Source: Terripilifer ovatus (GTDB lineage Bacteria; Pseudomonadota; Alphaproteobacteria; Rhizobiales; Beijerinckiaceae). From it: a stretch of 64,000 nt of DNA. The notes beneath the pieces were generated by a model, which worked only from the letters and a program-made list of their open reading frames with translations, was not told the DNA's origin and did not search any database. Positions 1 through 64,000 of the stretch are shown one piece after another. Position 1 is the stretch's first letter. The number at the start of each line of letters is the position of its first letter. The translations under genes and the position numbers were made by a program. The stretch spans positions 62,001 through 126,000 of the forward strand of contig JARHVB010000002.1 of the NCBI GenBank assembly GCA_029222685.1, written 5' to 3'.

Positions 1-466
1 CGGCTGCCAGATGCTTCTAGAGAATCCGTCAACCTACGTCGCGTTCGCCGAAAGTGCCTATGCGGAAACCGACTTTATCGCTGAAGTCGTCAGACGCAGC
101 GGCTGCGGGCTGCTGCTCGACGTCAACAACGTCTTCGTCGCGTCGACCAATCAGCAGTGGGATCCGGTCGCCTACATCGAAAGCTATCCGCTCGCGAGCG
201 TGATGGAGATCCACCTCGCCGGTAACGACCGACAGGCGGACGAGGCCGGCAGGCCACTTCTCATCGACACCCACGACCGGCCGGTTGAGGATGCCGTCTG
301 GTATCTCTACGAACTCGCGGTGCGGCTGGTCGGCCCGGTACCAACGCTGATCGAGTGGGATGCACAGGTGCCGCCCTGGTCTATCCTCGCCATGGAAGCG
401 AAGCGGGCCGAGTCGATCATGTCCGCGAACCGACCGGAGGGACGACGCCATGCAGTCGCTTGCTGA
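1..466 (+). CDS. bufB: Bufferin maturation enzyme BufB (DUF692), C-terminal part
   Basis: The gene is cut by the left edge; about 154 C-terminal residues are present of a family that is usually 270-290 long. DUF692 proteins are TIM-barrel multinuclear non-haem iron oxidases (MbnB, TglH) that modify cysteines of ribosomally made peptides. The visible part keeps likely metal-binding motifs: ENPSTY, LLDVNN, EIHLAG, DTHD and LIEWD. The last 17 bases overlap bufC, which begins with its own GGAGG ribosome site. The order DUF692-DUF2063-DoxX-ECF sigma-NrsF matches bufferin operons, in which the enzyme turns cysteines of a small exported peptide into copper-binding heterocycles. The precursor peptide gene should lie just left of the window. 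The family is certain; the bufferin role rests on context. Confidence 0.9.
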   Translation, partial: GCQMLLENPSTYVAFAESAYAETDFIAEVVRRSGCGLLLDVNNVFVASTNQQWDPVAYIESYPLASVMEIHLAGNDRQADEAGRPLLIDTHDRPVEDAVWYLYELAVRLVGPVPTLIEWDAQVPPWSILAMEAKRAESIMSANRPEGRRHAVAC

Positions 467-1238
467 ACTGCAGCGGAGCTTCGCGACCGCGTTGCTCGAT
501 CCCGCACTTCCGGCGCCGGCAGGTCTGGTCGGGCCGGACGGGAAGCCGAGCTCGAGGCGCTTCGCCGTTTACCGCAACAACGTGATACTCGGCCTGACGC
601 AGACACTTAAGGATTCCTATCCCGTCGTGCATCGCATCGTCGGATCGGAATTCTTCCTCGCCTTGGCCCGCGCCTACGTCGTCGGCGATTTGCCCCGGTC
701 GCCGATGCTTTTCGACTATGGCGCGGGCCTTCCGAACTTCATCGGCCGATTCGAACCCGCTTCCGTGTTGCCGTATCTGGCCGACGTGGCGCGCATCGAG
801 CGCGCATGGACGGAGGCCTATCATGCGGCCGAGGCCTCGCCGATCAGTGTTTCGGAGTTCGCGGAGATCGCTCCGGACCGGCTTCCGGCTATCACTCTGG
901 TGCTGCATCCGTCGGTCCGGATCGTACGTTCTCGGTTTCCGGCGTTGTCGATCTGGCAGATGAACGTCGACGGTGGCGTTCCTGGTCCGGTCGATTTGAC
1001 GGCCGGGGGCGAAAACGCGCTCGTCATCCGGCCGGAGGCCGGCGTGGAGGTTCGATCGATTCCGAACGGTAGTCCGGAGTTCATCCACGCGCTCGGATCC
1101 GGAAGGCCGGTGCTGGCCGCTTTAAAGGAGGCTATTGCCGCCGATCCGGTCTTCGATCTTTCGGCGAATTTGTCGGATCTGATCCAGGCGGGCGCCGTTG
1201 TCAGTTACGGGTTCGCACAGGAGCTGCTACGGTCATGA
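450..1238 (+). CDS. bufC: Bufferin maturation partner BufC (DUF2063/HvfC family)
   Basis: A 262-residue protein starting at ATG 450, chosen because GGAGG lies 10 bases upstream and the protein then begins MQSLAELQRSFATALLD, the usual start of this family. The N-terminal DUF2063 helical domain (about residues 5-95) contains the family signature around RRFAVYRNNV and the GSEFFLALARAYV helix. The C-terminal half is less conserved. These proteins act as peptide-binding partners of DUF692 enzymes during RiPP maturation. The name 'putative DNA-binding domain' on such proteins is historical. It overlaps bufB by 17 bases and bufD by the ATGA at 1235-1238, so the three are translationally coupled. Assignment to the family is strong; the exact partner role is by homology. 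Confidence 0.88.
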   Translation: MQSLAELQRSFATALLDPALPAPAGLVGPDGKPSSRRFAVYRNNVILGLTQTLKDSYPVVHRIVGSEFFLALARAYVVGDLPRSPMLFDYGAGLPNFIGRFEPASVLPYLADVARIERAWTEAYHAAEASPISVSEFAEIAPDRLPAITLVLHPSVRIVRSRFPALSIWQMNVDGGVPGPVDLTAGGENALVIRPEAGVEVRSIPNGSPEFIHALGSGRPVLAALKEAIAADPVFDLSANLSDLIQAGAVVSYGFAQELLRS

Positions 1239-1747
1239 GTTCCTTCTCGGCCATGTCGACTGTCGAAGATGTCGTGCGGGACCTCATCCAGCGCCTCGCG
1301 CAGGTTGCCCTCGTCGTGGCGCCGCCGGTGCTTCGCATCGCTCTGGCGCTGCCGTTCTTCAAATCGGGATTGACGAAGTGGAACGGCTTCCTGTCCCTAT
1401 CGCCGGCGGCGTCTTTCCTTTTCGAAGACGAGTTCAAGCTGCATATCTTTGGACAAGTGTACAATTTTCCCTTTCCCACTGTGTTCGCGTACTTCGACGG
1501 TATCGCGGAGATCGTATTACCGGTCTTGCTGATCCTGGGATTCGCGACGCGCTTCAGCGCGCTTGCGCTCTTGGTCATGACGGGTGTGATCCAACTCGTC
1601 GTACCGGAGGGTTGGGCGAACTTCCATCTGCCGTGGGCAGCGCTCGCCGTTGCCCTTATGGCGCTCGGTCCCGGCAAGCTTTCGCTCGACCATCTCGTCG
1701 CCTCGCTCTGCCCGCCCCGAGCAGTCTCTAGCAGAGGCCGTCAATGA
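1235..1747 (+). CDS. bufD: DoxX-family membrane protein BufD
   Basis: A 170-residue integral membrane protein with about four hydrophobic segments and the DoxX-type opening VAPPVLRIALALPFFKSGLTKW. A polar loop carries LSPAASFLFEDEFKL, followed by the FAYFDGIAEIVLPVLLILG segment, typical of DoxX. DoxX proteins occur at the end of DUF692/DUF2063 operons; the molecular role is unknown, though redox or membrane integrity functions have been proposed for relatives. Start and stop both overlap neighbours by ATGA (1235-1238 with bufC, 1744-1747 with the sigma gene). Family call is firm; the bufD name is by position in the operon. Confidence 0.85.
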   Translation: MSSFSAMSTVEDVVRDLIQRLAQVALVVAPPVLRIALALPFFKSGLTKWNGFLSLSPAASFLFEDEFKLHIFGQVYNFPFPTVFAYFDGIAEIVLPVLLILGFATRFSALALLVMTGVIQLVVPEGWANFHLPWAALAVALMALGPGKLSLDHLVASLCPPRAVSSRGRQ

Positions 1748-2373
1748 CTGAGCGTAACGGCCACCCTCCGCAACTCAGACTCGTCGGCGGCGGCAAGGCG
1801 GGATCGGCTGGTCCCGAGCCCACGATCCGCGACACCGACTGGGCAATTCTGATGGCTCATGCCCAAGACGGCGACAGGTCGGCCTATCAGCGCCTGCTGT
1901 GGGAAATTACTCCCTACCTGCGTTCGCTGGCAACGCGCCGACATCGCGACCCGAGCGACGTCGAGGATGCGGTGCAGGACATCCTGCTGACCGTTCACGC
2001 GATCCGGCACACATTCGATCCGACCAGGCCGTTTGGTCCATGGCTCGTGACGATCGCGAACCGGCGATTCATCGACCGGCTGCGGCGGCAAGGGCGCCGG
2101 CGCGACCGGGAGACGCCCCTGACGTCCGAGCATGAAACCTTTTCCGAGCCTCAAGCGAACTTGGAAGAGAGACTGGATAGACACGAATTAGAGAAGGCGC
2201 TCGACGAGCTTCCCCCTATGCAGCGCAAGGCAGTACAACTACTCAAGCTCAAGGAGATGTCGCTGAAGGAGGCCTCGATGGCGAGCGGTATGTCGATCGC
2301 GTCGCTCAAGGTCAACGTCCATCGGGCGGTAAAGAGTCTGCGGAAGATATTGGGCGATCGGAGCGAGTCATGA
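1744..2373 (+). CDS. sigF: ECF RNA polymerase sigma factor (SigF-like)
   Basis: A 209-residue ECF sigma factor. Sigma region 2 spans about residues 45-115, with DVEDAVQDILLTVH (the core-binding helix) and FGPWLVTIANRRFIDRLRR (promoter melting/-10 recognition). Sigma region 4 spans about residues 145-200, with ALDELPPMQRKAVQLLKLKEMSLKEA and the SIASLKVNVHRAVKSLRKIL recognition helix. It is followed by an overlapping NrsF-type anti-sigma gene (ATGA at 2370-2373), the pairing known for SigF of Caulobacter, which responds to heavy metal/oxidative stress and drives bufferin-type operons. Here the sigma gene is co-transcribed with its probable targets, implying positive autoregulation. Sigma identity is certain; the SigF name is by homology and context. 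Confidence 0.9.
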   Translation: MTERNGHPPQLRLVGGGKAGSAGPEPTIRDTDWAILMAHAQDGDRSAYQRLLWEITPYLRSLATRRHRDPSDVEDAVQDILLTVHAIRHTFDPTRPFGPWLVTIANRRFIDRLRRQGRRRDRETPLTSEHETFSEPQANLEERLDRHELEKALDELPPMQRKAVQLLKLKEMSLKEASMASGMSIASLKVNVHRAVKSLRKILGDRSES

Positions 2374-3038
2374 TTGCGACACCCGATCTCATCGAGTCTC
2401 TCTCGAAGAACTTGAAGCCGATACGCCGGCTGCGTCCTCCGGTGACGCGCGCCGCCTGCTGGCTTCTGCTCGCCTCAGTGGTCGTTGGTCTCCTGGCGGT
2501 CAGCCAGGGGTTCCGTCCGGATCTAGCGACACGGATTTACGATCCATCGTTCACCGCCGGCATAATTGGAGCGATCCTGACGGGCGTGCTCGCCGCGGTC
2601 GCCGCCTTCCTGGTGAGCCTGCCAGACCGCTCGCGCTTGTGGCTCCTTCTGCCAGCGCCGGCAGTCGCCCTTTGGCTGACGAATGTCGGCTATCAGTGCC
2701 TCGGTGATTGGGTCTCGTTCGGCACCGACGGCGTCTTGATCGGAGAGGCGACGCGTTGCCTCGCCACGCTGGTACTCACTAGCCTGCCGCTGTCGCTCGC
2801 GATGCTCGTCATGCTGCGCTACGCGGCGCCGCTGCGTCCGACCGCGGTGACCTGCATGGGCAGCCTGTCAGTGGCAGCGATCACGGCGACGGCCCTGTCG
2901 CTCTTCCATTCGGGAGACGCGACACTCATGATAATCATGTTCAACATCGGGACGGCTGTGATGTTCGTCGGTCTCGGGGGCCTGTTTGGGCACCGCATTA
3001 TGCAATGGATCGCGCCGCGCCCGGCGATTCGCGATTAG
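2370..3038 (+). CDS. nrsF: NrsF-type anti-sigma factor (DUF1109)
   Basis: A 222-residue polytopic protein with about six membrane helices and a short cytoplasmic N-terminus (MIATPDLIESLSKNLKPIRR) typical of DUF1109. Two cysteines within membrane segments, C110 (NVGYQC) and C130 (EATRC), match the pair that NrsF needs for sensing metal or oxidant and releasing SigF. It overlaps the sigma gene by ATGA, fixing stoichiometry by translational coupling. Expected role: hold the ECF factor at the membrane until copper, cadmium, chromate or disulfide stress. The operon seems to end here, because the next reading frame is broken. The family call is strong and the signal is inferred. Confidence 0.88.
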   Translation: MIATPDLIESLSKNLKPIRRLRPPVTRAACWLLLASVVVGLLAVSQGFRPDLATRIYDPSFTAGIIGAILTGVLAAVAAFLVSLPDRSRLWLLLPAPAVALWLTNVGYQCLGDWVSFGTDGVLIGEATRCLATLVLTSLPLSLAMLVMLRYAAPLRPTAVTCMGSLSVAAITATALSLFHSGDATLMIIMFNIGTAVMFVGLGGLFGHRIMQWIAPRPAIRD

Positions 3039-3053
3039 CCGGAAAGGATCTCC

Positions 3054-3613
3054 ATGGTCCCACCTCCCGTCGTTGCTCGCCAAGGCCACGCTGATCGGCC
3101 TCTTCAAAACGTTACCGGAGGCGAAGCACTGCTGTGCGGGCCATCGCCGTTCACCGAGGCCGAACGCGAGATGATCGCGGCCCACTATCGGGCCTGAACG
3201 GCTGCCGGTATTGAGGGCATGCACGCCGCGACGGCCGAGCGTTTGGGCGGTTCCGCAAGGGGCAAATTGCTGCGCTACATGTAGGCGATCCCAAGGCCGA
3301 CGTGCCTACGAAGATGCAGCCGGTGCTGGAACTCGCCGCAAAGCTGACGGAGCGCACCAACGGCCTGACCAAGTCTGACGTCGATGCGGACTTAGCTGCG
3401 GGATAGGACGGCGATGCCTACTATCACCTCGTCGCGACCGTGGCGCCCTTCAACTCAACTACATGAACCGGCACGTCGAAGGCCTCGGTATTTGAGCTCG
3501 ATCAAGCCTACGTGGACGTCGCCCCGCAGCGCCTGGCCGACCGTGGTAATCGCCCGCTGATCGAGATGCTCGGAGAAGTCGGGGCGGGCCTGCCTCGGGG
3601 CAAATCGACGTAA
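3054..3613 (+). pseudogene. Decayed AhpD-like/carboxymuconolactone decarboxylase gene
   Basis: No open frame is intact, but pieces in several frames join into one protein of the peroxidase-related (AhpD/CMD) family. The pieces are LPSLLAKATLIGLFKTLPEAKH, then SPFTEAEREMIAAHY in another frame, then GMHAATAERLG, then VPTKMQPVLELAAKLTERTNGLTKSDVDA, DAYYHLVATVAPFN, and AYVDVAPQRLADRGNRPLIEMLG ending at a TAA at 3611-3613. At least three frame changes and several in-frame stops (3195-3197, about 3282, about 3403, about 3463) separate them. The motif that should read NGCRYCEGMHA has been destroyed, so the redox cysteine pair is lost. Degeneration this strong is unlikely to be sequencing error. Confidence 0.75.
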
Positions 3614-3711
3614 CCAACCGCCACGACCAACGAACAGTCCAGGAAAGCACAGCGGCCTCTGCGGAATGAAATGCCGGCATTGCGGGGGCGCTCGGAGGGA
3701 AGGAGAGATTC

Positions 3712-3996
3712 GTGCCGAAAGCTATCTGGAACGACAAAGTGATCGCTGAAGCGGAGCAAACCGAAGTTGTGGAGGGAAACCACTACTTCCCCCCGGATTC
3801 GCTGTCCGAGCAATATTTCAAGAATAGCGACACCGTCACTACGTGCGCTTGGAAGGGCATCGCGCGCTACTATACGATCGACGTGGACGGCAGCGTGAAC
3901 CCTGATGCCGCTTGGTACTATCCGAATCCCAAGCCGGCGGCCAGAAACATCGCTGGCAAGGTCGCTTTCTGGAAGGGCGTCAAGGTCGTTCCTTGA
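3712..3996 (+). CDS. DUF427 domain protein
   Basis: A 94-residue protein that is almost entirely one DUF427 domain: MPKAIWNDKVIAEAEQTEVVEGNHYFP at the start, then CAWKGIARYYTIDVDG and NPDAAWYYPNPKPAARNIAGKVAFW, which are the family's most conserved blocks. GGAGAG lies 6-9 bases before the ATG. DUF427 proteins are small beta-rich cytoplasmic proteins of unknown biochemical role. Here the gene stands alone after a decayed redox gene, and its last 17 bases overlap the convergent methyltransferase gene. Function cannot be assigned. Confidence 0.8.
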   Translation: MPKAIWNDKVIAEAEQTEVVEGNHYFPPDSLSEQYFKNSDTVTTCAWKGIARYYTIDVDGSVNPDAAWYYPNPKPAARNIAGKVAFWKGVKVVP

Positions 3997-4816
3997 GGTC
4001 TCCGGTGCGGGGGCCAGCATCCTTTGTGGCCGTCACGATCGAGTAGCCGAGGACGCCGGACTTGGCTGCGGCGAGCGCGTGCCGGACGATGTCCTTGGCC
4101 GCAGCGAGGTCAATGCCGGCTAGGTCAATCTTCTTCAGCCCGACCATGATCTCGGTCGTGAAAAGCCGCAACCTGATCGCCTCCACGAAGTCGATCAGAG
4201 CGCTATCATGCGCTTCCGTCACGCCGACAGCCAGACCGGCGCTGGCGAGCAACGCCCGATACTCGTCGAGCGGTCGCGCGTCCGCGACACACGCGATCCA
4301 GGCGGCGTCCCCTTCGAGTTCGCATGGCAGGCGGCCGCTGCGCGTGAGGTCGCTGATGCCGACCGTTCCACCGGACTTCAATACGCGCACGAACTCGGCC
4401 ACCGCCGTCGGCTTGTCCGGAAACGTGCATAGCGCACATTCGCAGACGACAGCGTCGAACGTCCCGTCGGCGAAGGGCAATCTCTCGGCATCGCCGCAGT
4501 AGAACGCGACCCTGTCGGCGAGCCTCAGGTTTCTTGCCTCCTTTGCCGCCGTCTCCACGCACCGCCGTCCGAAGTCGAGACCGACGACTTCGCAGCCGAA
4601 ACGCGCGGCGAGCACCAGCGCGCCGTCTCCGCGTCCGGACGCGACGTCGAGCACGCGGGAAGTCTGCGTCAAATTCAGGAGCCGACCCAGCCGCTCGGTG
4701 AGCTGCGCCCCGCCGGGGTGAAGGGCGTCGCCGACCAGAGTCCGGACGGCGGCGTGGTCGTACGCCGCCGCGCAGCAGCGCTTGATCGTCTCTGGCGAGA
4801 CTTGGAAGCCGGTCAT
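3980..4816 (-). CDS. Class I SAM-dependent methyltransferase, last gene of the VKOR/radical SAM operon
   Basis: A 278-residue protein with a Rossmann methyltransferase fold (Methyltransf_11 type). Motif I is VLDVASGRGDGALVLAARFGCEVVGLDFG (from about residue 55), the acidic residue after strand 2 is in VGLDFG, motif II is YCGDAERLPFADGTFDAVVCECALCTF, and motif III is EFVRVLKSGGTVGISD. The N-terminal 40 residues (RCCAAAYDHAAVRTLVGDALHPGG) form an extra conserved module with a CC pair, and CECALC supplies further cysteines. The ATG overlaps the stop of the radical SAM gene (ATGA at 4813-4816), so the pair is translationally coupled. The acceptor is unknown; an arsenite or thiol substrate cannot be excluded because of the cysteines. 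Methyltransferase identity is certain, substrate unknown. Confidence 0.85.
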   Translation of the reverse strand: MTGFQVSPETIKRCCAAAYDHAAVRTLVGDALHPGGAQLTERLGRLLNLTQTSRVLDVASGRGDGALVLAARFGCEVVGLDFGRRCVETAAKEARNLRLADRVAFYCGDAERLPFADGTFDAVVCECALCTFPDKPTAVAEFVRVLKSGGTVGISDLTRSGRLPCELEGDAAWIACVADARPLDEYRALLASAGLAVGVTEAHDSALIDFVEAIRLRLFTTEIMVGLKKIDLAGIDLAAAKDIVRHALAAAKSGVLGYSIVTATKDAGPRTGDLKERP

Positions 4817-6372
4817 CGCGCGCGCTTGTCGCCGAAGTCGAAGACGATGGGCTTCGGTTCGTAGGGCCGACCCTCCTTCCGGGCCCGGCGGCGCTCCGGC
4901 TCCATTGCGTTCAGTTGTGCGCGCGCCTGCTCGCGGTAACCGACGGTGTTGAATGTGCAGAACGGGATCTGCTTGCCACCCGGCAGCAGGAATTCCTTGC
5001 AGCACTTCATCGCGTTCTTCTGGTTGAACGTCCAAGGGTCCATGAAGTCCTGCAGCATGATCATGATCATGTTCTTGGCGATGCTGTTGATCGCCAGGCC
5101 GTCCGGAAGGTCGCAGGTCTGACACGAAATCGCGACCCGCCGGTTCGACGCATCGGAGCCGGCGACGGAGGACGAGGACCAGAGTCCTTCGAGCGCCGTC
5201 CTGATTTCTCGGCTGAAGTCCGGCACGATGCGGTTCGTAATATAGTCGAGATAGTCGCCGACGTCGATGATGCGCGGAAGCGGTGTCACCTTGCCATCCT
5301 CGACGAACGCGTAGGTCACCGAATTGCAAGTGGGGAAACAGCACGGCACCGGCACGAAGTCGGAGGCGACGAATTTGCCGGCGGTCTGCGTCTCGATCAG
5401 CCGGACGATCTCGGGAATCGTCATGCGCTGCATTGGGTCGTGGGTGGAGTGCCGCCCGGCGTGAAACGCCGGTTGGAAGGTGATGCCGCGGACCGCCGGA
5501 TGCGCGATCGCGAATTCGACGATTCGTCCGATCTCATGTTCATTGACGCCGCGTTCGATAGCGGGGACGATGGTCACGTCCAGTCCGATTGCCGCGAGGC
5601 GGTCTAGGGCACGGAGCTTCTCCTCCAAGATATCGGGTTCACCTCGGATCGCGCGATAGGTCTCGCGCTCGAAACCGTCGAACTGAAAGTAGAACGAGGG
5701 GCGGACCTTCTCGAGTTCGGTCAGAAACCTGTCGTCCCGGGCGATGCGCTTGCCATTGGTGTTTAGCATGACGAAGCGGATGTCGCGGGCGTAGGCGGCG
5801 CGGACGAAGTCGATGATCCGCGGATGCATCGTTGGTTCGCCACCGGAGAACTGGACGACCTCCGGCTGGCCTTCCGTGCGGACGTAGTCGTCGAGCATCT
5901 GCTCGACTTCCTCTATCGTGAGGCTGAAGCCGGGGGCGGCGTCCGCGAAGCAGAGCGGACAGTCCATGTCGCACGCGCTGTTCACCTCGATGATTCCGAG
6001 GCAGGTGTGCTGCTCGTGGTCGGGACAGAGCCCGCAATCGTGCGGGCAGCCCTCGTCGTGCCGCGTGCCGTACGCCAGCGGGATCGTGCCGGGCTTGTTG
6101 AAGCGGGCAAACGACACGTAGGCCCGCGCATCGTCGTAGACGAGCGCCATGAACGGCCCGCAATTCGAACACCGCTTGCTCATGTAGACCTTGTTGTCGC
6201 GAAGCAGGATCTTGGCATCGATCACCATCTTGCAGGATGGGCAGATACTGCGGGTGAGTTCGTGGAAGACGTAGTCCGAATCCACGCGCCGACCGGAAGA
6301 GCCTCCACCCGAAGCCTGACCACGGGCGAATGCAGCAAGGTTCTTGGCATCCATGGCCGACTTCTCCGACAT
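4813..6372 (-). CDS. Multi-cluster radical SAM enzyme (COG1964-like, tetraether lipid synthase relative)
   Basis: A 519-residue enzyme. The radical SAM motif CX3CX2C is C134, C138, C141 (SACDMDCPLC), followed by FSGGEP. Before it come two CxxC pairs (C44/C47 and C68/C71), arranged like a rubredoxin site, and a C109/C113/C116/C124 group. After the barrel come PCCFPTC, ISCQTCD, KCC and FCTFN, enough for further Fe-S clusters. This layout resembles the archaeal tetraether lipid synthase family (MJ0619/Tes, known to carry a rubredoxin-like iron and three 4Fe-4S clusters), and I recall these as COG1964. The ATG at 6372 shares one base with the VKOR stop; an upstream in-frame extension to 6810 overlaps that gene and reads as non-coding. 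What radical reaction it performs in this bacterium is unknown. Confidence 0.85.
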   Translation of the reverse strand: MSEKSAMDAKNLAAFARGQASGGGSSGRRVDSDYVFHELTRSICPSCKMVIDAKILLRDNKVYMSKRCSNCGPFMALVYDDARAYVSFARFNKPGTIPLAYGTRHDEGCPHDCGLCPDHEQHTCLGIIEVNSACDMDCPLCFADAAPGFSLTIEEVEQMLDDYVRTEGQPEVVQFSGGEPTMHPRIIDFVRAAYARDIRFVMLNTNGKRIARDDRFLTELEKVRPSFYFQFDGFERETYRAIRGEPDILEEKLRALDRLAAIGLDVTIVPAIERGVNEHEIGRIVEFAIAHPAVRGITFQPAFHAGRHSTHDPMQRMTIPEIVRLIETQTAGKFVASDFVPVPCCFPTCNSVTYAFVEDGKVTPLPRIIDVGDYLDYITNRIVPDFSREIRTALEGLWSSSSVAGSDASNRRVAISCQTCDLPDGLAINSIAKNMIMIMLQDFMDPWTFNQKNAMKCCKEFLLPGGKQIPFCTFNTVGYREQARAQLNAMEPERRRARKEGRPYEPKPIVFDFGDKRAR

Positions 6373-6767
6373 CACCCGAGCTTCCAGATCGAGTAGAGTA
6401 GCACTGGGGACAATACCGCGGTCGTAAGACAGTAGAAGCAGTAGCCGCCGAAGTTTATCATATCGCGGAGGCCGAGTACGTTGGCCGCCGTCGCCACGGC
6501 CGCGAGGATGAGCAGCGCGATCCAGACCCAGCGGGCTGGCGGAGCGAGCAACAGGCCTACGATCACGATGTACAGAGCCGCCCCGATGTAACCGTCCGGA
6601 ATCCCGAAGGGCCGCGCGAAGGGGGCGTCGGCGACGCCTTCGCATTGCTGACCGAGGAACGGACAGATGAGGCGCCCGACCAGACGGCTCTGGTACAGCC
6701 CGACGTAGAACATCGCGGCTGTGCTGGCCACTGAGACAGCGAAGGCGATGTGGCGGAAGTAACTCAT
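6372..6767 (-). CDS. Vitamin K epoxide reductase (VKOR)-like membrane protein
   Basis: A 131-residue protein with four predicted membrane helices. It has the VKOR layout: a loop cysteine pair C35 and C42 (LICPFLGQQCEGV), the IPDGYIGAALY segment, and a membrane CxxC, C110-F-Y-C113 (GGYCFYCLTT), that would react with quinone. The serine/threonine normally before the redox site is not obvious. Start at ATG 6767 is preferred because GAAGG lies 11 bases upstream; GTG 6779 is possible. It is the first gene of the operon (TGATG junction with the radical SAM gene). VKOR proteins oxidise thiols and pass electrons to quinone, or the reverse. There is no attached thioredoxin domain, so the partner may be one of the two downstream enzymes. 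Confidence 0.8.
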   Translation of the reverse strand: MSYFRHIAFAVSVASTAAMFYVGLYQSRLVGRLICPFLGQQCEGVADAPFARPFGIPDGYIGAALYIVIVGLLLAPPARWVWIALLILAAVATAANVLGLRDMINFGGYCFYCLTTAVLSPVLLYSIWKLG

Positions 6768-6779
6768 CGTCGCAGGCAC

Positions 6780-7329
6780 CTTCGATCGCCGCAGTAACCC
6801 GAAGGATCATGTGGCATCTATAGGGACAGTTCGATCGAGCTTCGGAAAGGTTACTGTCGTCGCACCGACTTTATGAGACCTCGCATGGGCGTTTTGGGGT
6901 CAAGTGTTAAATTCGGCGGTGCATGGACCATTCATTCAGTCGTGTTTCGCATCCAGGATCCGAGCCCGATTGCATGACGCGTCCGACGCGCGGGGGCGCT
7001 CAGCCTCACTGCCGGTCACGCTTTCCGTCGTCTGGATCGTGAACCGCTCGAAGAGCTGGTACGAGGGTGGACGCACTTCTGCGCGCCTCGCCGAGAGAGG
7101 CAGGCCGAGCCGTTAACTATGCCGAGGACAAGAAAATAGTCATTGATCGCAAGTATTCGCGGGCGGCGGAGCCTGCGGAGCAGAAGCTTGAAGGCGGAGT
7201 GCCCGTGCAAGCGGCTCTCGGCGACGAGGCGGCCGAACGGACGTGGACTTGAAACATGCTACGACAGATGGTGCCGAATTTATTGGATACAGCTATTCGA
7301 AATCAAATCGCAACCCAACAGGAGCGAGA
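6780..7329. other. Non-coding gap upstream of the VKOR operon
   Basis: About 550 bases with no convincing gene on either strand; short open frames here lack ribosome sites and recognisable sequence. The stretch next to 6780 must hold the promoter of the minus-strand VKOR operon, but no clear -35/-10 pair stands out to me. Confidence 0.5.
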
Positions 7330-7395
7330 TGGTGCGGGCGGTCGGACTCGAACCGGTGGATTTTGAATCTGCTGCGTCTTACAATTTCTCCAAAC
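7330..7395 (-). pseudogene. Decayed tRNA-Leu(CAA) remnant
   Basis: Read on the minus strand, this stretch keeps an intact tRNA 3' end (GTTCGAGTCC T-loop, GACCGCCCGC acceptor strand, CCA) and an anticodon loop TTCAAAA with CAA anticodon. It also keeps a D-arm-like block ending at about 7395. The long variable arm expected of tRNA-Leu is missing, the T-stem is no longer complementary beyond three pairs, and no 5' acceptor strand (GCGGGCG) is found. It therefore cannot fold as a tRNA. Such fragments are often left by integrative elements that use tRNA genes. Confidence 0.6.
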
Positions 7396-7502
7396 AGAAG
7401 ATGACGGCTCGCGTCGCCATGAGCGTACGATCGCATCCTTGAAGAGCAAATATCCAAAAGCAAGGAGATCGCAGAAAGCGCTAATCTCTCTGGGCTGAGA
7501 GA

Positions 7503-7579
7503 TGGCGCACCCGACAGGAGTCGAACCTGTGACCTTCGGCTTCGGAGGCCGACACTCTATCCAGCTGAGCTACGGGTGC
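7503..7579 (-). tRNA. tRNA-Arg (anticodon CCG)
   Basis: A 77-nt tRNA including an encoded CCA. Acceptor strands GCACCCG and CGGGTGC pair fully, the D-arm reads AGCTCAGCTGGATAGAG, the anticodon stem GTCGGC/GCCGAA carries loop CTCCGAA (anticodon CCG), and the T-arm has CAGG-TTCGACT-CCTG. All standard elements are present, so it should be functional. It decodes CGG arginine codons, common in this GC-rich genome. Confidence 0.95.
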
Positions 7580-7981
7580 ATTGCTCGTCAATTAGTGTCC
7601 GAGACCGACAGAGGTCAACCTCGAATCCGTAATTCTCTTTAGGGCAAACGACACGGGCTAAAGCCCCACCGATTGTCGCCGTTCTTCCTCTACACACTCC
7701 CCACTACTTGCTTCCGCGGTGCTTCCGCGGCCACGGAAGCGATTTTCCTGCTTCCTTCGAGTTTCTCCAATCGCTTGGTTTCCCTCGATTTTCTCGACCT
7801 ACACACACAACGCGCTTGACTTAGCTTTGCCTTCGGAGGGCAACGGTTCTGCGCCGGCCTGCGCTCGATGATCTTGGCCCGAAAGCATATTTAGGCTGCT
7901 GCACGAAAGAGCCCGTTCTTCAACGCCAGAGCCCCCACTGCCAGCGTCGAGAGAAGCGGGGGACTATTTCGCAATTTGAGA
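7580..7981. other. Non-coding gap between tRNA-Arg and the hairpin cluster
   Basis: About 400 bases without a supportable gene. The composition is lower in GC than neighbouring genes around 7680-7830 (several pyrimidine runs with CTTCC and CTTCCG repeats). The end near 7960 resembles degenerate tails seen after recombinase genes, but that is only an impression. Confidence 0.4.
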
Positions 7982-8003
7982 TGGTTGCAGGTCCCCGCAA
8001 CCA
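7982..8003. repeat. Inverted repeat hairpin TGGTTGC/GCAACCA
   Basis: Two perfect 7-base arms (7982-7988 and 7997-8003) around an 8-base spacer AGGTCCCC, embedded in a weaker outer GAGAT/ATCTC pair. It is the first of three hairpins in about 110 bases. Confidence 0.5.
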
Positions 8004-8011
8004 AAAATCTC

Positions 8012-8043
8012 AAAAGCCCGTCGGTGAAAACCGGCGGGCTTTT
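8012..8043. terminator. Bidirectional rho-independent terminator-like hairpin
   Basis: Arms AAAAGCCCGTCGG (8012-8024) and CCGGCGGGCTTTT (8031-8043) match at 12 of 13 positions, with a loop of TGAAAA. The A-run on the left and T-run on the right make it work in both directions. It may end transcription from the minus-strand Crp/Fnr gene (stop at 8187) or from something rightward. Confidence 0.65.
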
Positions 8044-8073
8044 CGCGTTTGAAATAGCCAGACACTCAAAATT

Positions 8074-8109
8074 CCGACGTCCGAAAAAACGTCGGGGTTT
8101 CTCTTTTTC
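8074..8109 (+). terminator. Second terminator-like hairpin with T-rich tail
   Basis: CCGACGT (8074-8080) and ACGTCGG (8089-8095) form a perfect 7-bp stem with an 8-base loop, followed by GGTTTCTCTTTTT. On the plus strand this is a good intrinsic terminator, although no complete plus-strand gene precedes it. Confidence 0.5.
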
Positions 8110-8186
8110 TTGGCCGAAGGATCGCGGCCAGGTCGAACTCCGCGAACGCTTGCGATCGGGCCCTGGCTAGCCCGAAGGCGGATCGA

Positions 8187-8909
8187 TCACGGCGCAAAGT
8201 CTTCCGCGTCCATCTCATCAATCAGCGGATCGGGCATACATTCCGCAGCAAGCCGAGTACTATCGTGAATTGTGATCGTCTGGCCTTCGACCTTGATGCC
8301 TGACTTCTCCAGGCTCGACAGAGCACGCGAAAACGATTCCCGGGCTATGCCAAGTTCCGATGCGATGAGGTTCTTCTCGTAGGGAAGCACGACCTGATTC
8401 GGAGTGCCTTGCTTTCGGGACAAGGCAAGGATGTAGCAGCCGACGCGTTGCGTTGAAGACCTGAGCTTCAGGTTTTTGATCTGCCGGACCATGCGTCGAA
8501 ATTGCTGCGCCAGACTTCCAATCACTGCGTGCGCCAATAGAGGGTCTGCCTCGACGGCTGCACGAAACGATGCCGCATGAATCAGCAAGAGGCGCGACGG
8601 CTCTGGCACGCGCGCCTGCATAAGATAAGGCGCGCCTGTCACGACAGCAGCCGGAATTACAAGGTCCGGGGCGCGGACGGCTTCGATCAGCACCTCGCGG
8701 CCCTCGGTGGATCGTCCAAACAATTGGACAGATCCCGAGAGAACCACCAGTTGGAAGTTCGGCACTTCGCCCTGCTCGAACAAGACGGTGCCCGCGGCAA
8801 CACCATGGACAATGGCATTTCGTAGCAGGTCTGCCCGCTTCAGCTCGGACATTGCCCGAAAGAGCGGCAAGGCCTCCGGCGCCATTTCCTTATCTGTCAC
8901 TGCGTCCAA
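8187..8909 (-). CDS. Crp/Fnr-family transcription regulator of the nitrate locus
   Basis: A 240-residue regulator. An N-terminal cyclic-nucleotide-binding-like beta-barrel (about residues 20-130; GTVLFEQGEVPNFQLVVLSGSVQLFG) is followed by a long dimer helix. A winged helix at about 170-225 contains the recognition helix ELGIARESFSRALSSLEKSGI, whose ESFSR resembles Fnr/Dnr-type DNA contacts. There is no N-terminal cysteine set for an Fnr-type Fe-S cluster, so an oxygen-labile cluster is unlikely; Dnr/NnrR-type sensing of nitric oxide or haem is possible. I chose TTG 8909 because GGAGA lies seven bases upstream; ATG 8885 is the alternative. It diverges from narK across a gap with two palindromic boxes and probably controls the whole cluster and itself. 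Confidence 0.85.
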   Translation of the reverse strand: MDAVTDKEMAPEALPLFRAMSELKRADLLRNAIVHGVAAGTVLFEQGEVPNFQLVVLSGSVQLFGRSTEGREVLIEAVRAPDLVIPAAVVTGAPYLMQARVPEPSRLLLIHAASFRAAVEADPLLAHAVIGSLAQQFRRMVRQIKNLKLRSSTQRVGCYILALSRKQGTPNQVVLPYEKNLIASELGIARESFSRALSSLEKSGIKVEGQTITIHDSTRLAAECMPDPLIDEMDAEDFAP

Positions 8910-8952
8910 CCAATTATCTCCGCGACTGAGGTCTCGATCGCCTTTTACTGTA

Positions 8953-8968
8953 TGTGATAAATATCACA
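8953..8968. promoter_or_regulatory. Fnr/Crp-type palindromic box 1
   Basis: TGTGATA-AA-TATCACA is a perfect dyad containing GTGAT-N4-ATCAC, the half-site spacing used by Crp/Fnr-family proteins. It lies in the gap between the divergent regulator and narK, about 108 bases before the narK ATG. Confidence 0.65.
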
Positions 8969-8975
8969 ACTACCT

Positions 8976-8989
8976 TTGACGTGTATCAA
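8976..8989. promoter_or_regulatory. Fnr/NnrR-type box 2 upstream of narK
   Basis: TTGAC-GTGT-ATCAA differs by one base from the consensus TTGAT-N4-ATCAA of anaerobic Fnr-type regulators. It is 87 bases before the narK start and eight bases from box 1, so two dimers could bind on nearly the same face of the helix. Confidence 0.7.
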
Positions 8990-9075
8990 TGTCACGCGAG
9001 GCCAGCTTTGGCAGTTTCCGCTTCGGACGGACCGAATCCGTTCCTTGGAGCTATCTGTCGAAGGGACTGCCTGCG

Positions 9076-11814
9076 ATGCAGACGACCGCCTATCCAAAAT
9101 CGGGCCAAATCCTGGGCGCGAGCACGGCTGCGTTCACGGTCTGCTTCGCCGTCTGGACCATCTTCTCGATCATCGGCATTCGCATCCGCCAAGAGCTCGG
9201 CCTCAGCGAAACGCAGTTCGGCTTGCTGGTGGGCACGCCGATACTCACGGGATCCCTGATAAGGGTCGTGCTGGGCATTTGGACGGATATCTACGGCGGC
9301 CGGATTGTCTTCACGGTGAACATGCTGGCGGCAGCGGTCGCTACATTTCTGCTGTCCTATGCCCATACCTATCCCCAGATGCTGGTGGCAGCGCTCGGCG
9401 TCGGCATCGCTGGCGGCTCTTTTGCTGTCGGTGTCGCCTATGTGTCGCGCTGGTATCCGGCGGAGAAACAGGGAACGGCGCTCGGCATTTTCGGCGCCGG
9501 CAATGTTGGCGCCGCGGTCACCAAATTTCTTGCACCTTTTGTGCTTGTCGCCTTCGGCTGGCAGGCCGTGGCGCAGGTCTGGGCGGCGGGCCTCGTCCTC
9601 ATGGCTGCGGTCTTCTGGTTCACGACAAGCGACGATCCGGTCCTGGTTGAACGCAAGCGCTCCGGCATCAAGCCGAAAAGCGCCTGGCTCGAACTCGAAC
9701 CGCTGAAGAACGTGCAGATCTGGCGCTTCTCACTTTATTATTTCTTCGTCTTCGGCGCCTTTGTCGCACTTTCGCTCTGGCTGCCGCAATACCTCATCAA
9801 TGTCTACGGCCTCGACATCAAGACGGCCGGCATGATTGCAGCCTTCTTTTCAGTGCCGGCGAGTCTCTTTCGCGCCTATGGCGGCCACCTCTCGGACAGC
9901 TTTGGCGCGCGGCGCGTGCTCTACTGGACCTTCATGGTCTCGGTCGCGGCGACCTTCATCCTGTCCTATCCGCCGACCGACTACGTGGTTCACGGTCTCA
10001 AGGGCGCAACCGCCTTTCATATCGAGATGGGCCTGGTTGGCTTTATCATCACGATCTTCGTGCTCGGCTTCTTCATGGCCCTGGGCAAGGCGGCCGTCTA
10101 CAAGCACATCCCCGTCTACTATCCCGAGCATGTTGGCTCGGTCGGTGGCCTCGTCGGCATGATCGGCGGCCTCGGCGGCTTCCTGCTGCCCATCCTGTTT
10201 GGCGTGCTGCTCGATCTCACAGGCCTCTGGACAAGCTGCTTTATGGCGCTCTTTGTCCTGGTCTCCGGTGCACTCCTGTGGATGCACGCCGCCATCCGCC
10301 AGATGGAACGCGGAACCGTCGGTGAGGCGCTCGATGCGCTTCCACCCTTTCCCGAAATGCAGGGCATGCCCAAGCCCGTGGCGGTGCCGCAAAACGCCGG
10401 CGCTCTCACGGATTGGCGTCCGGAAGACCCCACATTCTGGGAGACGAAAGGACGTCGGATCGCCAGGCGCAATCTCTGGCTTTCCATCCCGGCGCTGCTG
10501 TTGTCCTTTGCCATCTGGCAGGTGTGGTCTGTCGTCGTCGCCAAACTCCCGCTCGTCGGTTTCACCTTCACCACGGACCAGCTCTTCTGGCTCGCGGCTC
10601 TGCCCGGCATCTCGGGCGCGACGCTCCGGATCTTCTATTCCTTCATGGTGCCGATCTTCGGCGGCAGGCTTTGGACGACGCTCACGACCTGGTCGCTGAT
10701 CATTCCGGCGATGGGGATCGGCTATGCCGTGCAGAACCCGGACACGCCCTACATCGTGTTGCTCATCCTGGCACTGCTCTGCGGTTTCGGCGGCGGCAAC
10801 TTCGCTTCTTCGATGGCCAATATCTCCTTCTTCTTCCCGAAGGCCGAAAAAGGCAATGCGCTCGCGCTCAACGCCGGGCTCGGCAACCTCGGGGTGAGTG
10901 TCGTCCAGTTCGTCGTGCCGCTCGCGATCACCGCGGGGATATTCGGCTGGCTCGGCGGCGATCCGGCCATGGTCAAGGGAGCGTCGGGACCTGCGCCTCT
11001 GTGGTTGCAGAATGCGGGCTTCGTTTTCGTGCCGTTCATCGCGATCGCCGCCTTCGCGACATGGTTCGGCATGAATGACATCGCCTCCGCCAAAGCGTCG
11101 TTCGCCGAACAGGCCGTCATCTTCCAGCGCAAGCACAACTGGATCATGTGCTGGCTCTACACCGGCACGTTCGGGTCGTTCATCGGCTATTCCGCCGGCT
11201 TCCCGCTGCTGTCCAAGATGCTGTTCCCGGACGTGAACGCACTTCAGTTCGCCTTCCTCGGACCGCTCGTCGGCGCCCTGTCGCGCTCGGGAACGGGGTG
11301 GCTCGCCGATAAATACGGCGGCGCGCGCGTCACCTTCTGGGCGTTTGTCCTGATGCTGGCGGGTGTCGCAGGAGTCTTGTGGTTCATCGGCATCAAGGAT
11401 CAGCCCGGCGCCTTCTTCGGCTTCTTCGCCGCATTTCTTGTGCTGTTCTTCGCCACCGGCGTTGGCAATGCCTCAACCTTCCAGATGATCCCGGTGATCA
11501 TGGCGAAGGAGATGGGCCGCTTGATGCCCGCCGCCGATGCGGAAACGCGCCGCCGGCAGGCGGAGAAGGAAGCGGCCGCCATCACCGGCTTCACCTCGGC
11601 GATCGCTGCCTTCGGCGCCTTCTTCATTCCGAAGGCCTACGGCAGTTCGATCGTCCTCACGGGTGGCCCCGAGGCTGCTCTCTGGGGCTTCCTGCTCTTC
11701 TACGTGAGCTGTCTGGCGATCACCTGGGCCGTCTACACCCGCAGGGGCGCTCTTCTCCACGATATCGAGCGCGCCGGACAGGGCGCGTCCATCCGTCCGT
11801 CCGCTGCCGAATAA
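9076..11814 (+). CDS. narK: Fused nitrate/nitrite transporter NarK1-NarK2
   Basis: A 912-residue protein made of two complete MFS transporters in tandem, about 24 membrane helices. The first half (about residues 15-430) and the second (about 470-900) each hold nitrate-signature glycine-rich helices, such as GVGIAGGSFAVGVAYVS and LCGFGGGNFASSMANISFFFP. In Paracoccus-type fusions NarK1 is a proton-nitrate symporter and NarK2 a nitrate/nitrite antiporter, together feeding the cytoplasmic active site of NarG and removing nitrite. ATG 9076 is chosen because AAGGGA lies ten bases upstream; an extension to 8989 would overlap regulatory box 2. It is first in the nar operon, 14 bases before narG. Confidence 0.93.
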   Translation: MQTTAYPKSGQILGASTAAFTVCFAVWTIFSIIGIRIRQELGLSETQFGLLVGTPILTGSLIRVVLGIWTDIYGGRIVFTVNMLAAAVATFLLSYAHTYPQMLVAALGVGIAGGSFAVGVAYVSRWYPAEKQGTALGIFGAGNVGAAVTKFLAPFVLVAFGWQAVAQVWAAGLVLMAAVFWFTTSDDPVLVERKRSGIKPKSAWLELEPLKNVQIWRFSLYYFFVFGAFVALSLWLPQYLINVYGLDIKTAGMIAAFFSVPASLFRAYGGHLSDSFGARRVLYWTFMVSVAATFILSYPPTDYVVHGLKGATAFHIEMGLVGFIITIFVLGFFMALGKAAVYKHIPVYYPEHVGSVGGLVGMIGGLGGFLLPILFGVLLDLTGLWTSCFMALFVLVSGALLWMHAAIRQMERGTVGEALDALPPFPEMQGMPKPVAVPQNAGALTDWRPEDPTFWETKGRRIARRNLWLSIPALLLSFAIWQVWSVVVAKLPLVGFTFTTDQLFWLAALPGISGATLRIFYSFMVPIFGGRLWTTLTTWSLIIPAMGIGYAVQNPDTPYIVLLILALLCGFGGGNFASSMANISFFFPKAEKGNALALNAGLGNLGVSVVQFVVPLAITAGIFGWLGGDPAMVKGASGPAPLWLQNAGFVFVPFIAIAAFATWFGMNDIASAKASFAEQAVIFQRKHNWIMCWLYTGTFGSFIGYSAGFPLLSKMLFPDVNALQFAFLGPLVGALSRSGTGWLADKYGGARVTFWAFVLMLAGVAGVLWFIGIKDQPGAFFGFFAAFLVLFFATGVGNASTFQMIPVIMAKEMGRLMPAADAETRRRQAEKEAAAITGFTSAIAAFGAFFIPKAYGSSIVLTGGPEAALWGFLLFYVSCLAITWAVYTRRGALLHDIERAGQGASIRPSAAE

Positions 11815-11828
11815 TCAGGGGCAAAGCA

Positions 11829-14800
11829 ATGTCGCATTTTCTCGACCGGCTCACTTTCTTCCGCAAGACCGTAGGCGACTTCTCCGATGGCCACGGCATC
11901 GTCACGAACGAGGACCGTTCCTGGGAGGAGGGCTACCGCAAGCGTTGGCAGCACGACAAGATCGTGCGCTCCACGCATGGCGTGAACTGCACCGGCTCCT
12001 GTTCGTGGAAGATCTACGTCAAGGGCGGCATCGTCACCTGGGAGACGCAGCAGACCGATTATCCGCGGACACGGCCCGATCTCCCCAACCATGAACCGCG
12101 CGGCTGTGCACGCGGCGCCTCCTATAGCTGGTATCTCTATTCCGGCGCGCGGGTGAAATATCCGATGATCCGCGGGCGATTGCTGAAGCTGTGGCGCGCC
12201 GCGCGTGCCACGATGTCGCCTGTCGCGGCCTGGGCCTCTATCGTCAACGATGCGGACAAGCGGCAATCCTACATGTCGATCCGCGGCCATGGCGGCTTTG
12301 TGCGCGCCACCTGGGACGAGGTGAACGAACTTATCGCGGCGGCCAATGCCCATACAGTGAAGGCTCATGGCCCCGACCGCGTCATCGGCTTCTCGCCGAT
12401 CCCCGCCATGTCGATGGTCTCCTACGCTGCAGGCGCACGCTACCTGTCGCTGATGGGCGGCGTATGCATGTCCTTCTACGACTGGTATTGCGATCTGCCG
12501 CCGGCCAGCCCTCAGACCTGGGGCGAGCAGACCGACGTTCCCGAAAGCGCCGACTGGTACAACGCCGGTTTCATCATTGTCTGGGGCTCCAACGTGCCGC
12601 AGACGCGGACGCCAGACGCGCATTTTTATACCGAGGTTCGCTATAAGGGCACCAAGAGCGCGGTCGTCAGCCCGGATTATGCCGAGGCGACCAAGTTCGC
12701 CGATATCTGGCTCAACCCGAAACAGGGAACGGATGCGGCGCTGGCCCTGGCCATGGGCCATGTCATCCTGCGCGAATATTATCTCGATCGAACGGTTCCC
12801 TATTTCGACGATTATGCCCGTCGATATACCGACCTGCCTTTCCTGGTTCGCCTGACCGAGCGCAACGGCCGCCTCGTGCCCGAACGCCTTCTGCGCGCCT
12901 CCGAGATGGCGGGTGGCCTGGGCGAGACCAACAATCCCGAGTGGAAGACGGTTGCGATCGACGAGGGCACGGATGCTCTCGTCGCCCCGCGCGGCTCGAT
13001 CGGCTATCGCTGGGGCGAAAGCGCCAAGTGGAATCTCGAGGAGAAGGATGGCGAAGGCCATGACCTCCGCCTCAAGCTCACATTTGCCGGTGAAGGCGCC
13101 GAGATCGCAGCCATCGATTTTCCCTATTTCGGCGGCCGCGCCACGGAACATTTCGTTTCGACCGACCATGGAGAGATCCTTACCCGCAATCTGCCGGTCC
13201 GCCGGATCAGGTTGAGCGATGGCGCGGAGGTAGCGGTGGCCACCGTTCACGACCTGATGATGGCCAACTATGGCCTCGACCGTGGCTTTGGCGGCAATCA
13301 TGCGGCCAAGAATTATGACGAGGACGTGCCGTTCACCCCTGCCTGGGCGGAGCGTATCACCGGCGTCAAGCGCGATGCGATCATCACGGTTGCCCGTGAA
13401 TTCGCCACCAACGCGGAGAAGACCAACGGCCGCTCGATGGTGATCCTCGGCGCCGGCGTGAACCACTGGTACCACATGGACATGACGTACCGGGGGATCA
13501 TCAATCTCCTGGTTTTCTGCGGCGCTATCGGACAGTCCGGTGGCGGCTGGTCGCACTATGTGGGACAGGAAAAACTTCGCCCACAAACAGGCTGGACGCC
13601 GCTGGCCTTCGGCCTCGACTGGAGCCGTCCGCCGCGGCACATGAACTCAACCTCGTTCTTTTACGCCCACACGGACCAGTGGCGTTACGAGACGTTGACG
13701 GCTGCCGAAATCCTGTCGCCCACCGCACCGGAGGGTGACTGGAACAAGAGCTTTATCGACTACAATGTCGGCGCCGAGCGCATGGGCTGGCTGCCTTCGG
13801 CACCTCAGCTCAAGCAGAACCCGCTGACGATCGCGACCAAGGCCAAGGCGGCCGGTCTCGACCCGAAGGACTATGTCGCCAAAGCGTTGAAATCCGGCGA
13901 GCTGGAGCTCTCCTGCCACGATCCCGACGATCCCGCCAACTGGCCGCGCAACATGTTCGTGTGGCGCTCGAACCTGCTGGGTTCATCCGGCAAGGGGCAT
14001 GAATATTTCCTCAAGCATCTGCTCGGCACGACCCATGGCGTCATGGGCAAGGATCTCGGCGCCGAGGGGGCCGTTCGCAACACCGAGGTCGTGTGGCACG
14101 AGACCGCGCCGCAGGGAAAGCTCGACCTCCTCGTCACGCTGGATTTTCGCATGTCGACCACATGCGTCTATTCCGACGTCGTGCTTCCAACGGCCACCTG
14201 GTACGAGAAGAACGACCTCAATACATCCGACATGCATCCCTTCATCCATCCGCTTTCCGCGGCGGTGGATCCGGCATGGGAGTCACGGTCCGACTGGGAG
14301 ATTTACAAGGGTCTTGCCAAGTCCTTCTCGGAGGTTTCATCCGAAGTGCTGGGCATCGAGCAGGATGTCGTTCTCAGCCCGATCCAGCATGACAGCCCGG
14401 CCGAGATGGCGCAGGCCTTCGACGTGAAGGACTGGAAGCTCGGAGAAATCGAGCCCGTCCCCGGCAGGACCATGCCGTCAGTGACGCTTGTCACCCGCGA
14501 CTATCCCAATCTCTATGCTCAGTTCACGGCGCTGGGGCCGTTGATGGCGAAAGTCGGCAACGGCGGTAAAGGCATTGCCTGGAACACCAAGCACGAGGTC
14601 GAGGCGCTTGGAGCATTGAACGGCGTGCGGCTCGACGGTGCCGCCAAGGGGTTGCCGAAGATCGAGACCGATATCGACGCAGCCGAGGTCATCCTCATGC
14701 TGGCGCCGGAGACCAATGGCGAGGTGGCGATCAAAGCTTGGGAAGCCTTATCGAAGATCACCGGTCGTGAGCATGCCCATCTTGCCCTGCCGAAGGAAGA

Positions 14801-15572
14801 CGAGAAGATCCGCTTCCGCGATATCCAGGCGCAGCCGCGCAAGATCATTTCTTCGCCGACCTGGTCCGGCATCGAGAGCGAGAAGGTTTGCTACAACGCC
14901 GGCTACACCAATGTCCACGAGTTGATCCCGTGGCGCACGCTGACTGGCCGCCAGCAACTTTATCAGGACCACCTCTGGATGCGGGCCTTCGGCGAGGGGC
15001 TCGTCACCTGGAAGCCGCCGGTCGATCTGAAGACGATTCCAGGCATCAAGGATGTCCGCCCCAACGGGCACAAGGAGATCGTCCTCAACTTCATCACGCC
15101 GCACCAGAAGTGGGGCATCCATTCCACTTACACCGATAATCTGCTGATGCTGACGCTCAACCGCGGCGGTCCGGTGGTGTGGATTTCCGAAACCGACGCG
15201 AAGGTCGCCGGTCTCGTCGACAATGACTGGGTCGAGGTCTTCAACATCAACGGCGCGCTGACGGCACGTGCCGTCGTCTCCCAGCGTATCAAGCCCGGCA
15301 TGATGCTGATGTATCACGCTCAGGAAAAGATCATGAACACGCCGGGATCGGAGATGACCCGCAATCGCGGCGGCATCCACAATTCGGTCACCCGAACCGT
15401 ACTGAAGCCCACCCACATGATCGGTGGCTACGCCCAGCAATCCTACGGCTTCAACTACTACGGAACCGTGGGCTCCAACCGCGACGAGTTTATCGTCGTC
15501 CGCAAGATGGCCAATATCGACTGGCTCGAAGGGCCGCTCGTGTCTGAAGCGCCGAAGGAGGCCGCAGAATGA
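11829..15572 (+). CDS. narG: Respiratory nitrate reductase alpha subunit
   Basis: A full-length 1247-residue molybdenum enzyme that reduces nitrate to nitrite on the cytoplasmic face. The N-terminal 4Fe-4S (FS0) ligands are H50, C54, C58 and C93 (STHGVNCTGSC, RGCARGAS), the unusual His ligand that marks NarG. The molybdenum-bis-MGD ligand aspartate is in YDWYCDLPPASPQTWGEQTD. There is no twin-arginine signal, as expected for cytoplasmic NarG. The end overlaps narH by ATGA (15569-15572). Expected partners are NarH and NarI, with NarJ inserting the cofactor, and the operon also supplies moeA and moaA. Confidence 0.97.
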   Translation: MSHFLDRLTFFRKTVGDFSDGHGIVTNEDRSWEEGYRKRWQHDKIVRSTHGVNCTGSCSWKIYVKGGIVTWETQQTDYPRTRPDLPNHEPRGCARGASYSWYLYSGARVKYPMIRGRLLKLWRAARATMSPVAAWASIVNDADKRQSYMSIRGHGGFVRATWDEVNELIAAANAHTVKAHGPDRVIGFSPIPAMSMVSYAAGARYLSLMGGVCMSFYDWYCDLPPASPQTWGEQTDVPESADWYNAGFIIVWGSNVPQTRTPDAHFYTEVRYKGTKSAVVSPDYAEATKFADIWLNPKQGTDAALALAMGHVILREYYLDRTVPYFDDYARRYTDLPFLVRLTERNGRLVPERLLRASEMAGGLGETNNPEWKTVAIDEGTDALVAPRGSIGYRWGESAKWNLEEKDGEGHDLRLKLTFAGEGAEIAAIDFPYFGGRATEHFVSTDHGEILTRNLPVRRIRLSDGAEVAVATVHDLMMANYGLDRGFGGNHAAKNYDEDVPFTPAWAERITGVKRDAIITVAREFATNAEKTNGRSMVILGAGVNHWYHMDMTYRGIINLLVFCGAIGQSGGGWSHYVGQEKLRPQTGWTPLAFGLDWSRPPRHMNSTSFFYAHTDQWRYETLTAAEILSPTAPEGDWNKSFIDYNVGAERMGWLPSAPQLKQNPLTIATKAKAAGLDPKDYVAKALKSGELELSCHDPDDPANWPRNMFVWRSNLLGSSGKGHEYFLKHLLGTTHGVMGKDLGAEGAVRNTEVVWHETAPQGKLDLLVTLDFRMSTTCVYSDVVLPTATWYEKNDLNTSDMHPFIHPLSAAVDPAWESRSDWEIYKGLAKSFSEVSSEVLGIEQDVVLSPIQHDSPAEMAQAFDVKDWKLGEIEPVPGRTMPSVTLVTRDYPNLYAQFTALGPLMAKVGNGGKGIAWNTKHEVEALGALNGVRLDGAAKGLPKIETDIDAAEVILMLAPETNGEVAIKAWEALSKITGREHAHLALPKEDEKIRFRDIQAQPRKIISSPTWSGIESEKVCYNAGYTNVHELIPWRTLTGRQQLYQDHLWMRAFGEGLVTWKPPVDLKTIPGIKDVRPNGHKEIVLNFITPHQKWGIHSTYTDNLLMLTLNRGGPVVWISETDAKVAGLVDNDWVEVFNINGALTARAVVSQRIKPGMMLMYHAQEKIMNTPGSEMTRNRGGIHNSVTRTVLKPTHMIGGYAQQSYGFNYYGTVGSNRDEFIVVRKMANIDWLEGPLVSEAPKEAAE

Positions 15573-17095
15573 AAATCCGTGCTCAGATCGCTATGGTGCT
15601 GAACCTCGATAAATGTATCGGGTGCCACACCTGCTCGGTTACCTGCAAGAACGTCTGGACCAATCGCGAGGGCGTCGAATACGCCTGGTTCAACAATGTC
15701 GAGACCAAACCCGGCGTCGGCTATCCCAAGGAGTGGGAAAACCAGAAGAAGTGGAATGGCGGCTGGCGGCGCAAGAAGAATGGCCGCATCGAGCCGAAGA
15801 TGGGCGCCAAATGGCGTATCCTCGCCAACATCTTCGCCAACCCCGATCTGCCGGAGATCGACGACTACTACGAGCCGTTCACGTTCGATTATGAACACCT
15901 GCACACGGCGAAGGAATCGAAGGCCTTCCCCACGGCTCGCCCGCGTTCAGCCATCACCGGCGAGCGCATGGAAAAGATCGAGTGGGGCCCGAACTGGGAG
16001 GAGATCCTCGGCGGCGAGTTCGAAAAGCGCTCGAAAGATGTGAACTTCGAAGGTGTCCAGAAGGATATCTACGGACAGTTTGAAAACACCTTCATGATGT
16101 ACCTGCCGCGGCTATGCGAACATTGCCTCAACCCGGCCTGCGCCGCTGTTTGCCCGTCAGGCGCCATCTACAAGCGGGAAGAGGACGGCATTGTCCTGAT
16201 CGACCAGGACAAGTGCCGCGGTTGGCGCATGTGCGTTTCCGGCTGTCCCTACAAGAAGATCTACTACAACTGGTCGTCCGGAAAGTCGGAGAAGTGCATC
16301 TTCTGCTATCCCCGCATCGAGGCGGGGCAGCCGACGGTCTGTTCGGAGACCTGTGTCGGGCGCATCCGCTATCTCGGCGTCATCCTCTATGATGCCGACC
16401 GCATCGAGGCGGCCGCTACCACGCCCGATGAGAAGGATCTCTACCAGGCCCAGCTCGACGTTTTCCTTGACCCCAACGATCCTGCGGTCATCACCCAGGC
16501 GCGCGCCGATGGCATTCCCGACAACTGGCTGGAAGCCGCCAAGCTCTCGCCGGTGTGGAAGATGGCGATGGAATGGAAGATCGCCTTTCCGCTGCATCCG
16601 GAGTACCGGACGCTGCCGATGGTCTGGTATGTGCCGCCGCTCTCGCCGATCCAGTCTGCAGCCGCGGCAGGTAAAATGGGCGTAGACGGCGATATGCCGG
16701 ACGTGCGCAGCCTGCGCATCCCGCTTCAATATCTGGCCAATCTGCTGACCGCCGGAAAAGAAGAGCCGGTGGCGCTGGCGCTCGAACGCATGCTCGCGAT
16801 GCGCAGCTACATGCGGGCCAAGACGATCGACGGCCGCCTCGACGAGGCGATCGCGGCGCGGGTCGGCCTGACAGGGGCCGCCATCGACGAGATGTACAAG
16901 GTGATGGCCATTGCGAACTACGAGGATCGCTTCGTCATCCCGACTGCACACCGCGAATGGAGTGAGGATGCGCAAGACATGCGCGGCTCCTGCGGCTTCT
17001 CCTTCGGAAACGGCTGCTCGGGCGGCTCCACGGAGACCAATCTTTTCGGAACCAAGCAGGCCAAGCGGCCGACGAATCCGATGGAGATCGCGTGA
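15569..17095 (+). CDS. narH: Respiratory nitrate reductase beta subunit (iron-sulfur)
   Basis: A 508-residue electron-transfer subunit that wires NarI haem to NarG. Four cysteine groups are visible: CIGCHTCSVTC near residue 16, CEHCLNPACAAVCPSG, CRGWRMCVSGCPY, and CIFC with CSETC. In the third group tryptophan replaces one cysteine, the hallmark of the 3Fe-4S centre (FS4). Length is normal for the family. It starts inside the narG stop and ends on a GTGATGA overlap with narJ, so the subunits are made in coupled amounts. Confidence 0.97.
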   Translation: MKIRAQIAMVLNLDKCIGCHTCSVTCKNVWTNREGVEYAWFNNVETKPGVGYPKEWENQKKWNGGWRRKKNGRIEPKMGAKWRILANIFANPDLPEIDDYYEPFTFDYEHLHTAKESKAFPTARPRSAITGERMEKIEWGPNWEEILGGEFEKRSKDVNFEGVQKDIYGQFENTFMMYLPRLCEHCLNPACAAVCPSGAIYKREEDGIVLIDQDKCRGWRMCVSGCPYKKIYYNWSSGKSEKCIFCYPRIEAGQPTVCSETCVGRIRYLGVILYDADRIEAAATTPDEKDLYQAQLDVFLDPNDPAVITQARADGIPDNWLEAAKLSPVWKMAMEWKIAFPLHPEYRTLPMVWYVPPLSPIQSAAAAGKMGVDGDMPDVRSLRIPLQYLANLLTAGKEEPVALALERMLAMRSYMRAKTIDGRLDEAIAARVGLTGAAIDEMYKVMAIANYEDRFVIPTAHREWSEDAQDMRGSCGFSFGNGCSGGSTETNLFGTKQAKRPTNPMEIA

Positions 17096-17799
17096 TGACC
17101 GCACAGCCTTCAAACAAAACTTTCAAGGCTCTTTCGGCGCTCCTGACCTACCCTACCGGGGAACTTACGATGGCGGTTCCGGAAATCGCAGCGGCGATCC
17201 GGGATGAGCGGTTGGTATCGCAGAAAGCGGTGCGGCAGTTGCAGCCTCTGTTTGCAGACCTGAGTACGTCAGACCTGTACGATCTGCAGGAACGCTATGT
17301 TGCATTGTTCGACAAGACGCGGCGTCACTCGCTGCATCTCTTCGAGCATATTCACGGCGAGAGCCGTGATCGGGGCCAGGCGATGGTCGATCTGGTCGCG
17401 CATTATGAGCGTGGCGGACTTCTCATCGCCGCGAATGAATTGCCCGATTTCATTCCGCTCTTCCTGGAGTTTCTCTCCGCCCGGCCGCTTCAAGAGGCGC
17501 GAGGCCTGCTCAAGGAGACGACTCATATCCTCTCGTTGCTCGAGGAAAGACTGGCCAAGCGAAACGCAGGCTACGCCGCCGTATTCACGGCCATACTTTC
17601 GATCGTCGGCGGTACTGCCGTGATCGCCGGTGCGGTCGAAACCGACGACGAGCCGGACGACTTGGCTGCGATCGACGCCGCCTGGGAAGAAACGGCTGTC
17701 ACCTTCGGTCCTGGAAATGCAACCGATGGCTGTTCTGTCGATCGGTTGAGAATCCAGATGCGTGCCGCCAATCGCGACGTGCGGCACGGCGCAGCCTAG
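17095..17799 (+). CDS. narJ: Nitrate reductase molybdenum-cofactor assembly chaperone
   Basis: A 234-residue all-helical chaperone of the TorD/NarJ family, with LSALLTYPTGEL near the start and the strongly conserved HLFEHIHGESRDRGQAMVDLVAHYERGGL. It binds the NarG N-terminus, holds it until Fe-S and Mo-bis-MGD are inserted, and is not part of the final enzyme. The start may be GTG 17092 or ATG 17095; both overlap the narH stop. The acidic C-terminal part (TDDEPDDLAAIDAAWEE) is usual for the family. Confidence 0.94.
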   Translation: MTAQPSNKTFKALSALLTYPTGELTMAVPEIAAAIRDERLVSQKAVRQLQPLFADLSTSDLYDLQERYVALFDKTRRHSLHLFEHIHGESRDRGQAMVDLVAHYERGGLLIAANELPDFIPLFLEFLSARPLQEARGLLKETTHILSLLEERLAKRNAGYAAVFTAILSIVGGTAVIAGAVETDDEPDDLAAIDAAWEETAVTFGPGNATDGCSVDRLRIQMRAANRDVRHGAA

Positions 17800-17812
17800 C
17801 GGAGGAAATGCA

Positions 17813-18592
17813 ATGTCCAATGCCATCAACTACGCGCTTTTTGGCTGGTATCCCTATCTCTGCCTGACGGTGTTTCTCCTCGGCAGCCTCCTCAGGTTCG
17901 ACCGCGAGCAGTACACGTGGAAGACGGGGTCCTCCCAACTCCTGAGACGGCGCCAGCTTCGCTGGGGTTCCAATCTCTTTCACGTGGGCATCCTGGCGAT
18001 CTTCGGCGGACATTTCGTCGGCCTACTGATGCCGATCTGGATCTTTGACATGCTCGGCATCTCACACAGCTTCAAACAGGGGCTCGCGATCGTTGTCGGC
18101 GGCATTGCCGGCATTGCCTGTTTCATCGGCATCGCGCTTCTTGCCCATCGCCGGCTGTTCGATGCCCGGATCCGAAAAACCTCCAGTTTTGGCGACATCG
18201 CCATCCTGTTGCTGCTCTGGCTCCAGCTCACGCTCGGCCTTTCCACCATCTTCGTTTCGCTCGGCCATATGGACGGCCATGAAATGGTGAAATTCATGAA
18301 TTGGGCACAGGGGATTCTCACCTTGCAGCCTTCGGCCTCCGCCTATGTGTCGGACGTGCATCCGATCTTCAAGGCTCATCTCTTTCTGGGGATGACCATC
18401 TTCCTGGTCTTTCCGTTCACGAGGCTGGTCCATGTCTGGAGCGCGCCGGTCTGGTATCTCGGCCGCCCGGGCTATCAGGTTGTGCGCACGCGCTTTGCGG
18501 GGCGTCGCTCATCTACACCTGTTCCGGCGGTCCGGTTCCCTGCGCCTGGGCGGTCGGTCGCCACGGCTCCCATCCGCCAGCCTGCGGAGTAG
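17813..18592 (+). CDS. narI: Respiratory nitrate reductase gamma subunit (cytochrome b)
   Basis: A 259-residue membrane subunit with five helices that oxidises quinol and carries two b haems. Candidate axial histidines are H57 and H67 (FHVGILAIFGGH) and H189 and H207 (HLFLGMTIFLVFPFTRLVH), matching the known H/H pairs at the ends of helices 2 and 5. GGAGG lies before ATG 17813. The C-terminal tail of about 25 residues, rich in Pro, Arg and Ala, is longer than in the E. coli protein. The reductase is anchored facing the cytoplasm. Confidence 0.95.
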   Translation: MSNAINYALFGWYPYLCLTVFLLGSLLRFDREQYTWKTGSSQLLRRRQLRWGSNLFHVGILAIFGGHFVGLLMPIWIFDMLGISHSFKQGLAIVVGGIAGIACFIGIALLAHRRLFDARIRKTSSFGDIAILLLLWLQLTLGLSTIFVSLGHMDGHEMVKFMNWAQGILTLQPSASAYVSDVHPIFKAHLFLGMTIFLVFPFTRLVHVWSAPVWYLGRPGYQVVRTRFAGRRSSTPVPAVRFPAPGRSVATAPIRQPAE

Positions 18593-18595
18593 ATC

Positions 18596-19498
18596 ATGAC
18601 CGTGCTCATCATCAACCACGCGGCCAAACGCAAACCATCCTCCGAGCATCCGCACGATCATCGCCCCGCGACACCCGACACGAAGCCATCGCGTGAACGC
18701 GTGGCGATGCCACCGGTGACCGTCAATGGCGTGACCATATCGCGTAAGGCAATTGCCGCCGAGGTGCAGAACTTCCCGGCCCGCAATCCCGGCGAGGGCT
18801 GGAGGGCGGCGACACGCGCTCTGGTCATTCGTGAATTGCTTCTGCAGGAAGCGCGGCGTCTCAATATTTGCGCAGAACAGAAAGCCGACGCGGACGGTCG
18901 TCGGGAGACGGAAGAAGACGCGCAGGTGCGCACCCTCATCGAACGCGAAGTCCGCATCCCGGAGGCGGACGACGAGACGGTCCGCCGGTTCTACAACAAC
19001 AACCTTCGCCGCTTCGTAACGCCGTCGCTCTACGAAGCCGATCACATCCTGATCGGTGCGCGCCGCGATGATAATGAAGCTTTCATGGCGGCCCGCGAAA
19101 GGGCCTCATCGCTGAGAACCACCTTGGCGAGTGCACCGGAGCGTTTCGCGGCATTGGCACGCGACTGCTCGGATTGCCCATCGGCGTCCATTGGAGGCAG
19201 CCTGGGCCAGATCGGGCCTGGCGACACGACACCGGAGTTCGAAGCCGCTCTCATCGAGCTTGCTCCAGGCGATATCTCGGCGCCGGTGGAGACGCGCTAC
19301 GGCGTCCACCTCATTCGCCTGATGCGGCGGATTGACGGCTGCCAGCTTCCGTTCGAAGCCGTGCGGGAGCGCATCGCCTCGTATCTGGTCGAGCACGTCC
19401 AACGGCAAGCGACAGCACAATATCTGTCTCTCCTTGTCGGCCAGGCCGATATCAGCGGAATTGCGATCGACGGTTCGTCGTCGCCGCTGGTGCAGTGA
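18596..19498 (+). CDS. Parvulin-type peptidyl-prolyl isomerase of the nar operon
   Basis: A 300-residue protein with no signal peptide. The parvulin domain runs over about residues 145-245: YEADHILIGA, FAALARDCSDCPSASIGGSLGQIGPG, FEAALIELAPGDISAPVETRYGVHLIRL. A helical NifM/SurA-like N-terminal region (about 45-130) precedes it and a short helical C-terminus follows. Parvulins of this cytoplasmic NifM-like type often follow narI and are thought to help fold or assemble the reductase. It starts three bases after narI, so it is in the same transcript. The first 37 residues are poorly conserved-looking, and MPPVTVNGVTISRK (ATG at 18707) could be the true start. Confidence 0.88.
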   Translation: MTVLIINHAAKRKPSSEHPHDHRPATPDTKPSRERVAMPPVTVNGVTISRKAIAAEVQNFPARNPGEGWRAATRALVIRELLLQEARRLNICAEQKADADGRRETEEDAQVRTLIEREVRIPEADDETVRRFYNNNLRRFVTPSLYEADHILIGARRDDNEAFMAARERASSLRTTLASAPERFAALARDCSDCPSASIGGSLGQIGPGDTTPEFEAALIELAPGDISAPVETRYGVHLIRLMRRIDGCQLPFEAVRERIASYLVEHVQRQATAQYLSLLVGQADISGIAIDGSSSPLVQ

Positions 19499-19507
19499 GG
19501 GGATGCG

Positions 19508-19792
19508 ATGCTTGGAAACCTCATTGCTTCGCTGGAAGATCCGAAAGTCGCCATGAGCCTCGTCGCAGCCTTCGACGAGCCGGCGCTCGCGGCGCGGTTG
19601 GCTGCGGCTGCCGATAAATCCGGTCGCACGCCGGCCGATATCGTTGGTTCAACCGTACGCAATTTCATGGAGACCGCGTCCGATGATCTGTGGACCCAGC
19701 TCATCGGCATCATGAACCGCGCGGACGATCCGGGCCTCGCGGCCATGCGCGCGATTCTCGAAAAAGCCCTGCCGCAGACAAAAGGAATATGA
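19508..19792 (+). CDS. Small hypothetical protein in the nar operon
   Basis: A 94-residue protein predicted to be all alpha-helical (MLGNLIASLEDPKVAMSLVAAF at the start, then RNFMETASDDLWTQLIGIMNRADDPGLAAMRAILEKAL). I do not recognise a family. It has no signal peptide, membrane helix or cysteine. It sits nine bases after the isomerase gene and overlaps moeA by ATGA (19789-19792), so it is surely translated within the nar-moe transcript. A role as a helper in reductase or cofactor assembly is only inference from position. Confidence 0.75.
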   Translation: MLGNLIASLEDPKVAMSLVAAFDEPALAARLAAAADKSGRTPADIVGSTVRNFMETASDDLWTQLIGIMNRADDPGLAAMRAILEKALPQTKGI

Positions 19793-21045
19793 AGATGCGT
19801 GCCGTCGATCGCGATGGTTGCTTCGATCCAGGCATGCACATGGTATCCTTCGATACCGCGCGGCGTGCCGCCGCCGCCCTCGCTCGGCCGCTCGATCGGT
19901 CGGAAGAGGTGCCGCTGGCTCATGCCGTCGGCCGTATCCTGGCGACGGGGATCGAGGCTCCGCGTGCCCTCCCGCCCTTCGATCAGGCGGCAATGGACGG
20001 ATATGCCGTTCGCCTGTCGGGCAGGGCGGGCGTGCCGTTGGTCCTTCCCCTGGGTGGCCGTACCAATGCCGGAGATCCGCCGGGCGTACTGGCGCTCGGC
20101 ACGGCGCATCGCGTCATGACCGGCGCGGCCTTGCCGCGCGGCGCCGATACCGTCGTGATGCAGGAGCACGTCACGCTCAGGGGCGACCTCGTGCAGGTCG
20201 GGTGCGATATCGAGCCTGGCGCCCATATCCGAAGGGTTGGCGAGGACGTCGCGCAAGGAATGACTGTTCTTCAACCGGGCCGTCCGATCGGCTGGGCCGA
20301 GATTGCGCTTCTCAGAGCCCTCGGCATCAGGACGGTCCCGGTTATCCGCCCTTTGCAGATCGCAGTTCTCACGACCGGTTCCGAACTTCGCGATGCCGGC
20401 GAGCCACTGCCTGCAGGCGCCATTTACGACTCCAACGGGCCTATGCTGGCCGCGCTTCTGGGGGCGCCAAACGCGCGTATCACGTCGCTGAGCGTTCCTG
20501 ACGACTTGGCCGCCACCGCGCAGGCGCTCGAAACCCAGGCGGGATTGGTTGATCTTGTGATCACCACTGCCGGCATGTCGGTTGGAGACGAGGATCACGT
20601 ACGCAATGCCGCGGCTCGCGCCGGTGGATGGCTCGACATCGTCAAAGTGGCGATGAAGCCCGGCAAGCCGCTGGCGTTCGGCAAGATCGGGGACGCGTAT
20701 TTCGTCGGTTTGCCGGGCAACCCGCAGGCTGCCGCCTGCGGCGCGCTGGCCTTCGTGCGCCCGATGATGAGACGGCTGCTCGGTCAGGCTCCCGCGGACC
20801 CGATCACGGCCGAGATCGCCTTCACATGTGCTCGCAAACCGGATCGCACGGAACTGCTGCCGGTGAGCCTGAGCGTCGAGCAAGGCCGATTGACTGCCCA
20901 TCGCTGCGGACCGGATGGCTCCCACAGAATGATGCCAATGGTGTCCGCCGACGCCATCGCGGTCGTGCCCGGCTCATCAATACCTGCACAGGCTGGCACC
21001 TGCCTCGAAGTACTTCCGTTCGATCAGCCGCGAATTGGAGGATAG
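19789..21045 (+). CDS. moeA: Molybdopterin molybdenumtransferase
   Basis: A 418-residue MoeA that inserts molybdate into adenylylated molybdopterin. Conserved blocks are [73 protein letters not shown] and [26 protein letters not shown], covering domains I-IV in order. It overlaps the 94-residue gene by ATGA; a second ATG at 19795 is possible. Its place in the nar operon suggests a dedicated copy that raises cofactor supply when nitrate reductase is made. Confidence 0.93.
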
Positions 21046-21050
21046 CTGGC

Positions 21051-22049
21051 ATGGCCTGTTCTCTGGTCGACAATTTCGGGCGCCGTATCAGCTACCTGCG
21101 TCTATCAGTGACGGACCGCTGCGACCTGCGCTGTGTTTATTGCATGGCGGAGCAAATGACCTTCGTTCCGCGCCGTGAACTTCTCACTCTGGAAGAACTC
21201 GATCGGCTGGCGTCGGCTTTCATCGTCCGCGGGGTTTCGAAGATCCGCATCACGGGCGGGGAGCCTTTGGTGCGCAAGGGTATCTTGACCCTGGTGCAAG
21301 GGTTGTCGCGCCACCTCGCGACGGGTATGCTCAAGGAACTGACCCTCACCACGAACGGAACGCTCCTTGCCGGGCATGCCGAAGCTCTGGCGCGAGCCGG
21401 CGTCCGGCGTATCAATGTTTCTCTCGATACGCTCGACGCGGCGCGGTTTCGTTCGATCACGCGGCGAGGTACGCTCGGCGTCGTCATGGACGGACTGCGG
21501 GCCGCGCGCGAAGCCGGCCTGCATGTCAAGCTCAACACCGTCGCGCTGAAAGGAATCACCGAGAGCGAGATCCATGATCTGATTGTCTTCGCTCACCGTC
21601 AGGCAATGGATCTGACGCTGATCGAGACCATGCCGCTCGGCGATATCGGCGAAGACCGCACCAACCAGTATCTGCCGTTGACGGAGTTGCGGCGCCTGAT
21701 CGAGACGCGCTGGACGCTGACCGATACGCGGGAGCGTACCGGTGGGCCCGCGCGCTATGCCCGCGTCCGCGAAACGGGGGGCAGGATCGGCTTCATCACC
21801 CCGATGAGCCACGCATTCTGCGAAAGCTGCAACCGCGTGCGGGTGAGCGCGACGGGAGTGCTTTACACCTGTCTCGGCCAGGAAGACCGTGCCGACCTGA
21901 GGAGAGCGCTTCGTGGTTCCGAGGCGGACGATGCACTCCACGCCGTCATCGACAAGGCAATCCAAACGAAGCCGCGCGGTCATGACTTTCAGATCGATCG
22001 AGGTGGGCGGCCGGCGCTCGCACGTCACATGTCGACGCTCGGCGGATGA
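21051..22049 (+). CDS. moaA: GTP 3',8-cyclase (molybdenum cofactor step 1)
   Basis: A 332-residue radical SAM enzyme that makes the first pterin intermediate from GTP with MoaC. The N-terminal cluster motif is CDLRCVYC (CX3CX2C), followed by the SAM-binding ITGGEPLVR. The C-terminal GTP-side cluster motif is [18 protein letters not shown], and the protein ends in a Gly-Gly needed for catalysis. It starts five bases after moeA with GGAGG close by. No moaC, moaD or moaE is in the window, so those must be elsewhere. Confidence 0.95.
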
Positions 22050-22174
22050 GGCAAATGTCCGATCCAGCCCGCCATCGAGGACTGCGGCCCGACGCGCGCG
22101 AAAGCATCTGCTTCCGTATCGATGCCTGGGCCGTCGGTGCCTGTCATCAGGCGCGATGGTAAAGGAGATCTCGC

Positions 22175-22798
22175 ATGCAGTTCGCTGATCGTAACCATCC
22201 CATCACCGCGATCGTCTATTCCGACAGCGCGCGATTCGAGGTTTTTCTGCAGGAAACGACCGCGGCCATGGCCGGTCGCGGCATGCGATTGGCCGGTCTC
22301 ATCCAGCGCAGCGAGCCGAGACCCGGTCGCCCGAAATGCGACATGCATCTGCTGGATCTCGCGAGCGGCGAAGGTCATCGCATATCCGACGACCGCGGCC
22401 CTCATGCTCGCGGTTGCGTCCTGAACATGGATCGCTTGCTTCGCGCCTGCGAAAAAACAGAAGCGGGCTTATCCGGCCTGACCGATCTCCTGGTCCTGTG
22501 CAAATTCGGAAAGGCCGAGGTTGAAGGCAGCGGTTTCAGAGCGCTGATCGCCAAGGCGCTTGAACGGTCTGTTCCGGTGCTGATCGGTGTCCCGCTGGTC
22601 AATCTTCTGCCATTTCGCGCGTTCTCCGGCGAGTTCGCGCGCGTGATCGAACTGTCCGAGTTCGGTTCCGATCCGCTCGCTGCAGTGGAGATCGACGCCT
22701 TACCGACGCGCGATCCAATGACGGGGCTGCATGAACTGATCGCCGGAAAAGAGACCGCCTGTCGGTCCAGCTATCTGCAGGAGGTGAGCGATGGATGA
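22175..22798 (+). CDS. DUF2478 family protein
   Basis: A 207-residue cytoplasmic protein matching DUF2478 in its blocks AIVYSDS near the start, RGMRLAGLIQRSE, CDMHLLDLASGE, GCVLNMDRLLRACE, LVLCKFGKAEVEGSGF and PVLIGVPLVNLLPFRAF. The family resembles NTPases of the THEP1 type and is often found with molybdate or nitrate genes, but its reaction is not established. A clear AAAGGAG precedes ATG 22175. The 125 bases between moaA and this gene contain nothing recognisable. It overlaps the next gene by eight bases. Confidence 0.8.
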   Translation: MQFADRNHPITAIVYSDSARFEVFLQETTAAMAGRGMRLAGLIQRSEPRPGRPKCDMHLLDLASGEGHRISDDRGPHARGCVLNMDRLLRACEKTEAGLSGLTDLLVLCKFGKAEVEGSGFRALIAKALERSVPVLIGVPLVNLLPFRAFSGEFARVIELSEFGSDPLAAVEIDALPTRDPMTGLHELIAGKETACRSSYLQEVSDG

Positions 22799-23264
22799 TG
22801 TGACACTGGCGCGCGCATTGCACGTCCTTGCCGTGATCCACTGGATCGGCGGACTGGCCTTCGTAACGCTGATCATATTGCCGCTGGCCAGGTCGCGTCG
22901 CACCGCGGAGGAAGGCCTGGCGCTTTTCGAAAGCGTGGAACGGCGTTTCTCGGCGCAGGTGCGCATCTCCATTCCGCTTGTCGGCGTGACGGGGATTTGG
23001 ATGGCCTATCGGCTGGACCTTTGGGATCGTTTCATCGATCCGAATTTCTGGTGGATGGGCGCAATGCTCGGCCTGTGGCTCGTCTTCATGCTCATGCTTT
23101 TCGTGATCGAACCGCTTGCGCACACAAAGTTCGAGAACAGCGCCCGCCGAGATCCGGCCGCCACATTCGGCCGCATGAGCCGTCTTCATGAATTCCTTCT
23201 GCTGCTCGCGGCCATCACGGCGTTCGGGGTGGTTGCCGGAGCTCATGGATTCAATTTCTTCTGA
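22791..23264 (+). CDS. Small haem-type membrane protein (CopD-like)
   Basis: A 157-residue protein with four membrane helices. Histidines at helix ends (LARALHVLAVIHWIGGLAF, and RLHEFLLLLAAITAFGVVAGAHG) resemble the haem-binding or copper-binding histidines of the CopD/cytochrome b561-like superfamily. It lies between DUF2478 and nnrS and overlaps DUF2478 by eight bases. Such proteins recur beside nnrS in denitrification loci. A role in nitric-oxide or haem handling is a reasonable inference but unproven. Confidence 0.75.
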   Translation: MDDVTLARALHVLAVIHWIGGLAFVTLIILPLARSRRTAEEGLALFESVERRFSAQVRISIPLVGVTGIWMAYRLDLWDRFIDPNFWWMGAMLGLWLVFMLMLFVIEPLAHTKFENSARRDPAATFGRMSRLHEFLLLLAAITAFGVVAGAHGFNFF

Positions 23265-23294
23265 CGCGGCACAAGCCGTTGGAGCTGCCCGGCC

Positions 23295-24494
23295 ATGAAA
23301 CGCACAGCCAAGACACGAAGGTCGTGGAGCGGTCCGCCCCTGTGGAGCTATGGATTCCGCCCCTTCTTCCTGGGCGCCGCGCTCTGGGCCGCGGCGGCGA
23401 TCGCCATCTGGCCGCCGTTCTTCACGGGCGAGATCGAAATTCCGACGGCTTTTTCACCAGTCGACTGGCACATTCACGAGATGATCTATGGCTATGGTTC
23501 GGCCGTCGTCGCCGGGTTTCTGTTGACGGCAATCCCGAATTGGACGGGGCGCCTGCCTGTTGCCGGCTGGCCGCTCGTTCTGCTCGCCATACTGTGGGCC
23601 GCAGGTCGGGCGGCGGTTTTCCTTTCCGCGAAAACGGGATGGATGCCGGCCGCACTGCTGGATACGGGCTTTCTTCTGATATTTGCCGCAGTTGCCGCGC
23701 GCGAGGTCATCGCGGGAAAGAACCGGCGCAACGTCAAGGTTGTCGCTTTGGTGCTCATGCTCGCGGCCGCCAATGCCGGCTTCCACATCGAGGCGGCGAT
23801 GATTGGAACCGCCTCGATCTCGGCTCGCGCAGGTCTTGCCGTCATCGTCTTCCTGATCCTGCTGATCGGCGGCCGCGTGGTGCCGAGCTTCACGCATAAC
23901 TGGCTTGCCAGAAAAGAATTGGCGGTGCGTCCGGTGCCGTTCGGCAGGCCGGATGGCATAGTGATGGCGCTCTCGGCTCTCGCCCTCCTGCTGTGGGTCG
24001 TCAATGCCGAATGGAATTTGACCGGCACGCTGCTTCTTGCCGCCGGCACCGCCAATTTCTGGCGGCTCTCCCGCTGGCGAGGCTGGACGACGCGATCGGA
24101 TCGGCTGGTCCTCGTGCTTCATGCCGGCTTCTTCCTGGCCGCTCTCGGCTTTCTCTTCGCAGGTGCTCGCGTATTCGCGCCGAGCCTCGTTTCACCGGCC
24201 ACTGCCACTCATGTCTGGGCAATTGGCGCCATTGGGACCATGACCCTTGCGATGATGACTCGCGCGACGCTCGGCCATGTCGGGCGGGCGCTCACCGCGT
24301 CCCGTGGCACACAGTTCGTCTATCTTGCGGTGATCGCGGCGATGTTTGCACGGATCGCGATGGAATTGTTCCCGATCGTGATGTTGCCGCTGATGTATAT
24401 GGCGGCGATCGCCTGGGTCGCTGCGTTCGCCGGCTTCGTCATTGTATACGGGCGGATGCTCGCGGAACCGAAGCGCGCTCAAGCGGAGGGGTAA
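23295..24494 (+). CDS. nnrS: NnrS family haem/copper membrane protein
   Basis: A 399-residue protein with about twelve membrane helices. Signature blocks are LWSYGFRPFFLGAALWA, DWHIHEMIYGYGSAVVAGFLLTAIPNWTG, and FLILLIGGRVVPSFTHN; a further block, TLAMMTRATLGHVGR, lies in the C-terminal half. NnrS proteins bind haem and copper and protect cells from nitrosative stress, mainly by lowering iron-nitrosyl damage; they are controlled by NnrR/Dnr-type regulators. It ends the nar locus and links it to nitric-oxide defence, although no nitrite or nitric-oxide reductase genes are present here. Confidence 0.92.
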   Translation: MKRTAKTRRSWSGPPLWSYGFRPFFLGAALWAAAAIAIWPPFFTGEIEIPTAFSPVDWHIHEMIYGYGSAVVAGFLLTAIPNWTGRLPVAGWPLVLLAILWAAGRAAVFLSAKTGWMPAALLDTGFLLIFAAVAAREVIAGKNRRNVKVVALVLMLAAANAGFHIEAAMIGTASISARAGLAVIVFLILLIGGRVVPSFTHNWLARKELAVRPVPFGRPDGIVMALSALALLLWVVNAEWNLTGTLLLAAGTANFWRLSRWRGWTTRSDRLVLVLHAGFFLAALGFLFAGARVFAPSLVSPATATHVWAIGAIGTMTLAMMTRATLGHVGRALTASRGTQFVYLAVIAAMFARIAMELFPIVMLPLMYMAAIAWVAAFAGFVIVYGRMLAEPKRAQAEG

Positions 24495-24928
24495 TCCGGC
24501 TTTGGGTGTCATATCGGCACAGATGCTTCTTAGCGGAGACACTTCTTGCGTTGTGCCGAAACGCATGTTTCGGCTGCCGCATGTCGTGCTAGCCTCAATG
24601 CTTCCTGTCTGCTCAACGGGGTCAGCATGGACGACACTATTCCGACTATTTCTCGAAGAGCGCTGATTCGGGCATCAGCCACGTCCCTGTCGCCAAAGCG
24701 GTCGTACTGCTGCAACGCCATATCCGCGGCCTAGACCGCGCAACCGGAGGCATTGAAGACAATAGCGGCGCGTGATCGCGTCAGCGATCTGCTTGTTCCG
24801 TTCTGGCATGCGTTGTGCTTGCCCTGCTTGTTTGGCCTAACATCTCGACGGTGCCCTGCACGGTCTAGCTGTCACTCTCAGAAGCCGAACGCTTGAGGAC
24901 GTTTCTTCAACCAAAGGTGGAATGAGTG
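24495..24928. other. Gap after nnrS
   Basis: About 430 bases with only short, unsupported open frames. The end (24911-24919, CCAAAGGTGG) is the ribosome site of the next gene. No clear terminator or operator is seen. Confidence 0.5.
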
Positions 24929-25993
24929 ATGATCATCGTAGCGACGCAGCAGCTTGGTGGGTTTCTTGGCCGGACTTTCCTGCAAGCAGGTTTGGCCATT
25001 GCCGTTTCGGTGGGCATGGCCGCGGCAACGCCGGCTGCGGCACAGACCAAAATCAAGCTGATGCTCAACTGGAAATACCAGGGTCCGCAGGGCATGTTCT
25101 TCCTGGCTGACGATCGCGGCTATTTCAAAGCCGAGGGGTTGGACGTCACCTTCGACCAGGGAAACGGGTCCGGCGCCGCCGTGCCGCTCGTCGCCAACGG
25201 CTCCTACGACATGGGCTTTGGCGACATCAATGCGCTGATCGAACTGGCGGCAAAGAAGCCGGAAGATGCGCCAATTGCCGTGCATGTCATGTTCAACCAG
25301 CCGCCCTTCACGATCGCGGTCAAGTCCGAATCGCCGATCAAGACGCCGAAGGATCTGGAAGGACGCATACTCGGCGGTGCCGCCAATGACGGTGCGCTGA
25401 AACTGTTTCCCGCCTTTTGCAAGATCGCCAAGATCGATTGTTCGACCGTCAAAATGACGACGATGCAGCCAAACCTGCGCGAGCAGATGCTGATGTCCGG
25501 CCAGGTCGAGGGCGTGTTCGGTTATGTCAACACCATTCTGTTCTCCGCCAAGCTGATGGGCGTCAAGGACGAGCAGCTTCGCTTCATCAATTTCGGTGAT
25601 TACGGCATGGACCTCTATTCCAACGCGATCATCGTTTCGCAGAAAATGGTCAAGGACAATCCCAAGGCGATCGCCGGCTTTCTGCGCGCCCTGAACAAAG
25701 GCCTCGTCGACTCGCTGAAAGATCCCGATGCGTCGGTTGCTTCCGTCGTCAAGCGCGAACCCCTGCTCAACACGCCGATCGAGCGGGCGCGCTTCGATGC
25801 GACGCTCAGATCGGAAATGAATCACCCGGAGATCAAGCGCATCGGCCTCGGCAATGTCGACATGGAACGCTTGAAGAAATCGATCGACATTCTGGTCGAC
25901 GCCAACAGCCTGCCGCGCACGCCCGCCGTCAGCGAAATCTTCACGCCGGCGTTTCTGCCGCCGGCTGACGATCTGCCGAAGACGCTATTCTAG
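24929..25993 (+). CDS. NMT1/SsuA-like ABC substrate-binding protein
   Basis: A periplasmic binding protein of about 354 residues. It has a signal sequence ending near AAATPAAAQ and then KIKLMLNWKYQGPQGMFFLADDRGYFKAEGLDV, the typical opening of the NMT1/ThiY/SsuA family that binds aromatic sulfonates, pyrimidines or nitrogenous small molecules. Further blocks are GSYDMGFGDINALIEL and TPKDLEGRILGGAANDG. AAAGGTGG precedes; either GTG 24926 or ATG 24929 may start it. No permease or ATPase of the matching type lies nearby, so it either shares a distant transporter or works with the cluster to its right. Ligand unknown. Confidence 0.85.
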   Translation: MIIVATQQLGGFLGRTFLQAGLAIAVSVGMAAATPAAAQTKIKLMLNWKYQGPQGMFFLADDRGYFKAEGLDVTFDQGNGSGAAVPLVANGSYDMGFGDINALIELAAKKPEDAPIAVHVMFNQPPFTIAVKSESPIKTPKDLEGRILGGAANDGALKLFPAFCKIAKIDCSTVKMTTMQPNLREQMLMSGQVEGVFGYVNTILFSAKLMGVKDEQLRFINFGDYGMDLYSNAIIVSQKMVKDNPKAIAGFLRALNKGLVDSLKDPDASVASVVKREPLLNTPIERARFDATLRSEMNHPEIKRIGLGNVDMERLKKSIDILVDANSLPRTPAVSEIFTPAFLPPADDLPKTLF

Positions 25994-26016
25994 GCAGTTA
26001 CCTGTAGCCACGTCGC

Positions 26017-26664
26017 TTAGCGGCGTGGCACGGCCCCGTGCAGGAACAGATCGGCGGTGCAGGCTGCGATCTCGCGTAGCTTGGCGCGAGGCAGCTTGAT
26101 CTTCTGGCTGAAGAGCAGGCGCATCTGCAGGTCGGTCTTCAGCATTCCCATGAATTGCACCGCAGCCAGATCCGGCTGCTTGAAGTGGAGTTTCCCCAGT
26201 TTCATCTGCGCCTGCAGATAGGCGTGAATGATGCCTTGCGAACGCCGGACGGGGCCGTCAAGAAACATCTTGCCGATCTCGGGAAACTGCCGCGAATCCG
26301 AGACGACCATTTGAAACAGCGACACCATCTCCGGCGTGTAGATGCTGGTCAGGAAAACGGTTCCCAGCTCGGTCAGGACTTCCAGCGGGCCGCCATCGGG
26401 AGAACCGAGATGGGAGACTTCCTCGGGAACCACCTCATTGCAAAGGCCGCGCACGACGGCAGAAAACAATTCCTCCTTGCTGTTGAAATGAACATAGACG
26501 GTCCGCTTCGAAACGGATGCCTCCTGCGACACCGCATCCATGCTGGTCTGCACAAAGCCGCGCTCGATAAACAGTTTCGTTCCGGCAGCGAGGATGGCCC
26601 GATACTTCCGCTGCGAATCCCGGCGGGTCAGCCGGCCTTCGGGTGGCATGGTTTCATTGAACAT
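26017..26664 (-). CDS. TetR/AcrR-family regulator
   Basis: About 215 residues. The helix-turn-helix is at the N-terminus (ILAAGTKLFIERGFVQTSMDAVSQEASVSKRTVYVHFNSKEELFSAVV), followed by an AefR-like C-terminal ligand domain with TPEMVSLFQMVVSDSRQFPEIGKMFLDG. Several starts are possible (26664 or 26649); none has a strong ribosome site. It is convergent to the NMT1 gene and divergent from the MFS gene, with a perfect 24-bp palindrome between. It is therefore the likely repressor of the MFS-CocE unit and perhaps of the BMP importer. Inducer unknown, probably the imported compound. Confidence 0.85.
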   Translation of the reverse strand: MFNETMPPEGRLTRRDSQRKYRAILAAGTKLFIERGFVQTSMDAVSQEASVSKRTVYVHFNSKEELFSAVVRGLCNEVVPEEVSHLGSPDGGPLEVLTELGTVFLTSIYTPEMVSLFQMVVSDSRQFPEIGKMFLDGPVRRSQGIIHAYLQAQMKLGKLHFKQPDLAAVQFMGMLKTDLQMRLLFSQKIKLPRAKLREIAACTADLFLHGAVPRR

Positions 26665-26850
26665 TTCGATTTCGACCTGATCTGATGATCGCTTTCTATT
26701 GCAACCGCATCTGCTCCGCAACGCGACGTTTTAAGCAAGCGACTTGAATGCGGAGCGTTGGAGCTGTTGCAGCGCAGTCATTTGCCTCACCACATCTCGA
26801 ACAGCTGCACTCGCCCGCATCGTGGGCCAGATGAAAAATGCTTGCTCCCG

Positions 26851-26874
26851 AATATAAACTTGGTAGTTTATATT
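26851..26874. promoter_or_regulatory. Perfect 24-bp palindrome, probable TetR operator
   Basis: Arms AATATAAACT (26851-26860) and AGTTTATATT (26865-26874) are exact inverted copies around TGGT. The inner core AAACT-TGGT-AGTTT has the dyad form usual for TetR-family operators. It lies 65-90 bases upstream of the MFS start in an AT-rich patch that probably also holds the promoter, so binding would block transcription. Confidence 0.7.
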
Positions 26875-26939
26875 TAAGGCCACTGACGTGGCCGGGGAGT
26901 GGAAGCCCGATTGCGAGGCTTTTTCGAGGGGGGATGACG

Positions 26940-28199
26940 ATGACGCTGGCACAACCAGGCTTGCCCGAGCGGGGCTTAGACGCTGCGGCCTCTCAATCGG
27001 CGGCGGAGCAGGCGACGGGATGGAAGACAGTTCTTGCCTGCGCCGCAGGCCTGACCTTCGGCCCGAGCGTCATCACGGTTTTCGGTTTCGGCGCATTCAT
27101 CAATCCGCTCGATCGCGAATTCGGCTGGTCGGTTTCCTCCATATCGCTGGGCGCCACCATCGTCGCCATCATGATCATGATCCTGGCGCCGCTGCAGGGG
27201 CTTCTCGTCGATCGTTTCGGTGGGCGGCGGCTCGTGCTGTGGAGCATACCCGCCTTCGGCCTGTCGCTCTGCTCGATGTATTTCCTGCCGAACAACCTCC
27301 TCGTGTTCTATCTCGCCTGGGTCGTGATCCCGCTGTGCGGCCTGGGGATCTGGCCGATCTCGTATTTGCGCCTGACGGCCGGATGGTTCGACAAGAATCT
27401 CGGGCTGGCCTTCGGCGTCACCAATGCCGGCATCGGCGTCGGCGCGGTCGTGGTGCCTCTGCTGACGGCTTTCTTCATCAGCAGATACGGCTGGCGCGAG
27501 GCCTTTGTCTGTCTCGGCGTCGTCGCGCTGCTTGTCTGGCCCATCGCCTTCCTGTTCTTGAAAGAGTCCGGACGTCAGGCGTCGCCGATGAACATGCAGG
27601 GCGATACGCTTGCCGAAGCTACGCGCACGAGGCCGTTCTGGATTGCCGTCGCCGGCTTCTTCCTGCTCGGCATCTTCAGCGCCAGCATTCTCGTGCATCA
27701 CGTGCGCATTCTTATCGACGCGGGCATACCGCCGGCGACCGCCACCGTGCTGCCGGCGGCGCTCGGCGCTTCGCTGGTTGTTGCGAGGCTGCTTACCGGC
27801 TGGCTGCTCGATCGTTTTCCCGCCTCCTGGCTGATGGCGATTTTCCTGGTCGGCGGTGCAGTGGCGGCGGGGCTTTATTCCCGCGGCCCGGACCTTCCGC
27901 TTGCCATTCTCAGCGCGGCGCTGGTCGGCCTCGTGGTCGGCGCCGAGTTCGATGTGCTGAGCTACATCATCCCGCGCTATCACGGCCGCAAATCCTTCGG
28001 CCGCATCTACGGCGTGATCTTCGCCGTCTTCCAGTTCGCCAGCGCCATCGCCGCCTTCGCCGTTGGCTACAGTCGCTCGCAACTGGGGTCCTATGCGCCG
28101 GCGATGATGGTGCTTGTTGGCGTCTGCGTGGTTTGCGCGCTGCTGTTCACACAGTTGGGCGCCTATCGCTTCGTGGCCGGCGAGCGGACGGCGAAATAA
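26940..28199 (+). CDS. MFS transporter (monocarboxylate/oxalate-formate type)
   Basis: A 419-residue transporter with twelve predicted helices and the MFS loop motif DRFGGRRLVLWS between helices 2 and 3. ATG 26940 is favoured because GAGGGGGG ends six bases upstream; ATG 26934 in the same frame is possible. The helix-rich body with NAGIGVGAVVVPLLTAFFISRYGWREAF is typical of the MFS_1 group that moves small organic acids. It is 29 bases before the CocE-like hydrolase, so the two form a transcript controlled by the upstream palindrome. Substrate not predictable. Confidence 0.87.
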   Translation: MTLAQPGLPERGLDAAASQSAAEQATGWKTVLACAAGLTFGPSVITVFGFGAFINPLDREFGWSVSSISLGATIVAIMIMILAPLQGLLVDRFGGRRLVLWSIPAFGLSLCSMYFLPNNLLVFYLAWVVIPLCGLGIWPISYLRLTAGWFDKNLGLAFGVTNAGIGVGAVVVPLLTAFFISRYGWREAFVCLGVVALLVWPIAFLFLKESGRQASPMNMQGDTLAEATRTRPFWIAVAGFFLLGIFSASILVHHVRILIDAGIPPATATVLPAALGASLVVARLLTGWLLDRFPASWLMAIFLVGGAVAAGLYSRGPDLPLAILSAALVGLVVGAEFDVLSYIIPRYHGRKSFGRIYGVIFAVFQFASAIAAFAVGYSRSQLGSYAPAMMVLVGVCVVCALLFTQLGAYRFVAGERTAK

Positions 28200-28228
28200 T
28201 TATTCTCTGTATGATGGAAGCATAGGTC

Positions 28229-29833
28229 ATGGCGGTCAGAGAAGATCTGTTTGTCAGAATGAGCGATGGCGTCGAACTGGCGGTGCGCGTGCACCGGCCG
28301 GAGGGTGAAGGAAAATGGCCATCGCTGTTCGGCGTTTCGCCGTATCGTTTCGACAATGACGATGTGCCCGACACCAAGATGTTCCTGTGGCGTGAGACAG
28401 GCCCGATCCACTGGTATGTCGAGCAGGGCTATGCCTATGTGCGGCTTGACGTGCGCGGCACCGGCCGTTCCGGCGGCGAATACGAATTCTTCAGTCCGCG
28501 CGAGCGTCGCGATCTCTACGAGGTGATCGAATGGATTGCGGCGCAATCCTGGTGCACGGGCAAGGTCGGCGGTATCGGCGAATCCTATTACGGTACGTCG
28601 CAATGGTGCATGGCGGCGGAACAGCCGCCGCATCTGGCCTGTATCGCGCCCTATGACGGGCATGTCGATATCTACAACGGCTGGGCTTATACCGGCGGCG
28701 TGCCGAGCGAATTCATGGGCGTGTGGTGGAACGCCAATGTGCGGCCGATCAACCGCAGTCCCGGCAATAACGCCAAGGGCCGCGCGATCGCCTATGACGT
28801 GCCTTATCAGGTCGGCCTGCATCCGACGTTCGATGAGTTCTGGCAGGAGCGGGCGATCCTCGATCAGCTCGCGGATGTGAAAATTCCGGTGTTCTCCATC
28901 GGCGTCTGGGCCAAGATGGATCTGCATCTGGGCGGCAATATTCTCGGCTGGGAAACCGTGCAAGGCCCGAAATGGCTGATGGTCACGGGCGCGCCGAATG
29001 CCTTCGAAGCCTGCGCCGAATTCGAGCACGAAGCGTTCCATAAGGAATATCTTCTGCCGTTCTACGATCGCTATCTGAAAGGCATCGAGAATGGTTTCGA
29101 ACGCCGGCCGCCGGTCGACATGTTCCTGCGCGGCGCCGGTCGTTACGAGCCGCACCAGGCATGGCCGCCGTCGGATGTGCAGGAACGCCGTTTCTTTCTC
29201 AGCGAAGGACACAGAGGCGTCGTCCAGTCCCTGAACGACGGACGGCTTGCCGACGCCGCGCCGACAGCGGACCATGCCGAAACATCCTACGACTATCCCA
29301 ACCCGGACTGGACGATCGGCGTTTCGACGTTGGGCGAGGCAGGGCCCGACCCGCTGAAAGCGATCCTGACGTTCACATCCGACCCGCTCGACGCGCCGAT
29401 GACGATTGCGGGCGCATCGGAACTGGTGACTTATCTTTCTTCCACTGCTCCGGATACTGACCTGATCGTGCGGGTGTCGGAAATGCCTCCGCCGGAAAGC
29501 AAGCGCCGGCCCGCGGTCATCACCAAGGGCTGGCTGAAGGCATCGCACCGCCAGATCGATGCCGAGCGGAGCCGGCCGCGTGCGCCGGTACTCGATCATC
29601 GCTCGGAGCAACCACTGAAGGCCGGCGAGATCGTCGAATGCCGTGTGCCGTTGATGCATGCGCATTACCGCGTCGAGCCGGGCGCCAGGCTGCGGATCGA
29701 GATCGCCAACGGCGATTCGCCCGTGACCGATCCGATCTTCTCCCACAGCTATACGCCCAACAAGGTGGGGCGCGACACGCTGCACCACTCTGTGCGCTAT
29801 CCGTCGCGGCTGCTGCTCTCGGTCAAGAATTAG
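28229..29833 (+). CDS. CocE/NonD-family alpha/beta hydrolase
   Basis: A 534-residue enzyme of the X-Pro dipeptidyl-peptidase/cocaine-esterase family. The nucleophile serine is S119 in GGIGESYYGTSQW, and the N-terminal strand motif YVRLDVRGTGRSGGEYEFFSPRE is the family hallmark. An alpha/beta core (about 1-330) is followed by a C-terminal jelly-roll PepX_C domain (about 350-530) ending PNKVGRDTLHHSVRYPSRLLLSV. There is no signal peptide, so it works on imported substrate. These enzymes hydrolyse acyl esters and amides. Its place between an MFS transporter and a nucleoside-type ABC importer suggests cleavage of an imported ester or amide. Substrate unknown. Confidence 0.88.
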   Translation: MAVREDLFVRMSDGVELAVRVHRPEGEGKWPSLFGVSPYRFDNDDVPDTKMFLWRETGPIHWYVEQGYAYVRLDVRGTGRSGGEYEFFSPRERRDLYEVIEWIAAQSWCTGKVGGIGESYYGTSQWCMAAEQPPHLACIAPYDGHVDIYNGWAYTGGVPSEFMGVWWNANVRPINRSPGNNAKGRAIAYDVPYQVGLHPTFDEFWQERAILDQLADVKIPVFSIGVWAKMDLHLGGNILGWETVQGPKWLMVTGAPNAFEACAEFEHEAFHKEYLLPFYDRYLKGIENGFERRPPVDMFLRGAGRYEPHQAWPPSDVQERRFFLSEGHRGVVQSLNDGRLADAAPTADHAETSYDYPNPDWTIGVSTLGEAGPDPLKAILTFTSDPLDAPMTIAGASELVTYLSSTAPDTDLIVRVSEMPPPESKRRPAVITKGWLKASHRQIDAERSRPRAPVLDHRSEQPLKAGEIVECRVPLMHAHYRVEPGARLRIEIANGDSPVTDPIFSHSYTPNKVGRDTLHHSVRYPSRLLLSVKN

Positions 29834-29973
29834 CTGAGTCCATCATCGGATTGGTGCGGGAAACGGTGTCCACGTTGCCGGCGGCGCTTGACGCCGGCCC
29901 AGGTGTCGTCATGAGATGGCCGGGCTAGCCCATTTTTTGCATGGGACCGATCGATCGAAGGGCGCGCGAGGCG

Positions 29974-31524
29974 ATGGTGGACGTACAGGTAACGGAGGGC
30001 GGGCCGCTGCTGTCGCTGCGCGGCATCGTCAAGCGTTTTGGCGATTTTGTCGCCAACGACCACATCGACCTGGATATTCACGAGGGCGAGGCGCACGCGC
30101 TGATCGGTGAAAACGGCGCCGGCAAATCGACGCTGGTCAAAATCATCTATGGCTTGCTGCAGCCCACCGAGGGCACGATTGCGATTGCTGGCGAGCAGGT
30201 CCGGCTGAGCGGGCCGGAAGACGCCCGGACCCGGGGCATCGGCATGGTGTTCCAGCATTTTTCCCTATTCGACAATCTCACTGTCGCCGAAAACATCGCC
30301 CTCGTGCTGCCGCGCGACCAGAACCTCAATGGCCTGCGCGGACGCATCGCCGAAGTGGCGGAGCGTTACAGAATGCCGCTGGAGCCTGACCGGGAGGTCT
30401 GGTCGCTGTCGGCCGGGGAACGGCAGCGCATCGAGATCGCGCGCTGCCTGCTGCAGAATCCGCGCCTCGTCATTCTGGATGAACCGACCTCGGTGCTGAC
30501 GCCGCAGGAATCCTACCGGTTGTTCGAGACGCTCGACCGCCTGAAGTCGGAGGGCCGGTCGCTGCTTTATATTTCCCACAAGCTCGACGAAGTGAAACGG
30601 CTTTGCGAGCGCGCGACGATCCTGCGGCTCGGCAAAAAGGTCGGATATTGCGATCCACGCAAGGAAAGCGCGCGTTCGCTGGCCGCCCTCATGGTCGGAA
30701 CGCAGATTTCAGATATTCACGCGCCGACTGCGCGGGCCGCCGGGCCGCAGCGCCTCGTCGTCGACGATCTTTCGATCGAGGCCGAGGAAATCCATGGCGT
30801 CGATCTCGAACATATCTCGCTCGCCGTGCGCGCCGGCGAGGTCTTCGGCATCGCCGGCGTGGCCGGCAACGGACAGTCGGAACTTTTTGCCGTTCTGTCG
30901 GGCGAGCGCATCGGAACACGTGCCGAAGCCATCCGGATCGACGGCGCCGAGACCGGCGGTGACGACATCACCCGCCGCAGGCTCCTGGGCGCGGCCTTCG
31001 TGCCGGAGGAGCGCAACGGCCATGCGGCCGCGCCGGACTTTTCGCTGACGGAAAATGTCGTCCTGTCGCGTCATGCCACGGCAGGCGTTGCGCAGCATGG
31101 CCTGGTCAGCTTCGATCGTGCAAAGGCGCTGGCCCAATCGATCATTTCGGTCTTCGACGTGAGGAAGGCGGGGCCGGACCCGGCGGCGCGGACCCTATCG
31201 GGCGGCAATCTGCAGAAATTCGTCGTCGGCCGCGAAATCCTCAGCGAGCCGAAAATTCTGGTGGTCAACCAGCCGACCTGGGGCGTCGATGCTGCCGCCT
31301 GCGCCGCCATTCGCCAGGCTTTGGTGGATCTGGCGGCGCGTGGCGCGGCCGTGCTCCTCATCAGCCAGGACCTCGACGAACTGTTCGAAATCTGCGATCG
31401 CATCGCCGTCATCCACGACGGGCGTCTGTCGGAAGCGCTCGATGCCAGGGGCGCGACGCGCGAGGAAATCGGCTTGCTTATGACCGGGACGGGACACCAG
31501 ACGGCGGCCGCGCATGCGCATTGA
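29974..31524 (+). CDS. BMP-type ABC importer, duplicated ATPase
   Basis: A protein of about 516 residues with two fused ABC ATPase domains, as in sugar and nucleoside importers (RbsA/YufO type). The first half has a complete Walker A (GENGAGKST), signature (SLSAGERQRIEIARC) and Walker B (LVILDEPTSVL). The second has an altered Walker A (GVAGNGQSE), signature LSGGNLQKFVVGRE and a degenerate Walker B (ILVVNQPTWGVD). That asymmetry is normal in this family. ATG 29974 is taken because GAAGGG and GAGG lie upstream; ATG 29941 has none. It overlaps the permease gene by 11 bases. Confidence 0.88.
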   Translation: MVDVQVTEGGPLLSLRGIVKRFGDFVANDHIDLDIHEGEAHALIGENGAGKSTLVKIIYGLLQPTEGTIAIAGEQVRLSGPEDARTRGIGMVFQHFSLFDNLTVAENIALVLPRDQNLNGLRGRIAEVAERYRMPLEPDREVWSLSAGERQRIEIARCLLQNPRLVILDEPTSVLTPQESYRLFETLDRLKSEGRSLLYISHKLDEVKRLCERATILRLGKKVGYCDPRKESARSLAALMVGTQISDIHAPTARAAGPQRLVVDDLSIEAEEIHGVDLEHISLAVRAGEVFGIAGVAGNGQSELFAVLSGERIGTRAEAIRIDGAETGGDDITRRRLLGAAFVPEERNGHAAAPDFSLTENVVLSRHATAGVAQHGLVSFDRAKALAQSIISVFDVRKAGPDPAARTLSGGNLQKFVVGREILSEPKILVVNQPTWGVDAAACAAIRQALVDLAARGAAVLLISQDLDELFEICDRIAVIHDGRLSEALDARGATREEIGLLMTGTGHQTAAAHAH

Positions 31525-32602
31525 TCTCGAGGCACGTCCGTCACGCTCGCTCGCGCTTGATATCGGCGCGCCGATCGTTGCGCTCATCGCGGCGATCCTG
31601 CTTGGCGGCCTCGTCGTCTGGCTGATGGGCAAGTCGCCGACGCGCGCCTTCTCGGTCTATTTCATCGAACCCTTGCTTGAGGGCTGGTCGCTGCAGGAAC
31701 TGGCGGTGAAGGCCTGTCCTTTGGTGCTCATCGCCATTGGACTGAGTTTCTGTTTCCGCGCCAACCTGTGGAACATCGGCGCCGAGGGCCAGTTCGTCAT
31801 CGGCGGCCTGGTCGGAGGGTGGCTTGCCATCGCCACCCATGACGGCGCCTATCAATCGGTCATCGGCGGCTGGTGGATATTGCCGGCGATGCTGGTGCTC
31901 GGCACCTTGGCCGGTGCGCTCTACGCGATGATCCCGGCGCTGCTACGGGTCTGGCTCGGCGTCTCGGAAATTCTCACAAGCCTGATGCTCGTCTATGTTG
32001 CGGAGCTCATTCTCGACTATCTTTCGCGCGGGCCACTGCGCGACCCCAAGGGGTTCAATTTTCCGCAGAGCGTGACGTTCGACGATGTCGCCCATCTGCC
32101 TTATCTCGCCGAGGGCGACCGGCTACATGCAGGCGTCATCCTGGCGGTGCTGGCGGTGCTGATCGCCGCGTTCATCTTCTCTCGCACCTTGTTCGGCTTC
32201 GAGGTGCGGCTGGTCGGCGATGCGCCGCGTGCTGCGCGTTTCGCCGGCTTCAGCGACCGCTGGCTGACGATCGCGGTCTTTGCCATATCCGGCGGCCTGG
32301 CCGGACTTGCCGGCATCTGCGAGGTGGCGGGGCAGATCGGCCAGTTGCAGCCGACGATTTCGCCTGGGTACGGTTTCACCGCCATCATCGTCGCGTTTCT
32401 GGGGCGGCTGTCGCCGTTCGGCATTCTCATCGCAGGGCTCGTCCTGGCGCTCACCTATATCGGCGGAGAATCAGCGCAGGTGGCGCTCAAATTGCCCAAT
32501 GACATGACCCGCGCCTTCCAGGGCCTCCTGCTGATGTGCGTTCTCATTGCCGATGCGGCGACGCGCTATCGCATCCGTTTCCGGCTGGGAGCCCTGGCAT
32601 GA
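31514..32602 (+). CDS. BMP-type ABC importer permease 1
   Basis: A 362-residue inner-membrane permease of the BPD_transp_2 family with about ten helices. Characteristic blocks are CFRANLWNIGAEGQFVIGGLVGGW and SRTLFGFEVRLVGDAPRAARFAGFSDRW, the latter contacting the ATPase. It begins inside the ATPase gene and ends with an ATGA overlap with permease 2. This family includes YufP-like nucleoside permeases. Confidence 0.88.
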   Translation: MRIDLEARPSRSLALDIGAPIVALIAAILLGGLVVWLMGKSPTRAFSVYFIEPLLEGWSLQELAVKACPLVLIAIGLSFCFRANLWNIGAEGQFVIGGLVGGWLAIATHDGAYQSVIGGWWILPAMLVLGTLAGALYAMIPALLRVWLGVSEILTSLMLVYVAELILDYLSRGPLRDPKGFNFPQSVTFDDVAHLPYLAEGDRLHAGVILAVLAVLIAAFIFSRTLFGFEVRLVGDAPRAARFAGFSDRWLTIAVFAISGGLAGLAGICEVAGQIGQLQPTISPGYGFTAIIVAFLGRLSPFGILIAGLVLALTYIGGESAQVALKLPNDMTRAFQGLLLMCVLIADAATRYRIRFRLGALA

Positions 32603-33522
32603 CACCGGCGATCCTCGAACTGGTTCTGATGACCATCGTCACGGCGGCGACGCCGCTGATCATCGCGGCCATCGGCGAACTGGTGACAGAGCGCGCCGGC
32701 GTGCTCAACCTCGGCGTCGAAGGCATGATGATCGTCGGCGCGGCGCTGGGTTTTGCCGCCGCCTATCTCTCAGGCTCTCCGCTGATCGGCGCACTGGCGG
32801 GCATGGCGGCCGGCATGGTGCTGGCGGCTCTGTTCGGTCTGCTGACGGTCGGCCTGGCGATCAACCAGGTGGCGGCAGGCCTGGCGCTGACCATTGTCGG
32901 CGTTGGCCTCTCGGGCCTTCTTGGCGCGGGCTATGTCGGCTTGAAGCGCGATGCCCCGCCGCATCTCTATATCCCTTATCTCTCTGATCTGCCGTTCGTC
33001 GGCAAGCTGGTGTTCGGCCAGGACGCCTTTGTCTATGGCAGCTTTGTCCTTGTCGCGGCGGTCGCCTGGTATCTGACACGCACGCGCGCCGGACTGGCGC
33101 TGCGGGCGATCGGCGATAATCATCATTCGGCTCATGCTCTGGGCTTGCCCGTGCGCCGCACGCGCTTTCTCGCCATCCTGTTCGGTGGCGCCTGCGCCGG
33201 GATGGCTGGCGCCTATCTGTCGATCGCCTATACGCCATTCTGGTCGCCGGGGATGACGGCGGGGCGCGGCTGGATCGCGCTGGCGCTGGTCGTCTTCTCG
33301 TCCTGGCGGCCGTGGCGTGTGGTGCTTGGCGCATTGCTTTTCGGCGGCGCCACGGTGCTGCAACTGCATGCCCAGGCCGCCTCGCTCGGGTTGCCGGGCC
33401 AGCTGCTGTCGGCGGTGCCCTATCTTGCCACCATAGCGGCGCTTATGGTTCTTTCGATCGGCGCGCGACGCAAATCGGCGGCGCCGGCGGCGCTCGGCCA
33501 GCCGTTCGTGGCGCCGCGTTGA
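32599..33522 (+). CDS. BMP-type ABC importer permease 2
   Basis: A 307-residue permease paired with the previous one, with the opening block ATPLIIAAIGELVTERAGVLNLGVEGMMIVGA, which defines YufQ-like second permeases, and TRAGLALRAIGDNHHSAHALGLPVRRTRFLA near the ATPase contact. Eight to ten helices are expected. It is read from an ATGA overlap. The binding protein follows 81 bases later. Confidence 0.88.
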   Translation: MTPAILELVLMTIVTAATPLIIAAIGELVTERAGVLNLGVEGMMIVGAALGFAAAYLSGSPLIGALAGMAAGMVLAALFGLLTVGLAINQVAAGLALTIVGVGLSGLLGAGYVGLKRDAPPHLYIPYLSDLPFVGKLVFGQDAFVYGSFVLVAAVAWYLTRTRAGLALRAIGDNHHSAHALGLPVRRTRFLAILFGGACAGMAGAYLSIAYTPFWSPGMTAGRGWIALALVVFSSWRPWRVVLGALLFGGATVLQLHAQAASLGLPGQLLSAVPYLATIAALMVLSIGARRKSAAPAALGQPFVAPR

Positions 33523-33603
33523 GCAGCGCAATTGGCATATGCCTTGCGACCTCATAACCTGCTGTATAAGCCTGCGATCGATTTTTTGGGGAAAGGAACG
33601 GGA

Positions 33604-34677
33604 ATGAGCAGACTCAATTTGAAACTGGCTCTTCTTTCAGCAATTGCGTTTGGAATGGCCACGGGCGCAATGGCCGCTGAAAAGCTGAAGGTCGGCTTCG
33701 TCTATGTCGGCCCGGTGGGCGACTTCGGCTATTCCTACCAGCACGACCAGGGCCGCCAGGCGATGCAGAAGGCGCTCGGCGATGCGGTCGAGACGACCTT
33801 CCTCGAAAACGTGCCGGAGGCCGACAGCGAACGCTCGATCGAGCAGCTTGCCCGCTCCGGCCATAAGCTCATCTTCACCACGTCGTTCGGCTTCATGGAG
33901 CCGACGCTGAAGGTGGCGAAGAAATTTCCCAAAATCAACTTCGAGCACGCGACCGGCTACAAGCGCGCCGCGAATGTGGCGACCTATTCGGCGCGGTTTC
34001 ACGAAGGCCGCTATGTCATCGGTCAGATCGCCGGCAAGATGACGAAGTCCAACATCATCGGCTATGTGGCGTCCTTCCCCATTCCTGAAGTGGTGTCTGG
34101 TATCAATGCCTTCCTGCTCGGCGCGCAATCGGTGAATCCGAACGTCAAAATCAAGATCGTCTGGGCGAACACCTGGTTCGATCCGGGCAAGGAAGCCGAC
34201 GCCACCAAGGCGCTGCTGGCGCAGGGCGCTGACATCATCACCCAGCACACCGATTCCGCGGCGCCACTGCAGGAAGCCGAGAAGGCCGGCAAGTTCGGCT
34301 TCGGCCAGGCGTCCGACATGATCCGTTTCGCGCCGAAGGCGCAGCTGACAGCGATCGTCGATGATTGGTCGGGCTATTATATCGAGCGCGTCAAGGCGGA
34401 ACTGGCCGGCACGTGGAAGTCCGGCGACACATGGGGTGGCATCGGCGCCCACATGGTCAACCTGGCGCCCTTCACCAATATGCCCGACGACTTGAAGAAG
34501 ATGGCGGAACAGACGGAGGCTGATATCGCTTCCGGCAAGCTCAATCCGTTCAAGTGCCCGATCATGGACCAGACCGGCAAACCGGTCGACTGCAAGGGCG
34601 GCACCGCGCTGTCGGACGAGCAGGTGCTCGGCATGAACTGGTACGTCAAGGGCATCGACGATTCACTGCCGAAGTAA
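33604..34677 (+). CDS. BMP family periplasmic binding protein
   Basis: A 357-residue PnrA/BmpA-type binding protein. The signal peptide ends near GAMAAEKL and is followed by LKVGFVYVGPVGDFGYSYQHDQG, the family signature. Conserved ligand-side segments include TTSFGFMEP, EGRYVIGQIAGKM, QHTDSAAPLQEAEKAG, FGQASDMIRFAPKAQLTAIVDDW and TWGGIGAHMVNLAPF. Known members bind purine nucleosides, riboflavin or related bases. GGGGAAAGGAACGGG precedes ATG 33604. It closes the four-gene importer; a palindromic element follows at once. Confidence 0.88.
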   Translation: MSRLNLKLALLSAIAFGMATGAMAAEKLKVGFVYVGPVGDFGYSYQHDQGRQAMQKALGDAVETTFLENVPEADSERSIEQLARSGHKLIFTTSFGFMEPTLKVAKKFPKINFEHATGYKRAANVATYSARFHEGRYVIGQIAGKMTKSNIIGYVASFPIPEVVSGINAFLLGAQSVNPNVKIKIVWANTWFDPGKEADATKALLAQGADIITQHTDSAAPLQEAEKAGKFGFGQASDMIRFAPKAQLTAIVDDWSGYYIERVKAELAGTWKSGDTWGGIGAHMVNLAPFTNMPDDLKKMAEQTEADIASGKLNPFKCPIMDQTGKPVDCKGGTALSDEQVLGMNWYVKGIDDSLPK

Positions 34678-34691
34678 CTATAAACTCCCCG

Positions 34692-34746
34692 GAAGCCCTC
34701 TTCCTTCGAGACGCACCTTTCAGGCGCTCCTCCGGATGAGGGCTTC
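34692..34746. repeat. Extragenic palindromic element after the BMP importer
   Basis: GAAGCCCTC (34692-34700) and GAGGGCTTC (34738-34746) are exact inverted arms around 37 bases that include CTTCGAGACGCACCTTTCAG and CGCTCCTCCGGAT. The pattern closely resembles the CCTCATCCTGAGGAGCGCC-type repeat scattered through Bradyrhizobium, Nitrobacter and Rhodopseudomonas genomes. It may also serve as terminator. Confidence 0.6.
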
Positions 34747-34763
34747 TGCTAGCTCACGGATGA

Positions 34764-35087
34764 CTAAGCTTGCGGCATCTTGTCGTCGCTGTCGATCCCG
34801 AGCAGATCTTTCGTCGATCCCGCATCGTCGTCTTCATCTTCGCGCGGCGGAATGGTGTTCTCTTCGCCGGCTTCCTCGCCCACAGGAAAAGTAGCTTCCT
34901 CGGCCGCCGCGGGGCTCGGGATCGGGTTTGGCCGAAACTGAGCCCGCCTTGGCGGTGAATGCGCATATTCCACGACCTGAAAAGGCGCGCCGCATTTGAC
35001 GCAGAGGATCGGCGTGCGATTCAGATCGTAAAAAGGCGCATTGCAAGTCAGGCATCGGCGCTTTACGCCCAAGCTGGCGTCTACCAT
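34764..35087 (-). CDS. FYDLN acid protein (TIGR02300 family)
   Basis: A 107-residue protein with an N-terminal zinc-ribbon-like part (RRCLTCNAPFYDLNRTPILCVKCGAPF, two CxxC pairs) containing the FYDLN motif. A long acidic, disordered tail follows (EEAGEENTIPPREDEDDDAG). This family is limited to alphaproteobacteria and its function is unknown; zinc binding is likely. It is transcribed alone, opposite to both flanking importer operons. Confidence 0.88.
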   Translation of the reverse strand: MVDASLGVKRRCLTCNAPFYDLNRTPILCVKCGAPFQVVEYAHSPPRRAQFRPNPIPSPAAAEEATFPVGEEAGEENTIPPREDEDDDAGSTKDLLGIDSDDKMPQA

Positions 35088-35474
35088 CGTGGTGTCCTTT
35101 CAAGAATGACCCAACGACGGCCAAGAAATCTCAGCTCCGGCGCAAGGAACATCGTCATCGCACACCCGCGACGTGCCGTCTTCCTTTAATCTTGAGGTTG
35201 TGGGCCGTGTTTCCGGATCAGGAAGTATTCGGCGGTTTGCGGCGCATCATCGAAAATGCCCAGAAAAGTCGCTGTGCCCATCAGTATGAGTCGTTTCGCG
35301 ACATTGGAACAAGGTCTTGCGCCTTCCGACAAAGATTGTCTGACGGGATCCCCTATTGTCATCAAGTCGGAAACCGGTAATCTCCTCTGCAACCAAGGTT
35401 GGAAACGTTTTGCAAAGATGGAATTTGGAGTCGCCGGACGCGAGAATCCAATTCCACGTAACGAGGAGGACGTC
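35088..35474. other. Gap between FYDLN gene and Liv importer
   Basis: About 390 bases holding the divergent promoters of the FYDLN gene and the Liv-type operon. A frame open to the right (from 35256) joins the binding-protein frame but reads as non-protein-like. The strong GAGGAGGA ribosome site at 35463-35470 marks the true start. Confidence 0.5.
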
Positions 35475-36782
35475 ATGGTGATCAGCGCAGCCACGATTCT
35501 AGGCCGCTCCATAAGCCGTCGTGTAGTAGCAAGTACGCTGGTCTGTGCCGCCCCTCTGGCCCTGGTCTCGAGCGTCAGCCTTGCCCAGCAGGCCCCGCCA
35601 CTGAAGATCGGCGTGATCCTGCCGTTATCCGGCAACTTTACGCCCGCTGGAGAGGACGCGCTGACGGGTCTCCGCATCTATTTCGACCAGATCAACAATG
35701 AAGTGGCGGGCCGCAAGATCCAGTTGATCGTCGAGGACGAGCAGGGCAGGCCGGACGTGGCACTGACCAAGGCGCGCAAGCTTGTCGAAGGCGACAAGGT
35801 GCAGATTCTCACCGGGTTCGTTTCTTCGGCCGTCGCGCTCGCGGTCAACGACTATGCCCGCGAAAAGAAGATTCCGATGGTGGTTTCCGCCGACGGAGGC
35901 GCGAACGAATTGACGACGCCGGGGCCGCTGTCCAATCCCTATCTGGTGCGTACCTCTCAGAACGGCCGTACGCCCTCTGCGGCGGCGGCTGAATTCGTCT
36001 TCAAGCAGGGATGGCGCAAGGTCGCCGCCATCACGTCGGATTATGCCGGCGGGTTCGATACGATCGGCGGATTCGCCCAGGCTTTCTGCAAGCTCGGCGG
36101 AAGCATCACGCAGGAACAATATCCGCCGCTGACGACAAACGACTACGGCCCCTACGTCACCAACATCAAGCGTGACGCCGATGCCGTAGTGACATTCCTG
36201 CCGGGCGCCAATGGCCTGAAGTTCGCGAACCAGTTCATCGAGCTGGGCGTGAAAGACAAAATGCCGCTGATGGATATCTTCGGCCAGATCGCTTATGAGC
36301 CCTATCTGACGCAACTTGGCGCCAACGGTGTCGGGATCTATTCGGTGCTTCATTATACGCCGATGATCAAGACGCCGGAGAACGAGCGCTTCGTCAAGGA
36401 ATATGTGGCACGCGCCAAGCGTCTGCCGAGCGACAACGGTCCCGATGCCTGGGTCGGCGCCAAGGCGATCGCCGAAGCGGCGAAGGCAGTCGGCGGCAAG
36501 GTCGAAGATACCGAAAAATTCCTCGCCGCCTTCAAGGCGCTGAAGTTCGATTCGCCGAAGGGGCCGATCGCCTTCGACAAGTTCGGCCAGGTGATCCACT
36601 CGATGTATATTCGCAAGGTCGAGAAGGTCGGCAATGACTACGTCAACACGCCCATTCAGACTTTCAACAATGTCGACCAGTTCTGGCCGTTCTCCCTGGA
36701 AGAGTTCGAATCCTACAAATACCGCTATGTCGATCTGAAAGGGTCGATGACCGATTGCAAGAAGGTGCTGGAAAAGAAATAG
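35475..36782 (+). CDS. Liv-type ABC substrate-binding protein
   Basis: A 435-residue Peripla_BP_6 protein. The signal peptide ends near SSVSLAQQ, then comes LKIGVILPLSGNFTPAGEDALTGLRIYFDQIN, the usual opening. Conserved blocks are VDGGAN-like SADGGANELTTPGPLSNPYLVRTSQNGR and SDYAGGFDTIGGFAQAF. Start at ATG 35475 follows GAGGAGGA by four bases. Such proteins bind branched-chain amino acids, amides, urea or aromatic acids. The long C-terminal segment (FNNVDQFWPFSLEEFESYKYRYVDLKG) resembles binding proteins for aromatic or amide compounds more than LivJ, but the ligand is uncertain. Confidence 0.88.
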   Translation: MVISAATILGRSISRRVVASTLVCAAPLALVSSVSLAQQAPPLKIGVILPLSGNFTPAGEDALTGLRIYFDQINNEVAGRKIQLIVEDEQGRPDVALTKARKLVEGDKVQILTGFVSSAVALAVNDYAREKKIPMVVSADGGANELTTPGPLSNPYLVRTSQNGRTPSAAAAEFVFKQGWRKVAAITSDYAGGFDTIGGFAQAFCKLGGSITQEQYPPLTTNDYGPYVTNIKRDADAVVTFLPGANGLKFANQFIELGVKDKMPLMDIFGQIAYEPYLTQLGANGVGIYSVLHYTPMIKTPENERFVKEYVARAKRLPSDNGPDAWVGAKAIAEAAKAVGGKVEDTEKFLAAFKALKFDSPKGPIAFDKFGQVIHSMYIRKVEKVGNDYVNTPIQTFNNVDQFWPFSLEEFESYKYRYVDLKGSMTDCKKVLEKK

Positions 36783-36851
36783 CGTGTTCGAGCCATCTCG
36801 CGCGTCTGTCGTCTGGGCGCAGTCTTTCCGCTACGCAGCCGGACATCCGCA

Positions 36852-37703
36852 ATGATCTGGGTCATTCATACGCTGAACGGAATATCCTTCGGGATATTGC
36901 TGTTCCTGCTCGCAGCGGGTCTGTCGCTGATCTACGGCCTGATGAAGATATTGAACCTGACGCACGGGTCTTATTATCTGGTCGGCGCCTATATCGGATC
37001 GACTGTCATCGCGACGACGGGGAGCTTCATTCTGGCATTGATCATCGCGCCGATTGTCGTCGCGGCGCTCGGCGCGGTGATGGAGCGGTTCTTCCTGCGG
37101 CAGTTTCATCTCGACGAACTGCCGCAGACATTGCTGACCTTCGGCTTCCTGTTCATCTTTGCCGATCTCAGTCTCTGGATCTGGGGTGGTGATCCGATCA
37201 TGCTGCCGAAGCCGGCGCTGTTCTCCCGCTCCATCGACATCGGCGGGCTGGGCTACCCGACCTATCGCCTCCTGCTGATCGGCGTCGGCCTACTGGTTGC
37301 CCTCATCCTGTGGTGGTTCCAGGAGCGTACCCGGGTTGGCGCCATGCTGCGCGCCGGCGTCGACGATGCCGAAATCGCACGCGCCATGGGCATCGATGTG
37401 TCGCTCCTGTTCACGCTGGTCTTCGCGGTCGGCGCGCTGCTGGCGGCGCTCGGCGGTGTGCTTGGCGGGCCAATCATCGGGGCCGGGCCGGGAACGGATT
37501 TCGACGTCATGCTGCTGGCTTTCGTCGTCGTGATCGTCGGCGGGCTGGGCAGTCTGCGGGGGGCACTGGTCGGCGGTCTCGTCGTCGGCCTGCTGGATAA
37601 TTTCGGCAAGATATTCTTTCCGGAGTTCGCGCTGTTCACGATCTTCGTGCCGATGGCGGTCATTCTTTCCTTCAGGCCGACCGGCCTTTTCGGGCGGGCC
37701 TGA
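36852..37703 (+). CDS. Liv-type ABC permease LivH-like
   Basis: A 283-residue BPD_transp_2 permease with about eight helices. It has LNGISFGILLFLLAAGLSLIYGLMKILNLTHGSYYLVGAY at the N-terminus and the ATPase-contact segment TRVGAMLRAGVDDAEIARAMGIDV. Both are hallmarks of LivH. It lies 69 bases after the binding protein and shares one base (TGATG) with the next gene. Confidence 0.9.
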   Translation: MIWVIHTLNGISFGILLFLLAAGLSLIYGLMKILNLTHGSYYLVGAYIGSTVIATTGSFILALIIAPIVVAALGAVMERFFLRQFHLDELPQTLLTFGFLFIFADLSLWIWGGDPIMLPKPALFSRSIDIGGLGYPTYRLLLIGVGLLVALILWWFQERTRVGAMLRAGVDDAEIARAMGIDVSLLFTLVFAVGALLAALGGVLGGPIIGAGPGTDFDVMLLAFVVVIVGGLGSLRGALVGGLVVGLLDNFGKIFFPEFALFTIFVPMAVILSFRPTGLFGRA

Positions 37704-38635
37704 TGCGTCGTTATTCCCTCGTCATTCTTCTCGCCATCGCGATCTTCGCGGCGCTGCCATATGTCTTGCCGACATACTATCTCAGCCTTACCACGAAGAT
37801 CCTGATCTTTGTCCTGTTCGCCATGAGCCTCGATCTGCTGATCGGCTACACGGGTCTCGCTTCGCTCGGGCACGCGGCGTTCTTCGGATTTGGCGGTTAC
37901 GTCGTCGGCCTGCTCGTCGTGCGCGGGCAGGTTTCCGAATGGATCGCCCTGCCGGCAGGCGTCGCTCTGGCGACAGCGCTGGGGGCGCTGTTCGCCGTGC
38001 TCGCCCTGCGTGCGCGCGGCAGCTATTTCCTCATGATCACGCTGGCGCTGGCGCAAGTCGTCTGGGGCATCGCCTTCGGCTGGCGGACGCTGACGGGCGG
38101 CGACGACGGCTTGCCGGGCGTCAAGCGTCCCACGTTTATCGTGTCGCTGGCCGACGAGAACTCCTTCTACTATTTCGTCCTGCTGATGGTCGGCCTGTCG
38201 GCATTGGCCCTTGTTGCGATCGTCAGGTCGCCGTTCGGTCACGCGCTGCGCGGGATCCGCGAGAGTGAGACACGCATGCTGGCGCTCGGCTTCAATGTCT
38301 GGCGGCACCAATTCGCGGCCTTCGTCATCTCGGCGGCCTTCGCGGGGCTTGCCGGCTGCCTGTTCGTCTATAACACCCGTTTCGTCAGCCCCGACGTCCT
38401 GCATGTGGTGCGCTCGGCAGAAGTCCTCATCATGGTCATTCTGGGCGGTGTCGGCACCTTGCTCGGCCCCGCGATCGGTGCTGCGGTCATCATCCTTCTG
38501 GAGGACTTCGTCAGCTCGCTGACCCAGAGATGGCTGCTCATTCTTGGCATTGTTTATGTGGTGACGACGCTGTTCGCGCCACGCGGTCTGGTCGGGCTTT
38601 ACAGGGACTATTTCTCGCGGAATCGGAAACGATGA
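37703..38635 (+). CDS. Liv-type ABC permease LivM-like
   Basis: A 310-residue permease with the LivM blocks FAMSLDLLIGYTGLASLGHAAFFGFGGYV, SYFLMITLALAQVVWGIAFGWRTLTGGDDGLPG and GHALRGIRESETRMLALGFNVW. Its end overlaps the ATPase start (ATGA at 38632-38635). The helices expected of LivM are present without truncation. Confidence 0.9.
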   Translation: MRRYSLVILLAIAIFAALPYVLPTYYLSLTTKILIFVLFAMSLDLLIGYTGLASLGHAAFFGFGGYVVGLLVVRGQVSEWIALPAGVALATALGALFAVLALRARGSYFLMITLALAQVVWGIAFGWRTLTGGDDGLPGVKRPTFIVSLADENSFYYFVLLMVGLSALALVAIVRSPFGHALRGIRESETRMLALGFNVWRHQFAAFVISAAFAGLAGCLFVYNTRFVSPDVLHVVRSAEVLIMVILGGVGTLLGPAIGAAVIILLEDFVSSLTQRWLLILGIVYVVTTLFAPRGLVGLYRDYFSRNRKR

Positions 38636-39372
38636 TTGCGCTCGATATCGAGAACGTAACGAAAAGCTTCGGTGGTGTGCGCGCGCTCACCGGCGTGACG
38701 CTGTCGCTGAACGAGGGCGAGCGGCTTGTGCTGCTGGGGCCGAACGGCGCCGGCAAGACGACCCTGTTTCATTCGATCTCCGGAAATATCCTCGCTTCGT
38801 CCGGGCGCATCAGCCTCTTCGGCGACGACATCACGCAATTGCCGCCGGACGCGCGGGCGCGGCTCGGACTTGCCCGCACCTTTCAGATCACCAACCTCTT
38901 CGCCCAGCTCACCGTGCTTGAAAATATCCTGCTGGCGGTTTGCGGCGCGCAGAAGCTGACGTTCAAGTTCGTCCGGCCGCTCGATCGTTACGACGACATT
39001 CAGAAGCGGGCGCGCGCGCTGCTCGAAGAATGGAACCTGGTGGACGCCGCCGATAGGCTCGTTCGCAACCTCTCATATGGGGAGCAACGCCAGGTCGAGG
39101 TGGTAATGGCGCTCTCCGGTGAACCAAGAATATTGCTGCTCGACGAGCCGACGGCCGGATTGTCGCCGGCGGAAACGCTTCGCGTCATGGAGATGGTCCG
39201 CAAACTGCCGCGGGACATGACGATTGTGATGATCGAGCACGATATGGATGTGGCCTTTGAAATCGCCGACAGGATCGCCGTCATGCATCAGGGGCGTGTG
39301 ATCGCGGAGGGCGATGAAGCCGCCATTCGCGGCAACCAGCAGGTCAGCGATATCTATCTGGGAGTGGAGTGA
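38632..39372 (+). CDS. Liv-type ABC ATPase LivG-like
   Basis: A 246-residue ATPase with Walker A GPNGAGKTT, Q-loop at RTFQ, signature LSYGEQRQVEV, Walker B ILLLDEPTAGLSP and the switch histidine in MIEHDM. The C-terminal tail GNQQVSDIYLGVE is typical of LivG-type subunits. All catalytic residues are present. Confidence 0.92.
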   Translation: MIALDIENVTKSFGGVRALTGVTLSLNEGERLVLLGPNGAGKTTLFHSISGNILASSGRISLFGDDITQLPPDARARLGLARTFQITNLFAQLTVLENILLAVCGAQKLTFKFVRPLDRYDDIQKRARALLEEWNLVDAADRLVRNLSYGEQRQVEVVMALSGEPRILLLDEPTAGLSPAETLRVMEMVRKLPRDMTIVMIEHDMDVAFEIADRIAVMHQGRVIAEGDEAAIRGNQQVSDIYLGVE

Positions 39373-39376
39373 ACCG

Positions 39377-40084
39377 ATGCAAGAGGCGATGCTTGCCATC
39401 GAGAACATCCATACCAACTATGGCGCGAGCCAGGTCCTGCACGGGATTTCGTTGAAGGTGAAGCCCGGCGAGATCGTCGGCATCATGGGCCGCAACGGCG
39501 TCGGCAAGACGACCTTGATGCGCTCCATCATGGGCCTGACGCCGGCCAAGAGCGGCCGCATTTCGTTCCGTGACGCCGATATCACCCACATGCCATCGCA
39601 CAAGATCGCGCGCCTCGGCATCGGCTACGTTCCGCAGGGCCGCCGCGTGTTTCCCTCGCTCACGGTGCGCGAACATCTGCAGGTGACGGCCCGCGAGGCG
39701 CCGGCCAATCAATGGACCTTCGCCAAGATGATCGAGCTGTTTCCAAACCTGGGACAGCGGCTCGACCAATCCGGCGCCAAGCTCAGCGGCGGCGAGCAGC
39801 AGATGCTGGCGGCGGGCAGGGCGCTTGTCGCCAATCCGTCCTTATTGCTGATGGATGAGCCGACGGAAGGCCTGGCGCCGCTGATGGTGCGCGAACTCGG
39901 CCGCCTTGTGGGTGCGCTCAAGGAAACCGGAACGGCAGTGCTGCTTGTCGAGCAGCAATTGGCGTTCGTCCTCAAATATGCCGATCGCGTCTACATCGTT
40001 TCGAAGGGGCAGGTCGTCCACCATTGCCTGCCGTCGGAACTGGCCGCCGACAGCGAGATCAAGGCCCGTTTTCTCGGCGTCTGA
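39377..40084 (+). CDS. Liv-type ABC ATPase LivF-like
   Basis: A 235-residue second ATPase with Walker A GRNGVGKTT, YVPQGRRVFPSLTVREHL, signature LSGGEQQMLAAGRALV, Walker B LLLMDEPTEGLAP and switch region VEQQ (the usual His is replaced by Gln, normal for LivF). ATG 39377 starts four bases after LivG. It completes a five-gene importer with no missing component. Confidence 0.92.
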   Translation: MQEAMLAIENIHTNYGASQVLHGISLKVKPGEIVGIMGRNGVGKTTLMRSIMGLTPAKSGRISFRDADITHMPSHKIARLGIGYVPQGRRVFPSLTVREHLQVTAREAPANQWTFAKMIELFPNLGQRLDQSGAKLSGGEQQMLAAGRALVANPSLLLMDEPTEGLAPLMVRELGRLVGALKETGTAVLLVEQQLAFVLKYADRVYIVSKGQVVHHCLPSELAADSEIKARFLGV

Positions 40085-40112
40085 AGCCTCGCGACGACAT
40101 CGCCGCGAGGCT
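40085..40112. terminator. Hairpin between convergent Liv and RND operons
   Basis: AGCCTCGCG (40085-40093) and CGCGAGGCT (40104-40112) pair perfectly with a 10-base loop, followed by GGTTATTCTGTT. Its position between two converging stops (40084 and 40124) fits a shared terminator. Confidence 0.65.
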
Positions 40113-40123
40113 GGTTATTCTGT

Positions 40124-41296
40124 TCAGGTCTTCTGGCCGTTCTGCGGCGGCTTGCCAGCCTGCGGCGGCAGCGGCTGCACCAGGGCGCCCGGGCCGATCT
40201 TCTGCAGATTGCCGCTGATCACCTGGTCGCTGTCCTTCAGGCCGGTCGGAATGACGACCAGGTCGCCCTCGGTGCGGCCGAGGGTAACGTTGCGCATTTC
40301 CACCTTGTTGCCTTCGCCGACCACATAAAGGAATTTGCCGAACTGGCTCGAGCCCAGCGCCACCTGCGGCACAAGCAATGCGTTCGGTTGTTCGCGCAGC
40401 AGCAGGCGGACGCGGACATATTGGCCGGGCAGCAAGGTCCTGTCGGCATTCTTGATCGTAGCGCGCGCATTGATCGTGCCAGTCAGGCGATCGATACTGT
40501 TGTCGATGAAAGTCAGTTCGCCCTTGTGACGGGCTTCGGTCTCGCCAGGGAAGGACACTTCAGCGATCACCTTGCCGGCGTTACGCGCCTTCTGGATTTC
40601 CGGGAGTTCCGTCTCGGCCGGATTGAACGTGACATAAACGTTGTCGAGATAGACCAGTGTGTTCAGCACCGTGCCGATGGAACTGATCAACGTGCCGACC
40701 GGGGCCTGGTTACGCCCGAGGCGGCCGTCAAAGGGCGCACGGATTTCGGTGTAGCTGAGATTCAACTGAGCGGCCCGAACGGCTGCATCGTCGGCGATCA
40801 GCGAGGCTTCCGCCTGCCGCTCGGCGCTGAGGCGCTGTTCGTAGAGATCCTTGGACAGATAGCCGCTCTTGATCAGATCCTGGCCGCGTAGCGTGTTGGC
40901 GCGCGCATAGTCGAGCGCCGCCTTGTCGCGCTTCTGGTTGGCGAGCGCCTGGTCGAGTGCGCTCTGATAATCGCGCGGGTCGATCTGGTAGAGAAGATCG
41001 CCTTTCTTGACATCGCTTCCATCGGCGGCCGGCTGGGCCTGAATATAGCCGGCAACCTTGGCCTGCAGAGTCACGCTGCTGATCGCCTCGGTACGGGCGG
41101 AATATTCATAATAGATGGGGATGGACTTCTTGACGACGGCTGCCACCGGCACGGGCATGGCGAAGGGCGCAGGCGCCGCGTTTGCGGCCTGCTGGTTGGG
41201 CTTGGCGCCCGGGAACCATTTATCCTTGGTGGCGTAGGCTGAAGCGGCGACCACTGCGATTAGCGCGACGCTCACAACTAACTTACGGTTTGGCAT
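40124..41296 (-). CDS. RND efflux periplasmic adaptor (MexE/AcrA type)
   Basis: A 390-residue membrane fusion protein with an N-terminal signal/anchor (LVVSVALIAVVAASAYA). A lipoyl/barrel-hybrid part follows (ARTEAISSVTLQAKVAGYI and APFDGRLGRNQAPVGTLIS) with a coiled-coil hairpin between (QALANQKRDKAALDYARANTLRGQDLI). A beta-barrel and membrane-proximal domain end in GDLVVIPTGLKDSDQVISGNLQKIGPG. ATG 41296 is preceded by GGAG at nine bases. It follows the pump gene, the reverse of the common adaptor-first order, and is the last gene of its operon. No outer-membrane channel gene is nearby. Confidence 0.88.
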   Translation of the reverse strand: MPNRKLVVSVALIAVVAASAYATKDKWFPGAKPNQQAANAAPAPFAMPVPVAAVVKKSIPIYYEYSARTEAISSVTLQAKVAGYIQAQPAADGSDVKKGDLLYQIDPRDYQSALDQALANQKRDKAALDYARANTLRGQDLIKSGYLSKDLYEQRLSAERQAEASLIADDAAVRAAQLNLSYTEIRAPFDGRLGRNQAPVGTLISSIGTVLNTLVYLDNVYVTFNPAETELPEIQKARNAGKVIAEVSFPGETEARHKGELTFIDNSIDRLTGTINARATIKNADRTLLPGQYVRVRLLLREQPNALLVPQVALGSSQFGKFLYVVGEGNKVEMRNVTLGRTEGDLVVIPTGLKDSDQVISGNLQKIGPGALVQPLPPQAGKPPQNGQKT

Positions 41297-41311
41297 ATCT
41301 GAAAACTCCAA

Positions 41312-44300
41312 TTATTCGGCTGGTTCGGCCGTCGCATGTTGGTGTGAAACTTTGTGGCCGGCCTTCTCGTCACCTTCGCGGCCTTCACGCAGGCGCTCGA
41401 TGACGGCATAGAAGACCGGAACGAAGATCAAGGTCAGGAACGTGGCGGCGAGCATGCCGCCGAATACCGCGGTGCCGATCGATTGACGGCTGGCAGCGCC
41501 GGCGCCCTCGGCGATCATCAGCGGCACGACGCCGAGGATGAAGGCGAAGGCCGTCATCAGGATCGGGCGCAGACGCAGGCGTCCGGCTTCCGCCGCGGCA
41601 TCGACGATGGACAGACCTTCCTCGCGCCGCGTCCGGGCGAATTCGACGATCAGAATCGCGTTCTTCGCGGCCAGGCCGATCAGCATTACGAAGCCGATCT
41701 GCGAATAGACGTCGATCTGCAGGCCGCGGATCCAGATGGCGAGCAGCGCGCCGAAAAGACCGAACGGCACCGCCAGGAGAACCATGAAGGGCATGGTCCA
41801 GCTTTCATATTGCGCCGCCAGGATCAGGAAGCAGAAGACGATCGCCAGCGCGAAAATGATGGTCGCGATGGAGCCGGCCCTGAGTTCCTGCAAGGTGATA
41901 CCGGTCCATTCATAGCCGAAATCCTTCGGCAAAGCTGCCTGCGCAGCGCGTTCCATCGCCACCACGGCCTGGCTGGAGCTGAACCCCGGCGCCGGGGCGC
42001 CGTTGATCTTGGAGGACGTGTAGTTGTTGTAGTGCGGCACGCTTTCCGGACCGATGATCGGTTTCAGCGTGCCAAGCGTACTCAAAGGCACCATGCCGCC
42101 GCTGTTGTTGCGAACATAGAGTTTGGAGATGTCGGCGGCATCGGCGCGCGCATCCTTCTCGGCCTGCAAGGTGACGCGGAACGTGCGACCGAAGAAGTTG
42201 AAGTCGTTCACATAGAGCGAGCCCAGATAGATCTGCAACGTACCGAAAATATCCGGCAGGTTGAGGCCGAGCAGTTTCGCCTTGTTGCGGTCGAGGTCGT
42301 AGTTGAACTGCGGCGTCGACGTGGAAAAGGCCGAGAACAACTGGTGTCCATCGAGTTCCGGTTGTTTGCGCGCCTCGGCGATCACAGCCTGCGTCGCTTC
42401 GTTCAGGGCAATGGAACCACGACCCGCGAGATCCTCGACCTGGAACTCGAAACCGCCCAGGGTGCCGAGACCCTGGATCGACGGCGGATCGAAGCTCAGC
42501 GCGATACCCTCGGGAATCTGCAGAAGCTTGCCACGGACGCCGGCGACAATCCGCGACGCAGCCTGTTCCGGCGGCCGCTCGCTCCACGGTTTGAGAATCG
42601 CGAAGACGACGGCGGAGTTCGATTGCGCCGCATTGGTCAGGAAGTTGAGGCCGCTGACGAAGCCGACGATGTCGACACCTGGTTCCGCCGCGATGATGTC
42701 GCGGACCTTTTTGGTGGCTGCGTCCGTGCGTTCCAGCGAAGCGCCGTCAGGGAGCTGAACGATGGCGAAGAAATAGCCCTGATCCTCGACCGGCAGGAAG
42801 GTCGACGCGATGCGTGTCGAGATCAGATAGGTCAGGCCGATGATCACCGCGAACAGCACAAGCAGCAGGATGCGCCAGCGAATGAGGACGTGCACCATGT
42901 CGGAATAGACATGCGACAGTTTGGTGAAGCCCGCATTGAACCAGCGAAACAGAATGAAGTTCGGCGGTCCGCCATGGCGCAGGAATGCTGCGCTCAGTGC
43001 CGGACTGAGGGTGAGCGAGTTGAACGCCGAAACGCCGACCGAGATCGCCACTGTGAGGGCGAACTGGTTGTAAAGCGCGCCGGATACGCCGGGAATGAAG
43101 GCGACCGGGATGAACACCGCCATCAGCACGGCGGTGGTGGCAATGATCGGACCTGTCACTTCGGACATCGCCTTGCGGGCAGCTTCCAGGGGCGGCAGGC
43201 CGGCCTCGAGCTGGCGCTCGACGTTCTCGACGACGACGATGGCGTCATCGACCACGAGGCCGATGGCCAGCACCATGCCGAGCAGGCTGAGCATGTTGAG
43301 CGAAAAACCGAAGGCATGCATGATCGCCAGAGTGCCGATAAGCGAGACGGGAATGGCGATGGTTGGGATGAGCGTCGTGCGCCAGCTTTGCAGAAAGACG
43401 AAGACGACGAGCACGACGAGAAGCAGCGCCTCTCCGAGGGTTATCAGAACGTCGTGGATGGCGGCGGAAACGAAGCGCGTCGTGTCGTAATGGATGTTGT
43501 ACTCGATTCCCTTGGGGAAGCGGAGTTTCAACTCCTCCATTTCTTTTCGACGGCCTGTTTCAAGGCCAGCGAGTTCGACCCGGGCGCCTGAAAAACGGCG
43601 AGAACGACCGTCGGCTTGTCGCCGAACATGGTCGTGGAGGAATAGAGCAGGGAGCCGAGCTCGATGCGTGCGACATCGCGCAGGCGCACGACCGAACCAT
43701 TGGACGCATTGGCGCGCACGACGATGTCGCCGAATTGCGCCGGATCGCTCAGGCGGCCGAGCGCATTGACCTGCATTTCGAAGGCCGTGCCGGCCGGCGC
43801 CGGCGTCTGGCCGATCTTGCCGGCCGCGACCTGCAGGTTCTGCTCGGCGATCGCCGCCTGGACATCGGTGGCGGTGATGCCGAGATTGGCAAGCTTGTCG
43901 GGATCAAGCCAGATGCGCATCGAATAGCGCCGCTCGCCGAAAATTTGCGTGTCGCCAACGCCCGGCAGCCGCTTGATCGGGTCGACCAATTGGAAAAAGG
44001 CATAGTTGCTGAGCTGCACCGGATCGACGGAGCCATCCGGCGAGGTCAGGTCGACGATCAGAACGAAGTTCGGGTTCTGTTTCTTGATCGTCACGCCGGC
44101 CTGGTTGACGATTGCGGGCAGCACGGCGGAGGCCTGCGAGACACGGTTCTGCACGTCGACGGCGGCCGTGTTGATGTTGTAGCCGACCTTGAAGGTGATG
44201 GTGATCTGGGCAGAGCCGTCATTCGAGCTCGATGAAGACATGTATTCCATGCCTTCGACGCCGTTGATCTGCTGTTCGAGCGGCGTCGTCACCGTATCGG

Positions 44301-44472
44301 CCACCACCTGCGCGCTGGCGCCCGGATAGATTGCGCTCACCACCACCTGCGGCGGCGAAATATCGGGAAACTGCGCCACAGGGAGGGAGAAATAGGAAAT
44401 CGCGCCGGCCATCATCATGATGATGGCAATGGCCGACGCGAAAATCGGGCGTTGAATGAAATATCCGACCAT
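41312..44472 (-). pseudogene. RND (HAE1) multidrug efflux pump, frameshifted
   Basis: Two reading frames together encode one AcrB-like pump of about 1053 residues. The first (44472-43528, 314 codons) begins MVGYFIQRPIFASAIAIIMMMAG and ends abnormally after LALKQAVEKK. The second (43540-41312, 742 codons) continues exactly with MEELKLRFPKGIEYNIHYDTTRFV. Restoring one A in the AAAGAAATGG run at about 43540 joins them, so a single base is missing. The second part keeps the proton-relay aspartates (IGLVVDDAIVVVEN) and all later helices. The cause may be a recent mutation, a sequencing error in the A-run, or a recoding event. If real, the pump is split in its porter domain and is probably inactive. 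Confidence 0.8.
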
Positions 44473-44475
44473 TGA

Positions 44476-44808
44476 TCATTCCTGTCCGCAGAACTGCGAC
44501 CGCATGGCCGGTCCCGAAGTTAGTCGTTTTCGCCAGGCCGCACCCCAGGGTTTGGTCCGCTGGGTTGTCGCCTGCTGAGTCTTGGTTAACTGAGTCTTGG
44601 TCTGCTCGGTGTCGGGCCGCTGTCCGCCATCGGGCGGAACGCCGCCCTGTGAACGGTCATGCTGAAGTTTGTCCGCCGCCGCGCGCCAGATAGCACGAGA
44701 ATCGGTCGGATCAATATGGTCGGCTCGCATGACGGCCTGAATGACGGAATCGGCGAGAAGCTCGTCGATACGTTCATTGATCCGCAGATCGGTGCGAGAG
44801 CGTCGCAT
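44476..44808 (-). CDS. Small hypothetical protein ahead of the RND pump
   Basis: A 110-residue reading frame ending three bases before the pump start. The first 60 residues look like a helical protein (RINERIDELLADSVIQAVMRADHIDPTDSRAIWRAAADKL), and the rest is Gln/Thr-rich and low in complexity (TEQTKTQLTKTQQATTQRTK). I do not recognise a named family, though short proteins with LLADSVIQAVMRADHIDP-like text occur in related bacteria. No membrane helix or signal is seen. It may be a true first gene of the efflux operon or a leader. Confidence 0.5.
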   Translation of the reverse strand: MRRSRTDLRINERIDELLADSVIQAVMRADHIDPTDSRAIWRAAADKLQHDRSQGGVPPDGGQRPDTEQTKTQLTKTQQATTQRTKPWGAAWRKRLTSGPAMRSQFCGQE

Positions 44809-44880
44809 CTGACTGTCCTTGTGGGCTGTTTGTGAGCATTTTGTAATTGTTTGAGGTCTTGACGACCTGCCGGCCAGGGT

Positions 44881-44915
44881 GTTACCGGTAAGTAACTATG
44901 GTACAGATCGGTAAC
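44881..44915. promoter_or_regulatory. Probable TetR operator region of RND operon 1
   Basis: GTTACCG (44881-44887) and CGGTAAC (44909-44915) are inverted copies 21 bases apart. Inside the first copy, TTACCGGTAA (44882-44891) is itself a perfect palindrome. The region lies between the divergent TetR gene (+) and the efflux operon (-), where a repressor should bind. Confidence 0.5.
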
Positions 44916-44968
44916 ATTAGTCAAGGGACTGCCGGGCAAGTTTTTTTCCAAAGGAGCGAGTGACCATC

Positions 44969-45622
44969 ATGGAAACAACGATTGGAGCCATGCGAAAGCC
45001 CCGGGAGCGGATTATCGAGGCGGCTTGCGATTTGTTTCGAAAGCATGGCATTCGCGGCGTCGGTGTCGATGCCATCGCCGAGGCAGCAGATACGAATAAA
45101 ATGACACTTTATCGGCATTTCGGCTCGAAAGACGACCTCGTCGTCGCCTGGTTGCGCGAAGTTGAGCAGGCCGGTGAGAAGGCCTGGAACGATCTGCAGG
45201 CGGCACATCCGCACGATCCAATGGCGCGCATCTATGATTGGGTCGGCATGGCGGCGGAATGCGCTGTGGACGACGGACGCGGCTGCGACATGGCCAACAC
45301 CGCCATCGAACTGACGGAAATGGATCATCCGGCCAGGCGCGTCATTCTGGAATTCAAGACGCGTCATCGCGAGCGGCTGGTGCGGCTTTGCCACGATGCC
45401 GGCATCGTCGAGGCAGATCTGCTCGCCGATGCGCTTTATCTTCTGGTCGAGGGGGCTAGGGTAAGCCGCCAGAGCGTGGGTATTCTGGGACCCAGCGCTC
45501 ATTTTGTGATGGTCGCCGAGGCGGTAATCAAGGCGTTCGCCAACAGCAAGCCGGACGCGGCGGCAAAAGCCTCCACGAATTCGATCGAGCCGTTGCCCGA
45601 GAAGCAGGCGTTGGGCGTCTAA
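44969..45622 (+). CDS. TetR-family regulator divergent from RND operon 1
   Basis: About 217 residues. The HTH is EAACDLFRKHGIRGVGVDAIAEAADTNKMTLYRHFGSKDDLVVAWL. The C-terminal domain begins with EVEQAGEKAWNDLQ and includes CAVDDGRGCDMANTAIELTEMDHPARRVILEFK, with conserved cysteines. The start may be GTG 44960 (three bases from AAGGAG) or ATG 44969. Divergence from the pump operon and the inverted repeats between them point to a local efflux repressor. Confidence 0.85.
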   Translation: METTIGAMRKPRERIIEAACDLFRKHGIRGVGVDAIAEAADTNKMTLYRHFGSKDDLVVAWLREVEQAGEKAWNDLQAAHPHDPMARIYDWVGMAAECAVDDGRGCDMANTAIELTEMDHPARRVILEFKTRHRERLVRLCHDAGIVEADLLADALYLLVEGARVSRQSVGILGPSAHFVMVAEAVIKAFANSKPDAAAKASTNSIEPLPEKQALGV

Positions 45623-45688
45623 GCGCCATTATCCATCTTCACCGCCGCCACTTTGACGTATCCTGCCATGAGGAGCAGGAGGAATGTC

Positions 45689-45991
45689 ATGGGCCGTTTC
45701 GCCAGTTTTCGCGAATTCTATCCGTTCTATCTTTCCGAACACGCCAATCGCGCGTCGCGTCGTCTGCATTTCATCGGCAGTTGTGGCGTGCTCGTGCTGG
45801 TCGCGGTCGCGATCTTTCGCGGCAATGCATGGTGGCTTCTCGCAGCGCTGGTCTGCGGCTACGGCTTTGCCTGGATCGGTCATATCTTCTTCGAGAAGAA
45901 CCGTCCGGCGACATTCACACACCCGATCTATTCGCTGATGGGCGATTGGATGATGTTCTGGCAGGTTCTCACCGGCCGGGTGAAATTGTAG
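45689..45991 (+). CDS. DUF962 (Mpo1-like) membrane protein
   Basis: A 100-residue protein of the DUF962/YGL010w family: FREFYPFYLSEHANRASRRLHFIGS, GYGFAWIGHIFFEKNRPATFTHPIYSLMGDWMMF. The conserved histidines (SEH, RLHF, GHIFFEKNRPATFTHP) likely bind iron, since the yeast relative Mpo1 is an Fe-dependent dioxygenase acting on 2-hydroxy fatty acids. Two to three membrane helices. AGGAGG six bases before ATG 45689 fixes the start. Bacterial substrates are unknown. Confidence 0.87.
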   Translation: MGRFASFREFYPFYLSEHANRASRRLHFIGSCGVLVLVAVAIFRGNAWWLLAALVCGYGFAWIGHIFFEKNRPATFTHPIYSLMGDWMMFWQVLTGRVKL

Positions 45992-46090
45992 AGCAGGGAA
46001 GAATCAGCCTGACGTCGCCGTATGGGTTTATCGGCTTTATGGATACGCACTGACGACCGGCACTGCAGATCGGTCTCTAGGGGGGATCAA

Positions 46091-47095
46091 ATGCCTTTCA
46101 GGATGTTGAGGGTTATCGCGTCTCTGGCGCTCGCAATGGTTTGCTCGGGCGTCGCTCCGGCGCAGACGGCAGCCCCGGCCGGAGCGGGAAAGACGATCAA
46201 GGTCGCCTACCTCAAGAGCCTCAGTTTCAGTCCGCTGTTTGCCGCGATCGAGAAGAAGTATTTCGCCGATGAAGGCCTCGAGATCGAGTTGCAGATCGTC
46301 CAGAGCTCGTCGGAAGTCGTTGCGTTCCTGGCGCGCGGCCAGATCGATGTGGCATTCGGCAATGTCGCCGTGCCGTTCTTCAACGGTGTGCGCAACGGCT
46401 TCGACGTGCGCCTGCTGGCCGGCGTTTCCTATGCGGCGAGCGATGCGGCGCAGCCGTCTCCCAACCCGATCGTGATCGCCAAGGCGCGCGAGCAGGAGAT
46501 CCGTTCGCCGGCAGATCTGAGGGGACGCAAGGTTGCGGTCAACACGCGCGGCGGCATCATCGAATACCAGTTCGCCGCCGCCTTGAAGGTGGCCGGTCTT
46601 TCGATCAATGATGTCGAGATTGTCACGCTCGGCTTCCCCGACATGATTACGGCGCTGATGAACGGCGTTGTCCATGCCGCGATCGTTCCCGAGCCGCTTG
46701 CCACATCGGCGATTGAGAAGGGGCTTGTCGTCAGTCTTGTCGGCAATCCCGGTCCGGGCGCGATGCTGACTGTCGCGACCATCGGCAAAAATCTCATGGC
46801 GCCCGAAGGGGGGCCGACGACGGAGGCGTTTCTGCGGGCGCTCCGGCGCGCCAGCGCCGAACTCGCCTCCGGCCAGCGCACGATGTCACCGGCCAATCTG
46901 GCGATCTGGGCCAAATACACCGACATTCCGGCTGCTGTCATCGCCAAGACCAGGCCCTATGCGTTCGACAAGGATCTCGCCATCGACCTTCGCGATCTGG
47001 AGCGGCAGCAGGGGTATCTGGTCGAGACAAAGCAGGTTCCTGGCGCGCTGCCGCTTGATCAGCTTGTCGATGGTCATGCGAAGGTATTGCGGTGA
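46091..47095 (+). CDS. Second NMT1/SsuA-like ABC substrate-binding protein
   Basis: A 334-residue secreted binding protein. The signal peptide ends near VAPAQTAAP, followed by TIKVAYLKSLSFSPLFAAIEKKYFADEGLEIELQIV and RGQIDVAFGNVAVPFFNGVRNG, with the hinge block LRGRKVAVNTRGGIIEYQFAAALKVAGL. AGGGGGG stands six bases before ATG 46091. As with the protein at 24929, no cognate permease or ATPase is near. The ligand is not predictable from sequence. Confidence 0.85.
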   Translation: MPFRMLRVIASLALAMVCSGVAPAQTAAPAGAGKTIKVAYLKSLSFSPLFAAIEKKYFADEGLEIELQIVQSSSEVVAFLARGQIDVAFGNVAVPFFNGVRNGFDVRLLAGVSYAASDAAQPSPNPIVIAKAREQEIRSPADLRGRKVAVNTRGGIIEYQFAAALKVAGLSINDVEIVTLGFPDMITALMNGVVHAAIVPEPLATSAIEKGLVVSLVGNPGPGAMLTVATIGKNLMAPEGGPTTEAFLRALRRASAELASGQRTMSPANLAIWAKYTDIPAAVIAKTRPYAFDKDLAIDLRDLERQQGYLVETKQVPGALPLDQLVDGHAKVLR

Positions 47096-47116
47096 GGTGA
47101 GCGCGAACTCTCACCC

Positions 47117-47150
47117 TCATCCGACCCTTGCGTAGCAGAGGTCGGGATGA
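47117..47150. terminator. Hairpin between convergent binding-protein and antiporter genes
   Basis: TCATCCGACC (47117-47126) pairs with GGTCGGGATGA (47140-47150) with one bulged G and a 13-base loop. It lies between the stops of the plus-strand binding protein and the minus-strand antiporter, so it may terminate both. It also resembles the palindrome family seen at 34692. Confidence 0.45.
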
Positions 47151-47159
47151 TGGCTCTTC

Positions 47160-49037
47160 TCAAGTAATCGTAGCAGACGTAGGCTCCGCCGAAGTTGCGG
47201 CGGTATCTTCAACTTCCCCGGCACTCGACGTCCACAAGATCGCCACGCCGATGATGGCGGCGCATACGGAGGCGGTGAATACGGCGATCTTCGCCGCGGC
47301 GAAATCGGCCGCGACGGGAAAGGCCTGGCCTGCGATGAACAGCGACATGGTGAAGCCGATGCCGGCAAGCGCGCCGGCGCCGCAAAGCTGCCGCCAGGAA
47401 TATTCGGCGGGCTTGACCGCTATGCCGAGCCAGACGGCGAGGGCCGCCGCACCGACCATGCCGAGCGGTTTGCCGACCACGAGGCCGAGAACGATCGCCA
47501 GCATCAGTTGCGAGTGGCCGCCGAGCACATCCATTGAAACCAGCACGCCGGCATTGGCGAGCGCAAACAGCGGCAGCACCGCATAGCTCGAACGCGGCGC
47601 AACCTGGCGCAGCATGCGGTCGGCGGGGGATTCCAGGCGATCGTGAATGGCGTCGAGTGCCCGTAAGGCGGGCGTCGATGGACCAAGTCGCAGGGCTTCG
47701 CCGCCGCGCATGGCTTCCGCCGTGATGATGGTGTTCGCCTGGGTGACGAGCGCCCGCAGGTTCGGCGGCGGCCGCGTCGGGATGAAAAGCGCCAGCACCA
47801 CGCCGGCGAGCGTGGCATGCAATCCACCCTCATGCACGCAGGCCCAGAGCACGATCCCGAGCAGGATGTAAGGCGTCGTCTGATAGACCGCCCAGCGGTT
47901 CAACAGCGCCAGCGTCGCGACGACAGCGACGGCAGCGGCAAGATACCAGATGTGCAACGCGCCGGAATAGAAGATGGCGACCACGATGATCGATCCGATG
48001 TCGTCGACGATCGCCGCGGCGGTGAGGAATATCCGCAGTTCGATCGGCACGCGCGAACCCATCATGACGATGAGCGCGACGGCAAAGGCCGTGTCGGTCG
48101 CCATCGGCACGCCCCAGCCATGCATCCAGGGGCCCGAGGGGATGACGAGCAGATAGAGCAGGGCGGGCGCCGCCATGCCGCCGACCGCGCCGGCAATGGG
48201 CAGGGCTGCCGAACGCCAGCTGGCGAGATGACCGACGGTGAACTCGCGCTTGATCTCAAGGCCGACGACCAGAAAGAAGATCGTGAGCAACCCATCATTC
48301 ACCCAATGCAGCAACGACATGTTGAAGCCGGCGTCGCCGAGCGAAAGGCCGAGATATTTCTCCCAGAAAGCTGTGAAGCCGGGTCCCATCGCGGAATTGA
48401 TCGCCAGCACCGCGACGACCGAAGCGAGCAGCAGCAGCAGGCCCGTCGACGGCGCCCAGCTTGCGAAGTCGAGCGCGGCGGAGCGAACGCGATGCCCCAT
48501 CGAGCCGAGCATGGCGTCGGAGAACGAACTCTCGTCCCAGGGTCCATCGTAGCGGCGGCCGTTGATGAAGAAGGTCGGCGTGTACATGACACCGCTGGCG
48601 CGGGCGCTTTGAATGTCGCTCTCGACACGCAGCCTGGCGCGATGTGCAACTTCCTCGGTGTGGTCGGCGTCGAAATAAGCCAGGCCAAGATCGGTCGCGA
48701 CGGCGCGCAGGTCGTCTTCGGTCAGGCTGGGAGAGCGGGTCATCAGCTTGATGTGCGCATCCCAGAAATGTTCCGGGTCTTCGGTATATTCGACGAGTTC
48801 AGCGGCGCGTTCCGCTATTTCGCTGTTGGTGAGCGGTCGATGCCGGAAAACATATTTCAACCTGTCGCCGAATTGTTCACGTACTTCGGCAATTCGTTCA
48901 TTGGCGGCGCGGCAATGGGGGCAGGCATAGCTGCCGTATTCGACCAGAGTGATTTCAGCATTGCTGGGACCTAGAACATGGTCCACAGCGTCATCGACGG
49001 GACGATCAAGACGATTGCTCAACGGCACTTGCGACAT
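47160..49037 (-). CDS. nhaA: DsbA-like domain fused to NhaA sodium/proton antiporter
   Basis: A 625-residue fusion. Residues about 15-185 are a DsbA/thioredoxin fold with active site C39-P-H-C42 ([17 protein letters not shown]) and the cis-proline loop [16 protein letters not shown]. Residues about 195-610 are NhaA, with [32 protein letters not shown] and the transport aspartates in [19 protein letters not shown]. The N-terminus has no signal peptide, so the redox domain most likely stays on the cytoplasmic side, where NhaA senses pH. Redox control of antiport, or disulfide exchange with cytoplasmic thiols, is possible. Related fusions occur in other bacteria, but their role is not settled. 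Confidence 0.9.
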
Positions 49038-49637
49038 TCAGACTTTGCCTTACCGGAAACGGATGCGGGGCGATCGGTGGGTCGACCTACCTACGAACGA
49101 TGGCCGTCAAAAACCAGTCGAAAAACACGGTCAGTTGGGGCGGGACTTAGCATGCGATATCCGCGGGCTTTAGGTCTTATGTCTTGCAATTTGCGCATGG
49201 GTTGTTGATTTGGCGATGCAGTTTTAGCTTGTTTTGATCTTCCGGCCCGAAAACAAGAGAGCTTTGCACGCGCGCCGGGCGCGATTTTATGGTCGCCGGA
49301 AGAGCCCGACCGGCGAACTATCGGATTTTTCGCGGAAGACTTGGCCCGCGCTTTCAAACACATGGCGTCTCTATTCTTAATTATAATTATTCCAATATAG
49401 AGGCCGGCCGCAACGCAGTTTAGAATTCTTAAAAACCGTTTGAAATCAATTATATCCAGAAGAATTCCAGCTAATATATTTTGACAACGACAGGTGGCGC
49501 TCGTAGAGCACCGGTGGCGTTTGGCAGATCGGCTGCACGCCGAGCATTGCCTGCCATGGGACGGCTGGCGCCGCTGATCGCGGCGATGTATCGGCGCGAC
49601 CCATCGGGCAATTCTAACTGCGACTTCTGAGTGACGT
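49038..49637. other. 600-bp AT-rich gap before the TonB operon
   Basis: No gene is supportable on either strand. The centre (49370-49490) is markedly AT-rich (runs such as TTAATTATAATTATTCC) compared with the flanks, and it probably carries promoters for the hydroxylase-TonB operon to the right and the antiporter gene to the left. Confidence 0.5.
49419..49433. promoter_or_regulatory. Possible iron-control (Irr-box-like) dyad
   Basis: TTTAGAATTCTTAAA is a near-perfect dyad similar to the TTTAGAA-N-TTCTAAA iron control element of rhizobial Irr. It is about 205 bases upstream of the hydroxylase-ExbB-ExbD-TonB operon, which in this group is normally iron-regulated. One arm has an extra T, so the match is imperfect. 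Confidence 0.3.
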
Positions 49638-50317
49638 ATGCTGATCTGTATACCCGATGTCTTGACCAAGGATGACGTGGCGGATTTCCGCCGCCTCATG
49701 GACAACGCCAAATGGGAAGACGGCCGTTCGACGGCCGGCTCGCAGTCGGCGCTTGTCAAGGACAATACTCAGCTTCCACCCGACAGCAAGATATCCCGCA
49801 AGCTCGGCGAACGCGTGCTGACGGCGCTTGCCGCCAACATGCTGTTCATTTCGGCGGCGATTCCGCTGCGAATTTTTCCGCCTCTGTTCAATCGCTATGG
49901 CGTCGGCAATCATTTCGGGCTGCATGTCGACAATGCGGTGCGGGGCGACAAGCTGACCGGGCAGCGCATCCGCACTGATTTGTCGGCGACGCTGTTTCTC
50001 TCCGAGCCGGACGAATATGACGGCGGCGAATTGATCGCTGAAGATCACTACGGCTCGCACGAAGTGAAACTGGCGGCCGGCAGCATGGTGCTCTATCCGG
50101 CGACCAGCCTGCATATGGTGACGCCGATCACGCGCGGCACGCGCGTCGCGTCGTTCTTCTGGATCCAGAGCATGGTCCACGATGCGCAGGCGCGCAGCAT
50201 GATCTTCGATCTGGATCAATCGATCCAGGCGCTTGCGACACGTCTCGGCGTCGACGATCCGGAAATCGTGCGATTGACCGGTCTTTATCACAATCTCATC
50301 AGGCATTGGGCGCAACT

Positions 50318-50321
<4 letters not shown>
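49638..50321 (+). CDS. PKHD-type Fe(II)/2-oxoglutarate hydroxylase (PiuC-like)
   Basis: A 227-residue dioxygenase of the PKHD/YbiX family. Iron ligands fit H-x-D in FGLHVDNAV and the later H in [22 protein letters not shown], where Arg of TRG would bind 2-oxoglutarate. The blocks [21 protein letters not shown] and [12 protein letters not shown] are family hallmarks. These enzymes are iron-starvation genes beside TonB-dependent siderophore receptors; the substrate is unknown. It overlaps exbB by ATGA (50318-50321), and no receptor gene lies in the window. Confidence 0.9.
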
Positions 50322-51202
<881 letters not shown>

Positions 51203-51205
51203 ATT

Positions 51206-51661
51206 ATGGCAGTATCGCTTGGAGACGGAGATAGCGACGACTTCGATGAAGTGCATGACATCAATGTCACGCCATTCATCGACGTCATCCTGGTTCTGCT
51301 GATCATATTCATGGTGGCGGCGCCGCTGTCGACGGTCGATCTGCCGATCGATCTTCCGACATCGACCGCCAATCCGCAGAAAAAGCCGGACAAGCCGACC
51401 TATGTGACCATCAAATCCGATCTCTCGGTGGCCATCGGCGAAAACATGGTCAAGCGGGTCGATCTCGTGAGCCAGCTTGACGCCCTGCCGGATACTTCGA
51501 AAGAACGTCGTATATTCCTGCGCGCCGACCGGGCGGTGCCCTATGGCGAGTTGATGAGCGTGCTCGAATTGCTGCGGGCAGGGGGCTATCTCAAGGTTGC
51601 GCTCGTAGCGCTTGAAGGCGTGCCCGATGCGGCAGCGGCTTCGGGGAGCGCCGCGCCATGA
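51206..51661 (+). CDS. exbD: TonB-system energy transducer ExbD
   Basis: A 151-residue single-span protein with INVTPFIDVILVLLIIFMVAAP, in which the aspartate of TPFID is the proton-carrying residue. A periplasmic domain follows (KPTYVTIKSDLSVAIGENMVKR, RRIFLRADRAVPYGELMSVLELLRAGGY). It starts four bases after exbB and overlaps tonB by ATGA (51658-51661). Confidence 0.93.
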   Translation: MAVSLGDGDSDDFDEVHDINVTPFIDVILVLLIIFMVAAPLSTVDLPIDLPTSTANPQKKPDKPTYVTIKSDLSVAIGENMVKRVDLVSQLDALPDTSKERRIFLRADRAVPYGELMSVLELLRAGGYLKVALVALEGVPDAAAASGSAAP

Positions 51662-52467
51662 AGCGGTTGCTGGGCATGCTCACCGACACGCTCTCGCAGC
51701 CGAAAGCGACCATCGGTCTGTGGCTGTGCGCGGCCATCGGCGCCGTCGCCCTGCATGCGGGTGGCATCGCCTTTGCGATCGGCTATGCGCAGTCGGATGC
51801 GTCGGAGGAGGAACTCGGCGCGCCGGCCATCGAGATCGGGCTTGAGCTGGCGTCGCCGAAGCTCGAGCCGACCGATCTGCCGCCGGGACCGGAGGCAGAG
51901 GCGTCTGCCGCCTCGCAGGCGGTGATGGAACAGAAGGCCGAGGTCGAGAAGACCGATCTGCCGAAGGCCGAGGCCACCGAGACGGAAGATCCGGACCGCC
52001 TGGTTTCGCCTGACGCGCAGGAGAAGCCGAAGGAAGACGAGCCGACGAAAGTCACCGTGCAGGCGACGCAATCGAGCGAATCCGTGGCATCCGAGGCGAC
52101 CGCGCCGCCGGTGGTGGAGGATCAACCCGAGGCGACCAAGTCGGCCGCGCCCGTTCAGGGCACGGGCAAGAGCGCCCAGCGCATCCGCACGACCTGGCAG
52201 AAACAGCTTGTCGCGCATATCGACCGTCACAAGCGCTATCCCGCCGGCGGTGCACGCCGCAGCGTCGTCATCACGCTCCAATTCACGCTCGACAGGCTGG
52301 GTCACGTTCTATCGGTGGATGTGGCCAAGGGCTCCGGCGATGCCGCCTTCGATGCGGCCGCCGTGTCGATGATGCGGCGGTCCGATCCGGTGCCGCCGCC
52401 GCCGCCGCTGGTTGCTGATGAAGGCCTCAGCTTCACGATGCCGATCATCTTCCGCGCCAAAAGCTGA
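51658..52467 (+). CDS. tonB: TonB energy-transducing protein
   Basis: A 269-residue TonB with an N-terminal membrane anchor (TIGLWLCAAIGAVALHAGGIAFAIG) holding the key histidine. A long acidic, Pro/Glu/Lys-rich spacer covers about residues 45-170. A C-terminal domain (about 185-269) contains QLVAHIDRHKRYPAGGARRSVVITLQFTLDRLGHV, including the YP motif. It ends flush against the stop of the convergent WcbI-like gene (52467/52468), so there is no spacer at all. It would energise outer-membrane receptors encoded elsewhere. Confidence 0.92.
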   Translation: MKRLLGMLTDTLSQPKATIGLWLCAAIGAVALHAGGIAFAIGYAQSDASEEELGAPAIEIGLELASPKLEPTDLPPGPEAEASAASQAVMEQKAEVEKTDLPKAEATETEDPDRLVSPDAQEKPKEDEPTKVTVQATQSSESVASEATAPPVVEDQPEATKSAAPVQGTGKSAQRIRTTWQKQLVAHIDRHKRYPAGGARRSVVITLQFTLDRLGHVLSVDVAKGSGDAAFDAAAVSMMRRSDPVPPPPPLVADEGLSFTMPIIFRAKS

Positions 52468-53454
52468 TCAGGCTTTCGCGCGTGAGCGGAAGAGATCGCA
52501 GATCTCCGACGATTTGAGCCAGCCTTCGATGCGCGGATGGCTGACCGCCGCAGCGCCCGCTTTGATATAGGACTCATAGCTGATCGCGACGAAGTCCTCG
52601 AGCGCGTAGAAGTAAGGCTTGTTCTTGGGGCCGGGATGACTGGCCCGCTTGAACACATGATCGCCCTTCAGGCCAAGCCGCTGCGCAATAGCGGGATAAA
52701 CCGGAAGCACCACATCGTCGGCCAGGCGATCGACCGCGTAATGGGGGAATTCCACATCGCGTGTGGCGACGCCGGCCTTGTCGAGAAGCTGTCGGCCGAT
52801 ATCGAACATCACATGCGCCTTGGGGTGGATCGGCGCGTGCATGAAGCAGCCGGTCCGCATCCAGCGCACCATATCGCGCGTATAATCGAGGCCGCATTCC
52901 TTGCTGACGCGGATCATTTCGTCCCAGGATGCCTGCCAGACATCGAAATAGCCCAGCGCTTCGTAGACATCCTCGCGCAGCAGTGCGATCGCGGCCGATT
53001 GCGGGAGACCCAATCGGAAAGCGGTGGCGACGATGGCGGAATGGGCGACGCCGAACACGTTCATGATCGGGCGCGGCGCGTGTTCGGCCTGCAGATGAAT
53101 GAAATCCGGATGGAAGCCGCCAAAGTAGAAGAGCGGAAACCAGTGCGCCTGCGGCAGCAGCCGTTCAAGCGCCAGGGAATCGTTGCCCTTCAGATGATTG
53201 GAGATATGGCGCAAACCGAACACATAATCGTAGTCGCGCAGAACCCTGGCCAGCAGGTCGGGCGTGGTGCGATTGCCGAGCAGGATCTGGATCGGCTCGA
53301 CGGTCGCGCCCGCAACGAGCATGTCCATCGCGTAAGCGATTCCGAAGGTTTGACAATTCGCCACGACCGCGATGCGGGGACCAGACGGCCGCGGGCCGGT
53401 GAGCTGTCGCAGCCGCATTTTGAGCACACGACGATCATATTCAGAAAGCATCAA
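52468..53454 (-). CDS. WcbI-like polysaccharide-modifying protein
   Basis: A 328-residue protein with the WcbI fold signature: RIAVVANCQTFGIAYAMDMLV near residue 27, YVFGLRHISNHLKG, and PHYAVDRLADDVVLPVYPAIAQRLGL. WcbI-type proteins bind coenzyme A and are proposed to acylate capsule or surface sugars; a conserved Cys (in ANCQ) and His form the active site. No signal or membrane helix is clear. It diverges from the GSCFA gene, and both families are linked to acyl modification of surface polymers. Confidence 0.8.
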   Translation of the reverse strand: MMLSEYDRRVLKMRLRQLTGPRPSGPRIAVVANCQTFGIAYAMDMLVAGATVEPIQILLGNRTTPDLLARVLRDYDYVFGLRHISNHLKGNDSLALERLLPQAHWFPLFYFGGFHPDFIHLQAEHAPRPIMNVFGVAHSAIVATAFRLGLPQSAAIALLREDVYEALGYFDVWQASWDEMIRVSKECGLDYTRDMVRWMRTGCFMHAPIHPKAHVMFDIGRQLLDKAGVATRDVEFPHYAVDRLADDVVLPVYPAIAQRLGLKGDHVFKRASHPGPKNKPYFYALEDFVAISYESYIKAGAAAVSHPRIEGWLKSSEICDLFRSRAKA

Positions 53455-53509
53455 GACTCCTGGTGTGGTGAGCTAGGTTCAGATCAAGCTCGGATAGATG
53501 GTGTTGCCA

Positions 53510-54574
53510 ATGGCGAGAGGTCCTTACAATAATCTGCCGCCGCACCGGTTCTGGCGTGCGGCCGTCTCGTCGGTGCCCCCCTTCGCGGTCGATCCGATTG
53601 TTTCTACGCCGTTCACCATCGGCGCCGCCGATCGCGTCGCGTCCGCGGGCAGTTGTTTTGCCCAGCATGTGGCAAAACGGCTTCAGGCCAGCGGATATGT
53701 CTATTACGTGCCGGAATCAGCTCCACCAGGCCTCTCCGCAAGCGCAGCGGCGCAGCGCAATTTCAGCGTGTTTTCCTGTCGTTATGGAAACATCTACACA
53801 ACGGCGCAATTGCGGCAGACGTTCGATCGCGCGTTCGGCCGGCTGACGCCGGAGATTGATGCCTGGACCCGTCCTGACGGGCGGATCGTCGATCCCTATC
53901 GTCCGCTGATCGAGCCGGACGGCTATAAAACGATCGAAGCCATGCATGCCGCTCGCGAAGAGCACTTACGCCATGTGCGCGAGATGTTCGAACGGCTCGA
54001 TGTGTTCGTTTTCACGCTCGGCCAGACGGAGCATTGGCGGGCGCGCAGCGATGGCGTCGTCGTTCCCGTCGCCCCTGGCGTTTCGGGCGGCGCGTTCGAC
54101 GAGAGTACGTATGAATTTCACAATGCGCGCGCCACCGAAGCGTTGGATGACATGCTGGCCTTCATCGACAGCCTGCGTGCGATCAATCCCAAGAGCCGCG
54201 TCATTCTGTCGGTGTCGCCGGTGTCGCTGCTGGCGACCTATGAGGACAGGCACGCGCTTGTCGCCAATTGCTACACCAAATCGGCGCTGCGAGTTGTCGC
54301 CGAAGAGGTCTGCCGGGCACGGCCCAGCATCGCTTATTTTCCGTCGTATGAAATCATCACCGCGCCCTTCAACGCAGCGCGCGCCTTCGCCGAGGATCAG
54401 CGCGAGGTGACGGACGTCGGCGTGGAAATGGCGATGCAGACCTTCTTCGCGCATTTCACCGAAGGCGCGCGGAAGACGCCGGCTCGCTTTCAGTCGGCCA
54501 CGTTCGATGCGGCGTCGGAATTCGCCAGAGCGTCGAACATAGTGTGTGACGAGGTTGCCATTGAGGGGTCGTAG
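53510..54574 (+). CDS. GSCFA domain protein
   Basis: About 354 residues with the GSCFA motif at the N-terminus (DRVASAGSCFAQHVAKRLQASGY), an SGNH/GDSL-type serine-cysteine nucleophile region. Later come DVFVFTLGQTEHWRA, RVILSVSPVSLLATYEDRHALVANCYTKSALRVVAEE and FPSYEIITA. In SGNH hydrolases these supply the oxyanion Gly/Asn and catalytic His. GSCFA proteins are thought to add or remove acyl groups on glycans. ATG 53510 is chosen over ATG 53498 (MVLPMARG) because of family starts, but the ribosome site is weak in both. A 55-base divergent gap separates it from the WcbI-like gene. Confidence 0.82.
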   Translation: MARGPYNNLPPHRFWRAAVSSVPPFAVDPIVSTPFTIGAADRVASAGSCFAQHVAKRLQASGYVYYVPESAPPGLSASAAAQRNFSVFSCRYGNIYTTAQLRQTFDRAFGRLTPEIDAWTRPDGRIVDPYRPLIEPDGYKTIEAMHAAREEHLRHVREMFERLDVFVFTLGQTEHWRARSDGVVVPVAPGVSGGAFDESTYEFHNARATEALDDMLAFIDSLRAINPKSRVILSVSPVSLLATYEDRHALVANCYTKSALRVVAEEVCRARPSIAYFPSYEIITAPFNAARAFAEDQREVTDVGVEMAMQTFFAHFTEGARKTPARFQSATFDAASEFARASNIVCDEVAIEGS

Positions 54575-54599
54575 GCGAAATGCCACAATCAACCAACCG

Positions 54600-54737
54600 C
54601 GTCATGCCCGCGCTTGTCGCGTGTATCCACGCCGTGACGTTGCCTCTTAGTTGCAAGAGAGGCCGACGGTACAGGTCTTTCTTTCGATGGTGAAGCACAC
54701 CACGGCGTGGGTGGCCGGGACAAGCCCGGCCATGACG
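54600..54737. repeat. Rhizobial extragenic repeat with outer palindrome
   Basis: The ends GTCATGCC and GGCCATGAC form an imperfect outer inverted pair, and GGCCGGG (54713-54719) with CCCGGCC (54725-54731) is a perfect inner stem. False translation gives RHGRACPGHPRRG, a string seen wherever this repeat occurs in Bradyrhizobium-like genomes. It lies in the 215-bp gap between GSCFA and the cyclodeaminase gene. Confidence 0.6.
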
Positions 54738-54789
54738 GTTGAGAGATTCGTGCGCGACTCCCGGACGCTGCAATCTGGTGCGTCGACCC

Positions 54790-55863
54790 CTACGGATGCA
54801 CGTCCTCGGTGAACCAGTCGGTCGGCAGATCGTGGCCGAGGCCTTGATCGCGTGCCTTCTGGTAGATGAGCGCGCCGACGGCGGCGAATTGATAGCCGAG
54901 GCCGAGATTGTTGAGAAAGCAGGTGGCTTCGTCGTCGCTCTGGCGGCCTTGCGCTTCGCCGATGATCAATTGGGGCAGGGACGGCAGTTTGGCGAAGTCG
55001 ATCTGCGACGCGTTTTTCCAGCCCTTGTTGCCTTCGTCCTCGGGCAGGGTCAGACCTTTCGACAGGGTATGCATCGGCTTGCCGTCGTGGGTGTGAACGA
55101 AGACGCGTTCGCAGCGCAAGATGGCGGCGGGCTCGACTTCCGGCCGCTTGATCGAACTGAGATGCATGCCGGGCCTGATCCATTTTTCGAAGAAGATCGG
55201 ATCGACCGTGTTGCTGGCGCACATGACGATGTCAGCGCCGGCGATGGCCTCTTCCGGCTGGGCGACGGGGATCACATCCACGCCGAGCATCTGCGTCATC
55301 TCGGCTGAAAATTTCTCGCGGTTTTCAGCGCTCGGGCTGTAGCAGCGGATCGTGTCGATCTGGCGCACGGCACAGGCGGCGAGCAATTGCGCACCGGCCT
55401 GCCAGCCGGACCCCAGAATGCCGATCGAGCGGGCGTTGTTGCGCGCAAGATATTTGATGCCCAGGCCGTTGGCGGCGCCGACTCTCATGCGCTGCATCAC
55501 GCCGTCGGGCATGATGGCGAGCGGTTCGCCGGTCTCGCTCGAAAATAAGAGGACCAAGCCGGTGAATCGGGCATTGGGGGCGGCGGGAACCTTGACCCTG
55601 CGCATGTTGTTGCCGACCTTCGGCCAGGTGACGATATCCGAATTGATGCGCACGGCGCCGACGCCAAGCGCCGGGGCGACCCCGTCCATGGATTTCAGGC
55701 TGTAGAGCGCATCGCCGCGATTTGTCTCGGTGATGGTATCGGAGCGCGTCCGCGTGATGCCGCGGCCATGGCCCAGCTCGGCATAGGCCTCGTCCAGAAC
55801 GGCGATGCAATCGGCCATGTTCAGCACCGATGCGACATCGGCGTTGGAAAGAATCAGCGTCAT
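54790..55863 (-). CDS. Ornithine cyclodeaminase/mu-crystallin family enzyme
   Basis: A 357-residue NAD-binding enzyme. The substrate domain includes RTRSDTITE and RVGAANGLGIKYLARNN. The Rossmann glycine motif is SIGILGSGWQAGAQLLAACAV. Downstream comes GADIVMCASNTVDPIFFEKWIRPGMHLSS and then SLPQLIIGEAQGRQSDDEATCFLNNLGLGYQFAA. The family includes ornithine cyclodeaminase, alanine dehydrogenase, ketimine reductases and proteins annotated as tyramine oxidase subunit B, which this sequence resembles. It is transcribed alone, away from the TetR-RND operon. Its exact reaction cannot be fixed. Confidence 0.85.
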   Translation of the reverse strand: MTLILSNADVASVLNMADCIAVLDEAYAELGHGRGITRTRSDTITETNRGDALYSLKSMDGVAPALGVGAVRINSDIVTWPKVGNNMRRVKVPAAPNARFTGLVLLFSSETGEPLAIMPDGVMQRMRVGAANGLGIKYLARNNARSIGILGSGWQAGAQLLAACAVRQIDTIRCYSPSAENREKFSAEMTQMLGVDVIPVAQPEEAIAGADIVMCASNTVDPIFFEKWIRPGMHLSSIKRPEVEPAAILRCERVFVHTHDGKPMHTLSKGLTLPEDEGNKGWKNASQIDFAKLPSLPQLIIGEAQGRQSDDEATCFLNNLGLGYQFAAVGALIYQKARDQGLGHDLPTDWFTEDVHP

Positions 55864-56039
55864 CCTTGGGTCCTCCCGTCTTTTCTGTCTTCGCTATCTC
55901 GCGATCGGCGCGTTCGCGCAATGCTCACGCAATAAATGTCGGATTGGATGCGGATCTTGACATGTTTCGGAACTTAACATCATAATGAATGATCGTTCGT
56001 TTTTTATAAATGCCCAGTTTCAGCCGAGAGCGACCTCAA

Positions 56040-56693
56040 GTGCCCAAGATTTCTAATGAAAAGCAGCAGGAACGACGTGATCATATCCTCGAAGCAGCAG
56101 AGACCTGTTTCGCGCACTCCGGCTTTCATCGCACCACGATGAGCGATATCTGCCGGGAGGCCAGGATTTCGGCAGGCGCGCTGTACTTATATTTCGATTC
56201 CAAGGAAGCGCTGATCGAGGGCATCGTCGCGCGCGATCGCGACGAGTTCCTGGCTTCGTTTGCCGCCATCGCAGGTGAGGGCGATCTGTTCACTGGGCTG
56301 GCGGCGCTGATGGACGAATGCGTCGTCAACCGGCCGCCGCACAAGATCGTCCTGTTCCTGGAAATAGGCCTTGAGGCGACCCGCAATCCTGCCGTCGCCA
56401 AGACCCTCACCCATTGCGATGCCGTCATCGCCGCTTCGCTCGTCGAATTGCTGGAGCGCGCCAAGGCCGCGGGACAGATCAATCCCTCCGTTCCCATCGA
56501 GGAGGCGGTCAACGCCATGTCGGTCATTGCCGATGGCCTGTTCTGGCGGTCGGCCACCCAGCCTCGTTTCGATGTAGCGGCGGCGGGCAACACCGTTCTG
56601 CTGATGATCGCGGCGCTGCTGCGGCCAACGCAGAACGCCGGCGCCGATGTTCGTGCTGCCTCCGGCGGCGTCTTGAAGGAAACGTTCCAATGA
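56040..56693 (+). CDS. TetR-family regulator of RND operon 2
   Basis: About 217 residues with HTH RRDHILEAAETCFAHSGFHRTTMSDICREARISAGALYLYFDSKEALIEGIV and a BetI/AcrR-like C-terminal helical domain. GTG 56040 (VPKISNEKQQERR) gives a family-typical start; ATG 56010 is possible, neither with a strong ribosome site. Unusually, the regulator leads the operon and overlaps the adaptor gene by ATGA (56690-56693), so it is made with the pump and would repress its own promoter in the 176-bp gap upstream. Confidence 0.87.
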   Translation: MPKISNEKQQERRDHILEAAETCFAHSGFHRTTMSDICREARISAGALYLYFDSKEALIEGIVARDRDEFLASFAAIAGEGDLFTGLAALMDECVVNRPPHKIVLFLEIGLEATRNPAVAKTLTHCDAVIAASLVELLERAKAAGQINPSVPIEEAVNAMSVIADGLFWRSATQPRFDVAAAGNTVLLMIAALLRPTQNAGADVRAASGGVLKETFQ

Positions 56694-57889
56694 TCAAGCG
56701 TGGTTTGATCGCATCCGGTTTAACAGCAATCGCCATCGTCGGCCTTGCCGCGGCATGGCAATTCGGCACCGCGCAGGCAGCGCGCCCCGAGGGGAAGGCT
56801 GCTGCTAAAATCGTTGCGCAGCCAATCACGGTTTCTTCGGCGCGCCACACCCGTATCGTCGAAACCGTTCTGGCCACAGGCACGCTGGTGCCACGCAACG
56901 AAGTACTGATCGGGCCGGAAATCGAAGGTCTGCGCATCGTCCAGATTCTGGCCGAAGAAGGCGACCGGATCGAGCGCGGCGCCGTGCTCGTCCGCCTGCA
57001 GCGCGATGCGCTCGATGCGCAACTGGCGCAGTCCGATGCCTCGCTCCTGAAGGCCGATGCCGCCATCGCGCAGGCGAAGAGCCAGATCGCGCAGATCGAT
57101 GCCAATGTCGGCTGGACCAAGGTCGATCTCGAACGGGCGAAGTCGCTGCTGGCGCGCGGCGCCTCGACGCAGGCGGCCGTCGATCAGAAGAACGCCTCCG
57201 CGATCGGCGCCCAGGCGCAGATGCGCGCGGCCCAGGACGCGCTCAATGTCGCCCAGGCTGACAAGGCCAATCTGCAGGCGCAGCGGCGCGAGCTGCAGGT
57301 GCGGATCGCGCGCACCGAGGTGCGTTCGCCTGCGGCCGGCATTGTCTCGCGCCGGTCGGCGAAACTCGGCGCCGTCGCCAGCTCGGCCGGCGATCCCTTG
57401 TTCCGCATCATCGAGAACGGCAATGTCGAACTGGAGGCAGAGGTGCCGGAAGCGCGTATCGGCGGTTTGCGCGTGGGGCAGAAGGCCGTTGTCACCACGG
57501 CGGATGGATCGAGCGTGGACGGCAAGGTGCGCCTGGCCGCCAGCGAGGTCGATCGCAATACCCGGCTCGGGCGCGTGCGCATCTCGCTGGCATCGTCGGA
57601 GAATGTAAAGATCGGCTCGTTTGCCCGCGGTCAGATCGAGATCAGGCAGGCCGACGCCCTGACGATCCCGGCGAGCGCGCTGCTCTATGACAACGGCGCC
57701 CCCTACGTGCTGACCGCGCTCGACGGTGTCGTTCATTCCAAGCCGATCGAACTCGGTCTTATCGATGCCGGACGCGCCGAAGTGCGCAGCGGGCTCGAGG
57801 TCGGCGAGGACGTCGTGACGCGGGCCGGCGCATTTCTGCGGCCCGGCGATGCCGTCGTGCCCGTGCAGCAGAAAGCCGGAGCGCTGTAA
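56690..57889 (+). CDS. RND efflux periplasmic adaptor of operon 2
   Basis: A 399-residue membrane fusion protein: N-terminal anchor/signal, a lipoyl half-motif pair (GTLVPRNEVLIGPEIEGLRIVQILAEEGDRIERGAVLVRL and ARTEVRSPAAGIVSRRSAKLGAVAS), a long coiled coil between (about residues 110-195), and a C-terminal barrel (GNVELEAEVPEARIGGLRVGQKAVVTTADG). It resembles the MdtA/HlyD-like adaptors of HAE1 pumps. It shares one base (TAATG) with the pump gene. Confidence 0.9.
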   Translation: MIKRGLIASGLTAIAIVGLAAAWQFGTAQAARPEGKAAAKIVAQPITVSSARHTRIVETVLATGTLVPRNEVLIGPEIEGLRIVQILAEEGDRIERGAVLVRLQRDALDAQLAQSDASLLKADAAIAQAKSQIAQIDANVGWTKVDLERAKSLLARGASTQAAVDQKNASAIGAQAQMRAAQDALNVAQADKANLQAQRRELQVRIARTEVRSPAAGIVSRRSAKLGAVASSAGDPLFRIIENGNVELEAEVPEARIGGLRVGQKAVVTTADGSSVDGKVRLAASEVDRNTRLGRVRISLASSENVKIGSFARGQIEIRQADALTIPASALLYDNGAPYVLTALDGVVHSKPIELGLIDAGRAEVRSGLEVGEDVVTRAGAFLRPGDAVVPVQQKAGAL

Positions 57890-60800
57890 TGTCCATGAAC
57901 ATTTCGGCCTGGTCGATCCGCAAGCCGATTCCGGCGCTGGTGCTGTTCGTCGTTCTGACGATCCTCGGCCTGTTCTCGTTCTCGCAATTGCCGGTGACGC
58001 GCTTTCCCAACGTCGATATTCCCATTGTCTCGGTGACGATCAACCAGCCCGGCGCGGCACCGTCGGAACTCGAAACCCAGGTGACGAAGAAGATCGAGGA
58101 TGCCGTCTCCGGCGTCGTCGGCATCAACCATATCATCTCGTCCATATCCGATGGGTTGTCGACGACCACCATCGAATTCCGCATTGAAGTGAATTCGGAT
58201 CGCGCGCTCAACGACGTCAAGGATGCGGTTGCACGCATCAGGGCGGATCTGCCGCGCGATATCCTCGAGCCGATCACCCAGCGTGTCGACATCACCGGCC
58301 TGCCCATCGTCACTTATGCGGTGTCTTCGGCAGGGATGTCGATCGAGCAATTGTCATGGTTCGTCGACGACGTCGCCGCGCGCACGCTTCAGAACGTGCG
58401 CGGCGTCGGCGGTGTGTCGCGTATCGGTGGTGTCGATCGCGAGATCCATATCGATCTCGATCCCGACCGCTTGCTGTCGCTTGGCGTTACCGCGGGCGAA
58501 GTCAGCCGCCAGCTGCGGTCGATGAATGTCGATATCGGCGGTGGCCGCGGTGAGTTGTCGGGACAGGAGCAATCGATCCGCACCCTGGCCGGCACGCGCA
58601 CGGTCGACGACCTGGCGCAGACCACCATCGTTCTGGCCGGCGGCCGAAAGGTCAAACTCGCCGATCTCGGAACCGTGTCCGATACGGCGGCGGAACAGCG
58701 CCGCTTCGCCAGGCTCGACGGCCGATCCGTCGTCGCCTTCGGCGTCACACGCGCGACCGGCGCCAGCGATGTCGTGGTGTCGGCCGAGGTCGCCAGGCGG
58801 ATCGCCAGTCTCAGGGAAAAATATCCCGACGTTTCGATGGAGCTGATCGACAGCTATGTCGACTATACCGTCGGCAACTATGAATCGGCGATGCAATCGT
58901 TGCTCGAAGGTGCCGCGCTCTCCGTCTTCGTCGTGCTGATCTTCCTGCGCGATTTCCGCGCCACCCTGATCACCGCGATCGCCTTGCCGCTGTCGGTGAT
59001 CCCGACATTCTTCGCGCTCGACGCGATGGGTTTTTCGCTCAACCTGGTCAGCCTGCTGGCGCTGACGCTCGCGACCGGTATCCTCGTCGATGATGCCATT
59101 GTCGAGATCGAGAATATCGTGCGGCACATGCATATGGGCAAATCGCCCTATCGTGCCGCGCTTGAGGCCGCCGATGAAATCGGCCTTGCGGTCATCGCCA
59201 TCACACTGACGATCGTCGCCGTGTTCGCGCCCGTCAGCTTCATGGGTGGCATCGCCGGACAATATTTCAAGCAGTTCGGCCTTACCGTTGCCGTGGCGGT
59301 TCTGTTCTCGCTGCTGGTGGCGCGCCTGATCACGCCGATGCTCGCGGCTTATTTCCTGCGGCCGCACAAGGAGCATGTCGCAAAGGAAGGCGCCTTGATG
59401 CGCGCCTACAGCGGCCTGGTGCGCGCCTCTGTGCGCCACCGGTTCGTCACCATCATCGCCGGACTCCTGATTTTCGCTGGCTCGATCATGGCGACAAAAC
59501 TGCTGCCCTCAGGCTTCCTGCCGAGCGAGGACGTGGCCCGCCTGTTGCTCAGCATCGAACTGCCGCCCGGCTCCAAACTTGAGGACACGATAAGGGTCAC
59601 AGACGAAATCGCGCGCAGGCTGCGCGAGCGCCCGGAAGTGACGGGCGTGTTCGTCGACGGTGGCAAGATCGGCCTTGGCGCGCCGGAAATCCGCAAGGCG
59701 CAGTTGACAGTGCATCTGCTGCACAAGAGCAAGCGCGAGAAAACGCAGAAGCAGTTGCAGACCGAGATCGGCGAAGACGTCGCGAAGATGTCCGATATCC
59801 GTAGCTGGTTCATCAACGACAACGGCCAGCGTGCTGTGTCGCTGGTGCTGTCGGGCACGGACAATGCCGCGGTGGAACATGCCGGCGCCGAGATCGCCAG
59901 CCAGATGAAGCGCATTCCGATCATCTCGAATGTCACTTCGGGCGCCGCCCTCGACCGCCCGGAAATTCTCATCGTGCCGCGCACGGACCGCGCCGCCGAT
60001 CTCGGCATTTCCACCGATGCACTGGCAGAAGCCGTTCGCGTCGCCACCATCGGCGATCTCGACGTCAACCTTGCCAAGTATAATGCCGGCGATCGCCTGC
60101 TGCCGATCCGCGTCGCGCTCAAGCGCGATGCACGCGGCGACCTCGACATTCTCTCCAACCTGCGTGTTGCCACCAGCCGGGGCGGTTCGGTTCCGCTCTC
60201 GGCGGTCGCCGACATCCGCTTCGGCCAGGGGCCGGCCAGCATCAACCGTTACGATCGCGTCAGGCGCGTTTCCGTCGAGGCGGACCTGAGCGGAACCGAT
60301 GCTTTGGGCGAAGCCGTTAACGCCATCATGGCGCTGCCGGCGGCGAAGTCGCTGCCGCCGGGCCTGACGCTGAAGGAATCCGGCGACGCTGAAATCATGG
60401 TCGAGGTCTTCCAGGGCTTCGCCAAGGCGATGGGCGCCGGCATTCTCATGGTGCTGGCGGTGCTCGTGCTGCTGTTCGCCAGCGTGCTGCAGCCGATCAC
60501 CATTCTATTCTCGCTGCCGCTGTCCATCGGCGGCGTCATCTTCGCCCTGTTCATCACCGATAAGGCGATTTCGATGCCGGTGGTGATCGGCATGCTGATG
60601 CTGATGGGCATCGTCACCAAAAATGCGATCATGCTGGTCGATTTCGCCATCGAGCAGATCGCGCGCGGCGTCGATCGTATCGACGCCATCGTCGATGCCG
60701 GCCGCAAGCGGGCGCGCCCGATCGTCATGACCACGATCGCCATGGTCGCCGGCATGGGCCCCTCGGCCCTGGGCCATGGCGACGGCGGCGAGTTCCGCGC

Positions 60801-61026
60801 GCCCATGGCGATCGGCGTGATCGGTGGACTGATCGTCTCGACCTTGCTGTCGCTGATCTTCGTCCCGGCGGTGTTCGTCATCATGGACGACGCGTCCAAG
60901 CTCGTCGGACGACTGTTTTCCGGTATCGTCGGACCGCGTGACGAGCCCGAAGAGGCTGTTTCCCATGCCGCGGCGCCCATTGTCCGGGTGCGCGAAGCCG
61001 GTGATAGCCGTCTGGCCGCCGAATAG
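57889..61026 (+). CDS. RND (HAE1) efflux pump of operon 2
   Basis: A 1045-residue intact pump with the twelve-helix RND layout. It opens with ISAWSIRKPIPALVLFVVLTILGLFSFSQLPVTRFPNVD, and the proton-relay aspartates are in TLATGILVDDAIVEIENIVR. GSKLEDTIRVTDEIARRL and the second-half block GIVTKNAIMLVDFAIEQ follow. There is no frameshift, unlike the pump at 41312. The short gap to the acetyltransferase gene contains no clear terminator. No outer-membrane channel is nearby, so TolC-like export would use another locus. Substrate range unknown. Confidence 0.93.
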   Translation: MSMNISAWSIRKPIPALVLFVVLTILGLFSFSQLPVTRFPNVDIPIVSVTINQPGAAPSELETQVTKKIEDAVSGVVGINHIISSISDGLSTTTIEFRIEVNSDRALNDVKDAVARIRADLPRDILEPITQRVDITGLPIVTYAVSSAGMSIEQLSWFVDDVAARTLQNVRGVGGVSRIGGVDREIHIDLDPDRLLSLGVTAGEVSRQLRSMNVDIGGGRGELSGQEQSIRTLAGTRTVDDLAQTTIVLAGGRKVKLADLGTVSDTAAEQRRFARLDGRSVVAFGVTRATGASDVVVSAEVARRIASLREKYPDVSMELIDSYVDYTVGNYESAMQSLLEGAALSVFVVLIFLRDFRATLITAIALPLSVIPTFFALDAMGFSLNLVSLLALTLATGILVDDAIVEIENIVRHMHMGKSPYRAALEAADEIGLAVIAITLTIVAVFAPVSFMGGIAGQYFKQFGLTVAVAVLFSLLVARLITPMLAAYFLRPHKEHVAKEGALMRAYSGLVRASVRHRFVTIIAGLLIFAGSIMATKLLPSGFLPSEDVARLLLSIELPPGSKLEDTIRVTDEIARRLRERPEVTGVFVDGGKIGLGAPEIRKAQLTVHLLHKSKREKTQKQLQTEIGEDVAKMSDIRSWFINDNGQRAVSLVLSGTDNAAVEHAGAEIASQMKRIPIISNVTSGAALDRPEILIVPRTDRAADLGISTDALAEAVRVATIGDLDVNLAKYNAGDRLLPIRVALKRDARGDLDILSNLRVATSRGGSVPLSAVADIRFGQGPASINRYDRVRRVSVEADLSGTDALGEAVNAIMALPAAKSLPPGLTLKESGDAEIMVEVFQGFAKAMGAGILMVLAVLVLLFASVLQPITILFSLPLSIGGVIFALFITDKAISMPVVIGMLMLMGIVTKNAIMLVDFAIEQIARGVDRIDAIVDAGRKRARPIVMTTIAMVAGMGPSALGHGDGGEFRAPMAIGVIGGLIVSTLLSLIFVPAVFVIMDDASKLVGRLFSGIVGPRDEPEEAVSHAAAPIVRVREAGDSRLAAE

Positions 61027-61130
61027 ACGGTCGGTGGCGGAAGCATTTTCAAGCGACGCGGACACCTTTTTGATAAGCTGCCTGCGTTTTCCGATCGGGT
61101 TGGTCGGAGACGCTGTGGCGGCGGTGTGCA

Positions 61131-61781
61131 ATGGAAGCTTCGGATGAAACCCTGCAAGGGCGCTATGTGACGCTCGAGCGATTGGCGAGCCGTCACGCGC
61201 CGGCGCTGGCCGCGGCGCTCAAAGACGTCGATATCGGCGAACTCGGGCGCTATGTGGTGGAGCCGCCGCTGTGCGATCCGACCGCCTTCGCCGCCATGAT
61301 CGCCGAGCGCGCGACAGCGACATCGCGCCGCTATTATGCCTGCGTGCCCCTGGGAGCCGATGGAGCCTGCGGCTATCTGGCGCTGATCCGCGACGAACCA
61401 GCCCATCGCAGCATCGAAATCGGCGACGTGTTCTATGCACCGGCCCTGCAGCATACCCGCGCCGGGACGGAGGCCGTCTATCTGCTGGCGCGATATGCGT
61501 TCGAGACGATGGGCTATCGCCGGCTCGAGTGGAAATGCGACGATCTCAATGCGCCGTCGCGGCAGGCGGCGCTGCGCTACGGTTTTACGTTCGAGGGCGT
61601 GTTCCGCCAGCACATGCTGGTGCGCGGCAACAACCGTGACACGGCCTGGTTCTCGATGCTGGACGGGGAATGGCCGGCACGGCGCGCCGCCTTCGAGGCC
61701 TGGCTGGACCCCGCCAATTTCGATGCGTCAGGCCGTCAACGCGTCGCGCTGTCGGCGCTGAACGGCATCGGATCGATCTAG
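61131..61781 (+). CDS. GNAT-family N-acetyltransferase (RimJ/RimL type)
   Basis: A 216-residue acetyltransferase. GNAT motifs are seen in RRYYACVPLGADGACGYLALIRDEPAHRSIEIGDVFYAPALQHTRAGTEAVYLLARYAFETMGYRRLEWKCDDLNAPSRQAALRYGFTFEGVFRQHMLVRGNNRDTAWFSML, with AGTEAVYLLARYAF as the acetyl-CoA pyrophosphate loop. The family acetylates protein termini, amino acids or antibiotics. It is about 100 bases after the pump and may be read with it. Confidence 0.86.
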   Translation: MEASDETLQGRYVTLERLASRHAPALAAALKDVDIGELGRYVVEPPLCDPTAFAAMIAERATATSRRYYACVPLGADGACGYLALIRDEPAHRSIEIGDVFYAPALQHTRAGTEAVYLLARYAFETMGYRRLEWKCDDLNAPSRQAALRYGFTFEGVFRQHMLVRGNNRDTAWFSMLDGEWPARRAAFEAWLDPANFDASGRQRVALSALNGIGSI

Positions 61782-61832
61782 AGCTTTTTCGCTTCTGATG
61801 GAATCAGAAGCGAGCTCTAGGTTTTTGTTTTT
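61778..61832 (+). terminator. Long hairpin terminator after the acetyltransferase gene
   Basis: The outer arms CTAGAGCT (61778-61785) and AGCTCTAG (61813-61820) and the inner arms CGCTTCTGAT and ATCAGAAGCG pair around GGA, with a TTTT bulge on one side. GTTTTTGTTTTT follows. It overlaps the stop codon of the acetyltransferase gene. Confidence 0.7.
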
Positions 61833-61880
61833 GAGCATTTTCTTCACGCGAACCGGCATCCACTTCGCTCGAAAATGCTC
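61833..61880. repeat. Rhizobiales extragenic palindrome (GAGCATTTTC type)
   Basis: GAGCATTTTC (61833-61842) and GAAAATGCTC (61871-61880) are perfect 10-base arms; the interior contains TTCACGCGAACCGG and ACTTCGCTC. This is the widely spread GAGCATTTTC-type repeat of rhizobia and relatives. Its function is unknown, perhaps RNA processing or stability. Confidence 0.7.
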
Positions 61881-62019
61881 TAGCAGGCTGCTGAAAAAGG
61901 TTTTTGAACCTTGGAATTCAAACTTTTTGATTCCTATCCGTTCACGGTTCGATTCCAGTCCGTACTCAATTTTTAGGCCCAAACAGACGGTCGATCCGAC
62001 TTTTTCAGCAGCCTGCTAG
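61880..62019. mobile_element. 140-bp MITE-like element with 20-bp perfect terminal inverted repeats
   Basis: The left end (61880-61899) and right end (62000-62019) are exact 20-base inverted copies containing GCAGGCTGCTGAAAAAG, bordered by CTAG at each end. The 100-base interior is AT-rich, has no gene, and includes a TTTTTGAA/TTCAAACTTTTT-like pairing. The ends resemble TTTTTCAGCAGCCTGC tips known from insertion sequences, so it could be mobilised by a transposase elsewhere. It abuts the stop of the Inh-like gene at 62024. Confidence 0.65.
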
Positions 62020-62023
62020 AAGG

Positions 62024-62860
62024 CTAAATTCGCTTCAGCCCGATCGGTTTGGTATCCATCTTCATCCACGAGCCGTCGGGCTGGTGATCGAGATGGAGTT
62101 TGTGGCCCTTGCGTGCCGTGAGGACCACTTGTCCGCGTTCAAGCGACCAGCCGAGCGGATCGAAAATGACGATGCCCTGATCGCGACAGGCGGGCGCCAG
62201 TTGTGCGCGGTTCTGGCCGCGGCCGCGCGACTGTTCCATCAGCGTCACCATGCAGCCGGTGTCACGGCCGTTTTCCCGCAGCACTGCGTAACGGCCGGGA
62301 ATGTCGGACATACGGGCAGGCGGCAATGCGGGCTGCTGCGGCTGGGCGGCGGGACGCGTTGCAGCGGTGGCAGCAGGCGTCCGCGGCTGGGCTTGCGCCA
62401 GCGTCTGCGTCGATGTCTGGGCTTGCGCGACCTTGGTGCGGTAGGCCGGATTGAGATTGACCATTTCGTAGGTCTCGCCCTCCGGCCCCTTGGCCGCGAG
62501 GGCGTTTTCATTGGCCGGAGCAAAGCTCAGAATTGCCTTGCCATCCTTGTCGGCGAGTTCGATCCGGCTTTCGTCGGGCATGTTCCAGGCAGTCACATCC
62601 ATCAGGATCGGCAGGGCACGGCGGCAGCCGGAAGGCATGCCGAGGGCATGGCCGGCGGCTTCGGTATCGACCCGCAGATAAAGCCGGCATTTCCGGTTGG
62701 TGTCGTTCAGAGACATGTCCCAGGCGCCGGACGTGCCGGCGACCACGTTGATATCCGTGGCGGCGCCGGCCGCCGCCGAAAGGCAGATGAAGCCGATCAT
62801 CACCGCCGCGCGGCCGGCACGGGATGCAAAAAGCGTATGAACTTTGCCGGTCCGCAACAT
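62024..62860 (-). CDS. Secreted protein with two AprI/Inh protease-inhibitor-like domains
   Basis: A 278-residue protein with a signal peptide (AAVMIGFICLSAAAGAATD). It is followed by one Inh-like beta-barrel domain (about residues 35-130: GTSGAWDMSLNDTNRKCRLYLRVD, GCRRALPILMDVTAWNMPDES, IELADKDGKAILSF) and a Pro/Gln/Ala linker (about 140-180). A second similar domain (about 185-278) has GRYAVLRENGRDTGCMVTLMEQ, QLAPACRDQGIVIFDPLGWSLERGQVVLTARKG. Each domain has a Cys pair, probably a disulfide. In Hyphomicrobiales such domains occur in Omp19-like proteins. There is no lipobox, so it is likely periplasmic. Protease inhibition is by homology only. Confidence 0.78.
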   Translation of the reverse strand: MLRTGKVHTLFASRAGRAAVMIGFICLSAAAGAATDINVVAGTSGAWDMSLNDTNRKCRLYLRVDTEAAGHALGMPSGCRRALPILMDVTAWNMPDESRIELADKDGKAILSFAPANENALAAKGPEGETYEMVNLNPAYRTKVAQAQTSTQTLAQAQPRTPAATAATRPAAQPQQPALPPARMSDIPGRYAVLRENGRDTGCMVTLMEQSRGRGQNRAQLAPACRDQGIVIFDPLGWSLERGQVVLTARKGHKLHLDHQPDGSWMKMDTKPIGLKRI

Positions 62861-62928
62861 GACTTCCGTCCCTTAAATGAATTCGTTTCAAGTCCGAGTC
62901 CCACCCGTGACCTCAGCCTAGAATCAAT

Positions 62929-63948
62929 TCATCCTGTCATTTTGCCTTTTTGACGGGCGGCCGCCAAGGCGTTTCGGTCCGCGGTTTCGGCGACCGGCGT
63001 CAAAACGTCCGTTCCGGCAAACCAGGCGTCGAGATTGTCGACCTGAAGCTGGCTCATGGCATCGCGGGTCGCCTGCGAAGCTGAGCCGACATGGGGCAGC
63101 AGGACCACATGGTCCATGGCGATCAATTCCGGCGGCACCCGGGGCTCGTCGGCGAAGACGTCGAGGCCGGCCGACAGGATGGTGCGGTTGCGCAGTGCCT
63201 CGATCAGGGCCGGCTCATCGACAATGGTGCCCCGCGCGATGTTGATCAGCACGCCGTTCGGGCCCAGAGCTTCCAGGACTTCCTTGTTGACGATGTTGCG
63301 GGTGGCAGGGCCGCCGGGCACGACGATCATGAGAATGTCGCAGGCCCGGGCCAGGGCGATGAGGCTGTCCATATAAGGGTAGCTGACGTCTGACGCACGG
63401 TTGCGGCTGTGATAGATCACCTTGACGCCGAAGGCCTCGGCGCGCTGGGCGATCGCCTTGCCGATCCGGCCCAGGCCCAGAATGCCCATGGTGCGGCCGC
63501 GCAGTGAGGCGGTCAATTCGAAGGGGCGCGTCAGCCATTTGCCGTCGCGCAGATATTTCTCGGCGCGGGGAAACTGGCGGATCGCGTTGAGGGTGAGGCC
63601 GAAGGCGGTGTCGGCCGTCTCTTCGGTCAGGACATCGGGTGTATTGGTGACGCAAATGCCTTGCGATGCGGCCCATTGCGCATCGACGTTGTCGTAGCCG
63701 ACGCCGAGATTGGCAACGATCTCGAGCTTCGGCAGACGCTGCATCAGCGCCGGGGAGATGGGATAGACCATGTCCTCGGCGAGAATGGGTGCGCCGGTTG
63801 CGATGGCGCGAATGTCGCCTCCGACACGCGCCAGGGTCGCTTCCTTGTCCGCATCGAGCCAGAGCTGGTGGACTTTGTAGCGGCTTCCCAGCGCGTCGCG
63901 CACGAGCTGCGGCAGCGGAACGGGCATCAGGATGTCGATCTGGCTCAC
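62929..63948 (-). CDS. D-2-hydroxyacid dehydrogenase (glyoxylate/hydroxypyruvate reductase type)
   Basis: A protein of about 339 residues. The NAD(P) motif is TMGILGLGRIGKAIAQRAEAFG, followed by NRASDV, which suggests NADP preference. The catalytic trio is visible as Arg in IARGTIVDEP, Glu in DVFADEP and His in VVLLPHVGSAS. GTG 63948 gives the family-like start MSQIDILMPVPLPQLVRDAL; ATG 63927 is the other choice. Such enzymes reduce glyoxylate, hydroxypyruvate or other 2-oxoacids. It follows an upstream gene by about nine bases and is probably co-transcribed with it. Confidence 0.88.
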   Translation of the reverse strand: MSQIDILMPVPLPQLVRDALGSRYKVHQLWLDADKEATLARVGGDIRAIATGAPILAEDMVYPISPALMQRLPKLEIVANLGVGYDNVDAQWAASQGICVTNTPDVLTEETADTAFGLTLNAIRQFPRAEKYLRDGKWLTRPFELTASLRGRTMGILGLGRIGKAIAQRAEAFGVKVIYHSRNRASDVSYPYMDSLIALARACDILMIVVPGGPATRNIVNKEVLEALGPNGVLINIARGTIVDEPALIEALRNRTILSAGLDVFADEPRVPPELIAMDHVVLLPHVGSASQATRDAMSQLQVDNLDAWFAGTDVLTPVAETADRNALAAARQKGKMTG

Positions 63949-63956
63949 GTATGTTC

Positions 63957-64000
63957 TCAGCGCTTCTCGATGCCGGCTTTGTCGATGACGGCCGTCCACT
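63957..64000 (-). CDS. 3' end of a gene cut by the window edge
   Basis: Only the last codons are inside: ...WTAVIDKAGIEKR followed by TGA at 63957-63959. The text resembles C-terminal tails of tripartite tricarboxylate-type (TctC/Bug) binding proteins, but 13 residues are not enough to name it. Its stop is nine bases before the dehydrogenase start, so they look co-transcribed. Confidence 0.4.
   Translation of the reverse strand, partial: WTAVIDKAGIEKR

Follow-up and report, generated by a model that had tools for sequence, protein, structure and literature searches.

The archaeal radical SAM enzyme Tes/GDGT-MAS (MJ0619; structures 7TOL and 7TOM) is reported to react via a carbon-sulfur bond to a cluster, and its Met439 and Tyr459 residues are described as fully conserved across 1000 archaeal Tes homologues, with the M439A and Y459F variants remaining active (PMC9433317). 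Bacterial Tes homologues have been proposed for brGDGT synthesis, and on this view they could produce the membrane-spanning lipids that serve in climate proxies (PMC8941075). Radical SAM enzymes are also found in arsenic-acting pairs with ArsM, namely ArsL/ArsM and ArsS/ArsM, and most ArsM proteins possess four conserved cysteines that are required for catalysis (PMC8552651). The locus described here had been assigned to no recognised pathway in a preliminary description. That statement needs to be narrowed, as its nearest relatives are already named in NCBIfam (TrsS and the DVU_1556 methyltransferase), and it stands in so far as our literature search found no described function for the TrsS/DVU_1556 pair; a search on radical SAM/methyltransferase pairs of the present type found no report.

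The window, a stretch of 64,000 nucleotides from Terripilifer ovatus (contig JARHVB010000002.1), harbors a VKOR, a radical SAM and a methyltransferase gene that overlap in series on the minus strand (3980-6767), and the junctions TGATG (6374-6370) and ATGA (4816-4813) are both present as previously described. The features of the region are:

1744..3038, plus strand: ECF sigma factor and NrsF anti-sigma factor (Sigma70_r2 match; NrsF 100.5 bits)
3712..3996, plus strand: DUF427 protein, a convergent neighbour overlapping the methyltransferase end (Pfam PF04248, 108 bits)
3980..4816, minus strand: class I SAM methyltransferase of 278 aa; its closest families are DVU_1556 and ArsM
4289..4291, minus strand: methyltransferase C176, aligned to the Cys of the ArsM GC[VIL]AGA motif (77/78 rows, one X)
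4436..4438, minus strand: methyltransferase C127, aligned to the Cys of the ArsM SNC motif (78/78 rows)
4772..4777, minus strand: methyltransferase CC pair (C14, C15), invariant (78/78 rows)
4813..6372, minus strand: radical SAM enzyme of predicted Tes/GDGT-MAS fold, 519 aa
5326..5346, minus strand: PCCFPTC, radical SAM residues 343-349, typical of the clade (C344 in 83, C345 in 82 and C349 in 82 of 83 rows)
5950..5973, minus strand: CX3CX2C (C134, C138, C141), SAM-binding cluster motif (each 82/83 rows, one gap)
6372..6767, minus strand: stand-alone VKOR-family membrane thiol oxidoreductase, 131 aa from ATG (Pfam PF07884)

An alternative VKOR start is the GTG at 6779. Pfam scores were far above chance for VKOR (53.5 bits, cut-off 27.5), Radical_SAM (69.3, cut-off 29.5) and Methyltransf_11 (80.9, cut-off 21.2), and the genome holds a single copy of the system at the thresholds used. 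The ECF sigma and NrsF genes are possible regulators of the locus; NrsF also lies near the pair in two other loci (L042 and L051), there beside sigma-like genes, and some further loci have a DUF427 gene close to the pair.

The Tes-like architecture previously proposed for the radical SAM protein was upheld by profile, predicted fold and metal-site residues. Its cysteines 44/47/68/71, 109/113/116/124 and 134/138/141 were confirmed, and those of the C-terminal part are 344/345/349/417/420/457/458/472. In an alignment of 83 rows (82 loci and the outgroup L013), 17 of 18 listed cysteines are Cys in 80-83 rows, C420 is Cys in 63, and position C71 holds Cys in 15, His in 67 and a gap in one. The protein matches PDB Tes at E 2e-75, and its predicted model (mean pLDDT of 77, low in several segments) found GDGT-MAS as the sole match across most of its length (TM 0.73-0.74). 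Shared with Tes are the predicted fold, the rubredoxin-like site and three predicted cluster sites, with the N-terminal and SAM-cluster cysteines and the Tes cysteines that align with C349, C457, C458 and C472. Unlike Tes, the protein has additional cysteines (C344, C345, C417, C420) and a methyltransferase partner, and its PCCFPTC motif differs from the corresponding residues of Tes and of the other radical SAM branches aligned. It scored 314.8 bits against the Tes profile NF045702 (cut-off 450) and by this measure falls outside that family; four other clade members (L027, L056, L097, L067) reached 315.8-350.3 bits, and no match exceeded the cut-off in the 10 host genomes scanned. Tes Met439 and Tyr459 correspond to Q441 and F461. 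Across the 83 rows the Met439 position is occupied by Gln (59), Lys (19), Thr (3), a gap (1) and a single Met, which belongs to the outgroup L013 and not to the clade, and no row has Tyr at the other position. Since the archaeal variants at both residues are still active, their loss in the clade is compatible with Tes chemistry. Further Tes-like branches (L013, L014, L019-L024, L149-L157; 27-47% identity) adjoin an LGT-like protein, recognised by Pfam in L149, by annotation in L014 and by eye in the others; no BLAST match to the window methyltransferase was found among the genes called there.

A likeness to the TrsS/DVU_1556 pair lies in the association of a Tes-type radical SAM protein with an ArsM-like methyltransferase and redox-type genes, as seen at one locus of genome G575 (L184). 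There TrsS (543.4 bits) and DVU_1556 (183.4 bits) both exceed their cut-offs, next to a DVU_1553 ligase (343.1 bits, over cut-off) and a DVU_1557-like protein (52.5 bits, below the cut-off of 60). By score the window proteins are members of neither family, with 317 bits for the radical SAM protein against TrsS (NF045646, cut-off 490; 314.6-366.7 for four other clade members) and 134.7 bits for the methyltransferase against DVU_1556 (NF045667, cut-off 155), although 35 of 36 clade members match the latter model at E 1e-30 (best E 3.4e-44). The TrsS protein of G575 is 30% identical to the window protein, stands in reversed gene order and keeps Met where the clade has Gln, Lys or Thr, and its methyltransferase lacks the CC pair but keeps the equivalents of C127 and C176. 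Since a true TrsS/DVU_1556 pair and a window-type pair are both present in one genome, the latter seems to be a distinct system parallel to Trs. Being below both the Tes and the TrsS cut-offs, the radical SAM protein did not fall inside a solved family, an outcome that would have spoken against the new reaction first suggested for it.

The methyltransferase N-terminus had been called cysteine-rich, yet its first 70 residues contain one CC pair (C14, C15). The preliminary account did not include the ArsM-type cysteines, which emerged from an alignment with four ArsM sequences: C127 and C176 have ArsM equivalents, the CC pair aligns loosely, and the ArsM four-cysteine spacing has no counterpart at the N-terminus. 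Arsenite methyltransferase is the second-best family, though at 97.9 bits the protein is not a member (NF008823, cut-off 263); within its own genome it is the only match to that family at E 1e-20. ArsS and ArsL, the radical SAM partners of ArsM, belong to different families from the window enzyme. The genes called over the window's first 20 kb gave no ArsR, ArsC or ArsN2 match, and across loci four query proteins gave a clear ArsR in L102 only and weak ones in L089 and L091, so that no link to an arsenic operon was found with these queries. A separate ArsM over cut-off was present in 3 of 10 genomes searched. The fold search ranked natural-product and small-molecule methyltransferases first (RebM, AtmM and MitM closest). 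One TGA within the pair methyltransferase of L160, considered as a selenocysteine codon, was taken as decay, since it lies in a broken second copy that has other defects.

One contig scan for relatives retained the best 80 of 164, and the counts describe relatives near the window, including several loci with short flanks and related loci that are not independent, with genes called by a simple caller. Among these, a methyltransferase gene follows the radical SAM gene downstream at a distance of at most 3 kb in 79/82 loci from five phyla, 40 of the 79 with a 4-base overlap; L038, whose downstream flank spans 10 kb, and L058, where it spans 2.3 kb, have no partner within the 3 kb examined. VKOR, searched by BLAST with the window protein, was found in 10/82 loci. 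Hence, of the three-gene neighbourhood initially described, the link between radical SAM protein and methyltransferase held and that to VKOR did not: the conserved unit is the pair, and VKOR was rejected as a fixed component. In the tree, all 24 clade radical SAM rows included fall to the same side of a branch with support 84/84, 23 of them pair-linked and the other being L038. Named isolates with the pair among the best 80 of 164 relatives include Afipia sp. 1NLS2, Bradyrhizobium, Salinispora and Ktedonobacter racemifer; two pattern matches in viral contigs yielded no relative. Among ORFs above 50-70 aa, no other biosynthetic gene stood out as a constant feature of the loci. The neighbour Pfam tally covers 126 of 236 listed proteins, a hand-picked set that favours recognisable genes, and the 236 exclude 19 SAR202-type loci, L013, L026, L100, L102 and L104.

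The VKOR itself has the four expected catalytic cysteines, with the loop pair being Cys in 10/10 rows and the CxxC in 9/10. Other loci often carry a MerA-like flavoprotein, TlpA/CcdA or MauE, and redox genes occur no more than two genes away from the pair in 27/62 loci, against a mean of 16.3 and a maximum of 26 in 2000 within-locus shuffles, a count that uses redox families chosen after the loci were seen and excludes 19 SAR202-type loci, L013 and a locus in which no pair was called. Given its presence in 10/82 loci compared with 79/82 for the pair, VKOR looks like the form that an interchangeable redox partner takes at this locus. A mercury link through true MerA was rejected for the two flavoproteins scanned (362.9 bits in L097 and 343.1 in L037; cut-off 454.45). 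Some neighbours were labelled MerT-like from weak scores (15.9-17.9 bits) and by eye.

The reading that we tentatively favour, at somewhat below an even chance, is a module of two enzymes supported by an interchangeable redox helper. By radical chemistry the module would bond a soft atom, namely S, Se or As, to an inert carbon, and it would also methylate that atom. The gene linkage, the predicted fold, the invariant cysteines and the redox-gene association are directly supported; every chemical step, the substrate and the product are our inference. The Tes-fold enzyme would form a 5'-deoxyadenosyl radical and abstract hydrogen from an unactivated carbon of a probably hydrophobic substrate; the carbon radical would be trapped by a soft atom, which would be either a sulfur of the C-terminal cluster, like that of the Tes intermediate, or Se or As bound by a thiolate. 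The methyltransferase would hold the soft atom through its ArsM-like cysteines (C14/C15, C127, C176) and methylate it, with VKOR setting the thiol redox state at this locus and a flavin disulfide reductase, TlpA/CcdA or MauE doing so at others. We favour this module because the pair is linked in 79/82 loci and the treed clade sits on one side of a branch, the sole fold match across most of the model is an enzyme that reacts via a carbon-sulfur bond (PMC9433317), the invariant methyltransferase cysteines align with cysteines of ArsM, a family in which most members need four for catalysis, arsenic-acting radical SAM/ArsM pairs exist (PMC8552651), and redox genes are enriched nearby. Against it stand the missing arsenic-operon context, the separate ArsM in 3/10 genomes, the loose N-terminal ArsM alignment and the post hoc choice of redox families.

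The same fold search that places natural-product enzymes (RebM, AtmM, MitM) closest to the methyltransferase also weighs against soft-atom methylation, as does the chance that its cysteines bind a structural metal; both would suit natural product, cofactor or protein maturation with conventional methylation of C, N or O, which we consider unlikely given that no further biosynthetic gene stood out as constant among the ORFs above 50-70 aa. A Tes-like lipid synthase, coupling two unactivated membrane-lipid carbons while the methyltransferase acts on head group or chain, would agree with the Tes fold and metal sites, the activity of the archaeal variants (PMC9433317) and the bacterial Tes homologues proposed for brGDGTs (PMC8941075). 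We likewise doubt it: the five clade members scanned and all matches in 10 host genomes stay below the Tes cut-off, Met and Tyr are missing from the clade, a separate homologue of 733 aa in the acidobacterial genome G447 retains both in the alignment, and the methyltransferase cysteines would be left unexplained. Organoarsenical synthesis or detoxification like that of ArsL/ArsM, a narrow form of the favoured module, draws on the ArsM-type cysteines, on the rank of arsenite methyltransferase among the families and on the protein being the only match to that family in its genome at E 1e-20, and is nevertheless distinctly improbable with a score below the ArsM cut-off, almost no ArsR nearby with the four queries used, and C127 and C176 equivalents also in a DVU_1556 member. 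That the two enzymes share an operon but catalyse unrelated reactions would fit L038 and L058, partnerless within 3 kb, and appears very improbable for a downstream methyltransferase in 79/82 loci of five phyla, 40 of them with a 4-base overlap.

At least one widespread bacterial group thus combines a Tes-like radical SAM protein of different residue set with a nearly constant methyltransferase partner, and for these two reasons a radical SAM protein of this clade should not, alone, count as evidence for membrane-spanning lipids. In a lipid variant of the soft-atom module, which we regard as quite remote, the Tes-type lipid radical would be trapped by a thiolate-held atom rather than by a second chain, joining a chain carbon to a methylated soft atom; if true, this would give bacteria a route to methylthio-, methylseleno- or dimethylarsinoyl-lipids. 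For the study of radical chemistry on inert carbons, the pair makes a compact test system.

The three minus-strand genes at 3980–6767 are called in the window with the overlaps given in the preliminary description, and Pfam assigned to them VKOR, Radical_SAM with an HMPTM zinc ribbon, and a class I methyltransferase. Conservation of all three as a unit was examined in 82 loci (the best 80 of 164 relatives from a contig scan, the window and a Mycolicibacterium plasmid record) and held only in part: a methyltransferase match lay within 3 kb downstream of the radical SAM (rSAM) gene in 79 loci, but VKOR was found in only 10, upstream in eight proteobacterial and downstream in two acidobacterial ones. 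No methyltransferase match was found within those 3 kb in three loci: L038, where 10 kb of sequence were available, L058, where 2.3 kb were, and L048, which runs into a contig end. The called genes of the pair overlap by 4 bases in 40 of the 82 loci; in L066 they stand 1,036 bases apart, with two called genes in the gap. A literature search, with most subscription journals outside its reach, found nothing on such a pair.

Among known enzymes, the archaeal tetraether lipid synthase Tes (GDGT-MAS) was the closest PDB sequence match of the window rSAM (E 2e-75), and a fold search with its AlphaFold model (mean pLDDT 77; low in residues 1–24, 93–99, 376–392, 404–406, 411–429 and 517–519) aligned 511 columns of 7tom (TM 0.73) and 501 of 7tol (TM 0.74), with MoaA as runner-up (0.41). 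The window protein has the cysteines of the Tes rubredoxin-like, N-terminal and SAM-cluster sites, and its C349, C457, C458 and C472 occupy Tes C-terminal positions, whereas C344, C345, C417 and C420 are additional. Tes Met439 is replaced by Gln, Lys or Thr in the window-type clade, and Tyr459 by Ile, Phe, Glu, Val or Gln; both are reported as conserved in 1000 archaeal Tes homologues (PMC9433317). As Tes variants M439A and Y459F are described as retaining activity (PMC9433317), this change alone leaves the reaction undecided. Published accounts mention Tes homologues in bacteria without known biphytanyl chain synthesis (Lloyd et al., PMC9433317), and 456 bacterial homologues with a proposal of brGDGT synthesis (Zeng et al., PMC8941075).

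The two top NCBIfam models of the window rSAM both stayed below cut-off: TrsS with 317 bits against 490, Tes with 314.8 against 450. TrsS is tabulated as a radical SAM selenoprotein (PMC13188914). The model of its partner, DVU_1556, matched 32 of 400 Chloroflexota genomes at E 1e-30 and exceeded its cut-off in one, G575, where the member stands next to a TrsS that scores 543 bits, together with a DVU_1557-like and a DVU_1553 gene (locus L184). The same genome carries a window-type pair, split across two contigs:

Contig C79: start of the rSAM gene, with a MerA-like gene behind (by eye)
Contig C29: end of the rSAM gene, then the methyltransferase, which shares 52% identity with the window enzyme

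The L184 methyltransferase lacks the CC of the window enzyme but shares its other two conserved cysteines, and the L184 TrsS is 30% identical to the window rSAM and retains the Met. The window pair is therefore similar in layout, yet a member by no cut-off.

The window methyltransferase scored higher with DVU_1556 (134.7, cut-off 155) than with arsenite methyltransferase (97.9, cut-off 263). C14, C15 and C127 are cysteine in all 78 methyltransferases counted at a threshold of 120 bits, and C176 in 77, the remaining one being X; the count covers the 82 loci except L038, L048 and L058, without a methyltransferase, and L041, cut by a contig end. In four sequences of ArsM, which is described together with ArsL (PMC8552651), the SNC and GC[VIL]AGA cysteines align with C127 and C176, and an N-terminal CC is also found, in a loosely aligned region. 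Since AtmM, RebM, SpnF and similar enzymes ranked first in the fold search with a good-quality model (pLDDT 93), the arsenic resemblance is one of residues and not of fold rank.

The pair is patchily distributed. In the window's class, 6 of 385 sampled genomes matched at E 1e-40, the window's own (7.2 Mb) being the only window-type one and the other five reaching 28–39% identity; among 61 relatives, five matched at E 1e-20, its own and four at 35–39%. In Chloroflexota, 39 of 301 sampled genomes matched at E 1e-60; identity was 52% or higher in 32, whose matches include several that are partial or have an internal stop. Over the best segment, the window rSAM shares 99% identity with its counterpart in the MAG Rhizobiales bacterium 62-47, and 90% with the one in Afipia sp. 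1NLS2. A Nocardia genome has, besides an intact copy of the pair, a broken one (L160, 4768–6765) that is identical to it (100%) in the middle rSAM stretch, which suggests recent copying.

In a 47-row rSAM tree, the 24 clade rows (23 pair-linked and L038) all fell to one side of a branch whose support, 84/84, is not strong, separate from LGT-linked branches and from Tes with an acidobacterial 733-aa protein; more distant placements are unsure because several branches, including that of the latter protein, are long. The window row is nested with those of Afipia, Bradyrhizobium and a MAG from a proteobacterium, and acidobacterial rows adjoin this group, a placement that suggests transfer. In the alignment, the 733-aa Tes homologue (L161, 6326–8524) has both the Met and the Tyr of Tes, and it may be a better candidate for making membrane-spanning lipids in its genome. 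In other Tes-like rSAM branches (L013, L014, L019–L024, L149–L157), the neighbour is an LGT-like protein, in many cases together with small membrane proteins: a further pairing that is uncharacterised.

Neighbouring genes were scanned with Pfam in two hand-picked sets (72 and 54, together 126 of 236 proteins), which contained pyridine-nucleotide disulfide oxidoreductase (10/72 and 4/54), AhpC-TSA (4/72 and 3/54), DUF3179 (3/72 and 2/54), VKOR (3/72), MauE (3/54) and DUF427 (3/54). A redox gene (VKOR, MauE, MerA-like, TlpA or CcdA) lay at most two genes from the pair in 27 of 62 loci, compared with 16.3 on average and no more than 26 in 2000 within-locus shuffles, an association that is suggestive because the families were picked after inspection of the loci. 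The count excludes 19 SAR202-type loci, whose neighbours resemble PlsY and CaiB instead (by eye). Three acidobacterial loci have a PrdB/GrdB-like gene directly 3′ of the methyltransferase (L036, 12344–13099, by family scan; L051, 12319–12801, and L052, 3074–3811, by similarity), and a stretch of similar appearance lies downstream in G575 (L185). Membrane proteins resembling TauE/SafE sulfur-compound exporters (by eye) occur near the pair in L048 (34–783) and L066 (7653–8363), and a cysteine-rich 58-aa protein with no NCBIfam match at E 0.01 immediately 5′ of the rSAM gene in L085 (5561–5737). In the window, positions 11–3038 hold DUF692-like (by eye), DUF2063, DoxX, ECF sigma and NrsF genes, a row which resembles a bufferin-type metal-stress operon; the loci L027 and L028 have similar genes close to the pair. 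At 8989–18592, a long MFS protein in which Pfam marks three MFS stretches, and which looks like a fused transporter, is followed by respiratory nitrate reductase-like genes (by eye).

From residues and precedents we infer that the rSAM enzyme may form a radical bond from an inert carbon to a soft atom, which the methyltransferase would then methylate. The rSAM and methyltransferase of the window form a module that is widespread and uncharacterised, and that is related to Tes, TrsS/DVU_1556 and ArsM, yet distinct from all three.
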